Positions 1 to 64,000 of a stretch of 64,000 bases of DNA are shown one piece after another. The stretch is from assembly GCF_012911935.1 (NCBI RefSeq), contig NZ_JAAXLA010000022.1:1-64000 (forward strand), given 5' to 3'. Source of the DNA: Pseudonocardia acidicola. GTDB taxonomy: Bacteria; Actinomycetota; Actinomycetes; Mycobacteriales; Pseudonocardiaceae. The position numbers and the translations under genes were made by a program. Below the pieces are notes generated by a model. The model saw nothing but the letters and a program-made list of their open reading frames with translations, made no database searches and was not told the DNA's origin. Positions within the stretch are counted from its first letter, which is position 1, and every line of letters starts with the position of its first letter.

Positions 1-91
1 CCTCCCACACGCCCTGGTACTCATGCAGCCCTCCCCGGCCCCGACCGCCGACGGGAGTCCGCCCACGCAGCCACCCGACTGAGACGTCGTC

Positions 92-1546
92 TCACTCGCC
101 CCGCTCACACGCCATCTCGTGTCGCAGCGCGGCGAGGATCCGCTCGGTGCTGCCACCGGCGCCGAACAGCCGTCGCACGTTGTTCCGCTGCCGGGGCCGC
201 AGGGGGTCCGGGTTCCCGCCGAGGAACTTCTCGGCCAGCCTGCACGCCTCGTCGACGGTGTGCACGGTGTGTACGCCGGTGACGACCTGTTCGCCGATGG
301 CGTTGAACGGCCGATGGCCATCACGCTCGAAGAAGATCACCGGTTTGCCGAAGAGCTGGTACTCCACCAGCATCGACAACCCGTCGGTCAGCATCATGTC
401 CGAGGCGGCGAGCGTCGGGCCGTAGTCGGCCTCGGACAGCACCGCGGTGTTGGGCAGCTCGGCCCAGTCCTGCATCCAGGCGTCGAAGTCCGGGCGCCTG
501 ATCGAGCAGGCGTCCGAGTCAGGGAAGGGCAGCAGCGCCGGGTGCGGCATGAACACGAACTGGACATCGGTGCGCTGCCGGGCCCACGCGAGCATGCCGT
601 CGCGCATGAGGTGGAAGGCGCCGAAATCCGTCCAGCCCCGGCCGATCGTGTGATGCGCGGACCAGACGACCCGGCCCGGCCTGGCCGCGTCGTCCGCCGC
701 CGAGCCCAGCGGCCAGTCCGGCGTCGCCGCCAGCAGGTGATCGGCCTTGGGGTGGCCGACGACCCGGAACTGCGCTCCCCCGCGCGCGCCGTCCCGGACC
801 GCGGTCTCGAGCATCATCTCGTTCGTGCAGAACACCAACCAGGCGCAGCGGTGGTAGTCGCTGTCGACGGCGGTGTTGAGCGTCCGCGCATCCGGGACGT
901 TGACGACGATGTTCATCGTCTCGTAGGGGATCAGGCAGGTGCGGGCGAAGCCGAGCGCCTCGGTGCCCAACTCGTCCGGGACGTCGGCGTCCCACTGGGA
1001 CTGCCGAAATATCACATCGGGTTCGATCGCCTTGATCAGTTGGAGGACGCCACGAGCGTCGCCGTCGGCGAACCGCAGGTGCGGCACGCCACGCTCGACC
1101 AGACCGCGATGCACGTCCTCCTCGCCGTAGAGGCCATCCGAGCCGCGGAACCGCCGCGGGATCGACGCGACGATCGGTTCGAAGTCGTCGCTGCCGGCCA
1201 TCGCCGCGACGAGCGCGTGGCAGGAGTCCCACGCACCGAGGACGTGGACGAGGAACAGCACACGGGCCGGGCGACGCTGCAACGCGGTGCGGCGGGCCGC
1301 GAGATGAACGGAGTCCCGCAGCTCGGCGAGCGCCTGCTGAGACCCCCCGGCCGTCGCAAGCACCCGGTCGAGCCGGGACTGCACCGCGGTGACGTCGTCG
1401 CGGACGGCGCGCAGCTCGGCGTCGATCGCCGCGAGGTGCCGGTCGAGCGCCTCCAACCGGTGCGGCAGCTCCCGCGCCCGACGCAGCAGGGCGCGCGCCC
1501 GGCACATCCTGTCGCGGACGAAATCGGTCCGCTTCCGTTCGCCCAC
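92..1546 (-). CDS. CDP-glycerol glycerophosphotransferase-like glycosyltransferase
   Basis: A 484-residue cytoplasmic protein whose C-terminal two thirds resemble the CDP-glycerol:polyglycerophosphate glycerophosphotransferase fold (GT-B). Visible hallmarks are VVGHPKADHLL, VWSAHHTIGRG and the late ASDMMLTDGLSMLVEYQ stretch, which matches the donor-binding region of that family. Residues 1-70 are Arg-rich with a predicted coiled coil (LEALDRHLAAIDAEL). I placed the start at the GTG at 1546 because a GGGGGGAT ribosome site sits just upstream. The open frame extends 43 codons further, but that extension does not look like protein. The family usually builds teichoic-acid-like or other surface polymers. 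The adjacent glycan locus from 5874 onward supports a surface-glycan role, but the substrate is unknown. Confidence 0.8.
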   Translation of the reverse strand: MGERKRTDFVRDRMCRARALLRRARELPHRLEALDRHLAAIDAELRAVRDDVTAVQSRLDRVLATAGGSQQALAELRDSVHLAARRTALQRRPARVLFLVHVLGAWDSCHALVAAMAGSDDFEPIVASIPRRFRGSDGLYGEEDVHRGLVERGVPHLRFADGDARGVLQLIKAIEPDVIFRQSQWDADVPDELGTEALGFARTCLIPYETMNIVVNVPDARTLNTAVDSDYHRCAWLVFCTNEMMLETAVRDGARGGAQFRVVGHPKADHLLAATPDWPLGSAADDAARPGRVVWSAHHTIGRGWTDFGAFHLMRDGMLAWARQRTDVQFVFMPHPALLPFPDSDACSIRRPDFDAWMQDWAELPNTAVLSEADYGPTLAASDMMLTDGLSMLVEYQLFGKPVIFFERDGHRPFNAIGEQVVTGVHTVHTVDEACRLAEKFLGGNPDPLRPRQRNNVRRLFGAGGSTERILAALRHEMACERGE

Positions 1547-1820
1547 GATCCCCCCAGGTTCGTCGCAGCGTCCGACCGTCGGCCACACCACGCGCATCGG
1601 TGACCGTCCCGTGCTGCAGGTTCGGCGAGGTGCACCACCGTCACCACGCCCGTAGAGGGTGAACAGCGGGAACACGCAGCGCGGCGTCCCGATGGCGGCC
1701 GGACAACCCTCACGTAGCTCAGGTTACGGTCGGTCAAGGTCCGGACACCCAGCGGGTATGCCAGACCGGGCATTACCGGACAATCAACCATGTATCGACC
1801 GGATCAGCGCCGGACCGGTC

Positions 1821-2081
1821 ATGCTCGCCGAGCTGACCGACGATCAGCTCGATGCCCTGTGCTCAGCCGACCGGTACGCCGAGCGGCCCGACGACCGGCC
1901 GGATCTCGACGAGCTCCGCGCGGATCTGGACCCGGCAACGCTCGCGCGGCGAGCCGCACAACCGTCAGCTGGTCGGCGAAGGTGTCGACGGTGGCGACCG
2001 GCCCGGCTGCAGCCGCATAGCGGCGCGGCAGCCGGGTACGCCTCCGCGACCCAATCGACGCACCATCCGGCGGCGACATGA
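1821..2081 (+). CDS. possible small hypothetical protein
   Basis: An 86-codon frame whose first half (MLAELTDDQLDAL..., Asp/Glu-rich, helix-compatible) looks protein-like, while the second half is Arg/His/Pro-rich and looks like out-of-frame GC-rich DNA. It could be a short real protein, or the head of a gene cut off by the next one, whose start at 2078 it overlaps. No family recognised. Confidence 0.25.
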   Translation: MLAELTDDQLDALCSADRYAERPDDRPDLDELRADLDPATLARRAAQPSAGRRRCRRWRPARLQPHSGAAAGYASATQSTHHPAAT

Positions 2082-3196
2082 GCACAGCAGCGAAAGCGAC
2101 GAAACAGCCCACCGACGAGCCCGTCGGCGAGTTGGAGACGGTGCACACCTTCGACGACGGCCCGATGCCCACCGGGGTGAGCGTCTCGGCGACCGGGCGG
2201 ATCTTCATCAACTACCCGAAGTGGGGCGACGACGTCCGCGCAACGGTCGTCGAGCTCCGCGACGGGACACCCGTCCCGTTCCCGGACGGGGCGTGGAACA
2301 CGCCCTCCGGCGACGACGACGCCGGCGCCCTGGTCTCGGTGCAGAGCGTCGTCGTCGACCCGGCCGACCGGCTGTGGATCCTCGACACCGGCAGCCCGAT
2401 GTTCCGGCCGACGAAGCCCGGCGGCCCGAAGATGGTCTGCGTCGACCTCACGACGGACACGGTGGCGCAGACGATCGTGTTCTCCCGGGACGTGGCCATC
2501 GAGACGACGTACCTCAACGACGTCCGGTTCGACCTGCGCAAGGGCGAGGCCGGGATCGGGTACATCACCGACTCGTCCAACAGCGGCCCGAACGGGCTCA
2601 TCGTGGTCGACCTCGCCACCGGCGAGGCGTGGCGACGGCTGCACGACCACCCGAGCACCAAGGCCGAGCTGCCGCCTGACTTCGTACCGATCGTGGAGGG
2701 CCGCGTCTTCATGGAACGCCCCCCGGACGGCCCGCCGAAACCGGTCCGGTTCGGTTCCGACGGCATCGCCATGGCGGCCGACGGCTCGCGCATCTACTAC
2801 TGCGCGCTCTGCTCGCGGCGCTGGTACAGCGTGTCGGCCGGCGCGCTGGCCGACCGGTCGGTGCCCGACGAGGAGGTCGCGGCGACGGTCCTCGCCGAAG
2901 GCGACAAGGGCGGGTTGAGCGACGGCCTGGAGACCGACGATTCCGGCCGGATCTACCTCACCAACTGCGAGCACAACGCCATCATGCAGCGGCTGCCGGA
3001 CGGCACGCTGGAGACCTTCGTGCACGACCCGCGGCTGCTCTGGCCGGACACCATGGCGGTCGCGGACGGGTACCTCTACGTGACCGCGAACCAGCTGCAC
3101 CGACAGGCCACGTTCAACCGGGGCCAGGACCTGCGGCGCTACCCGTACTCGCTGTTCCGGGCGCCGATCGACGCCGGCAGGGTGCAGCTGCGCTGA
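2078..3196 (+). CDS. major royal jelly protein / Yellow family beta-propeller
   Basis: A 372-residue protein related to the MRJP/Yellow family, a six-bladed beta-propeller fold related to SMP-30/gluconolactonases. Supporting motifs are GRIFINYPKW near residue 46, VVVDPADRLWILDTG near 90, the YITDSSNSGPNGLIVVDL stretch near 165, and the C-terminal WPDTMAVADGYLYVTANQL. There is no obvious signal peptide, so it is probably cytoplasmic or secreted by another route. Bacterial members are mostly uncharacterised. A ligand-binding or lactonase-type role is possible but not shown here. The gene converges with msrA and ends 19 bp before it. Confidence 0.85.
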   Translation: MSTAAKATKQPTDEPVGELETVHTFDDGPMPTGVSVSATGRIFINYPKWGDDVRATVVELRDGTPVPFPDGAWNTPSGDDDAGALVSVQSVVVDPADRLWILDTGSPMFRPTKPGGPKMVCVDLTTDTVAQTIVFSRDVAIETTYLNDVRFDLRKGEAGIGYITDSSNSGPNGLIVVDLATGEAWRRLHDHPSTKAELPPDFVPIVEGRVFMERPPDGPPKPVRFGSDGIAMAADGSRIYYCALCSRRWYSVSAGALADRSVPDEEVAATVLAEGDKGGLSDGLETDDSGRIYLTNCEHNAIMQRLPDGTLETFVHDPRLLWPDTMAVADGYLYVTANQLHRQATFNRGQDLRRYPYSLFRAPIDAGRVQLR

Positions 3197-3215
3197 GAAC
3201 GCAGGGCTGCGCCGG

Positions 3216-3731
3216 CTACCGAGCGGACTGCGCCTGGCGGCGCGGGAGCACCCAGTCGGGCCGCACGAAGTGGCAGGTGTAGCCGGTGGGGTATTTCTGC
3301 AGGTAGTCCTGGTGCTCCTCCTCGGCCTCCCAGAACGGGCCGGCGGCAGTCACCTCGGTGACGACCTTGCCGGGCCACAGGCCCGAGGCCTCGACATCCG
3401 CGATGGTGTCCAGAGCAACCCGCTTCTGCTCCTCGCTCGTGTAGAAGATCGCCGAGCGGTAGCTCCGGCCCACGTCGTTGCCCTGACGATCCTTCGTCGA
3501 CGGGTCGTGGATCTGGAAGAAGAACTCCAGCAACTCCCGGAACGAGATCACGTCGGGGTCGAAGACGATCTCGACGGCCTCCGCGTGATCGCCGTGATTA
3601 CGGTACGTAGCGTTCGGGGTGTCGCCTCCGGAGTACCCGACCCGGGTCGAGATCACCCCCGGACGCCGCCGCAACAGCTCCTGTGCTCCCCAGAAACAAC
3701 CTCCGGCGAGGATCGCCGTCTCAGTCGCCAT
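3216..3731 (-). CDS. msrA: peptide-methionine (S)-S-oxide reductase MsrA
   Basis: Reduces the S epimer of methionine sulfoxide in proteins and free methionine. The catalytic signature GGCFWG is at residues 10-15, followed by the conserved [24 protein letters not shown] and YRSAIFYTS segments. At 171 residues it is a full-length single-domain MsrA. The start codon overlaps the end of the upstream Cys-rich ORF by 11 bp, so the two are likely translationally coupled. This links methionine repair to the upstream SpoIIAA-like gene in one minus-strand operon. Confidence 0.97.
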
Positions 3732-4071
3732 CCTGCGCCTCCCTCAGGCTCGACACAGTCGGAACAACACTCCGATCCCGGCCGATGTTCCGACCTTCGC
3801 GGCCGCGGTGCAACGGGGATCCGCGGCGGTCCCCGAGTTGCCGGCCGGCCGCCTCGTCCGCGGCCGGCTCAGGCGTCAGGACCTCCGCGGCCTCGCGCGG
3901 CGGGAGCGGCGCCCCGTCACAGCAGTTGCCCTTCATGTGGCAATGCGGACACAGCCACCGCGTCGCAACCGGGTCGTACCGCAGCGAGCAGAAATCGCAG
4001 ACGCTCACAGCGCCATCGTCGCACCGGACGAGCGCAGGACGGACGACACGCCCGGTGGCCGACGTCGTCAT
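3721..4071 (-). CDS. small Cys-rich (putative zinc-binding) protein upstream of msrA
   Basis: A 116-residue protein with a compact Cys cluster at about residues 20-45: CDFC, then LCPHCH and NCCDG. The spacing suggests a zinc knuckle. The C-terminal half is charged and low in recognisable features. The ATG at 4071 was chosen because coding character starts there. The long frame upstream of it is a shadow of the SpoIIAA-like gene. It sits 52 bp after that gene's stop and overlaps the msrA start by 11 bp, so it is the middle gene of the operon. A redox or metal-linked role is only a guess from the Cys residues and the MsrA neighbour. Confidence 0.6.
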
Positions 4072-4123
4072 GTCCGGTCGGGATGGTCGTGGCCGGTGAA
4101 CCGGCGTGGTGGCAGCGCTGGTG

Positions 4124-4870
4124 TCAGTTCGTCGAGGCTGCTGTCCAGGCGATGGCGTCGTCGAGGCCGTCATAGCCGAAGCTGCGCACCTCCGCGTGCA
4201 CGAAGTGTTCCGCCACGCTCGGCACCAGGGCGGCAAGCCTGCCGTCGACCGCCAACGCGACCCTGTTGACCTTCCGGTGATGGTCGCGCACGAAACGAAT
4301 GTGCCGGACGAGGCCGGCGATGTTCTCCCAGCCGTGGATGGCGCGGGCACGGATCACCACGCCCTGCAGCCGGGCATGGGTGTCGAGCCAGGAGTCGACC
4401 GTGAGCGCGAGGGCATCGAAGTCCGCGGCGCGCAACGGCTCGGCGATCTCGACCACCACGACCCCGGACTCGGGCACCAGCCGGTGGGTGACGCCGACAC
4501 CTTCGGGCAGTGAACTGAGCCAGTCGACGGCCTTGTCCCGGTCCCGGTCGCTGAACACCCGCACGGGGCAGGGCATCAGGAAGCCGGCGAGCCGGGTCGC
4601 CTCGCGGATCCAGCCGATATCACTGACCACCGCGCAGCCGTCGAAGGACCGCAGCGCGCGTAGCCCGATCTCGACGTCCTCCCACACAGCGCCCGGGGTC
4701 ATTCCTTGAAAATCGGGGCCTATCCGGCAGAGGCAGCGCAGGCGGCGGCCATCCCGTGCCGCGTCCTCGACCAGGGGCACGATGACCGCCTCATAGTCCT
4801 CCCGCGAGATCTTGCCGACGGCTCGCACCGCATCGATTCCCGGGGGGACGTCCTCGATTCTCTCAATCAT
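4124..4870 (-). CDS. tandem SpoIIAA-like (STAS-fold) protein
   Basis: A 248-residue soluble protein made of two SpoIIAA-like domains, roughly residues 1-120 and 128-246. Each carries the family pattern of an alpha/beta core followed by a late helix. The second copy shows the characteristic GWENIAGLVRHIRFVRDHHRK-type helix. This STAS-like family is widespread, is usually a single domain, and its biochemical role is unclear; it has been proposed to act in lipid or nucleotide sensing. It is the first gene of the msrA operon. The 620 bp upstream probably contain its promoter. Confidence 0.75.
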   Translation of the reverse strand: MIERIEDVPPGIDAVRAVGKISREDYEAVIVPLVEDAARDGRRLRCLCRIGPDFQGMTPGAVWEDVEIGLRALRSFDGCAVVSDIGWIREATRLAGFLMPCPVRVFSDRDRDKAVDWLSSLPEGVGVTHRLVPESGVVVVEIAEPLRAADFDALALTVDSWLDTHARLQGVVIRARAIHGWENIAGLVRHIRFVRDHHRKVNRVALAVDGRLAALVPSVAEHFVHAEVRSFGYDGLDDAIAWTAASTN

Positions 4871-5490
4871 GTCGGCGCTCCTTGTCCCTGGCCCCGTTCG
4901 AAAGGAATCGAATTCACCGGAACCATTTCACGCCCGGCCGGCCGGCCGCGATACGGCCGAGAGGCCCCAACCTGCTCTGCCGACGGCCCGGCCCGTCGGC
5001 CGGCCAATGGCTACCGGCACACCGGAACTGCAGTTCCGAGCATGTTTCGAGGGAGGCCGGCGCGGTGCGCCCGGTTCTGGCCGGCGGCGAGCCACGGATG
5101 CTCCTTTCTCATCGTCTATCGAGCGATCATGGGGCTACCGTGCCACGCCGTGATCGGGTCCCCGGGCGGGATGGACGCGGTCCGGCCTCGTGGCGTGACC
5201 GGTGCGGAGGGCCTTTTCGGTGCGTGGGAGTAGTGGCACCGGCCCACCGGTAGGCCCTGTTGCCGATGCCATCGACGAGGAGGAGTGCACATTGACGGCG
5301 ATTGCAAAGAGCGGCCGGGTCCCGGGCACCCAGGATGCCGGCTGCGCTCGCGCCGGGGGAAGATCTGATCATGTTCGGGTGGCTACGAGCACTCTTCGGC
5401 GGAGCGATCGACGAGCACCCGGGACGCGACGTGGCAGGGCCGGGCAGCCGAGCGGATCGTGCCGCCGGCCGCTGACGGGGTCTCGACCGG
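4871..5490. other. mostly non-coding interval
   Basis: A 620-bp interval with no convincing long gene on either strand. It holds GC-rich repeats of CCGG type near 4933-4950 and the 34-codon ORF listed separately at 5371. The left end is presumably the promoter region of the SpoIIAA-like operon. No clear -10/-35 pair could be fixed by eye. Confidence 0.5.
5371..5475 (+). CDS. possible 34-aa microprotein
   Basis: ATG at 5371 is preceded by a purine-rich GGGGGAAG ribosome site. The peptide begins MFGWLRALFGG and continues with a charged tail, so it has a short amphipathic or membrane-associating head. It lies in an otherwise empty stretch. Its size makes chance occurrence possible. Confidence 0.3.
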   Translation: MFGWLRALFGGAIDEHPGRDVAGPGSRADRAAGR

Positions 5491-5769
5491 CTACTGCGAC
5501 CGTTCACCGCGGCGCTTGCGGTACAGGGCCCACCCGAGGAGTACCAGCGATATCGCGGCGACAACGCCGAACACCGTTGCCAACGGGATCGATCCGAACC
5601 GGATGAAGACCCACGTCACGAAGGCGCTGAGGATCACCGCGACGGCGGCGATCCGGGCATGTAGTCGAAGCGCCCGCTGTCCGTCGGGCGACGACTCATC
5701 GGAGCCGGGCCCACCGATGCCCGGAACCTCGCGCTCAACATCCTTCTGCGTCATGCGCCTGCTGTTCAT
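5491..5769 (-). CDS. small two-helix membrane protein
   Basis: A 92-residue protein with a charged N-terminal region (VEREVPGIGG...) and two adjacent hydrophobic helices, about residues 38-56 (IAAVAVILSAFVTWVFI) and 60-80 (IPLATVFGVVAAISLVLLGW), ending in RKRRGERSQ. The start could be the ATG at 5769 or at 5754; the latter has an AGCAGG site at better spacing. No named family was recognised. It lies just downstream, on the same strand, of the glycan operon's last gene, with an opposite-facing empty interval beyond. Confidence 0.6.
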   Translation of the reverse strand: MNSRRMTQKDVEREVPGIGGPGSDESSPDGQRALRLHARIAAVAVILSAFVTWVFIRFGSIPLATVFGVVAAISLVLLGWALYRKRRGERSQ

Positions 5770-5873
5770 GCCTTCGAGTACCCGGTGACCGCCTGACCGG
5801 CCCCGTCCACGCACATGTCGTGGCGCAGGTCACACTTCTCTCGCTGCCCACCACGAAGCCACGCGGATGCAGC

Positions 5874-7178
5874 TCAGCCGGCGGAACGCCCCGTTCCGTA
5901 GGTCCGGAAACCGGCGCGCCGCAACGGTTCCGGTGGCAGGTGGTTGCGGGTGTCGACGACGACGCGATGCCGCATCTGCTCACCGAGCCGTGCCCAGTCC
6001 AGCTCGCCGAATTGCGGCCACTCGGTGAGCACCACGAGCGCCGACGCGTCCTTGGCGGCGAGATACGCGTCGTCCACGACCCGGACGGGGCCGGCGGCCT
6101 GCGTACCGGCCGGAACACCGGGGTCGTGACCGGTCAGCTCCGCGCCGTCGGCGGCGAGCAGGTCGGCGACGGCGAGTGCCGGTGAGTCACGCAGGTCGTC
6201 GGTCCCGGCTTTGAAGGTCAGGCCGAGCAACCCGAGTCGGACGCCGTCGACCGGTCGTTCGGGCGAACAGGCCACCGCCGTACGCACGGCGCGCAGGACG
6301 CGGCCAGGCTGGGCCTCGTTGGTGTCGATGGTCGCGCGCAGCAGCGGGAAGTCGACGGCCACCGACTCCGCCGCCCGGAGCAGGGCCTGGGTGTCCTTGG
6401 GCAGGCACGATCCACCCCAACCCGGGCCGGGCCGCAGGAACTCGGCGCCGATGCGCGGATCATGGCGCATGCCCGCGGTGACGGCGTCGACGTCGCCCCC
6501 GGTGCATTCGCACAGCTCGGCCAGGGTGTTGACGTACGACAGTTTCATGGCCAGGAAACAGTTGCTGGCGTACTTCACCAACTCTGCGCTCACCGGATCG
6601 GTGAGGACGACGGGCGCTCCGAGCGGAGCGTAGAGCCCGGCCACCCGGCGGGCCGCCGCCGCGTCACCGGCCCCCACGACGACACGGTGCGGGGAGAGGA
6701 AGTCCTCGACCGTGTGGCCCTCCCGCAGGAACTCGGGATTGGTGACGACGTCGAGATCGGACCGGTCGAGAAGCCTGCCGACGTCGTCGGTGGTGCCCGG
6801 TGGGACGGTCGACTTGATCACCACGACGGTGCCGGACGACAGCGCGTCCCGGACCTCGTGCAGTACGCCGTAGATCTGGGACAGGTCCGCGGAGCCGTTC
6901 GCCCCGACCGGGGTCGGCACGCACACGAAGACGATGTCGGCGTCCGCGGTCGCGGCCCGGGCCCCGAGCACGAAGCGAAGCCGCCCCGCCTGCAGCCCCT
7001 CGGTGACGATCTCGGCGAGCCCGGGCTCGTACGACGACACCTCGGCCCGGTTCAGCCGCTCCACCTTGGACTCGTCGATGTCGGCGCACACCGCGGTGTG
7101 CCCCAGCCGGGCCAGACAGGCGGCCGTCGTCAATCCGACGTAACCGGCGCCGACCACCCCGATCCGGTGGGCACGCAT
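5874..7178 (-). CDS. ugd: UDP-glucose 6-dehydrogenase
   Basis: Oxidises UDP-glucose to UDP-glucuronate using two NAD+. The 434-residue protein has the N-terminal Rossmann motif GAGYVG at residues 10-15, the central domain segment ELVKYASNCFLAMKLSYVN, and the catalytic loop GGSCLPKD with the thiohemiacetal Cys at residue 258. The C-terminal domain LGLTFKAGTDDLRDSPA completes the fold. It is the last gene of the minus-strand glycan operon and overlaps the preceding GT9 gene by 49 bp. Its product probably feeds the UXS-type decarboxylase at 16623-17561 to give UDP-xylose. Confidence 0.95.
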   Translation of the reverse strand: MRAHRIGVVGAGYVGLTTAACLARLGHTAVCADIDESKVERLNRAEVSSYEPGLAEIVTEGLQAGRLRFVLGARAATADADIVFVCVPTPVGANGSADLSQIYGVLHEVRDALSSGTVVVIKSTVPPGTTDDVGRLLDRSDLDVVTNPEFLREGHTVEDFLSPHRVVVGAGDAAAARRVAGLYAPLGAPVVLTDPVSAELVKYASNCFLAMKLSYVNTLAELCECTGGDVDAVTAGMRHDPRIGAEFLRPGPGWGGSCLPKDTQALLRAAESVAVDFPLLRATIDTNEAQPGRVLRAVRTAVACSPERPVDGVRLGLLGLTFKAGTDDLRDSPALAVADLLAADGAELTGHDPGVPAGTQAAGPVRVVDDAYLAAKDASALVVLTEWPQFGELDWARLGEQMRHRVVVDTRNHLPPEPLRRAGFRTYGTGRSAG

Positions 7179-8149
7179 GAGCTCTCGCCCCCTTCCGCGG
7201 CTCCCAACACCTCGCCGACCGCATCGATCACGTCGGCGACATCGATCTCCAGCAAGCCCGGGTCCGGGCGATCGGCGAAGGTGTCGCCCGTGCGTCCTCT
7301 CCACAACGCCCGATGCCGCGGGCGGTGCGGCGGCCCCCACAGCGCCGGGGACACCGGCCCGAACAGCACCACCGACGGCGTGCCGTACGCGGTGGCCAGG
7401 TGCGCGATGCCGGTGTCTCCGCAGATCACCAGCCGCGCGTCCGCCACGAGATCCGCGAGCCCGTCGAGGCCGGTGCGCCCCGCGAGCACCTCCGCCGACG
7501 ACATCCCGGCGACCGCAGCGACCCGCCGCGCCAGCGGTCGCTCGACGGCCGAGCCGGCGACCACCACCCGGTGACCGCGCTGCACGAGGAAGCGTGCGAC
7601 CGCGCCGTACCGCTCCGGCGGCCACTGCCGTGCTGCGTGGCTGGCGCCGGGATGGATGATCACCGGGCCGGCCACGGCCGGTGGGTCGTGCCGCCGCGGC
7701 AACGCCAGATCGTCCGGATCGGCCGGGATGCCCGCGTACGCCAACACGTCACACCACCGCCGTACCTCGTGCCGGTCGGCCTGCCACGGCGGACCGTCCA
7801 CGGCCGGCCGGGCCGGGTGGGCGTGGGTCAGCAACTGCTCCGGCCGCACCCGGCGGAGCAGATCGATGCTCTCCGGGCCCCGGCCGTGCAGGTTCACCGC
7901 GAGCGAGGGCGGGGGCCCGTCCCACCGCAGCGGTTCCAGCCCCACGGTGTGCAGCAGCCGGTCCGCCGCGCCCATTCGGTGCACGATCGGAGCCAGGGCC
8001 CGCGGGGCCGCCAGCGTGATCTCGGCTTCGCCGAACGCGCGGCGCAGCGCGCGCAGGGCCGGCACCGTGGTCAGCAGGTCGCCCAGACCGAGCGCGCGCA
8101 GGACCAGGATGCGCGGAATCCCCCGGCCCGCGCCGGTCGCCCACGTCAT
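7130..8149 (-). CDS. glycosyltransferase family 9 (heptosyltransferase-like)
   Basis: A 339-residue GT-B enzyme of family 9, known mainly as ADP-heptose:LPS heptosyltransferases. Motifs are ILVLRALGLGDLLTTVPAL at residues 14-32, VIIHPGASHAARQWPPERY mid-protein, and the donor-site signature CGDTGIAHLATAYGTPSVVLFGP near residue 255. The ATG at 8149 overlaps the hldE stop by 4 bp. Next to gmhA and hldE, this enzyme is a strong candidate for transferring a nucleotide-activated heptose onto a surface glycan. The acceptor is unknown, because this organism should lack LPS. Confidence 0.9.
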   Translation of the reverse strand: MTWATGAGRGIPRILVLRALGLGDLLTTVPALRALRRAFGEAEITLAAPRALAPIVHRMGAADRLLHTVGLEPLRWDGPPPSLAVNLHGRGPESIDLLRRVRPEQLLTHAHPARPAVDGPPWQADRHEVRRWCDVLAYAGIPADPDDLALPRRHDPPAVAGPVIIHPGASHAARQWPPERYGAVARFLVQRGHRVVVAGSAVERPLARRVAAVAGMSSAEVLAGRTGLDGLADLVADARLVICGDTGIAHLATAYGTPSVVLFGPVSPALWGPPHRPRHRALWRGRTGDTFADRPDPGLLEIDVADVIDAVGEVLGAAEGGESSCVPTGSGWSAPVTSD

Positions 8150-9552
8150 GCGACGCCGCTCCTCGCGTCGGATCGGCCTGCGCGCAGCGCCGTGATCAGG
8201 CCGGTGGTCGAGTGCCGCTCCACCAGCGGGACGAGCACCACCCGGCCGCCGTGGCGCCGGACGACCTCGGCCTCGGGGAGCTCCCGGCCGGCGTAGTCCT
8301 CGCCCTTCACCCAGATGTCGGGACGCAGCCGTTCCAGCACAGCAACCGGGGAGCTCTCGGAGAACACCACGACCGCATCGACCATCTCCAGTGCTTCGAG
8401 CATGCCGACCCGATCGGCGGCGGTCATCACCGGTCGGCCGGGCCCCTTGAGACGCCGCACGGACTCGTCGGAGTTCACACAGACCACCAGCGCGTCGCCG
8501 AGCGCGCGGGCCCGCCGCAGCAGGCTGACGTGGCCCGGATGCAGCAGATCGAAGCAACCGCCGGTGGCCACGACGGTCCCGCCGGCGCGGCGCACCCGGT
8601 CGACGGCCGCGTATCCGGTGGCCGCGGCGACCGGCGGGGCGGCGCGGGGCGGCGCGGCGGGCTCGGCCAGCGCACCGGCGGCTCCCGCCGCCACGAACTC
8701 CGTGGCAGTGCGGACCGCTGCGGCCACGACATCGCGAAGGCCGCCGCCGCCGTCCATCAGGGCCGTCACCGCCGCGGTGGCGAAGGCGTCGCCGGCGCCA
8801 CAGGAGTCGATCCGGCCGGAGGGCGCGATGCCGGCCGGCACGGGTACGCCGATCGATTCCGCCGCCGTGCTCAGCCAGGCGCCCCGCGAGCCCCTGGTCA
8901 CCGCCACCCCCTGCACGGTCCACCGTTCCCGGAGGTGATCGGCGGCCACCCCGGGGTCGGCCGCGGGATGCGCGGCGAACAGCGCGGCCTCCTTCTCGTT
9001 GGGCGTCACCAGGGCCGAACCGGGAACAGGGGCGGCACCCCGGGGATGCGGATCCCACACGACGGGCACCCGGTCGGCGATCTCGGCAAGAGCTGTGCGC
9101 AGCTCACGGTGGGCGGCGACGCCCCGTCCGTAGTCGGCCACGAGCACAGCCGCGGACTCGTGGACCGCCTCGACCGCGCGCTGCGCATGGCCTGCCGGGA
9201 CGGCGCGGCCCTCCCCCGAGTCGAGACGCAGCAGTGACTGGCCCGCCACGCGGACCCGGGTCTTGCACACCGTGCCGCCCTGCAACGGCAGGTCGACGAG
9301 GCTCACCGACCGACCCAGCAGGCCGGCCAACCGCTGGGCGTGCTCGTCGTCGCCGAGCGCGGTCACGAGCACGACGTCCGCGCCGGAGCGCGCGGCGAGC
9401 GCGGCGGCCAGCCCTGCCCCGCCGGGGCGGTATCGGCAGCGCTGCACGTCCACCACGGGCACGGGTGCATCCGGGCACAACCGCTCGGCGGTGCCCTCGA
9501 CGTCGGTGTCGAGGAGCGTGTCGCCCAGCACGACCAGCCGGCGTCGGGTCAC
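8146..9552 (-). CDS. hldE: bifunctional heptose-7-phosphate kinase / heptose-1-phosphate nucleotidyltransferase
   Basis: A 468-residue two-domain enzyme. Residues 1-310 are a PfkB/ribokinase-type kinase (GDTLLD near 9, RPGGAGLAAALAA, and the catalytic DSCGAGDAFATA loop), expected to phosphorylate D-glycero-D-manno-heptose 7-phosphate at C1. From residue 332, GCFDLLHPGH and VNSDESVRRLKG define the nucleotidyltransferase domain that adds the nucleotide (ADP in characterised HldE). The GTG at 9552 follows a GGAGGG site. It overlaps gmhA by 4 bp and the GT9 gene by 4 bp. This domain order matches bacterial HldE/RfaE. Confidence 0.93.
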   Translation of the reverse strand: MTRRRLVVLGDTLLDTDVEGTAERLCPDAPVPVVDVQRCRYRPGGAGLAAALAARSGADVVLVTALGDDEHAQRLAGLLGRSVSLVDLPLQGGTVCKTRVRVAGQSLLRLDSGEGRAVPAGHAQRAVEAVHESAAVLVADYGRGVAAHRELRTALAEIADRVPVVWDPHPRGAAPVPGSALVTPNEKEAALFAAHPAADPGVAADHLRERWTVQGVAVTRGSRGAWLSTAAESIGVPVPAGIAPSGRIDSCGAGDAFATAAVTALMDGGGGLRDVVAAAVRTATEFVAAGAAGALAEPAAPPRAAPPVAAATGYAAVDRVRRAGGTVVATGGCFDLLHPGHVSLLRRARALGDALVVCVNSDESVRRLKGPGRPVMTAADRVGMLEALEMVDAVVVFSESSPVAVLERLRPDIWVKGEDYAGRELPEAEVVRRHGGRVVLVPLVERHSTTGLITALRAGRSDARSGVA

Positions 9553-10118
9553 GCCAGCCCTCCGATCTCCGGTGAGCTGTCGATCGCGAGGCACAACGCG
9601 TGCACGAGCGCGAGGTGCGCCTCCTGCACGGTCGCCGCTGAGGGCGCCTCGACGGCGATCGCGTCGTCGCACAACGCCGCGAGCGCGTTCGGCGCGCGAC
9701 CGGTGAGCGCCCAGGCCGTCATCTCGAGTTCCTGCGCGGTCTTGGCCGCGGCCAGCACGTTCTGGCTGCGCCCGCTCGTCGACAGGGCGATGAGCACGTC
9801 GCCGGCGCGGCCGTGCGCACGGACCTGGCGGGCGAACACCTCGTGCTCGCCGTAGTCGTTGACGATGGCCGTCACCGCGGACGTGTCCCCGTGCAGCGGG
9901 ATCGCCGACAGCGGGCGGCGATCGTTCAGGAACCGCCCGGTGAGCTCGCCGGTGAGGTGCTGGGCCTCCGCCGCGCTGCCGCCGTTGCCGCAGGCCAGCA
10001 GCCGTCCTCCGGAGCCGAGCACCCGAGCGAGGTGGCGACCCCAGGCCTCCACCGTCGACCTGTGGGCGCAGAGACGGCCCGCGGCACGCTCCAGCGCGCG
10101 GAAATGATCGTCGATCAT
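9549..10118 (-). CDS. gmhA: sedoheptulose-7-phosphate isomerase
   Basis: Converts sedoheptulose 7-phosphate to D-glycero-D-manno-heptose 7-phosphate, the first committed step of nucleotide-heptose synthesis. The 189-residue SIS-domain protein carries the GmhA signature GNGGSAAEAQH followed by LTGRF, the serine loop ALSTSGRSQNV, and the C-terminal QEAHLALVHALC with the catalytic His. The start at 10118 overlaps the upstream glycosyltransferase stop, and its stop overlaps hldE, each by 4 bp. Co-transcription with the kinase and the GmhB fusion is therefore very likely. Confidence 0.95.
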   Translation of the reverse strand: MIDDHFRALERAAGRLCAHRSTVEAWGRHLARVLGSGGRLLACGNGGSAAEAQHLTGELTGRFLNDRRPLSAIPLHGDTSAVTAIVNDYGEHEVFARQVRAHGRAGDVLIALSTSGRSQNVLAAAKTAQELEMTAWALTGRAPNALAALCDDAIAVEAPSAATVQEAHLALVHALCLAIDSSPEIGGLA

Positions 10119-11338
10119 GTCACTGCTCCGCTCAACTCGGCGGGTCCGGGCAGCGGTCGTACGGCGACCTCCTGGTAGAGGGCCTCGGTCTGCTCCGCGA
10201 TCCAGTCCCACCCGTAGCCGGCGCGCGCTCGACGTGCCCCCGCGCGCCCCATCTCGGCGCGAGCCGCGGGCGCGGCCAGCAGCTCCCGCAGCCGGGCCGC
10301 CAGCGCGTCGCTGCACCGCGCCGGCACGAAGCAGCCCGTCTCCCCCTCCACGACGGTGTCGAGATGTCCGCCCACCGCACTCACGACGACGGGTGTCCCG
10401 CAGGCCATCGCCTCCACCGGGACGATCCCGAACGGCTCGTACCACGGAACGCTGACCACGAGGTCGGCCGACCGGAACAGCGCGGGCACCTCGGATCGGG
10501 GAACCTGGCCGAGGAACCGGACGCGATCGGCTACTCCGCACCGCTGGGCGATCGTGCGCAGCCGGGCGACATCGGGATCGGCGTGCGCCTGCTCCCCGGG
10601 CGGTCCACCGGCGACGATCAGCTCGGCGTCCGGTACCTCGCGCAGCGCACGGATCACGGTCTGGACACCCTTGCGCTCGACCAGCCTGCCGATGCTGAGC
10701 AGCCGGGGCCGCGCGCCACGGCGGGCCCGCGGTCCCCGCGGCGTGAAGCGGCCCAGGTCGACCCCACACGGCACGACCGCGGCCCGCTCCGCGGACAGCC
10801 CCATCGCGCGGAGCTCGCCGACCTCGTCAGAGCATGTCGCGATCACCATCGCGACGTCGCCGGCCAGCTCGGCCTCCGCGCGGGTGCGCAACGGCGGGCT
10901 GGTGTCCTTCGCACCCTGGTACTTCCGCTTGACGTGGCCGAGGGCGTGGAAGGTCTGCAGGAGCGGCACCGGCTCGACAGCGGCACCGTGGCGAGCCGCG
11001 AGGCCGGACAACCAGAAGTGGGCATGCGCGACGTCCGGACGGCGCCGGGCCCACCGCCGCGCGAGGTGATCCCCGAACGCCGGCATGTAGGGCAGCAGAT
11101 CGTCCTTGGGGACCGGCCGGGCCGGACCCGCAGGCACGTGCTCGACCGTGACTCCCGGCGCGGCCACGACCCTGTCGGGCAGGTCGGGCGCGTCCCGGCG
11201 GGTATGGACGACGACGTCGTGGCCCCGGCGACCGAGGGCGCGCGCCAGCTCGGCCACGTGCACGTTCTGGCCGCCCGCATCCACTCCCCCGATGGGCGCG
11301 AGCGGACTCGCGTGCTCGGAGATCATGTCGATCTTCAT
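10115..11338 (-). CDS. glycosyltransferase family 4
   Basis: A 407-residue GT-B glycosyltransferase. The N-terminal domain has the glycine-rich GGVDAGGQNVHVAELARALG loop typical of GT4 sucrose-synthase/MshA-like enzymes. The C-terminal domain has LLSIGRLVERKGVQTVIRAL and the E-x7-E donor motif in EPFGIVPVEAMACGTPVV. The ATG at 11338 has a near-ideal GGAGGTGAC site. It overlaps neighbours on both sides by 4 bp. It probably adds a hexose or heptose to the glycan made by this locus. The exact donor cannot be read from sequence. Confidence 0.9.
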   Translation of the reverse strand: MKIDMISEHASPLAPIGGVDAGGQNVHVAELARALGRRGHDVVVHTRRDAPDLPDRVVAAPGVTVEHVPAGPARPVPKDDLLPYMPAFGDHLARRWARRRPDVAHAHFWLSGLAARHGAAVEPVPLLQTFHALGHVKRKYQGAKDTSPPLRTRAEAELAGDVAMVIATCSDEVGELRAMGLSAERAAVVPCGVDLGRFTPRGPRARRGARPRLLSIGRLVERKGVQTVIRALREVPDAELIVAGGPPGEQAHADPDVARLRTIAQRCGVADRVRFLGQVPRSEVPALFRSADLVVSVPWYEPFGIVPVEAMACGTPVVVSAVGGHLDTVVEGETGCFVPARCSDALAARLRELLAAPAARAEMGRAGARRARAGYGWDWIAEQTEALYQEVAVRPLPGPAELSGAVT

Positions 11339-12303
11339 GTCGTCACCTCCTGGAGTAGGGAGTCCCACTCGCGCAGGAACCGCTGCAGTCCGTGTCGCTG
11401 CAGCGCGGCGGTGCGTCCCGCCGCCCCGATCTCGCGGGCCCGCGCGGGGTCGTGCAGCAGGTCGCGGACAGCCGCGGCGAGCACGTCGATCCGGGTCGAC
11501 ACGATCCCCGTGCCCTGGGGTATCGCCTCGAACGCCGCGGTGGCCCCCAGCGCCACCACGGGCAGTCCGAGCTGCATCGCCTCGATCAGCGACAGCCCCA
11601 GCGAGGTCCAGCGGAACGGGTGCAGGTACAGCCGCCGCTGCGCGAGCTCGGCGTGCATCCGGCTCTGCGGCAGGTCCTCGTGCACGCTCAGCCGGTCACC
11701 CGCCCCCGGGCCGAGCGTGGCCGGCAGGTCGGTGACGTGCATGCCGAACACGTCGGTGGGTGCACCTGCGCTGAGCCGGGGCAGGAGATCCGTGCCGGCG
11801 ACCCGCCACCGCCGGACCGGTTCGTTGATCACCACGCCGACGCGGTCCAGCCGGCCCGTGTACCGGTGCCCCGGGTCGGGGATCCCGTGCTCCACGACCC
11901 GGACCGGGGCGCGGCCGTTGTCCCACATCAGCGCGTTGAAGTGGGTGACGTGCACGATCGGGACGTCGGTGCGGTCGGCGAGCGGGTGCCGGACGTCGGG
12001 CACCGCTCCGCGCGGGGTGTCGTGCTCGACGTAGACGGCGGGGACGTCACGGCCGGGGCGGCGACCCAGCCACTTCTCACACAACTCGAGCTCACGCTCG
12101 CGCTGCAGCACGATCGCGTCGAAGTCCTCGTCCCGCAGTTCGTCCGGGCTCATCTCCAGCGCGTTCGACGGCCACCGGAAGGTCTGCGCGCGCCCGCGTC
12201 CGTCGGCATCACGGGGCGGGGTCACCGGGACCACGTAGGTGTGGGGCCCCTGGACGAATGCGGTGCTCCAGGAACCGTGCACGTGCCAGCAGAGAATCCT
12301 CAC
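11335..12303 (-). CDS. glycosyltransferase (GT4-like)
   Basis: A 322-residue protein with a GT-B C-terminal domain: LYLHPFRWTSLGLSLIEAMQLGLPVVALG carries the conserved Glu of the donor site. The N-terminal half (RILCWHVHGSW, AVYVEHDTPRG, IVHVTHFNALMWDNG) is typical of a group of actinobacterial GT4-like enzymes. The GTG at 12303 overlaps the preceding GT9 stop as GTGA. An in-frame GTG at 12312 is an alternative start. It is an internal gene of the heptose operon; its donor is unknown. Confidence 0.8.
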   Translation of the reverse strand: MRILCWHVHGSWSTAFVQGPHTYVVPVTPPRDADGRGRAQTFRWPSNALEMSPDELRDEDFDAIVLQRERELELCEKWLGRRPGRDVPAVYVEHDTPRGAVPDVRHPLADRTDVPIVHVTHFNALMWDNGRAPVRVVEHGIPDPGHRYTGRLDRVGVVINEPVRRWRVAGTDLLPRLSAGAPTDVFGMHVTDLPATLGPGAGDRLSVHEDLPQSRMHAELAQRRLYLHPFRWTSLGLSLIEAMQLGLPVVALGATAAFEAIPQGTGIVSTRIDVLAAAVRDLLHDPARAREIGAAGRTAALQRHGLQRFLREWDSLLQEVTT

Positions 12304-13310
12304 GACCGCCACAACTTCCCCACCGCGGCGACCACGTCGTCGGCGGTGACGCCGGTCAGGCACGGGTGCCCGGGCACCGGGCAGCGGCGGGCGCGGGTGT
12401 CCCGGCACGGAGCGTCCTGCCGGCCCAGCATCACCGTCGGCACGCGGTAGGGCGCCCACCGCGCCGCCGGCACCACCGGTGCGAACAGCGACACGACCGG
12501 GGTGCCCACCGCGGCGGCCAGGTGTGCCGGCCCCGTGTTCGGCGCGACGACGACCCGCGCGCCGTCGAGGACGGCGGCGAGCTGAGCCAGATCGGTGCCG
12601 CCGCCGAGGTCGATCCCGACCTCGCCGGCCACCTGAGCGGTCAGCTGCTGCTCCCCGCGCGCGCCGGTCACGACGACCCGGTACCCCGCGGCCGCCAGCG
12701 CCTGCACCGCTTCCGCGCACCGCTGCGGCGGCCACTGCCGGGCGGGGACCGAGGCCCCGGGATGCAGCACGACGTAGTCGGGCTCGCCCACCAGGTCCGC
12801 CACGCAGGGCAGCGGCCGGCGCACCGCGAGCCGGCCGTCGTCGCCGCCGGACGGGGAGAAGCCGGCGGCGCGGGCCAGCGACAGCGCTCTCTCGGCTTCC
12901 GGCGGGTCCCCGGGGACACGGTGCCGCAGGTCCAGCAGCGACCCGGGATAGTCCTCGCTGATGGCGCCGATCCACGGCACCCCGGCCAGCCGCAGGACCA
13001 GCGCCAGCGGCAGCGGTGACTGGTGAAAGGAGGTGAACACGACCGCGACGTCGGGCTCGATCGCTTCGACGGCCTGCCGCAGGTGCTCGACGTGGGCGCG
13101 GGTCACCGGATCCGGTTCCGGGTCGATCCACGGCGCCCGCCACTCGACGACCTCGTCGACTCCGGGCAGCAGCGCGGCGGCCGAGCGACCGTGCGGTCCG
13201 GCGAGCATCACCACCGAGTCGGCGTGCGCGGCCACCGCCCGGACGGCGGGACCGGTCAGCAGGACGTCTCCGGCGTTGTCGAGCCGGGCGACGAGCACGG
13301 TGCGGGTCAC
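12300..13310 (-). CDS. second glycosyltransferase family 9 (heptosyltransferase-like)
   Basis: A 336-residue GT9 enzyme with VLVARLDNAGDVLLTGPAVRA at the N-terminus, YVVLHPGASVPARQWPPQR in the middle, and the NTGPAHLAAAVGTPVVSLFAP donor-site signature. Its C-terminus has a Cys-bearing tail (APCRDT, RRCPVPGHPC) like many GT9 members. The GTG at 13310 overlaps the GT2-GmhB stop by 4 bp. Two GT9 genes in one operon with gmhA and hldE suggest two successive heptose transfers, or two linkages, in the product glycan. Confidence 0.9.
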   Translation of the reverse strand: MTRTVLVARLDNAGDVLLTGPAVRAVAAHADSVVMLAGPHGRSAAALLPGVDEVVEWRAPWIDPEPDPVTRAHVEHLRQAVEAIEPDVAVVFTSFHQSPLPLALVLRLAGVPWIGAISEDYPGSLLDLRHRVPGDPPEAERALSLARAAGFSPSGGDDGRLAVRRPLPCVADLVGEPDYVVLHPGASVPARQWPPQRCAEAVQALAAAGYRVVVTGARGEQQLTAQVAGEVGIDLGGGTDLAQLAAVLDGARVVVAPNTGPAHLAAAVGTPVVSLFAPVVPAARWAPYRVPTVMLGRQDAPCRDTRARRCPVPGHPCLTGVTADDVVAAVGKLWRS

Positions 13311-14881
13311 GACCGGCCCTCGCCGGCGCCCCGCTTTCCCAGTGCGAGCCGGACCGCCTCGGTGATGTCGGCGGCGACCTCGGGGGCGGCGGCGATCTCG
13401 GCCGGCAGGGTCCGAGCCGTCGGGACGAGGATCCCGCGGGCTCCTGCTGCGGCGGCCGCTGCGACGTCGGCTCCGGTGTCACCGATGACCACGCATCCGG
13501 CCACCGGCACACCGAGGTCGGCGGCGGCCTTCTCGATCAGGCCCGGCGCCGGTTTGCGGCAGTCACAGCCTGTGTCCTCCCCGTGCACGCAGACCTGCCA
13601 CGTGCCGAAAGGCCCGAGCAGCGCCTCGGTACGGGCGTTGACGGCCGCGAGCTGCTCGAGCGTGATGAGCCCTCGCGCGACACCCGACTGATTGCTGACC
13701 ACCCCGACCGGCACGCCCAGATCGCGGAGCCGGCCCAGCACGGCCGCCGCTGCCGGAACGGGGCGCACGGCGTCGGGGTCGCCGTTGTAGGGAACGTCGT
13801 GGATCAGCGTGTCGTCCCGGTCGAACAGCACCGCGGCGGGCAGGCCGGCGTCCTCGGGCGGCGCGAGCCGGGGCCGCCGCCCGACACGCGAGTGCCGGAA
13901 GCGCCGTACCTCACGGTGGCGCCACTCCCCCCGGATCCGGTGCGCACAGGCCGCGGGCGGGATCGCGACACTGGTCACGAGCATGCGCCCCACCTCGGCG
14001 GCGGTACGCGGCCCGGGCAGGATCCGGTGCAGCGCGAACTCCGCGGTACAGCCGGCCCACAGGAACCCGGCCGCCGCAGCACCTCGCCGGTGCCCGCGCA
14101 ATCCGAACAGCACCGCGGCCGTCGCCGCCGCGGTCGTCACCGTGTGCCGGCGCAACCGGCCGGGGCCCTCGCCGATCCGAGCCCGCCAGTCCGCGCCGTG
14201 GCGCTGGCGCATCAGCACGTCGTCGGCGTTGCCGCGCTGGGCGCGCACGCTCGCCAGGAACGCCGAGGCGGCCACCGGGTGTGTGGTGACGCGACGACCG
14301 TCGACCACCCGGTAGCCGGCCTCGATCACGCGCAGGGCCAGGTCGGCGTCCTCGCGGTAGGCCCGCGGGAAGCGCTCGTCGAAACCGTCCACCGCCTCCA
14401 GAGCCGAGCGCCGGTAGGCCATGTCCGCGGTGATCCACCGGGCGCCGGCCAGGCCCCCGGTGCCCCGCTCGGCATCGGTCGGACGCCGGTGCGCCGGGAG
14501 CGGGACCACGAGGCGCGCCTGGCTGGCGGCCACTCCCGGCGGCAGGCAGGCCAGGTCGTCGGTCAGCCGCGCCGGCCAGTCCGGGCCGGGCACCACGTCG
14601 TCGTCGAGGAACGCGACCCATTCCGACGCGGTGGCACGCCAACCGGTGTTGCGGGCAGCGGCCGGACCGCGACCGCCGGACCGAAGGACCCGCAGCGGCC
14701 ACGGCGCCTCCGGAAGGTCGAGAGGATCGGACGCCGTGCGCCGGTCGTCGACGACCACGACCTCCCGGGGCCGCGGTCCGGTCGCGTGTCCCAGGGCGTC
14801 CAGCAGGACCTGCAGGTTCGGCCGGCCGACCGTCGGCACGACCACGCTGTAGTCCGCACTCAGATCGAGTCCGGTGCTCAT
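13307..14881 (-). CDS. fused GT2 glycosyltransferase and GmhB-type heptose bisphosphate phosphatase
   Basis: A 524-residue two-domain protein. Residues 10-240 are a family 2 glycosyltransferase: YSVVVPTVGRPNLQVLL, the DDD motif in VAFLDDDVVPGPDW, and GFDERFPRAYREDADLALR. Residues 350-515 are a HAD-IIIA phosphatase of the GmhB/histidinol-phosphatase type: DRDDT at 354-358, VVSNQSGVARG, the zinc-ligand pattern C-x-H...C-x-C in CVHGEDTGCDC, RKPAPG, and GDTGADV. GmhB removes the C7 phosphate from heptose 1,7-bisphosphate, completing the pathway with gmhA and hldE. The nucleophile loop reads DRDDT, where GmhB usually has DRDGT. It overlaps neighbours on both sides by 4 bp. The fusion of the two activities is unusual. 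Confidence 0.9.
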   Translation of the reverse strand: MSTGLDLSADYSVVVPTVGRPNLQVLLDALGHATGPRPREVVVVDDRRTASDPLDLPEAPWPLRVLRSGGRGPAAARNTGWRATASEWVAFLDDDVVPGPDWPARLTDDLACLPPGVAASQARLVVPLPAHRRPTDAERGTGGLAGARWITADMAYRRSALEAVDGFDERFPRAYREDADLALRVIEAGYRVVDGRRVTTHPVAASAFLASVRAQRGNADDVLMRQRHGADWRARIGEGPGRLRRHTVTTAAATAAVLFGLRGHRRGAAAAGFLWAGCTAEFALHRILPGPRTAAEVGRMLVTSVAIPPAACAHRIRGEWRHREVRRFRHSRVGRRPRLAPPEDAGLPAAVLFDRDDTLIHDVPYNGDPDAVRPVPAAAAVLGRLRDLGVPVGVVSNQSGVARGLITLEQLAAVNARTEALLGPFGTWQVCVHGEDTGCDCRKPAPGLIEKAAADLGVPVAGCVVIGDTGADVAAAAAAGARGILVPTARTLPAEIAAAPEVAADITEAVRLALGKRGAGEGRS

Positions 14882-16515
14882 CCGGCCACTCCCGATCGGC
14901 GGACCACGCAGCCGCCGATGGCGAGCACGTCGACCGGAGCGGAACCGAAGCACTCCAGGGCGTCCCGCGGATCGTCGACCATCGGCCGGCCCGCTGTGTT
15001 CAGGCTCGTGTTGATGACGACGGGGAGTCCGGTACGCGCCTCGAAACCGGAGAGCATCCGCGCGAGCAGTGGGTCGGCATCGGGTTCCACCGTCTGGATG
15101 CGCGCGGTCCCGTCGACGTGCACGACGGCGGGGATCCGGTCCCGCCACCGCGGGTGCACGTCGTGGACGAAGAGCATGTACGGGCTGGGCAGCGGGCCGC
15201 GGGAGAACACCTCGGCCGCGCGATCGGCGAGCACCATCGGGGCGACGGGCCGGAACTGCTCGCGGCCCTTGACGTCGTTGAGCCGGGCCAGGTTGGCCTG
15301 CCGGCCCGGATGGGCGAGCAGGGAGCGCCGCCCGAGGGCCCGCGGCCCGTACTCGCTGCGTCCCTGGAACCAGGCGACCACCTGGTCGGCGGCCAACGCC
15401 TCGGCGACCGTCGCGGCCACATCCGGCGGGCGCTCGTAGCGGATCTTCGCCGTGTCGAGCCGGGCTGTGATCGCCTCATCGGTCCAGCCGCGGCCCAGAT
15501 CCGCGCCGGGCATCGGCGCGGCCGGCTCGCCCATCTCGGCCGCCACGTGCAGCGCCGCACCCAGCGCGGTGCCGGCATCGCCTGCCGCGGGTTGCACCCA
15601 GACCTCGCAGAACGGCCCCTCGGCGGCGACGCGGGTGTTCGCCACGCAGTTGAGCGCGACGCCGCCGGCCATCACCAGCCGGTCCTGGCCGGTACGGCGG
15701 TGCAGCCATCCGGCCAGGTCCAGCAGCACCTCCTCCACCCGCAGCTGCACGGCGGCGGCCAGGTCGGCGTGCTCGGGGAGCACCTCGCCGTCGCCGGCGC
15801 GAGGCTTGGCCATCGCCCCCCAATCGAGAGGATCGATGGTGAAACCACCGTCACCGGTGGTGCGGACCAGGCGGCGCAGCAGCCCGACCTGGCGCGGCTC
15901 ACCGTACGAGGCCAGTGCCATGACCTTGTACTCATCACTGGAACGCAGGAAACCCAGGTGCGCGGTGAGTTCCTCGTACATCAGGCCGAGCGAGTGCGGC
16001 AGGCGTTGCCCGGCCAGCACCGTCAGGCTGTGGTCGCGGTAGCTGCCCGCCAGGTGCGAGGTCGCCTCGCCGCGGCCGTCGGCCACGAGCACCGCGGAGT
16101 CGGTGAAAGGAGCTGCAAGACCGGCCGACGCCGCGTGGGCGACGTGGTGCGGGACGAACCGGACGATGCCGGGATCCAGCCCCGGCAAGGCGGTGGCGAG
16201 GAAGTACGGAGCACGCCGGGCGTATGTCGTCCGCAGGTCCTCCCACCGCTCGTCGAGACCCTGCTGTCCCGGCTCGACCAGCCCGGGATCGTAGGAGTAC
16301 GCGACGGCGTCGAGGTCGGACGCCGGGATGCCGGCCTCCTCCAGGCACCACTGCGCCGCGCGTTCGGGCAGTTCCCACGTCGAGAACGGAACGGGCCGCT
16401 TGCCGTGCTTGCGCCGGGAGAACCGTTCCTCCTCCGCGGCCGCGACGATCCGACCATCCGCCACCAGTGCGGCGGCCGGGTCGTGAAACACCGCATTGAT
16501 GCCAAGGACGTACAT
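14878..16515 (-). CDS. NodU/CmcH-type carbamoyltransferase
   Basis: Predicted to transfer a carbamoyl group from carbamoyl phosphate, via a carbamoyl-AMP intermediate, to a hydroxyl on a sugar or glycan. The 545-residue protein begins GINAVFHDPAAALV and continues AAAEEERFSRRKHG, with the conserved FVPHHVAHAAS His cluster, the ASKHA-type GGVALNCVANTRV segment, and the C-terminal QGRSEYGPRALGRRSLLAHP and INTSLNTAGRPMVD motifs of the YrdC-like domain. The ATG at 16515 has a GGGGGTGAC site and is the first gene of the nine-gene operon. A carbamoyl decoration on the glycan is the likely role. Confidence 0.9.
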   Translation of the reverse strand: MYVLGINAVFHDPAAALVADGRIVAAAEEERFSRRKHGKRPVPFSTWELPERAAQWCLEEAGIPASDLDAVAYSYDPGLVEPGQQGLDERWEDLRTTYARRAPYFLATALPGLDPGIVRFVPHHVAHAASAGLAAPFTDSAVLVADGRGEATSHLAGSYRDHSLTVLAGQRLPHSLGLMYEELTAHLGFLRSSDEYKVMALASYGEPRQVGLLRRLVRTTGDGGFTIDPLDWGAMAKPRAGDGEVLPEHADLAAAVQLRVEEVLLDLAGWLHRRTGQDRLVMAGGVALNCVANTRVAAEGPFCEVWVQPAAGDAGTALGAALHVAAEMGEPAAPMPGADLGRGWTDEAITARLDTAKIRYERPPDVAATVAEALAADQVVAWFQGRSEYGPRALGRRSLLAHPGRQANLARLNDVKGREQFRPVAPMVLADRAAEVFSRGPLPSPYMLFVHDVHPRWRDRIPAVVHVDGTARIQTVEPDADPLLARMLSGFEARTGLPVVINTSLNTAGRPMVDDPRDALECFGSAPVDVLAIGGCVVRRSGVAG

Positions 16516-16594
16516 GTCACCCCCGGACCCTTACGGATTGCGAGTGGGTGGTGGTTGCATTCAGTCGTTCACCCTCCGCAGTCGGATTCAGGCA

Positions 16595-16616
16595 CAAAAA
16601 GCCACGAGGCCCTTTC
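16595..16616 (-). terminator. putative intrinsic terminator after the UXS-type gene
   Basis: On the minus strand this reads as a short hairpin AAAGGGCC-TCGT-GGCTTTTT, with two G-U pairs, followed by T residues. It lies 7 bp after the end of the upstream UXS-type gene and about 80 bp before the carbamoyltransferase start. It would separate the two transcription units. Confidence 0.45.
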
Positions 16617-16622
16617 ACGGAA

Positions 16623-17561
16623 TTAGCGGGCGAACCACTCGATCGTGCGCTTCAACCCGTCGTCGACACTGACCAACGGCTCCCAGTTCAGCGCCCGCCG
16701 GGCGACGGAGATGTCGGGACAACGCCGCTTCGGGTCCTCCTCCATGGCGGCCACGAAGCGAATCTCCGATATGGACGCGACCAGCTCACGGATGCGCTCG
16801 GCGATGTCGAGGACCGAATACTCCTCGGGGTTGCCGATGTTCACCGGCCCCGGATGGTCGTCGGCGGCCAGCGCGAGCAACCCCCGGACCGTGTCGTCCA
16901 CGTAACAGGGCGAACGGGTCTGGCTGCCGTCCCCGGTCACCGTCAGCGGACGTCCGCGCAGCGCCTGGCAGATGAAGGCCGGGATCATGCGTCCGTCGTC
17001 GGGGCGCATCCGGGGTCCGAAGGTGTTGAAGATGCGGGCGATCCCGGTGCGCAGTCCGTGCTCGCGGCGATGGGCGGCGGTCAGCGCCTCGGCGTAGCGT
17101 TTGGACTCGTCGTAGACGCTGCGCGGTCCGATCGGGTTGACGTTTCCCCAGTACGCCTCGGACTGCGGATGCTGCAGTGGGTCGCCGTAGACCTCGCTCG
17201 TGGATGCCAGGACGAAACGGGCGTTCTTCTCCCGCGCGAGCGCGAGGGCGCACAACGTACCCAGCCCGCCGGCCTTCAGGGTCTCGATCGGCCACCGCAG
17301 GTAGTGCACCGGCGATGCCGGGCAGGCGAGGTGCACGACCAGGTCCACCGATCCCGGCACGGACAGCGCCGCCGAGACGTCGGCACAGACGAACTCAAAA
17401 CGCCGATCGTGGTACAGGTCGGAGATGTTGGCCGTATCTCCGGTGAGGAGATTGTCGACGCAGACGACGGCTGTTCTGCCGGCGACAAGGACCTCGCACA
17501 GGTGAGAGCCGAGAAAGCCCGCGCCACCGGTGACCACTGCGCGCCCGAAGCCGGTGTCCAT
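16623..17561 (-). CDS. UDP-glucuronate decarboxylase-type (UXS) NAD-dependent epimerase/dehydratase
   Basis: A 312-residue extended SDR closest in motif content to UDP-xylose synthase. TGGAGFLGSHL binds NAD at residues 9-19. LACPASPVHYLRWP, STSEVYGDPLQHPQ, YWGNVNPIGPRS and the YDESK catalytic pair follow. IFNTFGPRMRPDDGRMIP and GDGSQTRSPCYVDD are classical UXS blocks. It would convert UDP-glucuronate, from the dehydrogenase at 5874-7178, to UDP-xylose. The ATG at 17561 has a GGAGGGGAGG site. It is divergent from the pyruvyltransferase gene and ends before a probable terminator. It is not a good match for HldD, the heptose epimerase. Confidence 0.88.
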   Translation of the reverse strand: MDTGFGRAVVTGGAGFLGSHLCEVLVAGRTAVVCVDNLLTGDTANISDLYHDRRFEFVCADVSAALSVPGSVDLVVHLACPASPVHYLRWPIETLKAGGLGTLCALALAREKNARFVLASTSEVYGDPLQHPQSEAYWGNVNPIGPRSVYDESKRYAEALTAAHRREHGLRTGIARIFNTFGPRMRPDDGRMIPAFICQALRGRPLTVTGDGSQTRSPCYVDDTVRGLLALAADDHPGPVNIGNPEEYSVLDIAERIRELVASISEIRFVAAMEEDPKRRCPDISVARRALNWEPLVSVDDGLKRTIEWFAR

Positions 17562-17707
17562 GTTCGCCGCCTCCCCTCCGAATCTCCACGTAGGACTGCC
17601 GTCGAAATGGTTCCCGTACCCCCGGAATTGCAAACACGCGCGTCAACCGGCGCCCCCGGGGTAGCACTGCGATGGGCCGAACGCCCGAGCGAGAAGGAGA
17701 ACCGGCA

Positions 17708-18625
17708 GTGGGGTGTGAATGCGCATTGATCGTCGGCTGGCCGAGCTTCCGAGACGGCGAAGCCACCGCGGGTGACGTGCTGAGCATGCGCGTCGTCGAG
17801 TCGGCGCTGCGCGCGGCGGGGGTCGCGACGGAGTCGGCCTGGAGCCCGGTGTTCCGGCCGGGTGCGCTCGCGCTCGAGGACGCCGACCCGGCGAGGTACA
17901 GCCACCTGGTGTTCGTCTGCGGGCCCGCCCACGGCCGCCAGGTCCGGGCGCTGCACGAACGGTTCGCGCGGTGCCGCCGCATCGCCGTCGGCGTGTCGGT
18001 CATCGACACCCAGGACGCCGCATTCACCGGTTTCCACCGGGTCATCCCCCGTGACGACCCGCACGGCAGCCGGGCCCGTGACCTGTCGGCGGCCGCCGAC
18101 ACCGCCGAGGTTCCCGTGGTCGGAGTGATCCTCGCCCCGGGGCAGCGGGAGTACGGAGCGCGCCGGCGACACGACGCGGTGCACGACCGGGTCCTCCGGT
18201 GGCTGGGCGTCCAGGACTGCGCCCGCGTTCCACTCGACACCCGGCTGGACTCCCGGGACTGGCGGTCGTGCGCGACCGCCGACCAGTTCAGCTCCCTGCT
18301 GCGCCGGCTGGACGTCGTGGTCACCTCGCGCCTGCACGGCCTCGTGCTCGCCCTCCGCCAAGGGGTCCCGGCTCTCGCCCTCGATCCGGTGGCCGGGGGC
18401 GGGAAGGTGCACGCCCAGGCCGCGGCGTGGGACTGGCCCGCGGTCCTGACGGCCGAGGCCGTGCTCACGCCCGGATCCGCGCTCGATGACGCCTGGCACT
18501 GGTGCCGCTCCGCCGAGGCGCACGACCGCGCGCGGCACATCGCCGACGCGACGCAGCTGGAGCAGCCGCTGCTCACCGAGCTGATGCGCGTGTTGCGCCC
18601 GGCCGCGACGACGGCCGCGCCGTGA
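17708..18625 (+). CDS. polysaccharide pyruvyl transferase family protein
   Basis: A 305-residue protein of the polysaccharide pyruvyltransferase family, which adds ketal pyruvate from phosphoenolpyruvate to sugars. The C-terminal signature is clear: VVTSRLHGLVLALRQGVPALALDP followed by GGGKV. The N-terminal half contains GDVLSMRVVESAL and HLVFVCGPAHGRQV. I chose the GTG at 17708 because AGAAGGAG sits upstream. The in-frame ATG at 17672 lacks such a site. It overlaps the next glycosyltransferase as GTGA, so a three-gene plus-strand operon follows. A pyruvylated glycan is predicted. Confidence 0.85.
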   Translation: MGCECALIVGWPSFRDGEATAGDVLSMRVVESALRAAGVATESAWSPVFRPGALALEDADPARYSHLVFVCGPAHGRQVRALHERFARCRRIAVGVSVIDTQDAAFTGFHRVIPRDDPHGSRARDLSAAADTAEVPVVGVILAPGQREYGARRRHDAVHDRVLRWLGVQDCARVPLDTRLDSRDWRSCATADQFSSLLRRLDVVVTSRLHGLVLALRQGVPALALDPVAGGGKVHAQAAAWDWPAVLTAEAVLTPGSALDDAWHWCRSAEAHDRARHIADATQLEQPLLTELMRVLRPAATTAAP

Positions 18626-19494
18626 CCGGGCCACGGACCGCGGTGGTGATCGCGACCCGCAACCGGGCCGACGAGCTGCTCCGGACGTTGCAGCGGCTCG
18701 AGACCTCCGCGGACGGTACGCCGATCATCGTGGTCGACAACGCGTCCACGGACGGGACCCCGGAGCGGGTGCGGCGGGGCCACCCGGCCGTCACCGTCGT
18801 CGGTCTCGGCCGCAATCTCGGCGCCGCGGCGCGCAATCTGGGTGCACGCCGGGCACGGACCCCCTACATCGCCTTCAACGACGACGACTCGTGGTGGGCC
18901 GAGGGCTCGCTGGCGGCTGCCGAGACCGCGTTCGACCGGCATCCGCGGCTCGGGCTGCTCACCGCCCGAACGCTCGTGGGCCCGCAGCAGCGGCCCGATC
19001 CGGTCACCCCGTTCCTGGCGCACAGCCCGCTGGGGCAGGAACCCGACCTTCCGGGCCCGTCGGTGCTCGGCTTCCTGGCGTGTTCGGCCGTCGTGCGCCG
19101 GGAGGCGTTCCTGCAGGTCGGCGGGTTCAGCCCGGTGCTGTTCTTCGTCGGTGAGGAGCGGCTGCTGGCGTGGGACCTGGCTGCCGCGGGGTGGGCGCTG
19201 TGCTACGTCGAGGACCTGGTCGTGCACCACCACCCGTCACCGCACCGCGGGCCCGCGAACCGCCGACGCCGGGCAGAACTGCGCAACCTGCTGCTGACGG
19301 CGTGGATGCGCCGGGATGCGCGAACCGGGCTGGCCGCCACGGCGGCACTCGCCCGGGACGCGTTGCGCGACCCCACCGCACGGGGGGCACTGGCCGAGGC
19401 ACTGGTGCGCTCACCCGCCGCGCTGTGCGCCCGCCGTGCGCTCCCCCGGGCGGTCGAACAGCAGGTGCGGCTACTGGAGGAGGCCCACCGGTGA
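18622..19494 (+). CDS. glycosyltransferase family 2
   Basis: A 290-residue GT-A glycosyltransferase: AVVIATRNRADELLRTL at the N-terminus, IIVVDNASTDGT near residue 37, the metal-binding NDDD in YIAFNDDDSWW near 88, and FLQVGGFSPVLFFVGEE for the acceptor loop. The GTG at 18622 overlaps the pyruvyltransferase stop. It is close in sequence style to the following GT2 gene (both have FSP...GEE and HHPSP/RHAPSP), so the two probably arose by duplication. Confidence 0.9.
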   Translation: MTGPRTAVVIATRNRADELLRTLQRLETSADGTPIIVVDNASTDGTPERVRRGHPAVTVVGLGRNLGAAARNLGARRARTPYIAFNDDDSWWAEGSLAAAETAFDRHPRLGLLTARTLVGPQQRPDPVTPFLAHSPLGQEPDLPGPSVLGFLACSAVVRREAFLQVGGFSPVLFFVGEERLLAWDLAAAGWALCYVEDLVVHHHPSPHRGPANRRRRAELRNLLLTAWMRRDARTGLAATAALARDALRDPTARGALAEALVRSPAALCARRALPRAVEQQVRLLEEAHR

Positions 19495-20387
19495 ACGGCG
19501 CGCGTGCCACCGTCGTAATGATCACCTGGAACCGCCGGCGAGAGGTGCTGAGCACGCTCGACCACATGGCCGCGTTGCCCGACGCCGCCCCGATCATCGT
19601 GGTGGACAACGGGTCGGCCGACGGCACGGCCGATGCGATCGCTCGACGGCACCCAGGGGTGACGCTGATCCGCAGCCCGCGCAATCTCGGTGCGGTGGCG
19701 CGCAACATCGCGACGGAGCGCATCGCCACGCCGTACGTCGCCTTCTGCGACGACGACACCCGCTGGGAGCCGGGCGCCCTGACCCGGGCAGCCGACCTGC
19801 TCGATGCCCATCCCGGGCTCGCCAGCATCACCGGCCGCTGCCTGGTCGAGCCGGACCTGCGCGAAGACCCGATCACGCCGGAGCTGCGCGACTCCCCCGT
19901 GCCCGGCCCCGCGTGGCTGCCCGGCCCGGCGCTGCTCGGCATCATGGCGGGCCTGACCATGCTGCGGGCCGACGCGTTCTGCCAGGTCGGCGGTTTCTCC
20001 CCACGGTTGTGGCTCGGCGGCGAGGAGGAACTGCTCGCCCTCGATCTCGCCGCGCACGGCTGGTGGATGTGCTGGTCGCCGGACGTGGTGATCCGGCACG
20101 CGCCGTCTCCCGCACGGGACCCGCGACAGCGCCGCCGGCACGGGATCCGCAACACGCTCTGGACCGCCTGGCTGCGCCGCCCCGTGACGGGTGCGGTGAT
20201 GCACACGTTCGACGTCCTGTCCGGGGCGCCCAAGGACGCGGCCACGGCCGGCGCCCTCGCCGAGGCGCTCAGGGGACTGCCGTGGGTGCTGCGCGAACGT
20301 CGCGTCGTTCCCGCCGAGGTGGAACGCGGGCTGCGCCTCCTGGCCGCGCCCCGGCGGGCGGGCCGGGCGCGGCGCTACGTGGGATGA
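19491..20387 (+). CDS. glycosyltransferase family 2 (paralogue of the preceding gene)
   Basis: A 298-residue GT-A enzyme: VVMITWNRRREVLSTLDHM, IIVVDNGSADGTADAI, YVAFCDDDTRWEPGAL with the DDD metal site, and GGFSPRLWLGGEEELLALDL. The GTG at 19491 follows GGAGGAGG and overlaps the upstream stop. It is the last gene of the plus-strand operon and is followed by a strong hairpin. Confidence 0.9.
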   Translation: MNGARATVVMITWNRRREVLSTLDHMAALPDAAPIIVVDNGSADGTADAIARRHPGVTLIRSPRNLGAVARNIATERIATPYVAFCDDDTRWEPGALTRAADLLDAHPGLASITGRCLVEPDLREDPITPELRDSPVPGPAWLPGPALLGIMAGLTMLRADAFCQVGGFSPRLWLGGEEELLALDLAAHGWWMCWSPDVVIRHAPSPARDPRQRRRHGIRNTLWTAWLRRPVTGAVMHTFDVLSGAPKDAATAGALAEALRGLPWVLRERRVVPAEVERGLRLLAAPRRAGRARRYVG

Positions 20388-20413
20388 CCGCGCCGGACGA
20401 GATCCGGCGCGGT
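20387..20413 (+). terminator. hairpin terminator between convergent genes
   Basis: A perfect 11-bp inverted repeat (ACCGCGCCGGA / TCCGGCGCGGT) with a 5-nt loop starts on the stop codon of the second GT2 gene. There is no T tract, as is common in actinobacteria. Placed between convergent genes, it could stop transcription from both sides. Confidence 0.7.
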
Positions 20414-20441
20414 CGCGTGGGGCAGAACCGGTAACCCGGTC

Positions 20442-21236
20442 TCACGGCCAGGACGGTTCGGTGGCCGGGCAGACCACCAACTCCCGGACCTCACATCCGC
20501 GGGGTCGGGTGAGCGCGAACAGCACCGCGTCCGCGACGTCTGCCGGATCGTTGAGCTGAGCGTCCGGGCCGGGCTTGTACTGCTCGGTGCGGCCGTCGAA
20601 GAACGCCGTGTTCATCCCCCCGGGGATGAGTGTGGTGAGCCCGACCTCCCCCGCGAGCTCGACCGCCAGCGCCCGGCTCAACCCGATGACCCCGAACTTG
20701 GACGCGCAGTAGGCGCTCGCATCGGACAGCGCCCTCAGCCCCAGCGTGGAGGCCACCGTGACGATCCGTCCGCGGCTCTCACGCAGGTGGGGCAGGGCCG
20801 CGCGGATCACCGCGGCGGTGCCGAGCAGGTTGACCCGGATGACGCGGTCCCACTCCTCGGCGGGCACGTCGGCCAGCCGGCCGCAGCTGTCGGTACCGGC
20901 CGCGGCGACGACGGCGTCGAGCCCGCCGGCACGGGCGGCGAGCTCGGCGACGGCCCGCTCGGCGGTACGGGTATCGGCGAGATCGACGACCGCGGTGGGT
21001 GCGTCGGCGAGCCCGGCCTCCCGGGGCGTCGCAGCGGCCCTGACACGGGGATCCACACGGTCGACGAGCAGGGGGCGCCCGCCCGCACCGGCGACGGCGA
21101 CGGCGACGGCCCGGCCGAGGCCCGACGCCGCACCGGTGACGAGCACGGTGCCCACCGGGTGCCGCGGGTCCGGCGCGGGACGCGCCGCCGATTCGACGTC
21201 GCTGCTGCCGGCACGTTCGGTCAGGGTCGAGGACAT
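20442..21236 (-). CDS. short-chain dehydrogenase/reductase
   Basis: A 264-residue classical SDR: VLVTGAASGLGRAVAVA gives the TGxxxGxG cofactor site, VVAAAGTDSCG the NAG-like motif, VTVASTLGLRALSDASAYCASKFG holds the catalytic Ser and the YxxxK pair, and PGGMNTAFF follows. The first 25 residues are a charged extension. The ATG at 21236 has an AGGAGGCGTC site. The substrate is unknown, and the gene appears to be alone. Confidence 0.9.
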   Translation of the reverse strand: MSSTLTERAGSSDVESAARPAPDPRHPVGTVLVTGAASGLGRAVAVAVAGAGGRPLLVDRVDPRVRAAATPREAGLADAPTAVVDLADTRTAERAVAELAARAGGLDAVVAAAGTDSCGRLADVPAEEWDRVIRVNLLGTAAVIRAALPHLRESRGRIVTVASTLGLRALSDASAYCASKFGVIGLSRALAVELAGEVGLTTLIPGGMNTAFFDGRTEQYKPGPDAQLNDPADVADAVLFALTRPRGCEVRELVVCPATEPSWP

Positions 21237-21551
21237 GACGCCTCCTGGAGCGGCTCGTGATGTGGCTGGGGTTCGCGTTGGTTCATGTGCCTCGTGCTGA
21301 CACACCTGTTCTGTCGCCGCGCGCCGCGGGTTTGAAACCCGCGGCGCACGCCGGACACCGGGTCAGCGACGTCCCCGCCCCGGCCGCCGCTTGACATCGC
21401 CACGCCATGGGAGGTCTGAGCGGTGAACTCGCGCGCAAGCCGTCGGACCGCGCTGCTCGCAGGCTTCGCGGAACTCGCGCAGACCGCCGATATCGGGCCG
21501 ATTGCGGACGTCGGCCACCGGATCTCTGACCGAGAGCATGTCGCCGCAGGG
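21237..21551. other. intergenic interval with a strong hairpin
   Basis: This 315-bp interval lies between the GH25 gene and the SDR gene, which share a strand. It contains the SDR promoter region and the hairpin at 21321-21347. No convincing gene is seen; a frame beginning at 21423 on the plus strand loses protein character after about 45 codons. Confidence 0.5.
21321..21347 (-). terminator. strong hairpin, probable terminator of the GH25 gene
   Basis: A perfect 13-bp inverted repeat GCGCCGCGGGTTT-G-AAACCCGCGGCGC lies about 200 bp beyond the GH25 stop and about 85 bp before the SDR start. As RNA it forms a 10-bp GC stem with a 7-nt loop. An operator function is possible because of the perfect symmetry, but a terminator is more likely. 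Confidence 0.55.
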
Positions 21552-22433
21552 TCAGGCCGCCGACGCCGACCCGGCCATTGCCTGCAACGCGGCGTACGTG
21601 CCGTTGAAGACGTTCTGGGCGCCGGTCAGAGGGCCCGTGCTGGCGTACTGCCAGAACGTGTAGCGGGTCCACGCGTAGGGCAGTTGACCCACGGCCGGTG
21701 CGTACCGGGCCACCCACAGCGCGTCGGTGCCACTGAAGTCGGCGCGATCGCCGGTGCACAGGCTCCACCACTTGGTCGAGGTGTAGATGGTCGGCCATCG
21801 GCCGGTCCGGGCGTGCACCGTGTCGGCGAAGTCCTTCACCCACTGCACCATCGCGGCCTTGCTGAGCCCGTAGCAGGCGGCGCCGTAGGGGTTGTACTCC
21901 ATGTCCACGACCGGGGGCAGCGTCGCGCCGTCGGCGGCGCCGCCGCCGCCGTTGGCGACGAAGAAGCCGGCCTGGACGGCCCCACCGGATCGGTTGGGAA
22001 GAGCGAAGTGGTATGCGCTGCGAAGCAGGCCCGCGTTGGCCGCACCGGTGTACTGCTGGGTGAAGTACGGGTTGCGGAAGGTGGTGCCCTCGGTGGCTTT
22101 GATGAAGGTGAACCGGGCTCCGCTGCGGTACGCGCCGGCCCAGTTGACGACGCCCTGGTGACCGCTGACGTCCATACCCCGGACAGTGCTCCGCGCCGGT
22201 GACGCCATCGCTGCGTAACGCACCGTCGCGGTGCCGGCTTCGTACTTCGCGATCTGCGACCCGGCGGTGTGATCGTCTGTTGATCGGAACGTCACACCGT
22301 CGGCGGTGGGAGCCGCGTTCGTGGTGGCGGGCGGGTGCCCCGGGGAGAAAGCCAAGAGCAACAGAGCAGCGATACACAGCCCGGCTGAAGCAGCCGCCCG
22401 GCGGTGTCCGCTGGCGTTGAAGGTGATCCTCAT
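21552..22433 (-). CDS. secreted glycoside hydrolase family 25 lysozyme
   Basis: A 293-residue exported N-acetylmuramidase. Residues 1-40 form a signal peptide (RRAAASAGLCIAALLLLAFSP). The GH25 barrel runs from GMDVSGHQGVVNW (first catalytic Asp) through FTFIKATEGTTF, GLLRSAYHFALP, PPVVDMEYNPYG with the DxE acid, IYTSTKWWSLCTGD, and WVARYAP to FWQYASTG. I chose the ATG at 22433; a GTG eight codons upstream is possible. It would cleave peptidoglycan outside the cell, either for wall turnover or against other bacteria. The broken M23 peptidase upstream is also a wall-lytic gene. Confidence 0.92.
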   Translation of the reverse strand: MRITFNASGHRRAAASAGLCIAALLLLAFSPGHPPATTNAAPTADGVTFRSTDDHTAGSQIAKYEAGTATVRYAAMASPARSTVRGMDVSGHQGVVNWAGAYRSGARFTFIKATEGTTFRNPYFTQQYTGAANAGLLRSAYHFALPNRSGGAVQAGFFVANGGGGAADGATLPPVVDMEYNPYGAACYGLSKAAMVQWVKDFADTVHARTGRWPTIYTSTKWWSLCTGDRADFSGTDALWVARYAPAVGQLPYAWTRYTFWQYASTGPLTGAQNVFNGTYAALQAMAGSASAA

Positions 22434-22490
22434 GGTCGAGCCTCTCGGTGCGCTCACATTGAACTGGCCACTGTGGCCGGAGGTGTTCGT

Positions 22491-23159
22491 CTAGTAGGAA
22501 CAGCCACGCGTCGGGAGGCTCGTGATGGGCGGCGGAGCCATTCCCGTGGACAATGCCGTCAAGGGGGCTGTGGACAGCGCAGGGTCGACGCCGGGTACCT
22601 CATCTGCAGGTGCAGGTGCGGGCCGGTGGAGTTCCCAGCACTTCCGGTCAGCCCGAGCCGCCCACCTGTGACCGTGCCGGCGGCGGTGATGCGCGTGGCG
22701 TGGCAGTAGGTGCATGTGGCGCCGTCGTCACCCCGCAGCGTCACGCCGATGCCACAGCCGCCGGCCTGGTACGGCCTCGTCGCGGTTCCGGAGGTGATCA
22801 CATGGAACGGCGTTCCGGAGACCACCGTCATGCCAATTGCGGGGTGGTCATGGTGCGGCGCACTGAGCGAGCTCCCTGTCTTCCCTTTCCGCAGCACCAC
22901 GTCGTAGCCGATCGACCCCCGTGGGTTGGGGGCGGTCCGCTCGGAAGGCGGCGTGTCACCCATGACGATGACGTGCAGCCGGCGTCGGGGACGTGCCGCC
23001 GGGGTTCGCTGCCGCGGGCGATGCCCCCATGACGACGAGCGCGACGGTGGCCGGCACAGCCGAGAGCACGAGCGACCACAGCCGGTTCCACCGGATCCGT
23101 TCGACCTCTCCGCCCACCGCCGCCGGTACACCCCTCTCGTTATCGAATTGATCTGTCAT
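22491..23159 (-). pseudogene. frameshifted M23-type metallopeptidase
   Basis: An intact start (ATG 23159, GGGAG ribosome site) encodes a cytosolic N-terminus plus a transmembrane or signal segment (LVLSAVPATVALVVMGASPAAA), but that frame stops at 22956. The M23-like body continues in another frame: GYDVVLRKGK, APHHDHPAIGM, GCGIGVTLRGDDG, CTYCHATRI and GPHLHLQMRYP with the HxH motif. A second frame change near 22600 is needed to reach the natural-looking C-terminus that ends at 22491. In homologues I recall, AIGM reads AID, so a zinc-ligand Asp may also be lost. Sequencing error could explain the frame changes but not the substitution. Confidence 0.6.
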
Positions 23160-23853
23160 CGTTTGCTCCCGAACGAGTAGCCCCTCCGTATTGCCGGATT
23201 CTTGACCCGGCTCGTTATCAGCTCGCTATGCGCTATGTCCCGATTCCTCCCCCACCCGGTCTCCGACCGGCGAAGCCGTAATACAGATACTCAACGACCC
23301 GTCGGACCATCAGGCCCGTTTGCCCTCCGAATTTGGGCTCCGTACGGCCGGGTCTCGACGCGTTGAGATATCGGCCGAGCAGCCCGTTGCCTTCCTCCGG
23401 AACCCAATCACGTGACGATGTTTCTCCGCCCCGAAAAGCCGCAGGTGCGGACGGTCGGAGAACCGCGCTCGTCGGGCTCGTCCGGCCCAGGGCGTCCGGC
23501 TCGAGTCCTGGGACGAGGACGGATCAGGTCGCCGAGTCCACCGAGTCGCGCTTCACCGGGCCGGAGGGACGGGGCGCGGGCGCCTCCCCGACTGCGGTCA
23601 GGCAGACGTTCGTCGCATGTAGATACTCCCCCGCGCCGGCGCCCTGCAGCAGGCCGAGTGCGCCCAGATCAGGAGGACGGCTCGCAGCCCGCGACCGACG
23701 CAGCGTGGTGAATCCATCCGCGAAGGTTCCGGCGATGTTGTGAACAGCAGCTTTCAGGCGACGGTGGATGTGGCGCCGCGAATTCGGCATCGAATGTCCA
23801 CGCCGAGTTGTCGAACAGAAAAGTGAACACCAAGCACCTGTAAGCCGGCAGGA
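23160..23853. other. interval without a clear gene
   Basis: A roughly 690-bp stretch with lower GC near 23160-23240 and 23740-23860. It probably contains the promoter of the M23 gene. A minus-strand frame ending at 23524 has a protein-like tail (LLQGAGAGEYLHATNVCLTAVGEAP), but nothing before it is coherent. This suggests decayed coding DNA linked to the LuxR remnant next to it. Confidence 0.4.
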
Positions 23854-24260
23854 TCACCAGCACACTGCCGGACGTGATCTCGCACTGGCGACGGGTGCGG
23901 CCACGGTGCGCACCTGCTCGGTGAGGTGCTCGGCCGCGGACCCGGTGCCAGGGGTGGCGGGCCGGCCGGTCTTCAGCTCCCGATCGCAGCGCTCGACGTA
24001 CAGCTGCGCGCCGAGCGCGGCGAACGACCGGCGCGCGGCGGCACGGACCTCGGCGGCGTCGCGCCGCCGACCGGCACGGCGCAGGGTGAGCCCGCGGGCG
24101 AAGTCGACCCGGGTCTTCCCATAGGGCAGGGACGGGGACGCGAGCTGGGCACGAGCCCGCGCGAACGCATCCTCGGCCCCGGCGAGGTCGCCACGCGCGC
24201 CCAGCAGTCGCCCGCAGACGTATCCGAGCCGGGCGCGGGCCGAGCGGAGCCGCTCCTGAC
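23854..24260 (-). pseudogene. remnant of a LuxR-type (LAL-like) regulator
   Basis: About 130 codons resemble the helical-repeat region that precedes the HTH of large AAA/LuxR regulators: ARARLGYVCGRLLGARGDLAGAEDAFARARAQL and AEVRAAARRSFAALGAQLYVERCDREL. Then LTEQVRTVAAPVASARSR aligns by eye with the beginning of a LuxR HTH (LTxQE...VA...V..G.SN). The helix-turn-helix is broken off there, and no upstream ATPase or sensor domain is present. It is probably non-functional. Confidence 0.5.
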
Positions 24261-24422
24261 GCGGGAGACGGCGTACTCGCCAGTGGCAGCGCTCCGGGCG
24301 CCGGCCGCACACCCGTCGGCCATCGTCCAGGACCCTCGCGTGGTCGGGTGGACCGTCCCTGCCGCTGCGCTGACCCCGCAGATCGTCCCCGTCTCGTACT
24401 CGAAGGTCGACCAGGGGGCTCG

Positions 24423-25028
24423 TCAATGGGTCCAGTCAGCGACGATCTGCTGGCGGGCCGCGTCCAGGGACAGCGCACCGGAACACACCTCGCCGTTGAG
24501 CCGGGTTTCTTCCATGTCCTTGACCGCGGCGGCATTGGTGCCGGTCCGGGGTTCAGGCCACAGGTTCGCCGGATCCCGAGGGGCGCCGCCGAGCTCGAGC
24601 GGAACGAGATGGTCTTCCTCCAGCTGAGCGTCCGGGACGTCCGCCTCGCCGTATTCGGGTTTCTGCCGGTCCTTCAGCCCGTCGGTGTAGGACGGGGGCG
24701 GCCGGACCGTCTTGGTCCACCCGGCCCGACAGATCGTGGAGCGGATGGTGGCCCGGGTGACGGCGGGATTGACCGCACCAGGGGTGCACCGCTTGTCCGC
24801 GCGGCCGCGGGCGATCACACATCCGCCGGGGAGCGGTGCTGCGGTCGTCTCCGACCGAGGTACCGCCGCCGACGGACCGGCGGGGCCGCCCGGCGACGAA
24901 CATCCGGCCACCGCCACGAGCACCGCGACCACCACCGGCCAGCACGCCACCACGACGGCCGGCACCCCGCGGTCTGCGGTCCTCACCGTTCGAAGGCTAC
25001 CGGCGAACCGGTCGCGCCGGGCCGCCAC
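24423..25028 (-). CDS. HNH-like lipoprotein / secreted protein
   Basis: A 201-residue protein with a hydrophobic N-terminal segment (VVVACWPVVVAVLVAVAGCSS) that ends in a lipobox-like VAGC, so it may be a lipoprotein anchored outside the membrane. The mature part contains CVIARGRADKRCTPGAVNP and a C-terminal HNH-type core: EEDHLVPLELGGAPRDPANLWPEP. This D-H-L-x-P-L-E-L-G-G pattern is common in exported actinobacterial HNH-like proteins. Their role is not established; nuclease activity is inferred from the fold only. Two Cys pairs in the mature part could form disulphides. Confidence 0.75.
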   Translation of the reverse strand: MAARRDRFAGSLRTVRTADRGVPAVVVACWPVVVAVLVAVAGCSSPGGPAGPSAAVPRSETTAAPLPGGCVIARGRADKRCTPGAVNPAVTRATIRSTICRAGWTKTVRPPPSYTDGLKDRQKPEYGEADVPDAQLEEDHLVPLELGGAPRDPANLWPEPRTGTNAAAVKDMEETRLNGEVCSGALSLDAARQQIVADWTH

Positions 25029-25085
25029 CGCGACCTCGCGCCGCCGCGCAGGGAAACCTCAACAGCAGAGTCCGGAGGTGGCCGG

Positions 25086-26063
25086 CTACCTGATCCTCAG
25101 GGCATGCGAAACACCCTTGTAGATACCGGACCGGGTGGTGTTGCGGAGCGTGCGCAGTCTGGATCTTCCGGTCGGCCCTCCCTGATTCCACGCAAGCAGG
25201 GCCTGCCCCCACCGGCTTCGGGCGAGTTCGGCTGTTCCCGCCTTTCGCGCTTCGGCGGCCCACCGATTGCCGAACTCGTCGAAGCCATCGCGATACGCGA
25301 ACACGGCGGGCCGCACGTAGGCCAGTCCGGGGTGGAGACGAGTCATCATCGGTGCATACTCGGCGAGGACCTTGTCCAGCGATTCGAAGCGAGCACCACG
25401 GTTCGAACTGACACAGCCGGTCCGCATCAGCCGCATGTCGACAAGATAACGACGGCTCCCCCAGAACACCGGAGTCGTCGACTTGGCCGCGATGCGCAGC
25501 CACATCTCGAAGTCCACAGCGCTGGGAAGGTCGACGTCGAAACAGCCCGCCTCCTCGAAACAACTCCGCCGAATCAGCAGAGAGCTCCCATTATGCGGGG
25601 GATTGTTCTCGACGAGCAGCCGGTCCATGTCGCACGATCCGGCCGGCTGCCATCGAAGACCTACGACCTGGCCACTTTCCAGCATGACCCTGGTATGGCA
25701 GAAGGTGACTCCCACACCGGCCGGCGCAGCCCGCATGACAGCGAGCTGGTCGCGCAAGAAGTTCTCGTCCCACCGATCATCACCATCCAGGAACGCAACG
25801 AACGGTGCTGTCGTCTCCGCCAGCCCGATATTGCGAGCTGCACCCGAACCTGCGTTCTCACCGGAGATCAGTCGAACACGACCATCGCTCGCCGCCTTGC
25901 GGCGAACGATCTCGGCCGTGTCGTCCGTAGAACCGTCATCGACGATGACATACTCGAACCGGTGCTCCGTCTGTCGCAGCACGGAGTCCATGGCTTCGCC
26001 AATCCACGGGCCCACGTTGTAAGCAGGTGTGATGACCGTGACGAGGGCCGAGTTGTTCACCAC
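25086..26063 (-). CDS. glycosyltransferase family 2
   Basis: A 325-residue GT-A glycosyltransferase: VTVITPAYNVGPWIGEAMDSVL, YVIVDDGSTDDTAEIV, the DGDD metal site in VAFLDGDDRWDENFL near residue 92, and PSAVDFEMWLRIA in the acceptor region. The start is the GTG at 26063 or the adjacent one at 26060; an AGGG site lies upstream. It is divergent from the TupA-like gene at 26289. With that gene and the flippase at 27189 it forms a small second polysaccharide patch. Confidence 0.88.
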   Translation of the reverse strand: MVNNSALVTVITPAYNVGPWIGEAMDSVLRQTEHRFEYVIVDDGSTDDTAEIVRRKAASDGRVRLISGENAGSGAARNIGLAETTAPFVAFLDGDDRWDENFLRDQLAVMRAAPAGVGVTFCHTRVMLESGQVVGLRWQPAGSCDMDRLLVENNPPHNGSSLLIRRSCFEEAGCFDVDLPSAVDFEMWLRIAAKSTTPVFWGSRRYLVDMRLMRTGCVSSNRGARFESLDKVLAEYAPMMTRLHPGLAYVRPAVFAYRDGFDEFGNRWAAEARKAGTAELARSRWGQALLAWNQGGPTGRSRLRTLRNTTRSGIYKGVSHALRIR

Positions 26064-26288
26064 GAGGCAGACCCTAGCAACAATTCGGATCGCCGCTCGG
26101 TGCGCACCCCGTGTCCCCCCATCCGTGCGATCAGGTGTGCGACCAGCGGTCGACCGCGCGCTATGGACGGTGGGGGCGGGTGAACGAGGTGCACGTGCTG
26201 AGCTTTCCTGCCGAACCAACTGATCAGCCACTGCACGACGGTCCGCGACCTTCACGGGACCTTCGGTCCCTCGTCTATCCTCCCGCAG

Positions 26289-27197
26289 GTGTCCTTCCGC
26301 GCACGAGTCATCCTGGCTCGACAGCTTCGATTCCTCCCGCACCGACTCTTCGCCGTGGCCATGCACGCGCTGTTCCAGGGAGAGATGTCGACACTCCGCC
26401 GGCCGAAGACATACTCGCAACTGCTGGCCGCAAAAAATCTGCACCCCCAGGACCCACTGGTGCATCTGACCGCAGACAAGTACGCCGTCCGCGGCTATGT
26501 CGCGGACAAGATCGGGGAGGACTACCTCATCCCTCTTCTGCAGGTCGTGGAGCGGGCAGATGGCATCGACTTCGACGCACTGTCCGAGCCATGCGTCATC
26601 AAGGCCACGCACGGCTGCGACATGACATTGCTACTTCCGGACGTCAAGGCTGCGGATAAGAATCTGATCGAGCAGACGGTCCAGCGATGGCTCGAGACCG
26701 ACTTCTACCGATCGGGGTGGCGCGAGAGTCCGTACCGCGGCCTCCCCCGGCGCGCCGTGGTCGAGCGATTCATCGGCGACGGCGTCCACCCTCCGGCGGA
26801 CTACAAGTTCTTCATGTTTCACGGCCACCCGGCCATGGTGGTCGTCGATCAGGACCGCTTTTCCGACCATACGTCGACTCTCCTCAGCCCCGACTGGCGT
26901 CGGTTCGACGTCACCGGGAGATTCGCCGGTGCCGCGACGCCACCCGAGCGACCGGCCAACTACGAAGAAATGATCGGAGTCGCCCAGAAACTGAGTAGCG
27001 ACTTCGAGTTCGCGAGAATCGACCTGTACAACATCGACGGCCGAATCTACTTCGGAGAGATTACACATTTTCCAGGCGGCGGACTCGTCCGACTGAGGCC
27101 TCGAGAGTTCGATCTCGCCCTCGGCGAACTGTGGCGCAACGGCACCCCGATACCGAGCACGTTCATCACGCCGTCCGACGCGAAGCAGTCACGCTGA
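26289..27197 (+). CDS. TupA-like ATP-grasp protein
   Basis: A 302-residue protein of the TupA-like ATP-grasp family, which is linked to teichuronopeptide and other capsule-type polymer synthesis and probably forms amide bonds to sugar acids. Motifs are LVHLTADKYAVRGYVADKIG, CVIKATHGCDMTLL (ATP-binding Lys region), ADYKFFMFHGHPAMVVVDQDR, and the metal-ligand block FEFARIDLYNIDGRIYFGEITHFPGGG. The GTG start is the best candidate, although its ribosome site is weak. The gene has noticeably lower GC than the heptose locus and overlaps the flippase gene end-to-end by 9 bp. Confidence 0.85.
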   Translation: MSFRARVILARQLRFLPHRLFAVAMHALFQGEMSTLRRPKTYSQLLAAKNLHPQDPLVHLTADKYAVRGYVADKIGEDYLIPLLQVVERADGIDFDALSEPCVIKATHGCDMTLLLPDVKAADKNLIEQTVQRWLETDFYRSGWRESPYRGLPRRAVVERFIGDGVHPPADYKFFMFHGHPAMVVVDQDRFSDHTSTLLSPDWRRFDVTGRFAGAATPPERPANYEEMIGVAQKLSSDFEFARIDLYNIDGRIYFGEITHFPGGGLVRLRPREFDLALGELWRNGTPIPSTFITPSDAKQSR

Positions 27198-28562
27198 CTC
27201 CCGCAATACATCCTTGCGTGGGCGGAAACGGCGTCCGAAGCCGGGCGCGAGCCACCTGATGACGCGAGGTGTCACCACGACGGCCAACACGATCTCGGTG
27301 ATCAGCACAGACCAGCCCACCGCGTTCAAGCCCAATGAACTCGACAGCAGCACCGTGCCCCCGATGACGCTCGCCGACTGCACGAGTTGCAGGATTGCGA
27401 GAGGCGCCGTCCGGCTCTGCAGACGAGCCATGGTCATGTACAGCGAGACGATTACTCGGGGAAACGTCGAGAGCATGAGCAACTGCAACAACGAAGTGGC
27501 ATTCGCGCGGTACTCCGACCCGAACAACTCGAGCAGCCACGGCGCGGCCAGTGCGATGAGCGATGCGGCGGGCAGAACCGTCACACCGATGCGGCGCACG
27601 ACCGCCACCGCATACCGACGCGCCTGCGACTCGATCGTCACAGCCTCGACCACGAGCGACGACGTGATCGCAAGGGAAAGCAGGTTCATGGCGACGACGG
27701 CGGTTTGCGCCGGCAGGAAGTAGGCGCCCTGCGCCGTTCCCAACTGGGCGACCACCAGCACGGGCAGGAAAGTGGAACCCAGTTGATTGAAGACCTGCCC
27801 GGCGTAGTCACCGGCCATGTACCGGGCGAGACCCTGACGGCTCGGCGGCTTCTGGTCCGCCTTCGTCTCGTCCGCATGCCGGGGAAGAATCCTCCGGAAA
27901 ATAAGTAGGTTGACAGGCACCAGAAGTGCAAACACCGGCAGCGTCCATGACGTGAAGACGCCATCGGCGATCGAGGTCCGCGTAACCACGATCAGCAGGC
28001 CGAGTTTGAGAAGCCCGTAGAGGCCGTTCTCCAGGGGAACCCATATCGCCGCCCGCAGCCCCGTCAGGGTCGAGTCCTGAATGTTGAAGACGGACCAGAT
28101 CACCGTGGACAGGACGAACCACAGCGCGAACGGCAGGGACATGTACAGCGCATCGGTGGGTTTCATCGCGAAATGGCAGAATGCCGCGACTCCACCGGCT
28201 CCGATCATCGCGAGGCCGGTGCAGACGCCGTAGGCACTGCCCACGAGGCGCCGAGAGGCCGTCCCGGCCCGCGGCAGGAAACGGATGAGCGCCTGCCCGA
28301 AATTGAGCTGCGTCAAGGTCGACACCAGCAGCATCATCGAGACCAAGGCGTTTCCGCGACCGACCTCTTCGGCACTGAAAGTGCGTGCGGCAACGATCCA
28401 GTAGAGGAGGCCGAACACCGAATTCACCAACGTGTTCAGCATCAGCGCATAGGCATTGCGGTACAGCGGAACGCTCAACTCCCGGCGGAGTGCTCCGATC
28501 CGGGCCCATACGAATCCCGAACGGACCCGAGTCGGCGTCGGCGGAACATCCGGGTTCCTCAC
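27189..28562 (-). CDS. polysaccharide flippase (Wzx/MOP superfamily)
   Basis: A 457-residue integral membrane protein with about 12-14 hydrophobic helices and a basic cytosolic loop near residues 225-245 (RRILPRHADETKADQKPPSRQ). Its start, NAYALMLNTLVNSVFGLLYWIVAARTFSAEEVGRGNAL, is typical of actinobacterial lipopolysaccharide-type flippases. It would move lipid-linked glycan units across the membrane. The GTG at 28562 overlaps the stop of the UGDH remnant (GTGA), and the 3' end overlaps the convergent TupA-like gene by 9 bp. Confidence 0.88.
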   Translation of the reverse strand: MRNPDVPPTPTRVRSGFVWARIGALRRELSVPLYRNAYALMLNTLVNSVFGLLYWIVAARTFSAEEVGRGNALVSMMLLVSTLTQLNFGQALIRFLPRAGTASRRLVGSAYGVCTGLAMIGAGGVAAFCHFAMKPTDALYMSLPFALWFVLSTVIWSVFNIQDSTLTGLRAAIWVPLENGLYGLLKLGLLIVVTRTSIADGVFTSWTLPVFALLVPVNLLIFRRILPRHADETKADQKPPSRQGLARYMAGDYAGQVFNQLGSTFLPVLVVAQLGTAQGAYFLPAQTAVVAMNLLSLAITSSLVVEAVTIESQARRYAVAVVRRIGVTVLPAASLIALAAPWLLELFGSEYRANATSLLQLLMLSTFPRVIVSLYMTMARLQSRTAPLAILQLVQSASVIGGTVLLSSSLGLNAVGWSVLITEIVLAVVVTPRVIRWLAPGFGRRFRPRKDVLRESA

Positions 28563-28798
28563 GCGCCACCTGCGCGACCGGAGGGCGCGTCACGCATCGG
28601 GTGTCCGGCGACCTGTCCCTCCCGGGCGAGCTCCGCCGAGCCCGGCCCGCGGATACCGACCTCACCGGTCGCGGGCTGGTCGACCCTGGTCGTGTCGATG
28701 TCCGCACAGGCCACTCGGTGGCCGAGAGAGGCCGAGCGGGATCCCGTGGTCAGGCCGGCATGGCCCGTGCCGGCGGCCGCGATGCTACGTGCGAACAC
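28559..28798 (-). pseudogene. N-terminal remnant of a UDP-glucose/GDP-mannose dehydrogenase
   Basis: A 79-codon frame aligns by eye with the first 70 residues of UDP-glucose dehydrogenases: IAAAGTGHAGLTTG (normally GTGYVGL), SLGHRVACADIDTTRVDQ, GEVGIRGPGSAELAREG. The rest of the enzyme, including the catalytic Cys domain, is missing. The stop overlaps the start codon of the flippase. The altered Gly-rich loop (YV changed to HA) also suggests decay. The intact copy at 5874-7178 is a different gene. Confidence 0.6.
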
Positions 28799-29085
28799 TT
28801 CGGAGCAGCTCCTTGGACGTCATGCTGTCGATCCTGTCGGACAGGTGATGCCTCCCCGGTCATGAAGCGGCCCCGACCAGGCGCTGGCCCGACCGTAATG
28901 GAGGGCCGGCGCCTGCTGGACGCCGCGTCCTCGCACGGCGCGCTCGCCGGCATGAGCTCAGACGGCCATCTGCACGGGTCGACGTGGCGGCGAGCAGAGC
29001 GCGGGTCCCGATAGCTCCGCCACATCGTCCGATTGCTACCTTCGCGCCCGCACCGCTGCGGGTCGGGGAGGGAGGCGGCGGCACC

Positions 29086-30312
29086 GTGAAGATCGTTTGT
29101 GTTGGCGGCGGGCCGGCCGGGCTGTATTTCGCCATGTTGGCGAAGCTCCGTTCCGTGCGGGACGACGTCGCCATCGTCGAGCGTAACCCTCTCGGCGCCA
29201 CGCACGGGTGGGGCGTGACGTTCGGGGAAGACCTGCTGGACGATCTCTATCGCAACGATCCGGAGAGTGCGCGAGCGATACGCAGCGCCGCTCACCTGTG
29301 GGCCGGCCAGGTGGTTCGGATCGGTGCACAGCCTCCGGTGCACCTCGGCGGCAAGTACGGCTACAGCATGAGCCGCGCCCACCTGCTGGACATCATGGCG
29401 AAGCGTGCCATGCAGCTCGGCGTGCAGGTTCAGTTCGAGTGCGAGGTCGCGGACCACTCCGATCTGGACGCCGATCTGATCGTCGCAGCCGACGGGGTCG
29501 GCAGCCGGTTGCGGTCGAGCCATGCCGATCACTTCGGCACCACGATGGAGTCCGGCCACAACCGCTACATCTGGCTCGGCACCTCGAAGGTGTTCGACGT
29601 GTTCACCTTCGCCTTCGAGCGGACTCCCGCAGGCTGGGTCTGGTTCTACGCCTATCCGTCGTCGGGGGAAACCAGCACCTGCATCGTGGAGTGCGCACCC
29701 GCCACCTGGACGGGTCTCGGGCTGGACCGCCTCGATTCGAGTGCCGGGGTCCGGCTGCTCGAGGAGGTCTTCGCGCGTGCGCTCGACGGCCACGGTTTGA
29801 TCGAGTCCGTGGGCGGACTCGGCGCCGCACCGTGGCTGACCTTCCGCCATGTCCACAACAAGACGTGGCACCGTGACAACCTGGTGCTCGTGGGCGACGC
29901 CGCTCACACCACCCACTTCGGGATCGGCTCGGGCACGGTGCTGGCCGTGCAGGACTCGATCGCACTCGCCGAGGCACTGCACGGCTCGGACGGGGGCCTG
30001 GCGACGGCGCTGCCGGCCTACGACAGGCAGCGGCGTGCGGCGCTGGAGCCCGTGCAGGAGATGGCACGTCGAAGTATGGAGTGGTTCGAGAACATCGATG
30101 CCCGACTGGACGACGACGCCGTGCGCTTCGGCTACTCGTTGCTGGACCGGCGAGGCGACCATTCCGCATGGCGTTACCAGCTCCATCTGGCTACGCAGAT
30201 CGACAGCGTGCGCAGGATTCGGAGCGGGGTCACGTCAGCGCGCCGATCCGTGCGAGCAGCGCGCCGGGCGAAGCTCCACCCGGCCCGGCCGCTGAAGCGC
30301 GCGAGCGAGTAG
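29086..30312 (+). CDS. FAD-dependent monooxygenase (aryl-CoA hydroxylase-like)
   Basis: A 408-residue group A flavoprotein hydroxylase. VCVGGGPAGLYFAMLAK is the GxGxxG Rossmann loop at the N-terminus, VAADGVGSRLR is the DG motif, and VLVGDAAHTTHFGIGSGTVLAVQDSIALAEAL is the GD motif. The overall pattern (THGWGVTFGEDLLDDL near residue 44, and HNRYIWLGTSKVF) resembles the N-terminal half of salicylyl-CoA 5-hydroxylase and anthraniloyl-CoA monooxygenase. It would use NAD(P)H and O2 to hydroxylate an aromatic or CoA-linked substrate. The GTG at 29086 follows GGGGAGGGAGG. It stands alone with no obvious pathway partners. Confidence 0.88.
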   Translation: MKIVCVGGGPAGLYFAMLAKLRSVRDDVAIVERNPLGATHGWGVTFGEDLLDDLYRNDPESARAIRSAAHLWAGQVVRIGAQPPVHLGGKYGYSMSRAHLLDIMAKRAMQLGVQVQFECEVADHSDLDADLIVAADGVGSRLRSSHADHFGTTMESGHNRYIWLGTSKVFDVFTFAFERTPAGWVWFYAYPSSGETSTCIVECAPATWTGLGLDRLDSSAGVRLLEEVFARALDGHGLIESVGGLGAAPWLTFRHVHNKTWHRDNLVLVGDAAHTTHFGIGSGTVLAVQDSIALAEALHGSDGGLATALPAYDRQRRAALEPVQEMARRSMEWFENIDARLDDDAVRFGYSLLDRRGDHSAWRYQLHLATQIDSVRRIRSGVTSARRSVRAARRAKLHPARPLKRASE

Positions 30313-30401
30313 TGGTGCCGCGCCCGTCCGCGAGGCTTTGCCGGCATCCGTCGTTCATGACCGCGGAAGCCGGCAACCTTGGTGGATCATGATCGCCTGA
30401 G

Positions 30402-30429
30402 CGACACCGTTTCATTGCCGACGGTGTCG
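30402..30429 (+). terminator. hairpin downstream of the FAD monooxygenase
   Basis: A 9-bp inverted repeat CGACACCGT / ACGGTGTCG with a 10-nt loop lies 90 bp beyond the stop codon. No T tract follows. A terminator is the simplest reading. Confidence 0.4.
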
Positions 30430-30447
30430 GCGAGAACGCCGACCGGG

Positions 30448-30725
30448 CTACACCACTCCCTCAGGCGTGACCTTTCTCGGCCACCGGCCCGCCTCCCGGG
30501 CGACGAAGTCCGCCGCTATGAGCAGGATCTCCTTCTCCAACTCTGATTCTGCGACCTGCGGGCGAAGCTCCGAGTCCTTTTCATCGGGAGCCGCTTTGCG
30601 AAGGAAATGCGTGCTCCTGACCGCGGAGAGCAGTGGCGCACTGAAGCCAACACGTCCAGCACCTCATCAATTCTGCGCCTTGCCCGGGTGAATCCGAGCC
30701 GCTCTCGGAATGTCCGTGTTCAGCC
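30448..30725 (-). pseudogene. possible frameshifted small gene
   Basis: Two minus-strand segments look protein-like in different frames. An upstream piece reads FTRARRRIDEVLDVLASV. A downstream piece reads HFLRKAAPDEKDSELRPQVAESELEK... and ends AADFVAREAGRWPRKVTPEGVV at a TAG. Joined with one frame change near 30640 they would make a helical protein of about 100 residues. No family recognised. Confidence 0.25.
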
Positions 30726-30765
30726 ATCGATCGGCGATCCGTCCACCACACCGAAAGGGGTTCCC

Positions 30766-31002
30766 ATGAACTCGAAGCGCAGCGCCGCCGGACCTGCCGC
30801 AGGAGGCCTTCCGGTCGGAGGCCTGGTCCTTCCCGGCGCCGGAACCGCGTCTGTCGCCGACACACATATGAACACGAACTCGATCACGAGTATCGTGCCG
30901 GACGACCAGAACACGGATCAATGCAACAAAGACAATCCCGACGCGGACAACAAGGTCAGCTGCAGCGGGGCATTGGCGACGACAGCGGGGCTGACAGCCT
31001 GA
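30766..31002 (+). CDS. small secreted protein
   Basis: A 78-residue protein with an export-type N-terminus (MNSKRSAAGPAAGGLPVGGLVLPGAGTASVA) and an Asn/Asp-rich mature part that contains two Cys residues (DQCNKDN and VSCSGA), which could form one disulphide. The ATG at 30766 has a GAAAGGGG site. The signal core is poorer in Leu/Val than usual. It resembles small chaplin-like or hypothetical exported proteins of actinomycetes only in general form; no family assigned. Confidence 0.6.
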   Translation: MNSKRSAAGPAAGGLPVGGLVLPGAGTASVADTHMNTNSITSIVPDDQNTDQCNKDNPDADNKVSCSGALATTAGLTA

Positions 31003-31414
31003 CGAGGTGACGAAAGCCTGCGCCCCAGGGCCGGGTTCCTCCGACCCCGCCACCGTCGAGCGCCACGCCCTGGCGAGTCGCGCCCCGCAGCTGTCCGGGC
31101 TGACCATCGTGGAGATCCACAAGTCTCTGTCCAGCCGTTCGGGCGAGGTCGTCCACTCCGTGGCTGCCCTGGCCGGACCCCGGCGAGGTCAGGTGCGCGA
31201 TCGCCACAGCCTCCGAGACGCCGCATGACCGCGGCCTCGCCACTCCACGTGAGGGAACCACGTCGCGGACCGGGTCCACGACGTGTCGACCGCGACCGGG
31301 CGACGTCGTAGGACCACGAACGTCGTGATCGATCTGTCCTCGTGCGCCGCTGACGAGGAAGTCGCTGCCGCATGTGACGTCCTGCTCGGCACTCCACGGG
31401 GCAGACTGAACCGG
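31003..31414. other. interval without a clear gene
   Basis: About 410 bp between the small secreted protein and the methyltransferase. Frames on both strands here are short and mixed in composition. It should hold the methyltransferase promoter. No hairpin or repeat stood out. Confidence 0.4.
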
Positions 31415-32134
31415 GTGGAGCACCGGTTGCCATCGCCTGCCAGCAGGCCTCGGCAGCGCCGGGCGGAGCGCTCGGCCGCCACCACCGATCCCCGCCTGGA
31501 CATCGTGGCCGGGTCCATCGACCTGCACCGCGGGCGGATCGGGTTCGTCCACCCCCGCGACGCCGCCGCGCTGCTGGACGAGGAGGACATCGCCGCTGAC
31601 CAAGCCTACCCGCCGTACTGGGCCGAGCTCTGGCCGAGCGGGATCGAGCTGGCCTACGCCGTGTCCGCGCAGGATTGGCGGGACGCACCGGTGCTGGAGG
31701 TCGGTTGCGGTCTGGGACTGCCGGCCATCGCGGCCGCCCGCGCCGGGGCACGCGTGCTGGCGACCGACCGGTCGGCCGATGCGACCACGTTCGCCGCGGT
31801 CAACGCCGAGCAGAACGGGGTCGTCGTGGAGACCGCTGTGTGCTCCTGGGCGCACCCCGCCGCGCTGATCGCCCGTGCGCCGTGGCGGCTCGTGCTGGCC
31901 GCCGACGTGCTGTACGGGCAGCGGAACGTCGACGAACTGCTCGACCTCCTCCCCCGGCTGGTCGACGACGACGGGGCGGTGTGGATCGCCGACCCGCACC
32001 GCCCGCTCACCGATGAGTTCCTCGCCGCCGCGCGCGCGGCCTGGCGCTCGGTCGAGACCACACCCACCCGGCTGCCGCAGATCCGCATCCACCGCCTCGC
32101 CGGCCCTCCGCGGCCGCGTGCAGCAGGGCCGTGA
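31415..32134 (+). CDS. class I SAM-dependent methyltransferase
   Basis: A 239-residue methyltransferase with a Rossmann SAM site: PVLEVGCGLGLPAIAAARAGARVLATDRS around residues 92-120. The upstream AYPPYWAELWPSGIELAYAV block and the downstream VLAADVLYGQRNVDELLDLL are typical of the METTL/Nnt1-like lysine methyltransferase family, so a protein Lys or small-amine substrate is likely but unproven. The GTG at 31415 is my choice of start. The upstream part of the open frame looks non-coding. Confidence 0.82.
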   Translation: MEHRLPSPASRPRQRRAERSAATTDPRLDIVAGSIDLHRGRIGFVHPRDAAALLDEEDIAADQAYPPYWAELWPSGIELAYAVSAQDWRDAPVLEVGCGLGLPAIAAARAGARVLATDRSADATTFAAVNAEQNGVVVETAVCSWAHPAALIARAPWRLVLAADVLYGQRNVDELLDLLPRLVDDDGAVWIADPHRPLTDEFLAAARAAWRSVETTPTRLPQIRIHRLAGPPRPRAAGP

Positions 32135-32461
32135 CCGGGTCGGCCCACCGGGCGCCGCGTTCGGCAGCGACCCGCGAGTGCTCGGCGCGGACATCCCGGC
32201 CGGCGGATCGCCGTTGCCGTCACCAAGAACGTGATGGGCATGGACTTCGAGACGGCGCGGACGCTGGTCACGGTGGTGTTCCGGGCGAGCTGACGCACCG
32301 TGCCGGTCCGATCCCCGCCCGTCCACCTCTGCGGCGTCGACTCACTGACTGGCCGCCCGATTAATCCGGAGCGTTCTGTCGGTCCGAACTCCTAGATTCG
32401 CATTCACACGACCGGGCCGATCGGCCGGGACCGTGTACCGCCCGCGATGCAGAGGAATACC
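32135..32461. other. interval upstream of the MFS exporter
   Basis: About 330 bp. A short plus-strand segment ending at 32292 reads VAVTKNVMGMDFETARTLVTVVFRAS, which looks like the tail of a lost gene. The part nearest 32400 is AT-richer than its surroundings and is a plausible promoter for the exporter. Confidence 0.35.
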
Positions 32462-33919
32462 GTGACCGACCCATCCGACATCCTCACCCCCGCGGCGTCC
32501 TCTCCGGACGCGCCCGCGCAGCTGACCGCACGCGATCGCAGGGTGATCGCGGTGCTTCTCGTCTCGACGTTCGTCGTCATCCTCAACGAGACGATCATGA
32601 GCGTGGCGCTGCCGGTCCTCCTGACCGATCTGAACGTCGAGGCGAGCGTGGGCCAGTGGCTCACCGCCGGCTTCCTGCTCACGATGTCCGTGATCATCCC
32701 GATCACCGGATTCCTCATCCGCCGGGTTCCCACGCGGTTGCTGTACGGCATCGCCATGGCGCTGTTCAGCGCGGGCACGCTGATCGCTGCGCTGGCGCCG
32801 GGCTTCCCGATCCTGCTCGCCGCACGCGTGGTGCAGGCCGGCGGCACCGCGATCATGCTTCCGCTGCTGATGACCACCGTGATGACGCTCGTGCCGCCGG
32901 CACGCCGCGGCGCGGTGATGGGCAACATCTCGATCGTCATCGCGGTCGCACCCGCGATCGGGCCCACCGTCTCCGGCCTCGTACTGGACCTGCTCGGCTG
33001 GCGCTTCATGTTCTGGCTCGTTCTGCCGATCGCGCTCATCGCCCTGGGGCTGGGCCGACGCCAGATCGTCGACATCGGCGAGCCCGGCCATACCCCGATC
33101 GACGTGCCCTCGGTGGTGTTCTCGGCGCTGGGCTTCGGTGGTCTGGTCTACGGGCTGAGCACCATCGGCCAGTCGTCCGGGAGCACCCCACCGGTCCTCG
33201 TGTGGGTGTCGTTCGCCGTCGGTGTCCTCGGGCTGGTGGCCTTCGTCGGCCGGCAGTTCGTACTGCAGCGCACCGACCGCGCGCTGCTCGACCTGCGCAC
33301 GTTCCGGGCGCGCACGTTCACGATGGCGACCGCGATGATGATGCTGATGATGGCGACGCTGCTCGGCACCATCGTCGTGCTGCCGATCTACATGCAGAAC
33401 GTGCTGATGCTGACGCCGCTGTCCACCGGCCTGCTACTGCTACCGGGTGGCCTGCTCATGGGTTTGCTCGGGCCGGTCGTGGGTCGGCTGTACGACCGCT
33501 TCGGCGCGCGCGCCCTCCTCGTACCCGGCACCGTGGCGACCAGCGCCGCGCTCTGGTCCACCACTCTGTTCAGCACCGACAGCCCGATCGTGCTGGTGCT
33601 GGGCTTCCATCTCCTGCTCAGTGTCGGGCTGGCGTTCGTGTTCACACCGCTGTTCACCGCCGGGCTCGGCGCCGTGGCACCGCATCTGTACTCCTACGGC
33701 AGCGCGATCTTCGGAACCACCCAGCAGCTCGCGGGCGCGGCCGGGGTGGCCCTGCTGGTCAGCGTGCTCAGCGTGCGCTCTGCAGAGCTCGCCGCCGGGG
33801 GATCCCCGGTGGTCGAGCAGACCGCAGGTGGAGTGCACATCGCCTTCGTCGTCGCCGCCTGCTTGTCGCTGATCACGATCCCCGGCGCCTTCTTCATCCG
33901 CAGTCCGGCCACGGGGTGA
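32462..33919 (+). CDS. MFS drug:H+ antiporter (DHA2 family)
   Basis: A 485-residue, 14-helix transporter of the QacA/LfrA-like DHA2 group. DRRVIAVLLVSTFVVILNETIMSVALPVL opens helix 1 with the acidic motif typical of DHA2. RRVPTRLLYGIAM gives motif A, and IVIAVAPAIGPTVSGLVL carries antiporter motif C. It probably exports hydrophobic or cationic compounds. The GTG at 32462 has an AGAGGA site; an in-frame ATG at 32447 is the alternative. No local TetR or MarR regulator is adjacent. Confidence 0.93.
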   Translation: MTDPSDILTPAASSPDAPAQLTARDRRVIAVLLVSTFVVILNETIMSVALPVLLTDLNVEASVGQWLTAGFLLTMSVIIPITGFLIRRVPTRLLYGIAMALFSAGTLIAALAPGFPILLAARVVQAGGTAIMLPLLMTTVMTLVPPARRGAVMGNISIVIAVAPAIGPTVSGLVLDLLGWRFMFWLVLPIALIALGLGRRQIVDIGEPGHTPIDVPSVVFSALGFGGLVYGLSTIGQSSGSTPPVLVWVSFAVGVLGLVAFVGRQFVLQRTDRALLDLRTFRARTFTMATAMMMLMMATLLGTIVVLPIYMQNVLMLTPLSTGLLLLPGGLLMGLLGPVVGRLYDRFGARALLVPGTVATSAALWSTTLFSTDSPIVLVLGFHLLLSVGLAFVFTPLFTAGLGAVAPHLYSYGSAIFGTTQQLAGAAGVALLVSVLSVRSAELAAGGSPVVEQTAGGVHIAFVVAACLSLITIPGAFFIRSPATG

Positions 33920-34028
33920 TCCCGGCGGCGGAGCTGCTACCCGTGGGTCCGGGCCGCTCGTGGCGATGAGTTCGCGCTCTCGGGCCGGTCCCATTGTCAT
34001 CGACCCGATCCGACCGAAGGAGCCCCCG

Positions 34029-34505
34029 TTGAAGCCGATCACGCCATGCCTGTGGTTCGACGGCCAAGCCGAGCAGGCCGCCGAGTTCTACTGCTCGATC
34101 TTCCCCGACTCGGGGATCACGGACGTCCAGCGGTACGGGCCGGACATGCCCGGACCGGAGGGCGAGGCCATGCTCGTGCAGTTCAGGCTGCGCGGGCAGG
34201 AGTTCGCCGGTCTCAACGGCGGTCCGCAATTCCCGCACTCCGAGGCGGTCTCGTTCGTCGTCCCCTGCGAGACCGAGGAGGAGATCGACCGCTATTGGGA
34301 TGCCCTGGCCGATGGCGGCGAGCCCGCTCCGTGCGGCTGGCTCAAGGACCGGTTCGGCGTGTCCTGGCAGATCGTGGCGTTGGAAGCACAGGCCTGGATG
34401 AAGGACCCGGACACGGCGAAGGCACAGCGGGTCACCCGGGTGATGCTCTCCACCTTCGGCAAGCCGGACCTCCCCGCCATGCGGAAGGCGTACGAGGGTT
34501 CCTGA
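34029..34505 (+). CDS. PhnB-like VOC superfamily protein
   Basis: A 158-residue vicinal-oxygen-chelate protein of the PhnB/3-demethylubiquinone methyltransferase-like type. ITPCLWFDGQAEQAAEFYCSIFPDS opens the first beta-alpha-beta unit, GQEFAGLNGGPQFPHSEAVSFVV is the central block, and GWLKDRFGVSWQIV closes the second. The start is the TTG at 34029, supported by GAAGGAG six bases upstream. Family members bind small ligands; the reaction is not predictable. Confidence 0.88.
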   Translation: MKPITPCLWFDGQAEQAAEFYCSIFPDSGITDVQRYGPDMPGPEGEAMLVQFRLRGQEFAGLNGGPQFPHSEAVSFVVPCETEEEIDRYWDALADGGEPAPCGWLKDRFGVSWQIVALEAQAWMKDPDTAKAQRVTRVMLSTFGKPDLPAMRKAYEGS

Positions 34506-34590
34506 CCCCGAGGTGCCCGGGTTGCCGCGCTCGACAGGTTCCTCACTCATGAGGCCCGACGGGCTACGCCCGCACGATCCGAAGCGCCGA

Positions 34591-34616
34591 GCGAGGGGCT
34601 GCCGTCAGCCCCTCGC
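34591..34616. terminator. hairpin terminator between convergent genes
   Basis: A perfect 11-bp inverted repeat GCGAGGGGCTG / CAGCCCCTCGC with a CCGT loop sits between the convergent VOC gene and the zinc-ribbon/discoidin gene. It could act in both directions. Confidence 0.65.
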
Positions 34617-34762
34617 CGGATGCTCCGGCAACCACCTGCACGGTTGTCGGTGATGATCTGCCGAACGTCTCGCCAAGGGCGGGCCGTTGACGGCGCCGCC
34701 CTTGGCCGAGCGTGACCGCCCGGCAGTCCTGCTGTGGTGACTCCGTAAGGATTCCCACGGGA

Positions 34763-35602
34763 TCAGCCGAGCCCGACCTCCGAGATCGCCACGGTGTCGA
34801 GCGCGGCGTGTCCGTTCTGCGCAGAGCCGGGCACGCTCGACAGGATCGTGATCGTCAGCGTCCGGGTGGTCACGCCGTCGCCGTCGAGGGTGAGGTTCTG
34901 CATCTGCCGATCGGATGGCGACGTGTCGGTGGACAGCTCGGCGGTAGCTCCGTTGTCGAAGGTGAATCGCACGCGGGAAATGCGGCGATTCTGGGCGTAC
35001 CGGTCGGTGCCGTCGGCCGGGTCGGTCTTCGCGAGGCCGGGCACGATCCCGATCGTCCTCAACCGCACCGGGCTGGTGAAGGTCAGTTTCAGGCTCTGTC
35101 CCACCCCGTCGCCGGCGCAGCGCCAGGCAGTATCGGAGAGCCCGTCGACGGCCCGCTGCGGCTCGTAGGAGGTCAGATTGCCGGCCGCGTCCCGGCTCGG
35201 CGGGTGCGTGCAGGAGGCGGTCGCGACCACCCGCGTCGACCGGGGGTCGCCCGTCGCGGCACCGACCGCAGTGCTGGTGCGGCCCGGCGCGGCATCGATC
35301 GCCCATCCCGCAGCGTGACCGACGAGCACGCCGATGTCTGCCAACATCACGATGGCGAGCGCGATCAGCAGCGGGCGATACCCGCCGCCGCGGCGCGGTG
35401 GCGGCGTTGTCGGTGGTGGGGGCGGCGGTAGGGGCGGCGGTAGGGGCAGTGGTGGCGCGAACACAAGGGTGGCGGGTCCCGGAGTCCGGCCCGGCGGGTG
35501 AGCGACAGCCCGGGTCGGAGCGCCGCAGCGGCTGCAGAACGCCGCGCCGACGCGAGGAGGCTCGCCGCAGGAGGGACATCGATCGCGCACACCAGCCCTC
35601 AT
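34763..35602 (-). CDS. zinc-ribbon, proline-rich, single-pass protein with discoidin-like domain
   Basis: A 279-residue modular protein. Residues 9-30 hold a zinc ribbon (CPSCGE...CSRCGAP). Residues 45-75 are a Pro-rich linker. Residues 78-98 are a transmembrane helix (LLIALAIVMLADIGVLVGHAAGW). The external C-terminus, about 125-275, resembles a discoidin/F5-8-type-C carbohydrate-binding beta-sandwich: AVDGLSDTAWRCAGDGVGQSLKLTF and RTIGIVPGLAKTD. It is probably a membrane protein with a cytosolic zinc ribbon and an external ligand-binding domain. The ATG at 35602 overlaps the stop of a 31-codon ORF. Confidence 0.8.
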   Translation of the reverse strand: MRAGVRDRCPSCGEPPRVGAAFCSRCGAPTRAVAHPPGRTPGPATLVFAPPLPLPPPLPPPPPPTTPPPRRGGGYRPLLIALAIVMLADIGVLVGHAAGWAIDAAPGRTSTAVGAATGDPRSTRVVATASCTHPPSRDAAGNLTSYEPQRAVDGLSDTAWRCAGDGVGQSLKLTFTSPVRLRTIGIVPGLAKTDPADGTDRYAQNRRISRVRFTFDNGATAELSTDTSPSDRQMQNLTLDGDGVTTRTLTITILSSVPGSAQNGHAALDTVAISEVGLG

Positions 35603-35694
35603 CGGCGCGGCACCGTGTTTCCCTGCGATCCTTCGTTGTGCCACAAGCGGTTGGCGAAGCAGTCGTCCGGTTCGAAGCCGTTGCCGTTCGTCAT
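35599..35694 (-). CDS. possible 31-aa leader ORF
   Basis: ATG at 35694 (MTNGNGFEPDD...) has an AAGGGTG site upstream, and its stop overlaps the next gene's ATG as ATGA. The arrangement suggests translational coupling to the discoidin-like gene. The peptide has no recognised family. Confidence 0.35.
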   Translation of the reverse strand: MTNGNGFEPDDCFANRLWHNEGSQGNTVPRR

Positions 35695-35984
35695 GGGTGA
35701 CACCCTTGACGACGAGGCCGGGCCGTCAAAGAGATCTGCGGCATCCGGTACTCGACGACGGGCTCGACGGTCGTCCGGCCCGCTGCTGTGACGCCGCTCT
35801 CGTCGGCCGCCGCGATCCGGGACGACCGTTCGGCGAAACCCCCTTGCCGAGGGACGGGCGGTCTGCACCGGCGTCAGACCGGTTGACGCCGGCGCGGATG
35901 CGGCGACGACGGGTGGGTATCCCTCGGTGTCGTCTCCTGCGCACCGTGGGTGAGCGGCCGGGTGCCCCCCGGGCGAGCAGACGA

Positions 35985-36218
35985 CTACTCGCCCGGAGGG
36001 GCCTGGCGGAGCTGGTCACAGGTGCGCTGTACCTCTTCCCACACCCGGCGAGCATCGGCATCCTCAGCGATCCAGCGCCGCCCGGCCGCATCGGCTGCCG
36101 AGTCACCGTTGTCGGCGAGGACGTGCAGTTCCACGAGGCGGTCGACCCAGCCCGAGTGGCGGACGTCGTCCCGGCCGGGATCCGCAGCGGAGTGCCCCTG
36201 TGCATGGTTGCCATCCAT
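35985..36218 (-). CDS. small hypothetical protein
   Basis: A 77-residue acidic, helix-rich protein: SGWVDRLVELHVLADNGDSAAD, then WIAEDADARRVWEEVQRTCDQLRQ. The ATG at 36218 has a GGAGGG site eight bases upstream. Its composition and codon bias fit real coding DNA. It is similar in style to short actinobacterial proteins of unknown function. It lies alone between the discoidin-like gene and a divergent deacetylase operon. Confidence 0.65.
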   Translation of the reverse strand: MDGNHAQGHSAADPGRDDVRHSGWVDRLVELHVLADNGDSAADAAGRRWIAEDADARRVWEEVQRTCDQLRQAPPGE

Positions 36219-36467
36219 GGCTCGCCCTCCAGGTCGGCCGGCCTTGCGGCCGGCGGGTGATAGTGGCCGCACGCCGAGGCCACCACACCGTGCTCCGGCC
36301 ATGACGACAGTCACCGACCCCTTGACCTTATCGCAACAGTTGCGCTCAGGCACGGAAATGGGCCTTCTCGTGGCGCCACCGGACCGGGGTGGCGGTACCG
36401 CTCCACGATGCGTACCGCTACCCCGGTGATGTGCGGTGATGGAGCGACGGATCCAGCAGGAGGCGTC

Positions 36468-37283
36468 TTGTCGGTTCGGCACGTGCCACCGCGGGGACTG
36501 CTCGGCGCGATGGTGCCAGCCGGTGTTGCGGCCTACCATCTGGGGCCGGCGGCGACTTGGTTGTCGACGGTCCGCCGATGGGTACCCGCACTGGCCGGTC
36601 AGGGCCGACCGGACCACGTCGCGTTGACCTTCGACGACGGGCCCGGCCCCGGCTCGACTCCCGCGGTGCTGTCCGTCTTGGAGGCCCTCGATGTGCGCGC
36701 GACGTTCTTCGTGCTCGGCGCCGAGCTGGCCCGTCGCCCGGAGCTCGGTCGCGCCGTGTGCGCCGCCGGACACGAGCTCGCGGTACACGGCTGGGACCAC
36801 CGGTGGTTGCTGGGCCGGCCGTTTCCCCGTGTCCGGGAGGACCTCGCCCGTTGCCGCGATCTGGTGGCGGACCTCACCGGCCGACCGCCGGTCTGGTTCC
36901 GGCCGCCCTACGGCGTACTCACCGGAGACGCCCTGCTCGCTGCCCGGTCCCTCGGTCTGCGACCGGTGCTCTGGACGGCGTGGGGACGCGACTGGGCGGC
37001 TACGGCGACGGCCCGTTCGGTGGTGGAGGCGGTGACCCCGGGCCTGAGTGGCGGAGCCACCCTGCTGCTGCACGACGCCGACCACGCGTCGGCACCGGGC
37101 GCCTGGCGGTCCACGGTCGCGGCACTACCGCACATCGCCGCCCTCGCTGCCGCCCGCGGGCTTGCGCCGGGTCCGCTGTCCGAGCACGGCGTCGGGGCAC
37201 CCCGGGGGCCGAGCCGGGAGGAAGACGCCCATCCGCCCCGGTTCACGCCGGTCCCCTCCGCGTCGCCGGCGGAATCGCGGTGA
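36468..37283 (+). CDS. polysaccharide deacetylase (NodB / CE4 family)
   Basis: A 271-residue carbohydrate esterase family 4 protein. Motif 1 is ALTFDDGPGPGST with the catalytic Asp, motif 2 is HGWDHRWLLG, motif 3 is WFRPPYG, and LLLHDADH is motif 5. It would remove N-acetyl groups from a polysaccharide such as peptidoglycan or an exopolymer. The N-terminus, with GLLGAMVPAGVAAYHLG, is hydrophobic enough to be a membrane anchor or weak signal. The start is the TTG at 36468 with AGGAGGCGTC. It overlaps the next gene as GTGA and leads a three-gene operon. Confidence 0.9.
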   Translation: MSVRHVPPRGLLGAMVPAGVAAYHLGPAATWLSTVRRWVPALAGQGRPDHVALTFDDGPGPGSTPAVLSVLEALDVRATFFVLGAELARRPELGRAVCAAGHELAVHGWDHRWLLGRPFPRVREDLARCRDLVADLTGRPPVWFRPPYGVLTGDALLAARSLGLRPVLWTAWGRDWAATATARSVVEAVTPGLSGGATLLLHDADHASAPGAWRSTVAALPHIAALAAARGLAPGPLSEHGVGAPRGPSREEDAHPPRFTPVPSASPAESR

Positions 37284-38155
37284 CCATCGCACTGGCGGTT
37301 GCGGCGGCGGTCCTGCTCGGGCTCGGTTTCGTGTTGCAGCAGCGGGTGGCGCAGCAGGCGCCTCCTGAGGACTCGCTGTCCTTCAGGCTGTTCGCAGACC
37401 TCATCGGCAAGCCGTTGTGGTTGGCCGGGATCGCGGCGATGGTGGGTGGCCAGATCCTCGGCGCGGTCGCGCTGGGCGCCGGTGACGTGACCCTGGTCGA
37501 GCCGTTGCTGACCACGAACCTGCTGTTCGCGCTGGTGCTGGCGCGGCTGCTGTCGGCGCAGCAACTGGGTGGGCGGGAGTGGGGCGGCGCGGCCCTGCTG
37601 ATCGCGGGCGTCGTGGCGTTCATCGCGGCGACCCGCCCCGGAACCGGGGCGGGGACCGTCGCCGAGCCGCAGAACTGGATCTTCATCGGGCTCGTCCTGG
37701 TGATCGTCGCGGGGCTGGTCGCACTCGCCCGCAGGACCTCGGGCTCGGCGCAGGCCACCACGCTCGCCGCGGCGGCGGGTCTGCTGTTCGGCACGCAGGA
37801 CGGACTCACCCGGGCCGCGATGCGGATCCTCGACGGAGGTGGGCCGGGCGAGCTGCTGCGGTCATGGCTGCCCTACGTCGTCCTGGCCGTGGCCGTGGTC
37901 GGCCTGCTGCTGGCTCAGAGCGCGTTCGAGGCCGCCCCGCTGCGGGCCTCCCTTCCTCCGATCACCGCCGCCGAGCCGTTGGTCGGCATCGCCTACGGCA
38001 TCACGGTGTTCGGGGAGCGGGTGCGGGTCGCGCCCCCCTGGTTGGCCGTGGAGGCGGGGGGACTGGCCGCGATGATCGTCGGCGTGGTCCTGCTGGCCCG
38101 CTCCCACATGTTCGCGCCGCACCGCCATCGTCGACATCCCCAGGTTCAGTCATGA
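37280..38155 (+). CDS. DMT-superfamily (EamA/NIPA-like) membrane transporter
   Basis: A 291-residue protein with nine to ten hydrophobic helices. It begins TIALAVAAAVLLGLGFVLQQRVAQQAPPEDSL and has conserved charged loops such as ARLLSAQQLGGREWGG. Its pattern is that of a drug/metabolite transporter half of the DMT superfamily. The Q-Q-R-x-A-Q-Q-A-P-P-E-D segment recurs in the next gene. The GTG start overlaps the deacetylase stop. The substrate is unknown. Confidence 0.82.
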   Translation: MTIALAVAAAVLLGLGFVLQQRVAQQAPPEDSLSFRLFADLIGKPLWLAGIAAMVGGQILGAVALGAGDVTLVEPLLTTNLLFALVLARLLSAQQLGGREWGGAALLIAGVVAFIAATRPGTGAGTVAEPQNWIFIGLVLVIVAGLVALARRTSGSAQATTLAAAAGLLFGTQDGLTRAAMRILDGGGPGELLRSWLPYVVLAVAVVGLLLAQSAFEAAPLRASLPPITAAEPLVGIAYGITVFGERVRVAPPWLAVEAGGLAAMIVGVVLLARSHMFAPHRHRRHPQVQS

Positions 38156-39069
38156 TCGGGATCCTGCTCGCGATCGGCGCCGCGCTGAGCAACGCCCTCG
38201 GCACCGTCTTCCAGCGCAAAGCCGCCCAACAAGCCCCGCCCGAAGACACGATGCGGCCGGCTCTGCTGGCCGACCTGGCGCGCCGGCCGGTCTGGCTGGT
38301 CGGCATCCTGGGGCTGATCGGCGGCTTCCTGTTCCAGGCCGCGGCGCTGCGCTTCGCCGAGCTCACCGTGGTACAGCCGATCGTGGTCAGCGAGCTCCCG
38401 CTGACCCTGCTGATCGCAGCGCTGGTGTTCCGGGCCCGGCTCGACCGGGAGGCCGTGTGGGGCACGGTGGCGGTGAGCGCCGGGGTGGCCCTGGTCCTCA
38501 TCGCCACCGACCCCCGGCGCGGCCACCCGACCGGAGCGTTCACGTGGCTGCTCGCCAGCGTGTCCACCGTGGCGGTGGTGGTATCGCTGGTGGTGGCCGG
38601 CCTGCGCGCCAGCGGCAGCCGGCGCGCGGCCCTGTTCGGCGCGGCCGCCGGTGTGGGGTTCGGGTTCACGGCCGCGCTGATGAAGGGGGCGATCCTGGGA
38701 CTGCGCCACGGCGTCGGGGGGTTGTTCTCCTCCTGGCAGCTCTACGCCATGGTCGTCGTCGGGATCGCCAGCGTCTTCCTGGCCCAGAACGCGCTGCAGG
38801 CCGGACCGATCGTGGCCGCCCAACCGCCCATCACCATCTGCGACCCACTGGCCAGCGTGGCCTACGGCGTGCTGGTGTTCGGTGAACACCTACGCGACGG
38901 GTACTGGATCATCCCCACCCTCACCGGTGCCGGCATCGTCATCCTCGGGACCGTGCTGCTCTCGCACTCCTCGTTGATCACCGTCGAGGCCTCCCACGAC
39001 ACCGGCGCCGCCACCGGGCCCGACGACTCGTCCCGGCTCGACCAGCACCATCGCAGACCCGCGCTGTAG
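38152..39069 (+). CDS. DMT-superfamily membrane transporter (paralogue)
   Basis: A 305-residue, roughly ten-helix transporter that is a paralogue of the preceding gene; ALSNALGTVFQRKAAQQAPPEDTMRP parallels its N-terminus. It has a hydrophilic His/Asp/Arg-rich C-terminal tail. The ATG at 38152 overlaps the previous stop as ATGA. The pair may work as a heterodimer, as some paired small DMT exporters do; that is an inference from the overlap and homology. Confidence 0.82.
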   Translation: MIGILLAIGAALSNALGTVFQRKAAQQAPPEDTMRPALLADLARRPVWLVGILGLIGGFLFQAAALRFAELTVVQPIVVSELPLTLLIAALVFRARLDREAVWGTVAVSAGVALVLIATDPRRGHPTGAFTWLLASVSTVAVVVSLVVAGLRASGSRRAALFGAAAGVGFGFTAALMKGAILGLRHGVGGLFSSWQLYAMVVVGIASVFLAQNALQAGPIVAAQPPITICDPLASVAYGVLVFGEHLRDGYWIIPTLTGAGIVILGTVLLSHSSLITVEASHDTGAATGPDDSSRLDQHHRRPAL

Positions 39070-39096
39070 CAGCAGGGCCGGCATCGCCCGCGCCGC

Positions 39097-40212
39097 TCAG
39101 AAACGAGTGCGCCGCGCGGCTACCCATCGCACCAGGACCTCCACGGGATCGTGGACGAACACCGCCGACGCCCGGGCCAACTGCGCCTCGCGCACGCCGC
39201 ACGGCCGACGCAACCGATCCACCGCCTCGAGCAGCGCCGGACCGTCCGGCGCCATCGACACCACCCCCGCCTCGGCCAGCGCCCGCACACCCAGCCGACC
39301 GTGGCCCGGCAGCGGACGGTGCACCACCACCGGCAGGCCCGCGGCGAACGCCTCGGCACAGGTGCCGCCCCCGGACTGGTCCACGAGAACCGCGCTCCCG
39401 GCGAACAGGTCAGGAAGATCGTCACGCCATCCCAGGGCCACACAGCCGGCCACCCCGGCGATCCGCCGGCGCAACCGTTCGTTGCGACCGCACAGCACGA
39501 CCGGACGCGCCCCCTCCAGTCGCGCCACCCACCTCGCTGTCGTGGCGGCCTCCCCGACCCCCCACGATCCGGCCGAGACGAGCACGGCGTCCTCGCCGGC
39601 ACGCAACCCCATCAGGCGACGGCCCCGGGCCGCGTCGGCCGGCCCGTGAAAGCGTTCGCCGACCACGGGGCCCGGCGCGCACGCCGGCCGCCCCGTCCGC
39701 TCGCGGGCCTGCGCCGCAACCCATGGATAGGGGCACAGAAACATGTCGGTCTCCGGATGCAGCCACTGGCGGTGCGCGGCCGGCTCGGTGATCACGACGA
39801 CACTCGGGGCGTCGAGCCCGCCCCGCCTGCGCATCCGACCCGCCGTCTGCGCGGCCAGGTGGAACGTGGAGACCACCGCGCACGGCCGGTGCCCCTCGAT
39901 GATCGACCGCAGGCGGTGCGCAGCGAGCGCGTCGAGCGGGTAGGTCCCGGGCCGGCAGAACCGGTGCTCGTCGAAGAAGACCCGGAAGATGGCCTCGTAC
40001 AACCACGGCGCCGCCCGCAGCATGCCGGAATACCCCCTGCGAATCCCCCGGCCCACACCGGCGGGCAACACCTCGAGCAGATCCAGGACGAGCACCCGCC
40101 CACCCCGGTCGCGGATCCGGGCCGCCAGCTGATGGGCGACCTGGTCGTGGCCTGCACCCATACCGGCGCTGAGGATCAACCACGGACCGGGCGCAACCAC
40201 ACGTGCGCTCAT
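39097..40212 (-). CDS. MGDG-synthase / GT28-like glycosyltransferase
   Basis: A 371-residue GT-B protein. Its N-terminus (LILSAGMGAGHDQVAHQLAARI) and the following PWLYEAIFRVFFDEHRF match the MGDG-synthase-type domain. The C-terminus carries VVLCGRNERLRRRI and the GT28 donor loop DQSGGGTCAEAFAAGLPVVVHRPLPGHG. Members of this group glycosylate diacylglycerol or related lipids, or act as MurG-like enzymes. A glycolipid role is the best guess. It is on the same strand as the small membrane protein and the GH15 gene. Confidence 0.85.
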   Translation of the reverse strand: MSARVVAPGPWLILSAGMGAGHDQVAHQLAARIRDRGGRVLVLDLLEVLPAGVGRGIRRGYSGMLRAAPWLYEAIFRVFFDEHRFCRPGTYPLDALAAHRLRSIIEGHRPCAVVSTFHLAAQTAGRMRRRGGLDAPSVVVITEPAAHRQWLHPETDMFLCPYPWVAAQARERTGRPACAPGPVVGERFHGPADAARGRRLMGLRAGEDAVLVSAGSWGVGEAATTARWVARLEGARPVVLCGRNERLRRRIAGVAGCVALGWRDDLPDLFAGSAVLVDQSGGGTCAEAFAAGLPVVVHRPLPGHGRLGVRALAEAGVVSMAPDGPALLEAVDRLRRPCGVREAQLARASAVFVHDPVEVLVRWVAARRTRF

Positions 40213-40237
40213 CGTCGCCTCCCACCCGATCCCGGGA

Positions 40238-40465
40238 TCATCGTGTTCGCGCCATGAGGAGGACGGCCGCAGACACCACCGCCAATCGGACGGGGCTCCG
40301 CGTGAGCTCGGGAGCGACGATCAACGTGCCGGATGCTGCGGGTGGATGCGGCATGCGGGCACTGTTGAGCAGCAGGGTCGCAATCGCTACCGCCAGTGTG
40401 CCGACGGCGGTCCGTGCGGCCGAGGTGCGGGCGGCGCCGGCCTGGTCGGCGAGTGGCATCGTCAC
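40238..40465 (-). CDS. small membrane protein
   Basis: A 75-residue protein with two moderately hydrophobic segments, TAVGTLAVAIATLLL and LAVVSAAVLLM. It lies between the GT28-like and GH15 genes, on the same strand, 25 bp upstream of the GT28-like gene. The start may be the GTG at 40465 or an ATG two codons downstream. No family. Confidence 0.45.
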   Translation of the reverse strand: MTMPLADQAGAARTSAARTAVGTLAVAIATLLLNSARMPHPPAASGTLIVAPELTRSPVRLAVVSAAVLLMARTR

Positions 40466-40507
40466 GGATCGGCCATTCGGCCGCGGTCCGGAGACGTCGT
40501 CGAGCTG

Positions 40508-42286
40508 TCAGTGCGGCCGGCCTGCCGTGTCCTGCCAGGGGCGGGCAAGGCGGGCCGACGTCTCGAACATCAGGGCGTGCACGAAAGCCTGCGGCAGATT
40601 GCCGCGCAGCTGGCGCTGCGCCACGTCGTACTCCTCGGAGAAAAGCCCGGGAGGGCCGCACGCGGCCCGGTTGCGCTCGAACCAACGGACCGCGGCCACC
40701 GCGTCGCCCACCTGGTGCCGGGCCAGCGCCATGAGGAATCCGCACAGCACGAAGGCACCCTCGGCCTCACCGAGCGGCCGGGCGTCGTGCCGGAACCGAT
40801 AGAGGTAGCCGTCGTCCGCCAGCTCCCTCTCCACCGCGTCCAGGGTGGCCAGGGACCGTGAGTCGGTGGCGGGCAGCGCGCCACGGATCGCCGGGAGCAG
40901 CAGGGCCGCGTCGACCCGGGGGTCGCCCGGCGCGCGCTGCCAGTGCCCCGCGGGGTGCAGGCAGTCGGCGGCGGCATCGGCCAGGATGGCGTCGGCCAAT
41001 GCGCTCCAGGCGGCGGCGTCCACGGCGGCGGCTCCGGCGGCGGCGATCGCGCGCAAGCCTGCCGCGCAGGTCAGCCGGGAGTGTGTCCAGTGCCGGTCGT
41101 CCAGCTCCCAGATCCCGGCATCGGGCTCGCACCAGCGCTGCTCGATGGCGGCCACGGTGGCGATGACCGCCTTGTGGTGGTCGGTGCCCAGATGGTCGTG
41201 CCGGGCCGCGGCGGCGAACAGCAGCAGCGCCTCGCCGAACGCGTCGAGCTGGAACTGGGCGTTGGCATGGTTGCCGACGATGTCGTAGCCCCCGGGATAA
41301 CCGGGCAGGTTCAGTGAGCGCTCGTCGGGGACCGACACCCCGGCGATGGTGTAGGCGGGCTTCAGATCGGGCCCGTCCGCCAGGATCCGCTCGGCGACGA
41401 ACCGGACCGCATCGTCGAGCAGCGGGTGCGGCCCGTCGGCGGAAACGGCCTGCCCGGCGTAGCACTGATCGCGGATCCAGACGTAGCGGTAGTCGTAGTT
41501 GCGGCCCTGCTCCGCCCGCTCGGGAAGACTCATCGTGGCCGCCGCGACCATGCCACCGCCGGACCCGGTCAGCCCACGCAGCACGGCGTAGGAGCGCCGC
41601 GCGTCGCGCGGGGCCAGGGTCTCGCCGACCCCGGACACCACCTCGTGCCACGCGGCCTCGGTGGCCGCCCACGCCCGGTCGGGCTCCGGCGGGCTGTCCC
41701 CCAGCTCGCCGTCGGACAACTCCAGGACCAGATCGTGGTGTGCGCCTTCGCGCAGGCCGATGGTCGTGACCAGGCGCCGGCCGCCCTGACCGGACCGGAC
41801 CACCGCGGCCCCCGCGCCGCCGCTGAAGCGCAGCCGCAGGTCCCCGACGCGGCCCTCCCAGCGGCCCTCGTCGTCGCGGTGCAACTCCCGCAGGTGCCGG
41901 CGGCCGAACCCGGCGGCCGGCTCCAGCGTGACCTCGACGCGGGCACCACCCTGCACCGCGACGATCCGGCGCAGGATCACCGCCCGGTGCGCGTCCCCGG
42001 GGAACGCCAGGGCCTCGCGGCACTCCACGATCCCGGTCTCGGTGACCCAGCGCGACCGCCAGATCAGGCTGCCCTCCTCGTAGTAGCCGCCCCACACGAA
42101 CCGGCCGGTCGGGGTCACCGCGTAACAACCGCGCCCCCCGATCAAGCTGGAGAACACCGCGTCGGAGTCCCACCGCGGTGCGCACATCCACGCGACGTCC
42201 CCGTGGGGCCCGACCAGGGCCCCGCGCTCCCCGTCGGCCAGCAGGGTGTACTCCCGCAATACGTGCGGTTGCGACTGTGAATCCAT
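40508..42286 (-). CDS. glycoside hydrolase family 15 (glucoamylase/trehalase-like)
   Basis: A 592-residue cytosolic GH15 protein with the N-terminal beta-sandwich domain and C-terminal alpha/alpha barrel: GGRGCYAVTP, YDYRYVWIRDQCYAG at the barrel entry, PAYTIAGVSVPDERSL, GNHANAQFQLDAFGE, GIWELDDRHWTHSRL with the catalytic Glu, and LFSEEYDVAQRQLRGNLPQAFVHALMF with the second acid. GH15 members without a signal peptide commonly hydrolyse trehalose or alpha-glucans inside the cell. WELDDRHWTHSR differs from the usual WExR-type loop, so specificity may differ. Confidence 0.88.
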   Translation of the reverse strand: MDSQSQPHVLREYTLLADGERGALVGPHGDVAWMCAPRWDSDAVFSSLIGGRGCYAVTPTGRFVWGGYYEEGSLIWRSRWVTETGIVECREALAFPGDAHRAVILRRIVAVQGGARVEVTLEPAAGFGRRHLRELHRDDEGRWEGRVGDLRLRFSGGAGAAVVRSGQGGRRLVTTIGLREGAHHDLVLELSDGELGDSPPEPDRAWAATEAAWHEVVSGVGETLAPRDARRSYAVLRGLTGSGGGMVAAATMSLPERAEQGRNYDYRYVWIRDQCYAGQAVSADGPHPLLDDAVRFVAERILADGPDLKPAYTIAGVSVPDERSLNLPGYPGGYDIVGNHANAQFQLDAFGEALLLFAAAARHDHLGTDHHKAVIATVAAIEQRWCEPDAGIWELDDRHWTHSRLTCAAGLRAIAAAGAAAVDAAAWSALADAILADAAADCLHPAGHWQRAPGDPRVDAALLLPAIRGALPATDSRSLATLDAVERELADDGYLYRFRHDARPLGEAEGAFVLCGFLMALARHQVGDAVAAVRWFERNRAACGPPGLFSEEYDVAQRQLRGNLPQAFVHALMFETSARLARPWQDTAGRPH

Positions 42287-42342
42287 GTCTGCCCTCCTAG
42301 GTCGTCGTCTCCACGGGACGGCTCCGGCTCCGTGGGCACGGT

Positions 42343-42731
42343 TCAGCTCCCCGGCAACCGGCCGAGTGTCACCGTCACCGCCGTAGTCCTGCCCTGCGGG
42401 TTCACGACGGTCAGCGGTGCGGACCGGCCGGGATTCGTCGCTGCGAGGACCCGGGACAGGTCGGCAGTGCTTCGCACCGGCGTGTTGTCGACGGAGGTGA
42501 CGACCTCACCGACCGACACGCCGGCCTTCGCCGCCGGCCCGCCGGCCACGACATCGACGCCACCGGCACCGGCAGGCCGCCCGTTCTGGCCGACCACGCC
42601 GACGACACCGACGCCCAACTCGGCCCGGTGAGAGTTCACGACGTGGCCGCCGTGAGCGACGAGCCCCCCGGCGATGTCGGTGACGACGTTGCTCGGGATG
42701 GCGAACCCGATGCCGTTGGTGATCGGGTGGA
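42343..42731 (-). pseudogene. C-terminal remnant (PDZ domain) of an HtrA/DegP-type protease
   Basis: The frame ending at 42343 encodes GIGFAIPSNVVTDIAGGLV, which is the end of a trypsin-like HtrA domain, followed by a PDZ domain: LGVGVVGVVGQNG, GGVDVVAGGPAAKAGVSVGEVVTSVDNTPVRSTADL. The catalytic His-Asp-Ser domain is absent. The DNA upstream encodes the GMC oxidoreductase in another frame, whose last 32 codons overlap this remnant. The remnant probably arose by a deletion or rearrangement that joined the two genes. Confidence 0.65.
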
Positions 42732-44417
42732 CGTGTCCGGAGCGTGTGGCGGGTCGCCGGCCAAGGCGGAGCCGTCGGCCATTCGTTGGGCCAGGCGCGA
42801 GGCCAGCGCCATGATCGTCAGTGCCGGATTGGCCGCGCCCTGGGTCGGGCAGACCGAGCCGTCGGCGACGAACACGTTCGGGACGCCCCACACCCGCTGG
42901 TTCGCATCGACGACGCTGTGCTCGGGCGAGGCGCCCATCCGCGCACCCCCGATGAGGTGTGCGAACCTCCGGATGGTCAGCACGTCCTGTGCGCCCCCGG
43001 CGTCCAGGATCTCCGTGATGACCTTCGTGGAGTGGACCATGTTGGCCTTGTCGTTCTCGCCGAGCGTGTAGTCCATGCGCGCGACCGGCTGGCCGTACGG
43101 ATCGATCTCGTCGGCGAGGGTGACCCGGTTGTCGGGGTGCGGAAGCAGCTCGTTGAGCACGCCGACGGTGGCCCAGTGGTTGTAGTCGCGCATGTACTCA
43201 CGCAGCGCCGGGCCCCAGTGCCCGTCGGCCAGCACGTGCTCGGCCCACCCGATCGGCAGCGGCGACACGGTCTGGATCGAGAACCCGCGGGCGAAGCCCC
43301 GAGCGGGGTCGGTCTCGTAGAACTGCTCGCTGGAGATCTCCGGCGGCGGTGCCTTGTACATCCGCATCTCCTCGGGCCACCGACCCGCGGCCTGGGTGGC
43401 GCCCTGCACCATCACGTAGCGGCCGACCTGGTCGGTGTTGTTGCCCAGCCCGTGTGGATGGCGGCGGCTGGTCGAGGCCAGCAGCAGCCGCGGCGTCTCG
43501 ATGGAGTACCCGGCCACGGCGACGGACCGGCCCCGCTGCAGCCGGTGCGGGCCGCTTGCTTCGTCGGCGTACACGACGCCGCGGGCGCGCCCGGTGGCGT
43601 CGATCTCGACGCTCAGCGCCATGGAATTCGCGCGGATCTCCACGCCGTGCGCGAGCGCATCGGGCAGGTGCGTGACGAACGGGCTTGCCTTGGCGTTGAC
43701 CTTGCAGCCCTGCAGGCAGTACCCGCGGTAGATGCAGTGCGGCCGATTACCGAACGTGCCGTTCACGATGCCCACGGGCCCGACGCGCATCTCGATCCCG
43801 CAGCGCAGGGCGCCCTCGCGCAGCTTCGCCGCGGCCCCCGACACCGGGTGCGGGGAGAACGGGTAGCGGTGCGGATATCCCCACGGCCAGTCCTGGCCCG
43901 CGACGGGCAGCTCGCGCTCGACGCGCTCGTAGTGCGGGCGCAGGTCCTCGTAGCCGATCGGCCAGTCGGCGCCCACACCGTCATCGCGGTAGGTGGAGAA
44001 GTCCGACGGGTGGAACCGCGGCGTGTAGCCGGCGTAGTGGACCATCGACCCGCCAACACCACGCCCGGAGTTGTTCTTGCCCAGCTCGACCGGGTCGGCG
44101 CCGCCGATGATCCGCGGCTGGGTCCAGTACAGCGAGTGGCTGCCGGCCTCGTCGGACACCCAGTCCTCGTCGGGATGCCAGAACGGGCCGGCCTCCAGGA
44201 GCACGATCGTCCAACCGCGGCGGGCCAGCCGCTGGGCCAGCACCGAGCCGCCCGCTCCGGCGCCGACGATCACGAGATCGACCTCGTCGTCGTCGCGGTA
44301 GCGGCGCATGGTGGCTTCCCCGGGCAGGTCGCGGGCGTGCACGTCGAGCAGAAACCTCGAGTCGTTGTCCCGCGGCCCGACCGCGCCCTTGAGCAGGCCA
44401 CGCCAGAAGTCACCCAT
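42636..44417 (-). CDS. GMC-family oxidoreductase
   Basis: A 593-residue FAD enzyme of the glucose-methanol-choline type. VDLVIVGAGAGGSVLAQRLARRG is the FAD Rossmann loop (residues 46-68), and GRGVGGSMVHYAGYTPRF, CIYRGYCLQGCKVNAKAS, GYSIETPRLLLAST, and the C-terminal HLIGGARMGASPEHSVVD with VADGSVCPTQGAANP are the family blocks. Paired with a subunit 3-like protein encoded directly upstream, it probably forms a gluconate-dehydrogenase-like complex. The last 30-40 residues (after about RMADGSA) look unnatural, because they run into the HtrA remnant. The natural end may have been replaced. Confidence 0.9.
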   Translation of the reverse strand: MGDFWRGLLKGAVGPRDNDSRFLLDVHARDLPGEATMRRYRDDDEVDLVIVGAGAGGSVLAQRLARRGWTIVLLEAGPFWHPDEDWVSDEAGSHSLYWTQPRIIGGADPVELGKNNSGRGVGGSMVHYAGYTPRFHPSDFSTYRDDGVGADWPIGYEDLRPHYERVERELPVAGQDWPWGYPHRYPFSPHPVSGAAAKLREGALRCGIEMRVGPVGIVNGTFGNRPHCIYRGYCLQGCKVNAKASPFVTHLPDALAHGVEIRANSMALSVEIDATGRARGVVYADEASGPHRLQRGRSVAVAGYSIETPRLLLASTSRRHPHGLGNNTDQVGRYVMVQGATQAAGRWPEEMRMYKAPPPEISSEQFYETDPARGFARGFSIQTVSPLPIGWAEHVLADGHWGPALREYMRDYNHWATVGVLNELLPHPDNRVTLADEIDPYGQPVARMDYTLGENDKANMVHSTKVITEILDAGGAQDVLTIRRFAHLIGGARMGASPEHSVVDANQRVWGVPNVFVADGSVCPTQGAANPALTIMALASRLAQRMADGSALAGDPPHAPDTSTRSPTASGSPSRATSSPTSPGGSSLTAATS

Positions 44418-45165
44418 CGGTCCTCCTCCGCACGGGGTCGTCGGCGAACGCGCCGGGGGACTCGAACGGTTCCCGGACTCCGGGCCCTTCCCGTCCGGGC
44501 CCGCCCAGCCGCAGGAAGCCGCGCGGGTAGGCGGGGCCGCCGAAACCGATCTCGTTCCAGGCCCACGGGTGGGAGTAGAACTCCGACAGCACGGCCCGCA
44601 TCACCACCGACCACGCCCGGGCCACATCGAGCTCGTCCAAGGCGTCCCCGACCAACCGACCGGCCGCGAACTCGCCGACGATCGCCTCGCGCTGTTCAGC
44701 GGTACAGCCGGCGAAGCCCGTCCGGTATCCCTGGTCGGCGGTGTGGTCCAGCCCGCGCAGGGCCAGCCGCCAGGTGTCGCGGTCGTCGGGCATGTCGGCG
44801 TACCGGTAGCCGTCCAGGCGTCCGGCGGCGAGCTTGGCGTCGACCATCTCCGCGACCGGCACCCGCGGGTCGGCGTCCTGGGCCAGTGCGGTGTCACAGA
44901 ACGCGCGCAGCGTCGGTTCCTCGGCGGGGGTGAAGAACCGCAGCGGACCGGATGGTTCCAACCGGGCCATCACCACCCGCCTCGTCGCGTCGTCCCAGGC
45001 ATCGGCGGCGTCCAGGACGTCGAAGTCCGGGTAACGGCCGATCATCTGCGGGGTCGTGCCACGGCGCTGGCGGGGCAGCCACGACGGGGGCGGCGGTTGC
45101 CTGCCCGGGCGCAGCCTGGGCAGGTGTTCGCCATGCCGGGGGTCGGGCTCGTCGGTGTCCGCCAC
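44410..45165 (-). CDS. gluconate 2-dehydrogenase subunit 3-like protein
   Basis: A 251-residue protein of the gluconate 2-dehydrogenase subunit 3 family, a partner of GMC flavoproteins. FFTPAEEPTLRAFCDTALAQ, VPVAEMVDAKLAAGRLDGYRY and HPWAWNEIGFGGPAYPRGF are recognisable. A Tat or Sec signal is not obvious, which differs from exported members. The GTG at 45165 has a GGGAGGT site. It overlaps the GMC start by 8 bp. Confidence 0.82.
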   Translation of the reverse strand: MADTDEPDPRHGEHLPRLRPGRQPPPPSWLPRQRRGTTPQMIGRYPDFDVLDAADAWDDATRRVVMARLEPSGPLRFFTPAEEPTLRAFCDTALAQDADPRVPVAEMVDAKLAAGRLDGYRYADMPDDRDTWRLALRGLDHTADQGYRTGFAGCTAEQREAIVGEFAAGRLVGDALDELDVARAWSVVMRAVLSEFYSHPWAWNEIGFGGPAYPRGFLRLGGPGREGPGVREPFESPGAFADDPVRRRTDG

Positions 45166-45167
45166 CC

Positions 45168-45647
45168 TCACACCTCCCGGCGGAGGATCGCCGCGAGCAA
45201 ACCCATCCCACCGACCATGGCCATCAGCCCGGGCGCGGAGATCGGCGGCCCCATCGGCACGTTGTAGGAGGCGAGTCTCCAGCCACCCGGCTTGCGGGCC
45301 ACCCCACGAATGTGGAAGTACTCCCCCAGCAATCCATCCGCCGCGTACAACCCGGCGGCCACCGGGAGCGCGGTCTTGGCCCACCGCCGCGAGAAGACCC
45401 CGGCGATCCCCGCCGCCACCAGCGGCGGGGTCAGCAGCACCGGGCTCCACATCCACTTGTTGCCGAAGCTGGCCTTGTAGTGCTCGAGGTAGACCTCGGC
45501 CCCGGTCACCAGCGCGGACGCCGCGGTCAACCCGGACAGTGACCGCTCGAAGCGGCCGTGTTCCACGTTCCGGACCAGGCGGTCGACGGCATGATCGGCG
45601 TCGGTGGCGGCGCCGTGGTCGACGGCGCGCCTTCTCCGGACGGTCAT
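45168..45647 (-). CDS. integral membrane protein of the GMC operon
   Basis: A 159-residue protein with about three hydrophobic segments: LSGLTAASALVTGAEVYL, WSPVLLTPPLVAAGIAGVF, and LMAMVGGMGLLAAIL, with YKASFGNKWMWSP between them. No named family was recognised, but the arrangement suggests a membrane anchor or electron-transfer partner of the dehydrogenase. The ATG at 45647 follows AGAGGAG and begins 1 bp after the preceding stop. Confidence 0.75.
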   Translation of the reverse strand: MTVRRRRAVDHGAATDADHAVDRLVRNVEHGRFERSLSGLTAASALVTGAEVYLEHYKASFGNKWMWSPVLLTPPLVAAGIAGVFSRRWAKTALPVAAGLYAADGLLGEYFHIRGVARKPGGWRLASYNVPMGPPISAPGLMAMVGGMGLLAAILRREV

Positions 45648-45648
45648 T

Positions 45649-46002
45649 TCAACTCCTCTGACTCATGCGGGCGCCGAGCGCGCCGGCGACGGCGAACCCG
45701 GTGGCGATCGCGGTGTCGAGCAGCGCTACGCGCCGCCAGCGGGGGGCGACGGCGCCGAACGCGACCCCGGTCAGGGCGTGCAGGCCATCGGTCGCCGACC
45801 CGAGGGCGAGCACCCGCGGGCGCGGAGAGCCCACGGTGACCGCGGCCTGGCCCAGGTGTCGCAGCCCGAGAATCCGCAGCACGGCGCGGGCGTTGCCGCT
45901 CGTGCGGGGCTGCCCCTCGAGGCGGAGCAGGCGACCGGGGACAGCCAGGAGGGTGGCGCCCCACACGGCCCGCAGCACGGACACGACTGCGGCGTCCGTC
46001 AT
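45649..46002 (-). CDS. small membrane protein of the GMC operon
   Basis: A 117-residue protein with hydrophobic helices: VVSVLRAVWGATLLAVPG, LRHLGQAAVTVG, DGLHALTGVAFGAVA and ALLDTAIATGFAVAGALGA. The pattern (four weak helices) resembles small DUF4267-like or DoxX-like proteins; no family assigned. The ATG at 46002 overlaps the SDR stop as ATGA. Confidence 0.7.
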   Translation of the reverse strand: MTDAAVVSVLRAVWGATLLAVPGRLLRLEGQPRTSGNARAVLRILGLRHLGQAAVTVGSPRPRVLALGSATDGLHALTGVAFGAVAPRWRRVALLDTAIATGFAVAGALGARMSQRS

Positions 46003-47015
46003 CGCAGGGCCCGCCGTAGGCCGAGGCCCAGCAGCGCGACAGCGCCCGCGCCGAACGCGCCGAGGACCCCGTGGTGCTGCGAGGCCCACAGCTGGTAGCT
46101 GCTACCCATCGACCGGTTGTCGAATGCGCCGTGGGCCGCGAAATCGCGCCCGTTCGGCCCGTCCGCCGGCTCCCACAGGTTGGCCGGTTGATCGGGGTCG
46201 CGTGGTTGCCCCGTCTGCTGCGACGAGTACCCGGTCCTCGCCAGGTAGCGGTCGAGCAGGCCGGGCGCGACCTTGTTCGCGATCAACGTGGCGGCCGTCG
46301 TTGCCCCCACCCAGTACTCTCGCCGTCGCGGGTGGTCAGCGGCGTACACAATACCCCGGGCAGCGATCTCCGGCTGGTAGATCGGCGGCACCGGCTGGGC
46401 GTGGTGGGGCAGCCGGGACAGCACCCAGGAGAACTGCGGGGTGTTCACCGCCGGCATCTGCACCATCGTCACGCGCACGTTGCTCTTGTCGTGCAGCAAC
46501 TCGCAGCGCAGCGACTCGTGGAAGCCCTGGATGGCGTGCTTGGCCCCGCAGTAGGCCGACTGCAGCGGGATCCCGCGGTAGGCCAGCGTCGAACCGACCT
46601 GCACGATCGTGCCGCGGTCCCGCTGCAGCATCCGGTTCAGCGCCACCCGGGTGGCGTAGACGTAGCCGAGGTAGCTGACCTCGGTGACCCGCCGGTACTC
46701 ATCGGGCTCGATCTCGGTGAACGGCGCGAACACCGAGGTGAACGCGACGTTGATCCAGACGTCGATCGGTCCCAGCTCACGCTCGATCCGCTCGGCGGCC
46801 GCGTCGAGCCGCGCGTGGTCGGCGGTGTCGACCTCGATCGGCAGTGCCGTGCCGCCCGCGGCCTCGACGTCGCCGGCGGCACCGCGCAGCCCACGCTCAC
46901 CGCGAGCAAGCAGTGCCACCTTCGCGCCACGGGCACCGAACGCCCGCGCGGTGGCCCGGCCGATGCCACCGCTGGCCCCGGTCACCACCACCACCTGACT
47001 GCCATCACCCGTCAT
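45999..47015 (-). CDS. short-chain dehydrogenase with C-terminal membrane segment
   Basis: A 338-residue SDR: VVVVTGASGGIGRATARAFG is the cofactor loop and STLAYRGIPLQSAYCGAKHA contains the catalytic Ser and the YxxxK pair. It differs from a classical 250-residue SDR by a C-terminal extension ending in the hydrophobic GVLGAFGAGAVALLGLGLRRALR, a probable membrane anchor. The ATG at 47015 has a GAGGAG site. It overlaps the STAS-like fragment by 11 bp and is an internal gene of the MarR-facing operon. Confidence 0.88.
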   Translation of the reverse strand: MTGDGSQVVVVTGASGGIGRATARAFGARGAKVALLARGERGLRGAAGDVEAAGGTALPIEVDTADHARLDAAAERIERELGPIDVWINVAFTSVFAPFTEIEPDEYRRVTEVSYLGYVYATRVALNRMLQRDRGTIVQVGSTLAYRGIPLQSAYCGAKHAIQGFHESLRCELLHDKSNVRVTMVQMPAVNTPQFSWVLSRLPHHAQPVPPIYQPEIAARGIVYAADHPRRREYWVGATTAATLIANKVAPGLLDRYLARTGYSSQQTGQPRDPDQPANLWEPADGPNGRDFAAHGAFDNRSMGSSYQLWASQHHGVLGAFGAGAVALLGLGLRRALR

Positions 47016-47190
47016 CGCTGGCACTCCTCGCTCTGTCTCCGGCGTTCCTGTCCCGCGGTAGTGGCCGGCTTCGGGGGGCCGCCACCAGGTCCAGGGCCCC
47101 GCGCACCCGCACGACGGGCATCCCGGCGCGGGACACCTCCACCGAGATGTCGGAGTCCCGCAGCGGGCCGTCCCGGCCCGGCGGGTTCAT
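47005..47190 (-). CDS. truncated STAS-like (anti-anti-sigma) ORF
   Basis: A 61-residue frame whose first half (DISVEVSRAGMPVVRVRGALDLVAAPR) aligns by eye with the first beta-strands of a STAS anti-sigma antagonist. The rest (SRPLPRDRNAG...) does not continue the fold, and the phosphorylatable Ser region is missing. The ATG overlaps the upstream stop as ATGA, and the stop overlaps the SDR start. It is either a truncated gene or a short translated coupler. A full STAS domain would need about 100 residues. Confidence 0.45.
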   Translation of the reverse strand: MNPPGRDGPLRDSDISVEVSRAGMPVVRVRGALDLVAAPRSRPLPRDRNAGDRARSASDDG

Positions 47191-47360
47191 GTCTCCCCCA
47201 CCTGGGAGCGGCGGGCCACGTCATCGCGCACTGTCAGACCGATTTCCGGGGTTACGGGGTCCGGGTACGGAGTCTCGGCACCCCACTCGTCCAGCTGGTC
47301 CGCAACGGTCCGCCCTGCCACGCTTCCTCCTCTCTCGCTGCCGTCACCTGATAGCTGCAT
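47187..47360 (-). CDS. 57-aa first ORF of the MarR-facing operon
   Basis: A small protein: MQLSGDGSERGG...VADQLDEWGAETPYPDPVTPEIGLTVRDDVARRSQ. The ATG at 47360 is preceded by GGAG at good spacing and begins 12 bp after the 37-bp palindrome. The acidic, Pro-containing sequence has no recognised family. Its position makes it the operon leader. Confidence 0.5.
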   Translation of the reverse strand: MQLSGDGSERGGSVAGRTVADQLDEWGAETPYPDPVTPEIGLTVRDDVARRSQVGET

Positions 47361-47371
47361 GCCCGCTCCAG

Positions 47372-47408
47372 CCTCTGCGTAATCGCAATAGTTGCTATTA
47401 CGCAGAGG
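47372..47408. promoter_or_regulatory. 37-bp palindrome, candidate MarR operator
   Basis: The arms CCTCTGCGTAATCGCAA and TTGCTATTACGCAGAGG are 17 bp each, with one mismatch, around a TAG centre. The inner part GCAA-TAG-TTGC is the kind of symmetric site bound by MarR-family dimers. It lies between the marR start (47464) and the opposite operon start (47360), so one dimer could control both directions. Binding is inferred. Confidence 0.7.
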
Positions 47409-47463
47409 CAATGTGATGGTGGCCGGGCAGCTGCCAGGGCGATTGGCCCAGGACGGAGCAGTG

Positions 47464-48015
47464 ATGGACACTCCCGACATGGACGACACCGGGCGAGGCG
47501 ACGGCGACCGGCCCACCCGCGAGGAGATCGATGCGATCATGCTTGCGGCCCGGGTCTTCGTCGCGATCGCCGCACAGTCGGTCGCCGAGGTCAACGAGCA
47601 GGTGACACTGCCCCAGCTCCGGGTCCTGGTCATGATCGCCAGCCGCGGGCCGTTGAACCTCGCCGCCGTCGCGCAGAGTCTCGGGGTGCACTCCTCCAAC
47701 GCCACCCGGGCCTGTGACCGCCTGGTCACCGCAGGTCTGCTGCATCGCAGCGACGACCCGACCGACCGCCGCAACCTCGTACTCGAACTCACCCGCGACG
47801 GACGTCACCTGGTGGACACGATGAACGAGAAGCGGCGCACGGCCATCAGTGGCGTTCTCGAACAGATGTCGCCCGCCCGACGGCGCCGCCTCGTACCGCT
47901 TCTGCGTGCCTTCGCGAGGGCCGCCGGGGAGATCCCCGACACCAAGGCCTGGGCCCTGGGCTGGACGACCGAACAACCGCTCGGCGGCACCGCCCCCGAC
48001 GGTTCCGCGGCGTAG
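47464..48015 (+). CDS. MarR-family transcriptional regulator
   Basis: A 183-residue winged-helix regulator. The winged HTH runs from LPQLRVLVMIASRGPLNLAAVAQSLGVHSSNATRACDRL (recognition helix) to LLHRSDDPTDRRNLVLELTRDGRHL (wing with the conserved D-R-R). The dimerisation helices flank it, with AARVFVAIAAQSVAEV before and a longer C-terminal tail. The ATG at 47464 has a GGAG site; a GTG lies one codon upstream. It probably represses itself and the divergent GMC/SDR operon through the palindrome at 47372-47408. Confidence 0.9.
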   Translation: MDTPDMDDTGRGDGDRPTREEIDAIMLAARVFVAIAAQSVAEVNEQVTLPQLRVLVMIASRGPLNLAAVAQSLGVHSSNATRACDRLVTAGLLHRSDDPTDRRNLVLELTRDGRHLVDTMNEKRRTAISGVLEQMSPARRRRLVPLLRAFARAAGEIPDTKAWALGWTTEQPLGGTAPDGSAA

Positions 48016-48308
48016 GGCGACTCCGACGCGCCCGGCGCGTCGGGCCGGCCCGCGCGCCTTCGTGAGCAGCGCACCCCGAGGCTCTGCGCGTCGGGCGCGA
48101 TCGACGCCGCACCGAGGACGGCCTCGCCGCAGCGCACAGCGTCCGCGCCCAGCTACCGCCCGGGCGCAGCCCCTTCGAAGCCACGCAACCTGCCCGGCGC
48201 GCAATCTCCGACTGGTCGACGTTCTGCCGCTTGTCCCTGAATGCGTTAGCGCCTGGCCTTCGGCGAGCTGTCAGCGAGGAGTGCAGTGCCGCATCAACGG
48301 GACTCGCG

Positions 48309-48801
48309 TCAGACCGGACGCCCGATCGCCTCGACGCCTCCGGCCAGGGTTCGCACGATGTCGGCGGCCGGATTCACGTCGTTGGTCAGCGACCAGGATT
48401 GTCGACCAGGATTGTCTACGACCACCGCAGCCGAAGTCGCCTTCGAAGCCTTCCATCGACATGAAGACGTTGTATCGCGGCTGCGCGACCTGTCCACCAC
48501 CCGGAAGAAGACGAGGGCCGGCACCTCTTCCTCGAGGCGACACTCGACCTGCGCGTCATCCTCACCCGCCAACGGCACCATGATGTCGACACCGACCGGT
48601 TTGCCGGTGAGCGCGCGTCTCGCGAATCTGTTCGCGGCTGACGGGGGCCGGCAGCCCTCTCATGCCCAGGACGCCGAGGCCACCGGCATTCGGTCCGGCT
48701 GCCGCGAGTTCCCCCGGCGAGTCCAGGGCGATCTCCGCCAGGACCGCCGAACTCCGCTGCTCAGTCTGTTCCCGCCACCCGGACCACTCCCCGCATTGCA
48801 C
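48309..48801 (-). pseudogene. decayed nitronate monooxygenase (2-nitropropane dioxygenase family)
   Basis: Three protein-like segments in changing frames match this family by eye. The N-terminal piece is LAEIALDSPGELAAAGPNAGGLGVLGMRGLP, with REQIRETRA after it. Next comes MVPLAGEDDAQVECRLEEEVPALVFF. The C-terminal piece is MEGFEGDFGCGG, then SLTNDVNPAADIVRTLAGGVEAIG. The middle of the enzyme, including most of the FMN-binding barrel, is missing. A 13-bp tandem duplication at 48391-48416 causes one of the frame changes: deleting one copy restores a single frame through GCGGRRQSWSLTNDV. Confidence 0.6.
48391..48416. repeat. 13-bp perfect tandem duplication
   Basis: GACCAGGATTGTC is present twice in direct succession. 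Because 13 is not a multiple of 3, it shifts the reading frame of the nitronate monooxygenase remnant. Removing one copy restores the frame. Confidence 0.9.
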
Positions 48802-48925
48802 AACCTTGCTCCGCTTTCACCACCAGCACGCCGTACGAACGGCCCGGCCACCAGCCGGTGAGCCGCGGGCGTCAGTCGTGCACCTCGGGCCCGCGGGCGG
48901 CTCCGCGGGCCCGAGGCCTCGACAG

Positions 48926-49402
48926 TCAGCTCCGGAGCTTCTCCGCCGCGCTCAGCACCGACTTCACGATGGAGTCGTACCCCGTGCACCGGCAGAGGTT
49001 GCCGGAGATGCACTCCCGCACCTCCTCGGCCGTCGGGTCCGGGTTGCTCTCGAGGAACTCGGTCGCGCACATGAGCATCCCGGGGGTGCAGAAACCGCAC
49101 TGCAGGCCGTGGTTGTCCCAGAAGGCCTCCTGGAGCGGGTTCAGCTCACCCCCGTCGGCCAGGCCCTCCACGGTGGTGATCGTGCTGCCGTCCGCCTGGA
49201 CCGCCAGCATCAAGCACGCCCGCGCGGTGCGCCCGTCCACGAGGATCGTGCAGGCACCGCACACCCCGTGCTCGCACCCGAGGTGCGTGCCGGTGAGCCC
49301 GCACGTGTGGCGGATGAAGTCCGCCAGCGTCAGCCGTGGCTCGCAGTCCGCCGTGTAGACGTGGCCGTTGATGGTGACCGAGACCGTCTGCTTGTCGCTC
49401 AT
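48926..49402 (-). CDS. molybdenum hydroxylase small subunit, [2Fe-2S] (set 2)
   Basis: A 158-residue two-cluster iron-sulphur subunit of the CoxS/xanthine dehydrogenase type. The plant-ferredoxin-like cluster ligands are in GCEHGVCGACTILV and the second Cys-rich cluster is in QCGFCTPGML and CISGNLCRCTGYDSI. It passes electrons from the molybdenum centre to FAD. The start overlaps the FAD-subunit stop by 4 bp. Set 2 is ordered large, FAD, small. Confidence 0.95.
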   Translation of the reverse strand: MSDKQTVSVTINGHVYTADCEPRLTLADFIRHTCGLTGTHLGCEHGVCGACTILVDGRTARACLMLAVQADGSTITTVEGLADGGELNPLQEAFWDNHGLQCGFCTPGMLMCATEFLESNPDPTAEEVRECISGNLCRCTGYDSIVKSVLSAAEKLRS

Positions 49403-50274
49403 GCCTGCACCCCACTCCGCTCGACGGCCGCTGCGACGGCCCGCTTGACCAGCAGCCGGGCCATGTCCCGGCGGTAGGACGCGGGCGCGTGGACGTCGCC
49501 CGTCGGGTTGATGCTGTCGGCCACCGTCGCCGCGGCGGCGTCGATCACCTCCGCGGTCGGCTGCGCGCCGGCGAGGACGGCCTCCGCCGCGTGCAGCCGA
49601 ACGGGAACCGAGTCCACTCCGCTCGCGGCCAGCCGGACCAGATCGACCGAACCGTCGGACCCGAGATGCACGGCGGCCATCGCGGCCACGATGGCGAAGT
49701 CCCCGTGCCGCCGGGCCAGCTCCTCGACGGCGACCCCGGTTCCGGCCGGCAGGCGCGGCAGCCGGACCGCGGCCAGCACCTCGTCCGGTTCCATCGCCGT
49801 GGTGAACGTCCCCACGAAGAAGTCCTCGGCCACGATGGTGCGCGAACCCTTCGGGCCCTCCACCACCAGCTCGCCGGCCAGGCCGGTGACCAGGGCCGGG
49901 AGCTCGCTGGCCGGATCGGCATGGGCCAGGCTGCCGCCGATCGTTCCGCGGTTGCGGTTGGTGACGTGCCCGACGTGGTGGAGCGCCTGCGGCAGCAACG
50001 GGACGGCGTCTGCGACCGTCCGGCTGATCTCCACGTCACGCTGCCGGGTCATGGCTCCGATCAGCAGGCTTCCGTTGTCCTCACGGATGTAGTCCAGCTC
50101 GCCGACGCGGTTGATGTCGATCAGGATCGACGGGCGGGCCAGCCGGAAACTCATCAGCGGCACGAGGCTCTGTCCGCCGGCGAGCACCTTGGCGTCGGCC
50201 CCGTGCTCGCGCAGCAGCGCGACCGCTTCCTGCACATCGCCCGCACGGGCGTACTTGACGGCCGGGGGCTTCAT
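49399..50274 (-). CDS. molybdenum hydroxylase FAD-binding subunit (set 2)
   Basis: A 291-residue CoxM-type flavoprotein: AKVLAGGQSLVPLMSFRLARPS is the FAD-binding loop near residue 29, and the HVGHVTNRNRGTIGGSLAHADPASELPAL block near residues 100-130 binds the flavin. FAD oxidises the cluster electrons with an external acceptor. It overlaps the large-subunit stop and the small-subunit start by 4 bp each. Confidence 0.95.
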   Translation of the reverse strand: MKPPAVKYARAGDVQEAVALLREHGADAKVLAGGQSLVPLMSFRLARPSILIDINRVGELDYIREDNGSLLIGAMTRQRDVEISRTVADAVPLLPQALHHVGHVTNRNRGTIGGSLAHADPASELPALVTGLAGELVVEGPKGSRTIVAEDFFVGTFTTAMEPDEVLAAVRLPRLPAGTGVAVEELARRHGDFAIVAAMAAVHLGSDGSVDLVRLAASGVDSVPVRLHAAEAVLAGAQPTAEVIDAAAATVADSINPTGDVHAPASYRRDMARLLVKRAVAAAVERSGVQA

Positions 50275-52676
50275 GCCGACCCCTCCTTGCGCGACTGGGC
50301 TTCACGGATCAGCTCGAGGAGCCGGGGCGGGGTGATCGGGAACCGGGTCACCTTCACGCCGAGGTCGCTGAGCGCGTCGTCGACGGCGCTGGCGACCAGC
50401 GACACACCGGCGATCGTGCCTGCCTCCCCGACGCCCTTGACGCCGCCCGGGATGTCCGGTGCCGGCGTCTCCTGGTGGAAGAACTGGAACGGCGGGATGT
50501 CCATCGCCGTGGGCAGCAGGTAGTCCATGAAGCTGGCGGTCTTCAGCTGGCCTTCCTCGTCGTAGACGAGCTCCTCGAGCAGCGCGCCGCCCAGCGCCTG
50601 GGCCAGGCCGCCGGCGAGCTGGCCGTCGACCAGCATCGGGTTGATCACCGTGCCGCAGTCGTGGGCCTGCAGGCAGTCGAGCAGCGACACCATCCCGCTC
50701 TCGCGGTCGACCTCGACCAGCAGGACCGTGCAGCCGTAGGAGGTGGCCATGTTCGGCGGGTCGAACACGTCGACCTCCTCCAGCGTGGGCATCTCGTTCT
50801 CGGGCAGCCGGTCCAGCAGCCGCCGGTAGGCCGCGTCCCCGACGTCGCGGGTGGACACCGACTTGCCGGTCGTGCCGCGCACGCTGATCTCGCCGTTCTC
50901 GATCTCCAGGTCGTCCGGGGATGCCTCGAGCAGCTCGGCGGCCACCCGGAGGATCTTCGCGCGCAGTCGCGTGCTGGCCCGGAGGATCGAGGCACCGCCG
51001 AGCGGAGCGCCCCGGCTGCCGCCCGTGCCGTACCCGGTGAAGGGGCACGAGTCGGTGTCGCCGGTGACGACGACGACGTCGTCCATCGGGACGCCGAGCG
51101 CGTCCGCGGCGATCTGGGCGTAGGTGGTGTGGGTGCCCTGCCCCATGTTGATCTGGCCCGAGAAGACCGTCACCTTGCCGACCGAGTCCATCCGGACGGT
51201 GGCCTCGTCGAAGCCGGAGTGCTGCAGGCCGACCAGGTTCATGATCCGGCTGGGGCCGTAGCCGCTCGGTTCGATGTGGAAGGAGTAGCCGATCCCGACG
51301 GAGCGCCCTTCGGCCCGGGCCTGTGCCTGGCGCTCCCGCCAGCCCAGCTCCTCGACCTTGCTCATCGCGAGGTCGAGGCAGTCGGCGTACCGGCCGCTGT
51401 CGAAGGTGAAGGCAGCCCCGCTGAAGTAGGGGAACTCCTCGGGCGCGGGGAAGTTCTTGCGCCGGATCTCGGCCCGGTCCATCCCCAGTTCGCGGGCGGC
51501 GAACTCGATGAGCCGCTCGTGCACGATGTTGCCCTTGGGCGCCCCCCAGCCCCGGTAGGAACCATACGGCGCCCGGTTGGTCACGACGACCTTGACCGTC
51601 ACGTCGAGGTTGGGGATCTTGTACGGCCCCATGCACGTCAGTACGGACGCCCACGGCGGTCCGGAGCCGACGGTGCTGAAGGCGCCGCCGAGGACCCCGT
51701 AGGAGACCCCGCGCAGGCCGAGGATGGTGCCGTCGCTGCGCAGCGCCATCTCGAAGTCGAGGCGCTGGTCGCGCGAGTGACCGGTGGCGACGAAGCTGTC
51801 CGATCGGTCCTCGACGAGCTTGACCGGGCGGCCGGTGCGCCGGGACAGGACGGCGGCGATGACCTCCTCACCGTAGAAGTCGAACTTGTTGCCGAAGCCA
51901 CCGCCGAGGTCGGGCGTCCGGATGCGGATCTTGTGCACGGGTACGCCGAAGACCTCGCACAGCAGGTCGCGGGCGAGGTTGGGCGCCTGGGTCGACAGCC
52001 AGAGGTCGAGGGTGTCGGAGAAGGAGTCCCAGTTCACGATGCAGCCGCGCGGCTCCAGCGGGCACCCCATCGCACGGCCGTGCGTGAAGCTGCCCTCGAC
52101 CACGAGATCGGCCGAGGCGAACGCCTCGTCGGCGTCGCCGTTGGAGTAGGTGAGCGAGCCGCTGACGTTGTCGGGCCAGTCGTCGTACAGCTTGGGCGCG
52201 TCGGGCGCGAGCGCCGCGTCGAGGTCCGCCACCACCGGCAGCGGCTCGTACTCGACGTCGATCAGCTCGAGCGCGTCCTCGGCGACGTAGCGGTCGGTCG
52301 CGACGACGGCCGCGACCGCCTGCCCGACCCACCGGACGCGGTCGACGGCCAGGGCGTGCGTCTTCGCGATCCGCTGCTCCGGGATCGGGAGCCAGATGAC
52401 CGGCTGCTGGCCGGCGACGGCGGCGAGATCCTTCCCGGTGATGACGTCGAAGACCCCGGGCAGTTCACGGGCCCGGCTGGTGTCGATGCTGACGATGCGG
52501 GCGTGCGCGAGGGGGCTGCGCAGGACCGCTGCTTCGATCATCTTCGGCACTTCGACGTCGTCGATGAACATCCCTCGACCGGCCAGCAGGCGGGGATCCT
52601 CGGTACGCCGGATGCGGTTGCCGGTGTACCGGTTCGGACTATGAACCTGATCTTGAACGGGTTCAACCATGGTCAT
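50271..52676 (-). CDS. molybdenum hydroxylase large (molybdopterin) subunit (set 2)
   Basis: An 801-residue xanthine dehydrogenase-family large subunit. Visible elements are EDPRLLAGRGMFIDDVEVP at the N-terminus, PDLGGGFGNKFDFYGEE (Q-loop Gly-rich region), PYGSYRGWGAPKGNIVHERLIEFAARELGMD, GQINMGQGTHTTYAQIAADALGV, and VKGVGEAGTIAG with the catalytic Glu. SYRGWGAP lacks the AYRCSFR loop of true CO dehydrogenase, so the substrate is an aldehyde or N-heterocycle rather than CO. A 156-bp gap precedes it, so its transcription may be partly independent of set 1. Confidence 0.94.
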   Translation of the reverse strand: MTMVEPVQDQVHSPNRYTGNRIRRTEDPRLLAGRGMFIDDVEVPKMIEAAVLRSPLAHARIVSIDTSRARELPGVFDVITGKDLAAVAGQQPVIWLPIPEQRIAKTHALAVDRVRWVGQAVAAVVATDRYVAEDALELIDVEYEPLPVVADLDAALAPDAPKLYDDWPDNVSGSLTYSNGDADEAFASADLVVEGSFTHGRAMGCPLEPRGCIVNWDSFSDTLDLWLSTQAPNLARDLLCEVFGVPVHKIRIRTPDLGGGFGNKFDFYGEEVIAAVLSRRTGRPVKLVEDRSDSFVATGHSRDQRLDFEMALRSDGTILGLRGVSYGVLGGAFSTVGSGPPWASVLTCMGPYKIPNLDVTVKVVVTNRAPYGSYRGWGAPKGNIVHERLIEFAARELGMDRAEIRRKNFPAPEEFPYFSGAAFTFDSGRYADCLDLAMSKVEELGWRERQAQARAEGRSVGIGYSFHIEPSGYGPSRIMNLVGLQHSGFDEATVRMDSVGKVTVFSGQINMGQGTHTTYAQIAADALGVPMDDVVVVTGDTDSCPFTGYGTGGSRGAPLGGASILRASTRLRAKILRVAAELLEASPDDLEIENGEISVRGTTGKSVSTRDVGDAAYRRLLDRLPENEMPTLEEVDVFDPPNMATSYGCTVLLVEVDRESGMVSLLDCLQAHDCGTVINPMLVDGQLAGGLAQALGGALLEELVYDEEGQLKTASFMDYLLPTAMDIPPFQFFHQETPAPDIPGGVKGVGEAGTIAGVSLVASAVDDALSDLGVKVTRFPITPPRLLELIREAQSRKEGSA

Positions 52677-52832
52677 GGCGCGAGCTCCTCGTCGCTCCTC
52701 GAATCACCAGTACTGCGGAGGCATACGGCGGCCTGGCCCCTCGGGCTCTGCGGAGGGACCGTGGCCGGTTCAGCCGGCGGCGCACCAGACCGAGGTGCTC
52801 CGCCGCTGTTCGCGGATCGGGGTGGGTCTGTG

Positions 52833-55115
52833 TCAACTCTGAATCGCCGCGAGGACCTCCTCGGGGGTGATGGGGATGCTGTTCAGCGGCTTGCCGATCG
52901 CGTCGCTGACCGCGTTGGCGATGACCGCGGCCGGCAGCAGGACCGGGCCCTCCCCGACGCCCTTGGCACCGGCCGGGCCGTCCGGGTCGGGGTGCTCGAG
53001 CGCGAAGAACTCGACCCGGGGGACGTCGACGGCCAGCGGCAACCGGTAGCTCTCCAGCGTTCGCTCGCGGTAGCGGCCGTCGTCCCCGATCCGCAGGCTC
53101 TCGTGCAGGGCGTAGCCGATGCCCTGGGTGACCCCGCCCATCACCTGGCCGTAGGTGCCGTCGGGGCTGATGATGCGGCCGACCTCCTGGGCCACCAGGT
53201 AGCGCAGCACCCGCACGGTGCCGGTCACCGGATCAACCTCCACCTCGGCGAGATGCACGTGGTAGGTCGGGGTCGGGAACGAGGGCAGCATCAGTCCCGT
53301 CGCGCACCCCGGATTGAAGTCGGGGAACGGCGTGACGAACGAGCCGGTGCCCTGGATCGGGCCGACCGTGTTGGTCGCCGTGACGGCGACCTGGGCGATC
53401 GGCAGGGCGTTGCCCGGCGCGCCCTTGACCCGCACGGTTCCGTCGGCCACCTCCAGGTCGTCCACAGCCGCTTCGAGCAGCCCGGCGGCAACGTTCTTGA
53501 GCTTCTCGATGACCTCGTCGGCGGCGATCTGGGACGCCTTGCCGACGATCCGCGTGGTCCGGCTGCCCTGTGACCCCGCATCGAACCCGGCGACGTCGGT
53601 GTCCGGCATCGTGACGTACACATCGGACGGTGGGATGCCCAGGCGGTCGGCGACGATCTGGGTCACGCCCATCGACACCGCGCCCGATCCGTTGTCGGTG
53701 GCGGCGGTGATCACCGCGGCGGTGCCGTCCTCGTGCAGCTTGACGACTGCGGTGCCGGGCATGGGGTTGGTCAGCCACCACGCGGCGCCGATCCCGATGC
53801 CGCGGTAGGGACGCCTGCCGGCCTGCAGCTCCGCCCAGGGCGCGGCGGTCTCGATGGCCTCGAATCCCTTCCGCAGGATGCCGGCGTCGTGCAGTACCTG
53901 GCCGTTGAGCAGTTCCTCACCGTCGGTGAACAGGTGCCGCAGCCGGTACTCCCGCCGGTCGAGCCCCAGCTCGGACGCGATGTGGTCGGTGTGCCGCTCG
54001 ACCGCGTGGTACAGGTAGGTGCCGTTGACGCCGCGGAACGCGCCGGTGGGGGCGGTGTTCGTGTACACCAGCCGCGCGATGACCCGGGTGGGACCGGCGC
54101 GGTAGACGCCGCGGGCACAGTGCAGCGCGATGCTGGCCAGCCACGGCATCTCACCGCTGTAGGCCCCGTTGTCGGCGATCACCTCGAGCTCGCGGGCGAG
54201 GACGTTCCCGTCCTCGTCGACCGCGGAGCGCAGCCGCGTGATCGCGTTCTCGCGGCTGGGGCAGGTGAGCAGGTCCTCGGTGCGGGTGTTCACCAGCTTG
54301 ACCGCGAGCCCGCCCGCGGCCCGGGACAGCAGCGCCGCGTACGGCTCCAGTCCGGCGTCGAGCTTGGCACCGAACCCGCCGCCGATGGTGTGGCCGACCA
54401 CCCGCACCGCCGAGGGCCGCACGTCGAGGAACTGCGACACCCGGTCGCGCACGTTGTAGGGGAACTGATGGGCGGTGTGCACGGTGTACCGGCCGTCGCG
54501 GAAGATGCCGACGGCGCTCTTGGGCTCGATGTAGGCCTGGTACTGGCGCTGTGCGACGAACTCGTCCTCGATGACCCGGTGAGCCTCGGCGAACGCCTCG
54601 TCGACCCCGGGTGGGTCGGAGATCGACTCGGCGGCGATGTTGCCGCGGCGGGGGAAGTCCTCGCCTGCGGTCGGGACGAACGCCTCCCAGCCCGGGTGGA
54701 CGAGTGGCGCGTCCGGGGCCATGGCCTCGGCCAGGTCGACCACCGCCGGCAGCGGCTCGATCTCCAGTTCGATGGCCGCGACGGCCGCGCGTGCCTGGGC
54801 CAGGGTGTCGGCGGCCACCGCGGCGACCGGCTGGCCCTCGTAGTGCACGACGTCGGCGGCGAACAGCCGCTGGTCCCGCAGCACCCAGCCCGCGTAGGTG
54901 TCCGGCGCGTCCGCCGCGGTCAGGACGGCGTGCACGCCGGGCATCGCCGAGGCCGCGGCGGTGTCGAGGCGGGTGATCCGCCCCGAGCTCACCGGGGAGC
55001 GCAGCAGGGCGCCCCAGATCATGCCGGGCTCGGAGTAGTCGACTCCGTAGACGGCCTCGCCGCTGACCTTGGACCGTCCGTCGGAGCGCGGGACCCGTTC
55101 ACCGATGACCGTCAT
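52833..55115 (-). CDS. molybdenum hydroxylase large (molybdopterin) subunit (set 1)
   Basis: A 760-residue xanthine dehydrogenase-family large subunit: GERVPRSDGRSKVSGEAVYGVDY at the start, GHTIGGGFGAKLDAGLEPYAALL, DNGSGAVSMGVTQIVADRLGI, AGFDAGSQGSRTTRIVG, and AKGVGEGPVLLPAAVIANAVSDAIG with the catalytic Glu. The active-site loop reads TGAFRGVNGTYLYHAVERHTDH, which is unlike the usual YRGxGxPE. It shares only about the family frame with the set 2 large subunit, so the two sets are not recent duplicates. The ATG at 55115 overlaps the small-subunit stop as ATGA. Confidence 0.93.
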   Translation of the reverse strand: MTVIGERVPRSDGRSKVSGEAVYGVDYSEPGMIWGALLRSPVSSGRITRLDTAAASAMPGVHAVLTAADAPDTYAGWVLRDQRLFAADVVHYEGQPVAAVAADTLAQARAAVAAIELEIEPLPAVVDLAEAMAPDAPLVHPGWEAFVPTAGEDFPRRGNIAAESISDPPGVDEAFAEAHRVIEDEFVAQRQYQAYIEPKSAVGIFRDGRYTVHTAHQFPYNVRDRVSQFLDVRPSAVRVVGHTIGGGFGAKLDAGLEPYAALLSRAAGGLAVKLVNTRTEDLLTCPSRENAITRLRSAVDEDGNVLARELEVIADNGAYSGEMPWLASIALHCARGVYRAGPTRVIARLVYTNTAPTGAFRGVNGTYLYHAVERHTDHIASELGLDRREYRLRHLFTDGEELLNGQVLHDAGILRKGFEAIETAAPWAELQAGRRPYRGIGIGAAWWLTNPMPGTAVVKLHEDGTAAVITAATDNGSGAVSMGVTQIVADRLGIPPSDVYVTMPDTDVAGFDAGSQGSRTTRIVGKASQIAADEVIEKLKNVAAGLLEAAVDDLEVADGTVRVKGAPGNALPIAQVAVTATNTVGPIQGTGSFVTPFPDFNPGCATGLMLPSFPTPTYHVHLAEVEVDPVTGTVRVLRYLVAQEVGRIISPDGTYGQVMGGVTQGIGYALHESLRIGDDGRYRERTLESYRLPLAVDVPRVEFFALEHPDPDGPAGAKGVGEGPVLLPAAVIANAVSDAIGKPLNSIPITPEEVLAAIQS

Positions 55116-55588
55116 CGTCCGTTCCTCCCGGCAACCGTCGCGGCGACCGCGTCGAGGATCTGGCTGTAGCCCGTGCAGCGGCAGATGTTGCCCGCCAGCG
55201 CGGTCCGCAGGTCTTCTTCGGACGGCGCGTCGTCCTCGCGCAGGACGGCGACCAGGGTGGTGATGAACCCCGGCGTGCAGAACCCGCACTGCACACCCCC
55301 GGCCGCGACGAACGCGGCCTGCAGGTCACGGCCGAGGTCGTCGCGGGTCATCCCCTCGACCGTCTCGATCTGTCGGCCCTCGGCCGCGCCGGCGGCGTAG
55401 ATGCACGAGTCCACCGGCAGACCGTCGATCAGCACGGTGCATGCGCCGCATTCACCCTCGCTGCAGCCCTCCTTGGTCCCGGTGAGGCGCAGGCGCTCCC
55501 TCAGGACGGAGAGCAGCGTCTCCGCGGGGTCGATCTCGGCCCGCGCAGGCTTGCCGTTGACCGTGAAGTTGACTTCCACCACTCTCAC
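55112..55588 (-). CDS. molybdenum hydroxylase small subunit, [2Fe-2S] (set 1)
   Basis: A 158-residue CoxS-type subunit with cluster motifs GCSEGECGACTVLIDG and QCGFCTPGFI and the closing NICRCTGYSQIL. It links the molybdenum and FAD subunits. The start overlaps the FAD-subunit stop by 4 bp, and its own stop overlaps the large-subunit ATG. In set 1 the order is FAD, small, large, which differs from set 2. Confidence 0.95.
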   Translation of the reverse strand: MRVVEVNFTVNGKPARAEIDPAETLLSVLRERLRLTGTKEGCSEGECGACTVLIDGLPVDSCIYAAGAAEGRQIETVEGMTRDDLGRDLQAAFVAAGGVQCGFCTPGFITTLVAVLREDDAPSEEDLRTALAGNICRCTGYSQILDAVAATVAGRNGR

Positions 55589-56457
55589 CCTTCGCCGTCC
55601 GGGGCGGACTGTCCCGCTCGCTGCGCGCAGATCCCGGCCGCCCTCTGCAGCAGCCCGGGAATCACCCGCCGCCGGTAGTCCGCGGTCCCGCGCAGGTCGT
55701 CCACGGGCGTGATGTCGAGCAGGACGGCGTAGGCAGCCGCCTCCAGCGCAGCCGGCTCGAGCCGGCTGCCGACGAGCGCCGCCTCGGCATCGGCCGATCG
55801 CAGCGAGCGGGGGCCGACCGAGGCCAGCGCGATCCGGGCGTCACGCACGGTGCCGTCGGGCTCGAACGCCAGGCGCATCGCCAGCCCGACGATCGCCACC
55901 TCCATCGCGCTGCGCCTGCCGACCTTGAGGTAGACGTCGCCGCCGGCCTCGCCCGGGTCGGCCAGGATGATCTCGGTGAGCAGTTCGTCCGGTGCACGGG
56001 TCGTGGTCCGCCGTCCGACGACGAACTCCTGCACCGGCACGGTCCGGCTCCCCGCGTTGCTGCGCAGCGTGACCCGGGCGTCGTGGACGAGCAGGGCAGG
56101 CAGCGTGTCCGCGGCAGGCGAGGCGTTGCAGACGTTCCCGCCGATCGTGCCGACCACCTGCGTCTGCAGCCCACCCACGGTGGACGCCGACTCGGCGATC
56201 GAGCGGAACCTCGCGCCCAGCACGCCCTTGGCCAGGTCACGATGGGTCACCAGCGAGCCGAGGCGAGTGGCGCCGTTCGCATCGATCCCCCGCAACTCAG
56301 CAATCTTCTCGACGTGGAGCAGGACCGAGGGAGTGATCTCCCCGCGGGCGAGCTGGATCATCACGTCGGTACCGCCGGCGAGGACCTGACACTCGTCCCC
56401 TCGGCCGCCCAGCACCGTGAGGGCTTCGTCGAGGGAGTCGGTCGTGCGTAGCTCCAT
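55585..56457 (-). CDS. molybdenum hydroxylase FAD-binding subunit (set 1)
   Basis: A 290-residue CoxM-type FAD subunit: CQVLAGGTDVMIQLARGEITP near residue 30, VGTIGGNVCNASPAADTLPALLVHDARV for flavin binding, and the C-terminal CO-dehydrogenase flavoprotein domain. The ATG at 56457 has an ideal GGAAGGAGGTGTC site. The 168-bp gap upstream of this start contains a 12-bp motif shared with the pucR promoter region. Confidence 0.95.
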   Translation of the reverse strand: MELRTTDSLDEALTVLGGRGDECQVLAGGTDVMIQLARGEITPSVLLHVEKIAELRGIDANGATRLGSLVTHRDLAKGVLGARFRSIAESASTVGGLQTQVVGTIGGNVCNASPAADTLPALLVHDARVTLRSNAGSRTVPVQEFVVGRRTTTRAPDELLTEIILADPGEAGGDVYLKVGRRSAMEVAIVGLAMRLAFEPDGTVRDARIALASVGPRSLRSADAEAALVGSRLEPAALEAAAYAVLLDITPVDDLRGTADYRRRVIPGLLQRAAGICAQRAGQSAPDGEG

Positions 56458-56549
56458 GACACCTCCTTCCGAGTCGGTCGAGTAGGGCCAATCTAGGAAT
56501 GGCCCGGCATTCGAGCCATGTGCCGGTTCGATGGGTTCACAGTCATTCT

Positions 56550-56561
56550 TGTGCAGGTTGC
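56550..56561 (-). promoter_or_regulatory. 12-bp motif shared with the pucR upstream region (site 1)
   Basis: On the minus strand this reads GCAACCTGCACA, identical to 60434-60445 on the plus strand. It lies about 95 bp before the FAD-subunit start and a few bases after a partial copy (GCAACCGTGCAACC). A PucR binding site is suspected. Confidence 0.45.
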
Positions 56562-56625
56562 ACGGTTGCGGATGCAGCGACCGCGCGCCGATACCGGCCC
56601 GAAACACGACGGATACATGTCGGCC

Positions 56626-58191
56626 CTAATGGATCTTCAAAGGCCCCGCCGCCTTGACCCGAATGCGGGCGACCGGCTCGGTGAGATACGCCAGCGGCAC
56701 CTCTTCGACCTCGACCACCTCCACATGAGCGGGGTCCGCACCGGCCCGGATCGCCTCGTCCCGAGCCAGCTGCACGGCCTCGGCGATGGCCTCGTCCCGG
56801 CCGTCCTTGCCGTAGGCGAACACCCGGTCGAGCTCCCCGGACACCGACGCGATGGCCGCGCCGATCGCGTTGGCCACGTCGTAGTTCTCCGGCCGGTGCA
56901 CGCCGGCCACGCCCTCCAGCGTCTCGGGGATCAGCCCGCTGCCACCACCCACGGCGATCAGCGGGAGCTCTCGACCGGAGGTCTTCACCCGGTCGACCGC
57001 GTCCTCGATCCGGGCGTCGCTGGCGGTGATCGCCCGGAGCAGCAGCTCCTCGAACCCGGTGGTTCGACCGGCGTCGCCGATCCCGCTCGCGCGCCCGGAG
57101 GCGACGATCGCATCGGTGATGGTCGGGACCGCGCCGCCGAACACCAGTGCCTCGGTCGACAGCCGATAACCGACACTGCCCGGACCGAGAGCGACCGTGC
57201 CGTCGGACTCGCCGAGGATCGTTCCGCCGCCGATCGCCAGCGACACGAGATCGGGCATCCGGAAGTTCGTCCGGACCCCGCCGATCTCGACGGCGGTCGA
57301 CGACTCCCGCGGGAACCCCGAGATGAGGATCCCGATGTCGGTCGACGTGCCACCGACGTCGACGACCAGGGCGTCCAGCGCCCCGGTCAGGTAACTGGCT
57401 CCGCGCATGCTGTTGGTGGGCCCACTGCCGATGGTCAGGATGGGATAGCGACGGACATAGTCCAGACTCATCAGCGTGCCGTCGTTCTGCGCGATGTAGG
57501 CCTCGGCGGTGATCCCGTTGGCGCTCATCGCGTTGCTCAGCCCGGCGGTGACCCGGGCCGCGACCCCGACCAGCGCCGCGTTGAGAACGCAGGCGTTCTC
57601 CCGCTCGAGCAGCCCCAGGGAACCGATCTCGTGGCTCAGCGACACCGGGATGTCGCCGAGCACCTCCCGGACCAGTTCCTCGACCCGGTACTCCTGATCC
57701 GACAGCACCGGCGAGAAGACCCCGGAGATCGCCACCCCCTCGGCCTGCTCGCGCACGCCGTCGAGGAAGCGGCGCACAGCGTCCTCGTCGAGCGGGACGA
57801 TCGGCTCGCCGGTCATCTCGACCCCGCCGTCGACGATCGTCTCCCCGCACGAGATGGCGGCCTTCAGATCCGGCGGCCAGCCGGCCAGCGGAGGGATGGA
57901 GAGCGTCGCCGGGCCGCCGAGCCGAATCACGGCGACCCGGTTGAGGTTGCGCCGCTCGAGAATGGCGTTGGTGGCGTGCGTCGTCCCCAGCATGACGTGG
58001 CTGACGTTCCCGGCTGCCCCGTCCAGCTGTTCGAGGACGCGCCGGAGCGCCGAGAGGATCCCCGTGGTCACGTCGGGGGTGGTGGGGTGCTTCACCTTCG
58101 CCAACAGCCGATCTTCCTTGTCCAGGATGACGGCGTCGGTGTTGGTGCCGCCGACGTCGATCCCGACCCGCAGGCCACCCAGCTCACGCAT
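56626..58191 (-). CDS. hydantoinase/oxoprolinase HyuA-like protein
   Basis: A 521-residue ASKHA-type protein of the hydantoinase/oxoprolinase N-terminal family. GIDVGGTNTDAVILD is the N-terminal phosphate-binding loop, MLGTTHATNAILERRNL follows, LSHEIGSLGLLERENACVLNAAL sits in the linker, and VVDVGGTSTDIGI plus VGGGSGLIPETLEG form the C-terminal lobe. HyuA-type proteins couple ATP to opening of cyclic amides such as hydantoin or 5-oxoproline, usually with a HyuB partner. No HyuB is present; the neighbour is a DUF917 protein with which this group is often paired. The start overlaps the DUF917 stop by 8 bp. Confidence 0.88.
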   Translation of the reverse strand: MRELGGLRVGIDVGGTNTDAVILDKEDRLLAKVKHPTTPDVTTGILSALRRVLEQLDGAAGNVSHVMLGTTHATNAILERRNLNRVAVIRLGGPATLSIPPLAGWPPDLKAAISCGETIVDGGVEMTGEPIVPLDEDAVRRFLDGVREQAEGVAISGVFSPVLSDQEYRVEELVREVLGDIPVSLSHEIGSLGLLERENACVLNAALVGVAARVTAGLSNAMSANGITAEAYIAQNDGTLMSLDYVRRYPILTIGSGPTNSMRGASYLTGALDALVVDVGGTSTDIGILISGFPRESSTAVEIGGVRTNFRMPDLVSLAIGGGTILGESDGTVALGPGSVGYRLSTEALVFGGAVPTITDAIVASGRASGIGDAGRTTGFEELLLRAITASDARIEDAVDRVKTSGRELPLIAVGGGSGLIPETLEGVAGVHRPENYDVANAIGAAIASVSGELDRVFAYGKDGRDEAIAEAVQLARDEAIRAGADPAHVEVVEVEEVPLAYLTEPVARIRVKAAGPLKIH

Positions 58192-59251
58192 AGCGATCCA
58201 CCACCGAGACGAAGTCGAAGTCGTAACCGAACGCGCGGGGCCCGACGGCTGCCAGCCCTTCCGCGGTGGTCCACACCGGGGGCGAGGGGAATGCCACGAT
58301 CTCGATCCGCTGGCCGTACCGGGTGCCCTCGGTCACGATCCCGTGCCCGGTGTGCATGTCGAGCAGCGTGATGATGTCCGGGACCGTCGCCAACGGCTCT
58401 CCGTCCTCGAGCACGACCAGGTTCTCGTTCTGGAACTCCAGCCGGAACAACCGGCCTTTGTCGGCGCCGAGACCCTCGACCAGCGCGGAGCCGCGGACGA
58501 ACCCGCCACTGGTGCGCCGCTCGATGTCGACCACCTTGCCCTGCCCCAGGCGGATCACGGGCGCGACCTGTGCGATCGAGTCGATCGGCTCCTCACCGCC
58601 GCGCCGGATCGCCTCGCCCATCCGGACCGCCCTGCTCACCGTGCCCGGGATGATCGGCCGCCGCGCCTGCCCCACGGTCATGGGATACAGCCCGCCGCAG
58701 GCCGACCCGCCGAGCGAGGCGACGCAGTTGCGGACGAGCTTCTCCAGCCAGATGTTGTCCCGGGTGTTGAAGACGACGGTCTGCAGACGCTCGTCGGTGA
58801 TCACCGCGGGCGACCCGGGGATCCCGTACAGGTGCGGGGTGAGCATCTGGAGCTCGGGAAAGGCCCGGCCCATGAAGTCCCCGTCCAGCAGCGGCAGGCC
58901 CGCATAGGCGGCCCACGCCACCGGCAGGACCCCGTTGATTCCGCCCATCTCGAACGGCATCACCGCGGCGACGGGCCGGCCGAACTGGCGCTCGTACGCC
59001 TCGCGGATGACCCGGCCCTCGGCGCCGTTGGGGATCTTCTCCACCATCACGGTCGGGGCCCCGATCATGCCGCAGGGCATGATCAGGTCGTCGTCGCCGA
59101 AGGCGTCCAGGGGCTTGACCTCCACCGGGCCCAGCTCGCGGATCGCCTCCATCGCCATCAGCTCGCCGATCCGCGGGTCGCCGCCACCTCCACCGGCGAA
59201 CACCGTGCAGCCCAGCGAGAGCGCGGGCAGGTTGCCCTGGTCGATGCGCAT
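58184..59251 (-). CDS. DUF917 family protein
   Basis: A 355-residue protein of the DUF917 family: LGCTVFAGGGGGDPRIGELMAMEAI near the N-terminus, DLIMPCGMIGAPTVMVEKIPNG, PVAAVMPFEMGGINGVLP, and YPMTVGQARRPIIPGTVSRAVRMGEAIR. Family members are commonly encoded beside HyuA-type genes. Function is not established. I used the ATG at 59251 because homologue-like sequence starts there. A GTG at 59302 would overlap the LLM stop as GTGA, which is the pattern elsewhere in this operon, so it remains possible. Confidence 0.85.
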   Translation of the reverse strand: MRIDQGNLPALSLGCTVFAGGGGGDPRIGELMAMEAIRELGPVEVKPLDAFGDDDLIMPCGMIGAPTVMVEKIPNGAEGRVIREAYERQFGRPVAAVMPFEMGGINGVLPVAWAAYAGLPLLDGDFMGRAFPELQMLTPHLYGIPGSPAVITDERLQTVVFNTRDNIWLEKLVRNCVASLGGSACGGLYPMTVGQARRPIIPGTVSRAVRMGEAIRRGGEEPIDSIAQVAPVIRLGQGKVVDIERRTSGGFVRGSALVEGLGADKGRLFRLEFQNENLVVLEDGEPLATVPDIITLLDMHTGHGIVTEGTRYGQRIEIVAFPSPPVWTTAEGLAAVGPRAFGYDFDFVSVVDRYA

Positions 59252-59298
59252 GCCTGTCGTCCCCGCGAGGCCCGGCCGTCCGCGATCTCGCGCAGCCG

Positions 59299-60297
59299 TC
59301 ACCGGGCCAGCCTCGGCAGCACCTCGGCGGCGATCAGCTTGAGCTGGGTCTCGAGCGAGTCGGCGGGCTGCGGGGACAGGATCACGCAGTCCGCCCCGGC
59401 CGCCCAGTACTGCTCGATCCGGGCCGCGGCCTCGTCCGGGGTGCCCGAGATGGCGAGCACATCGATCCAGTCCTCCGGCATCCCTTCCAGCAGCGCGTCG
59501 TAGCCGCCTGCGGCGATCAGGGCGGACACCGCGTCGTTGATGCCGATGGAGCCGGTGAGTGGCGTCGGGCCGACCGCGTCGAGGTAGAAGGCCAGCGACT
59601 GCTTGACGGCGGCTCTGGCACGGTCGCGGTCGTTGTCGACGGCGGTCAGCACGTATGTCGGCACGCTGAACGAGCCGGTGCGGCCGGCCTGGCTCATGCC
59701 CTGCAACCCGAGCGACCGCGCCCAGGTGACGTACTCGGTCGGGGCGAGCACGGACAGCACGTTTCCGTCCGCGATCCGGCCGGCCAGCTCGCAGCCCTTC
59801 TCACCGATCACCCCGAGGTACAACGGGACATCGGTCAGCGGCGGGTGGACCAGCGCGACGTCACCGAAGGTGAAGTACTCCCCCTCGGCCGTGTAGGGCT
59901 CGCGACCGGTGAGCACGGCGCGGATCCCGGTGACGGCTTCTTCGAGGGCCCGCATCGGCGAGCGGGGCGTCAGGCCCATCTGCCTGACCCAGGACGGAAC
60001 GCCGTGGCCGATACCCGGTACGAACCGGCCCGGGAACGCCCGGTCCAGCGAGGCGATCTCCATCGCCGCCGCGGCCGGGTGGCGAGCGACGCACGACATG
60101 ATGCCGAGGCCGACCCGGATCCGCTCGGTGGCCGTGAGCGCCTGCGCGACGCCGGTGAAGCCGCCGTAGAAGAAGTAGTCCTCGGCGAGCCAGATCTCGT
60201 CGAAGCCGAGCCCTTCGCACAGCCGGGCCAGCCCCGGGAGACGCTCCGGAGCGGTGGTACTGAGCAGCAGGATGCCGAGCCGACGGTCGTCCGTCAC
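59299..60297 (-). CDS. LLM-class flavin-dependent oxidoreductase
   Basis: A 332-residue bacterial luciferase-like TIM-barrel: LGILLLSTTAPERLPGLARLCEGLGFDEIWLAEDYFFYGGF, the ERIRVGLGIMSCVARHPAAAAMEIASLD block, and GRFVPGIGHGVPSWVRQMG, a pattern shared by FMN- and F420-dependent members. The GTG at 60297 has an AAGGGGCG site. It is the first gene of the minus-strand catabolic cluster and faces pucR across 194 bp. A ring-opening monooxygenase or an F420 dehydrogenase role are both possible. Confidence 0.92.
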   Translation of the reverse strand: MTDDRRLGILLLSTTAPERLPGLARLCEGLGFDEIWLAEDYFFYGGFTGVAQALTATERIRVGLGIMSCVARHPAAAAMEIASLDRAFPGRFVPGIGHGVPSWVRQMGLTPRSPMRALEEAVTGIRAVLTGREPYTAEGEYFTFGDVALVHPPLTDVPLYLGVIGEKGCELAGRIADGNVLSVLAPTEYVTWARSLGLQGMSQAGRTGSFSVPTYVLTAVDNDRDRARAAVKQSLAFYLDAVGPTPLTGSIGINDAVSALIAAGGYDALLEGMPEDWIDVLAISGTPDEAAARIEQYWAAGADCVILSPQPADSLETQLKLIAAEVLPRLAR

Positions 60298-60433
60298 GAA
60301 CCGCCCCTTTCATGTCCGCTTCGTTTCCGCGGGCCGCCTGTGAGGCCAGCCCGAGCCGGGCCGAGGCCGCCACCGGTCGGGAGCCCCGCCGGTGTGCCGT
60401 GACGCTAATCGCGAGGGCGCGGGTGAACCATGG

Positions 60434-60445
60434 GCAACCTGCACA
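60434..60445 (+). promoter_or_regulatory. 12-bp motif shared with the upstream region of the first molybdenum hydroxylase (site 2)
   Basis: GCAACCTGCACA, identical to the minus-strand site at 56550-56561. It sits 46 bp before the pucR start in the divergent LLM/pucR promoter region. It is a candidate binding site for PucR itself. Confidence 0.45.
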
Positions 60446-60491
60446 TGTTCAGGGGCTTGATTGTGGGTCCAGCACAGTGTGAGAGTGGGTC

Positions 60492-62039
60492 ATGGTTCGG
60501 CCGACCGTCGCGGGCGTACTCGCAGAGCTGGAACGTTCCGAGCCCGGCCTCGCCGAGCTCCTGGCCGGGTCGGCCGATCGGGAGATCCACTCCGTCTGGC
60601 TGGCCGAGGACCTCAGAGAGCTCGACGGCTGCCCCCGGCAGGCGCTGGTCCTGCTGAGCCGGACTGCCTCCCAGCACGCGCAGGGCTACAAGCTCGACGT
60701 GGCGTTACGGCGGCTGGGTGACGTCGCGGGCCTGGTCCTGCAGGCCGAGGCCCCGAGGCCCTCACTCAGCGCCCTCGCGCTGGCCCGGCGCGAGGACCTT
60801 CCGCTGGTCCGGCTCACCCGCTCCGCCGACGTCACACAGCTACTCAGCACCGTCATCCGGATGCTCGATGCGCAGCTTCCGACGCTGCTGGAGCGGGCGA
60901 TCCGGGTGTGCCGCGACATCGATCGGCTGGAGACGGGTGACATCAGCGATGAGGACCTGGTGCGGGACAGCGGGGCCGCCGAGCTGTTCGGCCTGACGCT
61001 GGGCAGCCGTGATCCTCGGCTGAGCGGCGTCCCGGCCGTGATGACCGAACCGGACGGCCCCTGGCTGCAGCGGGAGCCGACCGTCACCTCGGAGGATTCG
61101 CTGGCGGAGCTGTCGATGTGGCGGCTCTGCGCCGCGATGACGAAACGCTCCATCGAGACCGATCGCGCCGAGCAGCTGTGCATGCTCTCGGCCGGCGAGC
61201 TGCTGAACCAGCTGCTGGATCCCGGAACCGACGACAGCGGCCCGCTGCTGCGCAGGGCGGCGGACATCGGGGTCCGCGTCGAGGGATGGAACCAGGTGAT
61301 CATCCTGGAGTTCGCGAACCTCCTCGCCCTCGCCGAGGACGATCCGGTCACCGCCTACCGCTACACCCAGACCGTGAGCCGGGTGGCCGCGCAGACCGCA
61401 TCGCAGCAGGAGGGGCGCTGGACCATGGCGCCGAGAGCCGGCGGGATGCTCCTGTTGCGAACCGGGAATCACCCCGAGGGCCCGGCCGGCCTGCGGCGGC
61501 TGCGCTCAGCGGTGCAGACCGTGCTCGATCGCGCCCTCGAGTCGTTCCCCGGTGTGCACATTCTGTGCGGCATCGGCGGATCGCACGAGGGGCTGCAGGG
61601 GCTGCGCGCCTCCAGAGCCGAGGCGGACGCGGCCCTGCAGAGCGCCCGCCTCCGCGGCGCGTCCAACGAACCCGTCCTCTTCGACGCGCCGGGCCTGAGC
61701 CGGCTCCTGGTCGAGTGGTACTCGTCCAGCTCGGTGCGCCAGAGCGTCGACGACCTCTTCGCACCGTTGGCCGATCTCGGCGAGGCCAGGCAGAAGGAGT
61801 ACAGCACGACGCTGCGGGTCTACCTGGAGAACAACCGCTCCGTCAGCCGCACCTCCCGGCAGCTGTACCTGCACCGCAACACCGTCACGTATCGGATCAA
61901 CAGGATTCTCGGCGTGCTCGGCGTCGACCTCGACGACCCCAACCAGTTCCTCGCGGTCTACCTCGCCTGCTACGCCCAGTCGATGTCGCACTGCGCCGGA
62001 GGTCTCCGCCGCGGACCGGAGGCGTCCGTCGAGGGCTGA
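60492..62039 (+). CDS. PucR-family transcriptional regulator
   Basis: A 515-residue regulator with the PucR N-terminal ligand-sensing region (VAGVLAELERSEPGLAELLAGSAD..., residues 1-130), a middle GGDEF-like CdaR/PucR domain, and the C-terminal PucR HTH: LRVYLENNRSVSRTSRQLYLHRNTVTYRINRILGVLGVDLDD. PucR regulators commonly sense purine breakdown intermediates or other small metabolites. It is divergent from the LLM-DUF917-HyuA-molybdenum hydroxylase genes and is probably their activator. Confidence 0.92.
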   Translation: MVRPTVAGVLAELERSEPGLAELLAGSADREIHSVWLAEDLRELDGCPRQALVLLSRTASQHAQGYKLDVALRRLGDVAGLVLQAEAPRPSLSALALARREDLPLVRLTRSADVTQLLSTVIRMLDAQLPTLLERAIRVCRDIDRLETGDISDEDLVRDSGAAELFGLTLGSRDPRLSGVPAVMTEPDGPWLQREPTVTSEDSLAELSMWRLCAAMTKRSIETDRAEQLCMLSAGELLNQLLDPGTDDSGPLLRRAADIGVRVEGWNQVIILEFANLLALAEDDPVTAYRYTQTVSRVAAQTASQQEGRWTMAPRAGGMLLLRTGNHPEGPAGLRRLRSAVQTVLDRALESFPGVHILCGIGGSHEGLQGLRASRAEADAALQSARLRGASNEPVLFDAPGLSRLLVEWYSSSSVRQSVDDLFAPLADLGEARQKEYSTTLRVYLENNRSVSRTSRQLYLHRNTVTYRINRILGVLGVDLDDPNQFLAVYLACYAQSMSHCAGGLRRGPEASVEG

Positions 62040-62153
62040 GGTGGCCGCAGGCAGTCCTGGCTCGTCGAGATCACCGACGTGTTGCGGGCCACGGATCACG
62101 TCACGGGTGTCCGAGTCCCCGTCCGGCGCGACGACGACCGGGATGCCGCGGCG

Positions 62154-64000
62154 TCACAGGTCGACGTGGGAGCCCATGACCACTGTGCGGTCGTAGGGAA
62201 GGCAGAGGAACTCGGCCTGGCTGGCGGCGTTGTGGGCCATGCTGATGAACAGCGCCTTGCGCCAGGCGCTCATCCCGGGCCGGTCGGTGCGGCGCAGGCT
62301 GATCCGGGACACGAAGTACGACGCCTTGTCGGGGTCCAGCTCGCCGGTGAGTTCCCCGAGGTGGCGGGCGGCCGCCTGGCGGAGCACTTCGGGGAAGTCG
62401 GCCCGGTCCTGGAAGCCGAACCGCGCGGTGATGTGGACGATCCCGTCGTCGGGATCACTGAGGTCGTCCACGGTCAGCCGCTGGTCCCGCGGAATGTGCG
62501 GCACGGTCTCGGTCCGCCCGGAGATGATGACCACCCGCTCGTGGAGCACGTGGTTGAACTGGAGGTTGGCCCGCAGCGCCAGCGGGGTGGTGTCCTTGGT
62601 CGGGTGCGGGAGCACCGCGGTGCCCGGCACCCGGAGCACCCCCGCGTCGCGGACCTTGTCGAGAAGCCAGGACAGCGGCCCCTCCAGCTCGTGCCGGCGG
62701 GCGGTGACGATCTCCCGGCCGCGCTGCCAGGTCATCATGACCGTGAAGACGGCGGCGGCGATCAGCAGGGTCAGCCACCCGCCGTGCGTCACCTTCGTGA
62801 GGTTGGCGGCGAAGTAGGTCAGTTCGACGACGCCGAAGACGACCCCGACCACCAGCACCCGCCAGACCGGCCACCGCCAGTACGCCCGTGCCACCGCCAG
62901 CAACAGCGCGGTGGTGATCAGGAAGGTGCCGGTCACCGCGACGCCGTAGGCGGTGGCCAGCCGCGTCGAGGCGCGGAAGGTCAGCGTCACCGCCAGCACG
63001 GCGACGAACAGGCCCCGGTTCACGGCAGGCACGTAGATCTGGCCCTCCTGGCGCGAGGAGGTGTGCCGGATGCGCAGGTGCGGCAGGAATCCCAGCCGCA
63101 GGGCCTGCCGCGACACCGAGAACGCCCCGGAGATCACCGCCTGGGAGGCGATCACCGTGGCCACGGTCGCCAGCACGATCATCGGGAGCTGCGCCCAGGA
63201 CGGCAGCAGTAGGTAGAACGGGTTGGCCCGGGTCGCCGGGTCGCGCAGGATCAGCGCGCCCTGGGCCAGGTAGTTCAGGGTCAGCGCCGGAAAGACGATG
63301 AGGAACCAGGCCCGGCGGATCGGCGAGCGGCCGAAGTGGCCCATGTCCGCGTACAGCGCCTCGGCCCCGGTGATCGCCAGCACCACCGCGCCCATCGCGA
63401 TGAACGCGGCGCAGGGCCGGTCGGCGGCGAACGCGACGGCGTAGCTCGGCGACAACCCCTGCAGGATGCTCGGTCGGCCGAACACCTCTCGCAGCCCCGC
63501 GACGCCCACCGCGGCGAACCACAGCAGCATCACCGGTCCGAACAGGCTGCCCACCCGGTGTGTCCCCCACCGCTGGACGGCGAACAACATCGCGAGAATC
63601 GCGGCGGCGATCGGCACCACCAGGTCGGCCAGCCCGGGTGAGACCACCTCCAGGCCCTCGATCGCGGACAGGACCGAGATCGCCGGGGTGATCACGCTGT
63701 CCCCGTAGAACAGCGCCGCGCCGAGCACGCCGAGGGCCATCACCAACGCCGCCCGGCGCCCCGGCGTGCCGGTGAGTACCCGACGCGCCAGCGCCGCCAG
63801 CGCCATCACGCCACCCTCGCCGTCGTTGTCCGCCCGCAGAACGAACAGGACGTACTTGATCGACACAACCAGCGTGATCGACCAGAAGATCAGCGAGACC
63901 ACGCCGTACACGTCCAGCGGGGTCGGTTGTACCGCGCCGTTGTCGATCGAGAAGACCGTCTGCATCGCGTACAGCGGGCTCGTGCCGATGTCGCCGTACA
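62154..64000 (-). CDS. kup: Kup-type potassium uptake transporter (partial at right edge)
   Basis: A KUP/HAK/KT potassium:H+ symporter, truncated by the window edge. The edge itself still encodes YGDIGTSPLYA, the family's first conserved block, so only the extreme N-terminus (about 30-50 residues) is missing. It continues VFSIDNGAVQPTPLDVYGVVSLIFWSITLVVSIKYV, ADNDGEGGVMALAALA, LFYGDSVITPAISVLSAIEGLEV, and SVSRQALRLGFLPHLRIRHTS. It has about 12 helices and a cytosolic C-terminal domain of about 150 residues. It converges with pucR. Confidence 0.95.
   Translation of the reverse strand, partial: YGDIGTSPLYAMQTVFSIDNGAVQPTPLDVYGVVSLIFWSITLVVSIKYVLFVLRADNDGEGGVMALAALARRVLTGTPGRRAALVMALGVLGAALFYGDSVITPAISVLSAIEGLEVVSPGLADLVVPIAAAILAMLFAVQRWGTHRVGSLFGPVMLLWFAAVGVAGLREVFGRPSILQGLSPSYAVAFAADRPCAAFIAMGAVVLAITGAEALYADMGHFGRSPIRRAWFLIVFPALTLNYLAQGALILRDPATRANPFYLLLPSWAQLPMIVLATVATVIASQAVISGAFSVSRQALRLGFLPHLRIRHTSSRQEGQIYVPAVNRGLFVAVLAVTLTFRASTRLATAYGVAVTGTFLITTALLLAVARAYWRWPVWRVLVVGVVFGVVELTYFAANLTKVTHGGWLTLLIAAAVFTVMMTWQRGREIVTARRHELEGPLSWLLDKVRDAGVLRVPGTAVLPHPTKDTTPLALRANLQFNHVLHERVVIISGRTETVPHIPRDQRLTVDDLSDPDDGIVHITARFGFQDRADFPEVLRQAAARHLGELTGELDPDKASYFVSRISLRRTDRPGMSAWRKALFISMAHNAASQAEFLCLPYDRTVVMGSHVDL

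Follow-up and report, generated by a model that had tools for sequence, protein, structure and literature searches.

A conserved PucR-associated locus of Pseudonocardia with two molybdenum hydroxylases and a short HyuA/DUF917 pair: a candidate operon for N-heterocycle catabolism

Pseudonocardia acidicola, a soil-type actinobacterium, probably carries one co-regulated gene set for two oxidations of a nitrogen-containing ring and its subsequent opening by an unusual, apparently energy-driven pair of proteins. The genes lie at positions 48926–60297 of the window, i.e. the whole stretch of 64,000 nucleotides that was analysed (start of contig NZ_JAAXLA010000022.1). We estimate at roughly one half the probability that they form, under the control of PucR, an operon of two sub-modules for the catabolism of an N-heterocycle, whose ring would be opened by a short HyuA together with a DUF917 protein.

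Organization of the locus

Nine intact ORFs on the minus strand face a divergent plus-strand gene (60492–62039) encoding a PucR/CdaR-type transcription regulator of 515 aa (PF13556 HTH_30, PF17853 GGDEF_2), whose orthologue occupies the same place in seven related loci (L006–L012). Starting from the regulator, the nine genes encode an LLM-class oxidoreductase (Bac_luciferase, 59299–60297), a DUF917 or S-Me-THD-like protein (S-Me-THD_N/C, 58184–59302), which is the proposed hydrolytic partner of the next product, and a short HyuA-type ASKHA ATPase of 521 aa (Hydant_A_N and a partial Hydantoinase_A, 56626–58191). They are followed by the FAD subunit FAD1 (55585–56457), the 2x[2Fe-2S] small subunit S1 (55112–55588) and the molybdopterin large subunit L1 (52833–55115) of a first molybdenum hydroxylase, then by the large subunit L2 (50271–52676), the FAD subunit FAD2 (49399–50274) and the 2x[2Fe-2S] small subunit S2 (48926–49402) of a second one, S2 being encoded by the last gene of the conserved order. 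Each of the Pfam classes expected from such enzymes (FAD_binding_5/CO_deh_flav_C; Fer2/Fer2_2; Ald_Xan_dh_C/MoCoBD_1/MoCoBD_2) is found twice. Six of the eight junctions between the genes are overlaps of 4–8 bp; the genes are separated only between HyuA and FAD1 (by 168 bp) and between L1 and L2 (by 156 bp).

The initial annotation had described nine mostly overlapping genes opposite a PucR regulator, two complete three-subunit hydroxylases with the orders FAD-small-large and large-FAD-small, and a HyuA-like protein lacking a HyuB beside DUF917 and an LLM oxidoreductase. The ORFs, their junctions, the two hydroxylase gene orders (at 56457–52833 and 52676–48926, respectively) and the Pfam families agree with this description, and no HyuB gene adjoins the HyuA gene.

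Conservation and sub-modules

The same ten-gene order is found in seven other Pseudonocardia loci (eight with this one), so the locus is more than a chance assembly. In three of the eight loci, L1 runs 4 bp into the start of L2, and the L1–L2 distance ranges from –4 to 33 bp in five of the eight; the HyuA–FAD1 distance is at most 21 bp in three. As the overlap in these three relatives joins the last gene of one hydroxylase to the first gene of the other, the two enzymes appear to belong together.

A wider comparison relied on 77 related loci, which were fetched with DUF917 and are hence silent on the frequency of short HyuA without DUF917; ORF calling in their unannotated stretches was heuristic, FAD1 and S1 of one locus (L124) being found by tblastn. 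Hydroxylases of the L1 or L2 types occur in 20 of the 77 loci, and both types together in 13 of these 20 (L006–L015, L020, L021 and L023). L1 is present without L2 in six loci (L016–L019, L063 and L072), and L2 is found without DUF917 in L147 and in four other genomes. Since each of them occurs elsewhere without the other, the two hydroxylases can be considered as parts of separable sub-modules. In a Tetrasphaera locus (L125), both sub-modules lie on either side of one PucR gene, and another genome (G068) harbours two L1-type genes that are not near DUF917.

The genome of P. acidicola itself yields 34 match rows for L2, some of which are fragments. The second hydroxylase of two of its other clusters (C33 and C105) is 41–42% identical to L2, which is the level of other paralogues. 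No plasmid was found to carry a close relative of either L2 or DUF917, all best places showing less than 60% identity.

Many DUF917/HyuA pairs found elsewhere are accompanied by nucleobase-type permeases and PucR-type regulators. A permease family is present in 32 of the 77 loci, and one of its members is Transp_cyt_pur (NCS1) according to Pfam. A transporter from Haloechinothrix/Prauserella (f18), which gives no Pfam or PDB match at E 0.001, is named NCS1 solely by BLAST similarity to six of the 32 members of this permease family (F2). DUF1028 also occurs in related loci; the literature searched contains no paper on it.

The two hydroxylases and the LLM oxidoreductase

Both hydroxylases are three-subunit sets of the xanthine oxidase family that possess the MoCo, FAD and 2x[2Fe-2S] domains. 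In the GxKGxxE motif, the glutamate (E719 in the first row), which we take to be the conserved active-site glutamate of these enzymes, is invariant in 20 sequences. The active-site loops are distinct, as noticed initially: GAFRGVNG in L1, from which some of the 12 L1 rows depart at one or two positions, versus GSYRGWGxPK in all eight L2 rows (GSYRGWGAPK in the window).

The nearest solved structure of L2 is quinoline 2-oxidoreductase (QorMSL, 1t3q), matched over the whole length with 583 bits, the loop GSYRGWG being a difference on the L2 side. The nearest ones of L1 are the large subunits of 4-hydroxybenzoyl-CoA reductase and of XDH-type enzymes, which are distant (278 bits). Neither large subunit reaches the XDH equivalog cut-offs: with XdhA, PRK09970, pucD and xanthine_xdhB (cut-offs 780, 916, 783.65 and 849.5 bits), L1 scores 404, 381, 373 and 250 bits, and L2 430, 412, 379 and 269 bits. 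The best solved relatives of the LLM protein are F420-dependent Mer enzymes, and it remains below both Mer equivalog cut-offs (159 and 138.7 bits for 276 and 348.7).

The nicotine pathway of plasmid pAO1 includes two molybdenum hydroxylases and PmfR, a PucR-like regulator. The association of two such enzymes with a PucR-like regulator is common to both, the locus gives a weak PmfR match (31 of 800 bits), and 6-hydroxypseudooxynicotine dehydrogenase is among the solved relatives of L1 and L2. We know of no DUF917 or HyuA in the nicotine pathway, where ring opening differs.

The short HyuA and its DUF917 partner

The HyuA-like product is of a short type, devoid of the C-terminal barrel and of the adenosine motif of known HyuA. 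It belongs to a group with its own gene context: in the genome of P. acidicola, all five short HyuA genes adjoin DUF917 and lack HyuB, whereas all six long ones have HyuB beside them or fused, and none of the six HyuB genes (PF02538) is near a short HyuA. Among the 77 loci, HyuB is matched in only two, in neither case adjoining the short HyuA, and DUF917 and short HyuA are neighbours in 74, which range from actinobacteria to Firmicutes and archaea.

Compared with five separate long forms, 83–87 residues are missing, and the Hydant_A_C domain is found in 3/3 long but 0/3 short forms scanned. The adenosine motif GxxPGP is present in the six long forms of the genome and in none of eight aligned short forms (that of the window plus seven); a GYRLxxEA-like stretch replaces the GxxPGP of CapA-type subunits, so that the use of ATP by the short HyuA is not assured. 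D12, G14, G15, T16 and D19 (phosphate-1), K34, and D278, G280 and T282 (phosphate-2) are invariant in 47 sequences, the two phosphate motifs, with catalytic Asp residues, being named as in PMC8453981 for ATP-dependent lactamases and hydantoinases. The predicted model superimposes on the caprolactamase subunit CapA (6yra, residues 6–613) with Z 29.5 over 498 residues. Relative to CapAB, N-methylhydantoinase and 5-oxoprolinase (PMC8453981), the short HyuA retains the ASKHA core, both phosphate motifs and the conserved lysine but lacks Hydant_A_C and GxxPGP, and DUF917 is found instead of the HyuB/CapB metal subunit.

The partner scores above the gathering thresholds of PF06032 and PF20906 (170.9 and 210.7 bits), and its predicted model fits 2o3i with Z 40.9 and rmsd 2.1 over 336 residues. 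Foldseek and VIA-align gave no convincing fold relative besides 2o3i, a missing match that does not show a new fold. No His or Cys is invariant in DUF917, nor was its fold found to be related to that of HyuB, so that the hydrolytic role proposed for it relies on the name of the S-Me-THD family and on gene order. S-methyl thiohydantoin and thiohydantoin desulfurases, which play a role in ergothioneine breakdown, have the same two-domain DUF917 architecture, matched over residues 26–338. The protein of the window is, however, far below their equivalog cut-offs (NCBIfam NF058532 and NF058529; 77.5 of 450 and 59.1 of 440 bits) and is accompanied by a short HyuA and hydroxylases; S-Me-THD proper was found above its cut-off in none of 60 genomes of the phylum. 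In the literature searched, DUF917 is named in just four papers, one of which (PMC11055893) calls it uncharacterised, and no work on its partnership with HyuA was found among the titles of the matches listed. We read the pair as a putative opener of lactams or imides that would depend on ATP, with DUF917 standing in for HyuB.

Promoter element and regulator

The repeat TGTGC-N26-TGTGC precedes the first gene, in the PucR/LLM intergenic region (R1, 60441–60476, minus strand, exact copy), and again, in the opposite orientation, the first hydroxylase (R2, 56519–56554, plus strand). It was derived post hoc from R1 and, with at most one mismatch, is found at R1 in 9/9 loci and at R2 in the 5/5 examined loci that have a gap there, many of these loci sharing ancestry. 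Exact sites number 11 in the 7.16-Mb genome (three for a reversed-pattern control), and three of them lie in clusters of this type: R1 and R2 of the present cluster (C80) and one between LLM and HyuA in C105. Cluster C33 has only a copy with one mismatch. In the 77 loci, 18 exact TGTGC repeats show a spacing of 31, versus 0–6 at each of 47 other spacings, and the element is also found at related promoters of other genera. It is absent from the L1–L2 gap (R3, three loci), and the whole window, with one mismatch allowed, shows no excess (four matches versus 4.9 in shuffles). Scans for sigma-70 promoters and terminators returned no site. A palindrome, CCTGCACATGTTCAGG at 60438–60453, was rejected as operator as it is not conserved in relatives, and the 31-bp-spaced repeat was preferred as a candidate target of PucR.

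In its C-terminal part, the regulator has the HTH of PucR proteins (HTH_30, 78.8 bits), and it also has a GGDEF-like domain. As a search at E 0.001 did not reveal PF07905, the PucR domain of the N-terminus, 'PucR' is here a family label and not evidence for purines. Separate regulation of the two hydroxylases, which the initial annotation considered as an observation that would refute a common pathway, is so far made less likely by the conserved order, the closed junctions and the element common to R1 and R2.

Putative pathway and alternative explanations

The proposal builds on the genes, their conservation, the sub-modules, the position of DUF917 at HyuB's place in the gene order, the retained phosphate-binding residues and the shared promoter element; the substrate class, the order of steps, the phosphorylation, the catalytic role of DUF917 and the binding of the element by PucR are what we infer. 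In sub-module B, the quinoline-oxidoreductase-like hydroxylase (L2-FAD2-S2) would hydroxylate the ring next to a nitrogen, and the LLM enzyme would reduce or oxygenate its product. In sub-module A, which comprises the second hydroxylase (FAD1-S1-L1), DUF917 and the short HyuA, L1 would add a second oxygen, with a cyclic lactam, imide or hydantoin as the product. Phosphorylation of the lactim oxygen by the short HyuA would follow, and DUF917, taking over the role of HyuB, would let water displace the phosphate leaving group, thereby opening the ring. The N-heterocycle degradation pathway proposed initially is supported in part, i.e. for one probably co-regulated catabolic unit (order, closed junctions, element), for one hydroxylase of N-heterocycle type (L2, nearest to 1t3q) and by the permeases of nucleobase type and regulators of PucR type that accompany many pairs elsewhere; two successive hydroxylations before ring opening stay conditional.

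The operon could be the same and the short HyuA/DUF917 pair open no ring, either removing an exocyclic substituent such as sulfur or S-methyl or acting as an activase or chaperone ATPase for the hydroxylases. Named functions matched in the family of DUF917 (NCBIfam) are limited to thiohydantoin desulfurases, and the ASKHA fold is common to reactivases and dehydratase activators. This reading seems rather unlikely: the desulfurase scores fall far short of their cut-offs, and the pair is still adjacent in 56 of the 57 loci without an L1/L2-type large subunit in the fetched stretch, which speaks against a hydroxylase activase. We regard as unlikely, too, and more doubtful still, that two unrelated catabolic units with different substrates came to lie side by side as genes were acquired repeatedly by a genome with many molybdenum hydroxylases. 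The many L2 matches, the occurrence of each sub-module alone elsewhere and the 156- and 168-bp gaps of the window would be expected from it, but the short L1–L2 distances in five of eight loci, the identical order in all eight, the Tetrasphaera arrangement around one PucR and the element shared by R1 and R2 argue for a single unit.

An ordinary, PucR-governed breakdown of purines or of xanthine/hypoxanthine, suggested by the regulator family name, the xanthine-dehydrogenase-like subunits and the NCS1-type permeases near relatives, is very improbable and was discarded as the main reading: neither large subunit reaches an XDH equivalog cut-off (404 and 430 of 780 bits for L1 and L2 with XdhA), PF07905 was not found at E 0.001, and none of the ten proteins is assigned by Pfam to a uricase- or allantoinase-type family.

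Significance

Beyond the N-heterocycle operon favoured here, we tentatively suggest, with somewhat less than even confidence, that short HyuA and DUF917 constitute an undescribed nucleotide-dependent opener of lactams, imides or hydantoins across bacteria and archaea, in which the unrelated DUF917 replaces HyuB. In Pseudonocardiaceae, this opener would be part of two-hydroxylase operons and, with NCS1-type permeases, of other operons, switched via TGTGC-N26-TGTGC. The chemistry would be consistent with a substituted imidazole that two hydroxylations convert to a hydantoin. The rule 'short HyuA with DUF917, long HyuA with HyuB' could allow annotators to separate two enzyme systems that go under one name. 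The roles of both proteins are directly testable in a named isolate, for example Pseudonocardia dioxanivorans CB1190 (L009), and the promoter element offers a handle for the search of the inducer. The operon itself would mean an additional degradation route for an N-heterocycle, a class of compounds relevant both as pollutants and as natural products.

Conservation of the locus in Pseudonocardia

All nine minus-strand genes (48926-60297) and the facing PucR-type regulator described by the initial annotation are present and intact in the window. Outward from the divergent regulator, these genes encode an LLM protein, a DUF917 protein, a HyuA-like protein, the FAD, small and large subunits of a first molybdenum hydroxylase (FAD1, S1 and L1) and the large, FAD and small subunits of a second one (L2, FAD2 and S2). 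Six of the eight junctions are overlaps of 4-8 bp, the others being gaps of 168 bp (HyuA-FAD1) and 156 bp (L1-L2).

The comparison of the window proteins by tblastn with 77 loci that had been retrieved using DUF917 revealed the same ten-gene order in seven further Pseudonocardia loci (L006-L012); both isolates and MAGs are represented, among them P. dioxanivorans CB1190 and P. asaccharolytica. As the neighbour genes located 3' of S2 differ in most of these loci, the conserved order ends at S2; L006 and L007 each carry one extra small gene past S2 that recurs in related loci, and L009 and L012 are close relatives sharing a common flank. In P. asaccharolytica (L006), no junction from DUF917 to S2 exceeds 21 bp; a 4-bp overlap joins L1 to L2 in this locus and also in L009 and L012 (the LLM-DUF917 values of L010 and L011, large negatives due to start picking, were left out). 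The locus is a real, conserved operon and is very likely co-regulated, a point of the initial annotation that is strengthened by this analysis; the degradation of an N-heterocycle that it had also proposed is a plausible pathway class.

Elsewhere in the window (42636-45456), a gene encoding a GMC oxidoreductase adjoins one encoding a gluconate 2-dehydrogenase subunit 3-type protein, and the two products may work as a membrane dehydrogenase pair.

A candidate promoter element

Alignment of the sequences that separate PucR from the first operon gene in nine loci revealed two TGTGC motifs 31 bp apart (TGTGC-N26-TGTGC). With at most one mismatch, this element is found on the operon strand in all nine loci and, on the opposite strand, upstream of FAD1 in the five examined loci that have a gap there (5/5). 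The exact element occurs at 11 sites in the 7.16-Mb genome (7,158,478 bases) and the reversed pattern at three. Three of these 11 sites were placed, two at the window locus and one between the LLM and HyuA genes of a cluster on contig C105; contig C33 of the same genome has only a one-mismatch copy. Among the 77 loci, the exact pattern was found 18 times at spacing 31 (L011 being counted twice, once per strand), whereas each of 47 other spacings gave 0-6 copies. Among the sites are the L2 promoter of P. kujensis (L013), NCS1-HyuA promoters of Saccharopolyspora, Amycolatopsis and Prauserella and, in Haloechinothrix (L021/L124), a position that precedes the L1 set by about 200 bp; two of the 18 exact sites (L031 and L078) are located elsewhere. 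Six of the 32 permease-bearing loci carry the element with at most one mismatch; at other spacings, the rate is about 0.045 sites per locus. Over the whole window, one mismatch being allowed, there is no excess over shuffles (4 versus 4.9).

The element was picked after inspection of its PucR/LLM copy and many of the loci are closely related; the copies upstream of FAD1, in the C105 cluster and at promoters of other genera provide more independent support. Since the element occurs near PucR-type regulators, we infer that the PucR protein may bind it.

The L1-L2 spacer (52677-52832, 156 bp), in which the TGTGC element was not found, is well conserved across three genomes, with a mean column identity of 85% (counterparts at 9142-9310 in L007 and 16412-16580 in L008) and shrinks to -4 to 33 bp in five relatives.

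Affinities and separability of the two hydroxylases

The nearest solved structure to L2 is quinoline 2-oxidoreductase (583 bits), followed by CO dehydrogenases (541 bits and lower), and L1 has a distant likeness to 4-hydroxybenzoyl-CoA reductase (278 bits). The cysteine loop that CO dehydrogenases show in the alignments (AYRCSFR) is lacking in both L1 and L2, and neither reaches any XDH equivalog cut-off. The nearest solved relative of the LLM protein is the F420-dependent Mer, and the protein may act by either reduction or oxygenation.

Within the fetched stretches, 20 of the 77 loci encode an L1- or L2-type large subunit, 18 of them together with an LLM gene. Both types are found in 13 of the 20 (L006-L015, L020, L021 and L023, the L1 set of the last two lying just beyond the first fetched stretch and being counted after extension). 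L1 was seen without L2 in L016, L017, L018, L019, L063 and L072, and L2 without L1 in L022 (original fetched stretch). In Tetrasphaera (L020/L125), one PucR gene is flanked by both sub-modules, FAD1-S1-L1-DUF917-HyuA being divergent from PucR and LLM-L2-FAD2-S2 following it on the same strand. In L147, L2 is accompanied by PucR, DUF1028, two LLM genes and a gene for an alpha/beta hydrolase, DUF917 being absent, and four other genomes (L146, L148-L150) carry L2 without nearby LLM or DUF917.

In 200 genomes of the order, the own genome included, where up to five or up to nine candidates per genome were scored, at least six places besides the window show at least 45% identity to L1; at least four lie within 11 kb of DUF917 and two, both in genome G068, do not. 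Likewise, at least six places besides the window show at least 60% identity to L2, one located 1.6 kb from DUF917 and five in genomes without detected DUF917. C33 and C105 each carry PucR, two DUF917/short-HyuA pairs (short HyuA lacking the C-terminal Hydant_A_C domain), a large subunit resembling L1 (56% and 39%, respectively) and a second hydroxylase 41-42% identical to L2, not above other paralogues.

Large subunits of molybdenum hydroxylases are abundant, the own genome giving 34 match rows (some of them fragments) and seven relatives' genomes (L006, L008-L013) 15-32 each. Beside the LLM or S2 gene, related clusters (L007:13102-13416, L016:12451-12768 and L113:10778-11092, among others) encode a small HapK-family protein (PF11639, about 104 aa), not found in the window by tblastn. 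The L2 sub-module is repeatedly accompanied (L013, L021-L023, L143 and L147) by a SnoaL/NTF2-like protein, an alpha/beta hydrolase and DUF1028, for which no paper was found in the open-access literature searched.

DUF917 and the short HyuA

DUF917 and short HyuA genes are on the same strand and at most 300 bp apart in 74 of the 77 loci (exceptions: L063, L072 and L080), with a median gap of 27 bp between BLAST matches; overall, 84 of 108 DUF917 places are so paired. As the loci were retrieved with a DUF917 query, these counts are blind to short HyuA without DUF917, of which the own genome has none (0/5). The lack of HyuB noted by the initial annotation extends to all five short HyuA of this genome, whereas its six long HyuA all have a HyuB (PF02538), adjoining or fused (on contig C93). 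HyuB sequences match only two of the 77 loci, adjoining its own long HyuA in L032 and lying at the locus edge, about 7 kb from the pair, in L041.

The short HyuA relatives from the loci (n=67) have 513-558 aa, a range partly due to the pre-selection of ORFs at 480-580 aa. The short form retains the phosphate-1, Lys and phosphate-2 residues described for the caprolactamase subunit CapA (PMC8453981), shows a GYRLxxEA-like stretch in place of GxxPGP and DxGGTNTD in place of DxGGTFTD, and is 83-87 residues shorter at the C-terminus, where it has no Hydant_A_C domain. The AlphaFold model (pLDDT 90) matches residues 6-613 of CapA (6yra; Z 29.5, rmsd 3.5, 498 residues), the C-terminal barrel of which corresponds to residues 623-696 (PMC8453981).

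The DUF917 model (pLDDT 93) has a sole match, 2o3i (Z 40.9, rmsd 2.1, 336 residues; next row Z <5), a structural-genomics protein without assigned function. Among 50 sequences, invariant residues include E88, E118, D140, D142, R146, E187, R191, N292 and E293 but no His or Cys; therefore, DUF917 has no visible counterpart to the Asp-His-Asp-His metal site of CapB. The short HyuA would activate a lactim oxygen and DUF917 would then catalyse the displacement of this activated oxygen by water. The S-Me-THD family name implies a comparable substitution, with S-methyl as the leaving group.

In L042-L044, L047-L049, L051, L053, L067 and L071, a single short HyuA is followed by two or three copies of DUF917, and most of these loci have an NCS1-type permease in front. 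Almost the same L1-HyuA cluster, with SnoaL, M24 peptidase and PALP enzyme genes, is found in L063 and L072, a bacterial (Acidimicrobiales) and an archaeal (Poseidoniales) MAG, which reflects either a recent transfer or a binning error.

Near the pairs, 32 of the 77 loci encode a permease family (NCS1, Transp_cyt_pur in the one member scanned), 27 and 8 encode PucR-type regulator families and five an Asp/Glu/hydantoin racemase family; these neighbours fit a nucleobase- or hydantoin-like substrate class. In one of the four open-access papers found to name DUF917, these proteins are described as experimentally uncharacterised, with a suggested hydantoinase activity, and as enriched, together with hydantoin racemases, in gene clusters for cyclodipeptide oxidases (PMC11055893). 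Among the matches listed from the open-access literature, subscription papers being mostly outside this scope, no description of this operon or of a DUF917/HyuA partnership was found. The systematic occurrence of DUF917 in the position of HyuB next to a truncated HyuA is a feature that specialists would not expect.
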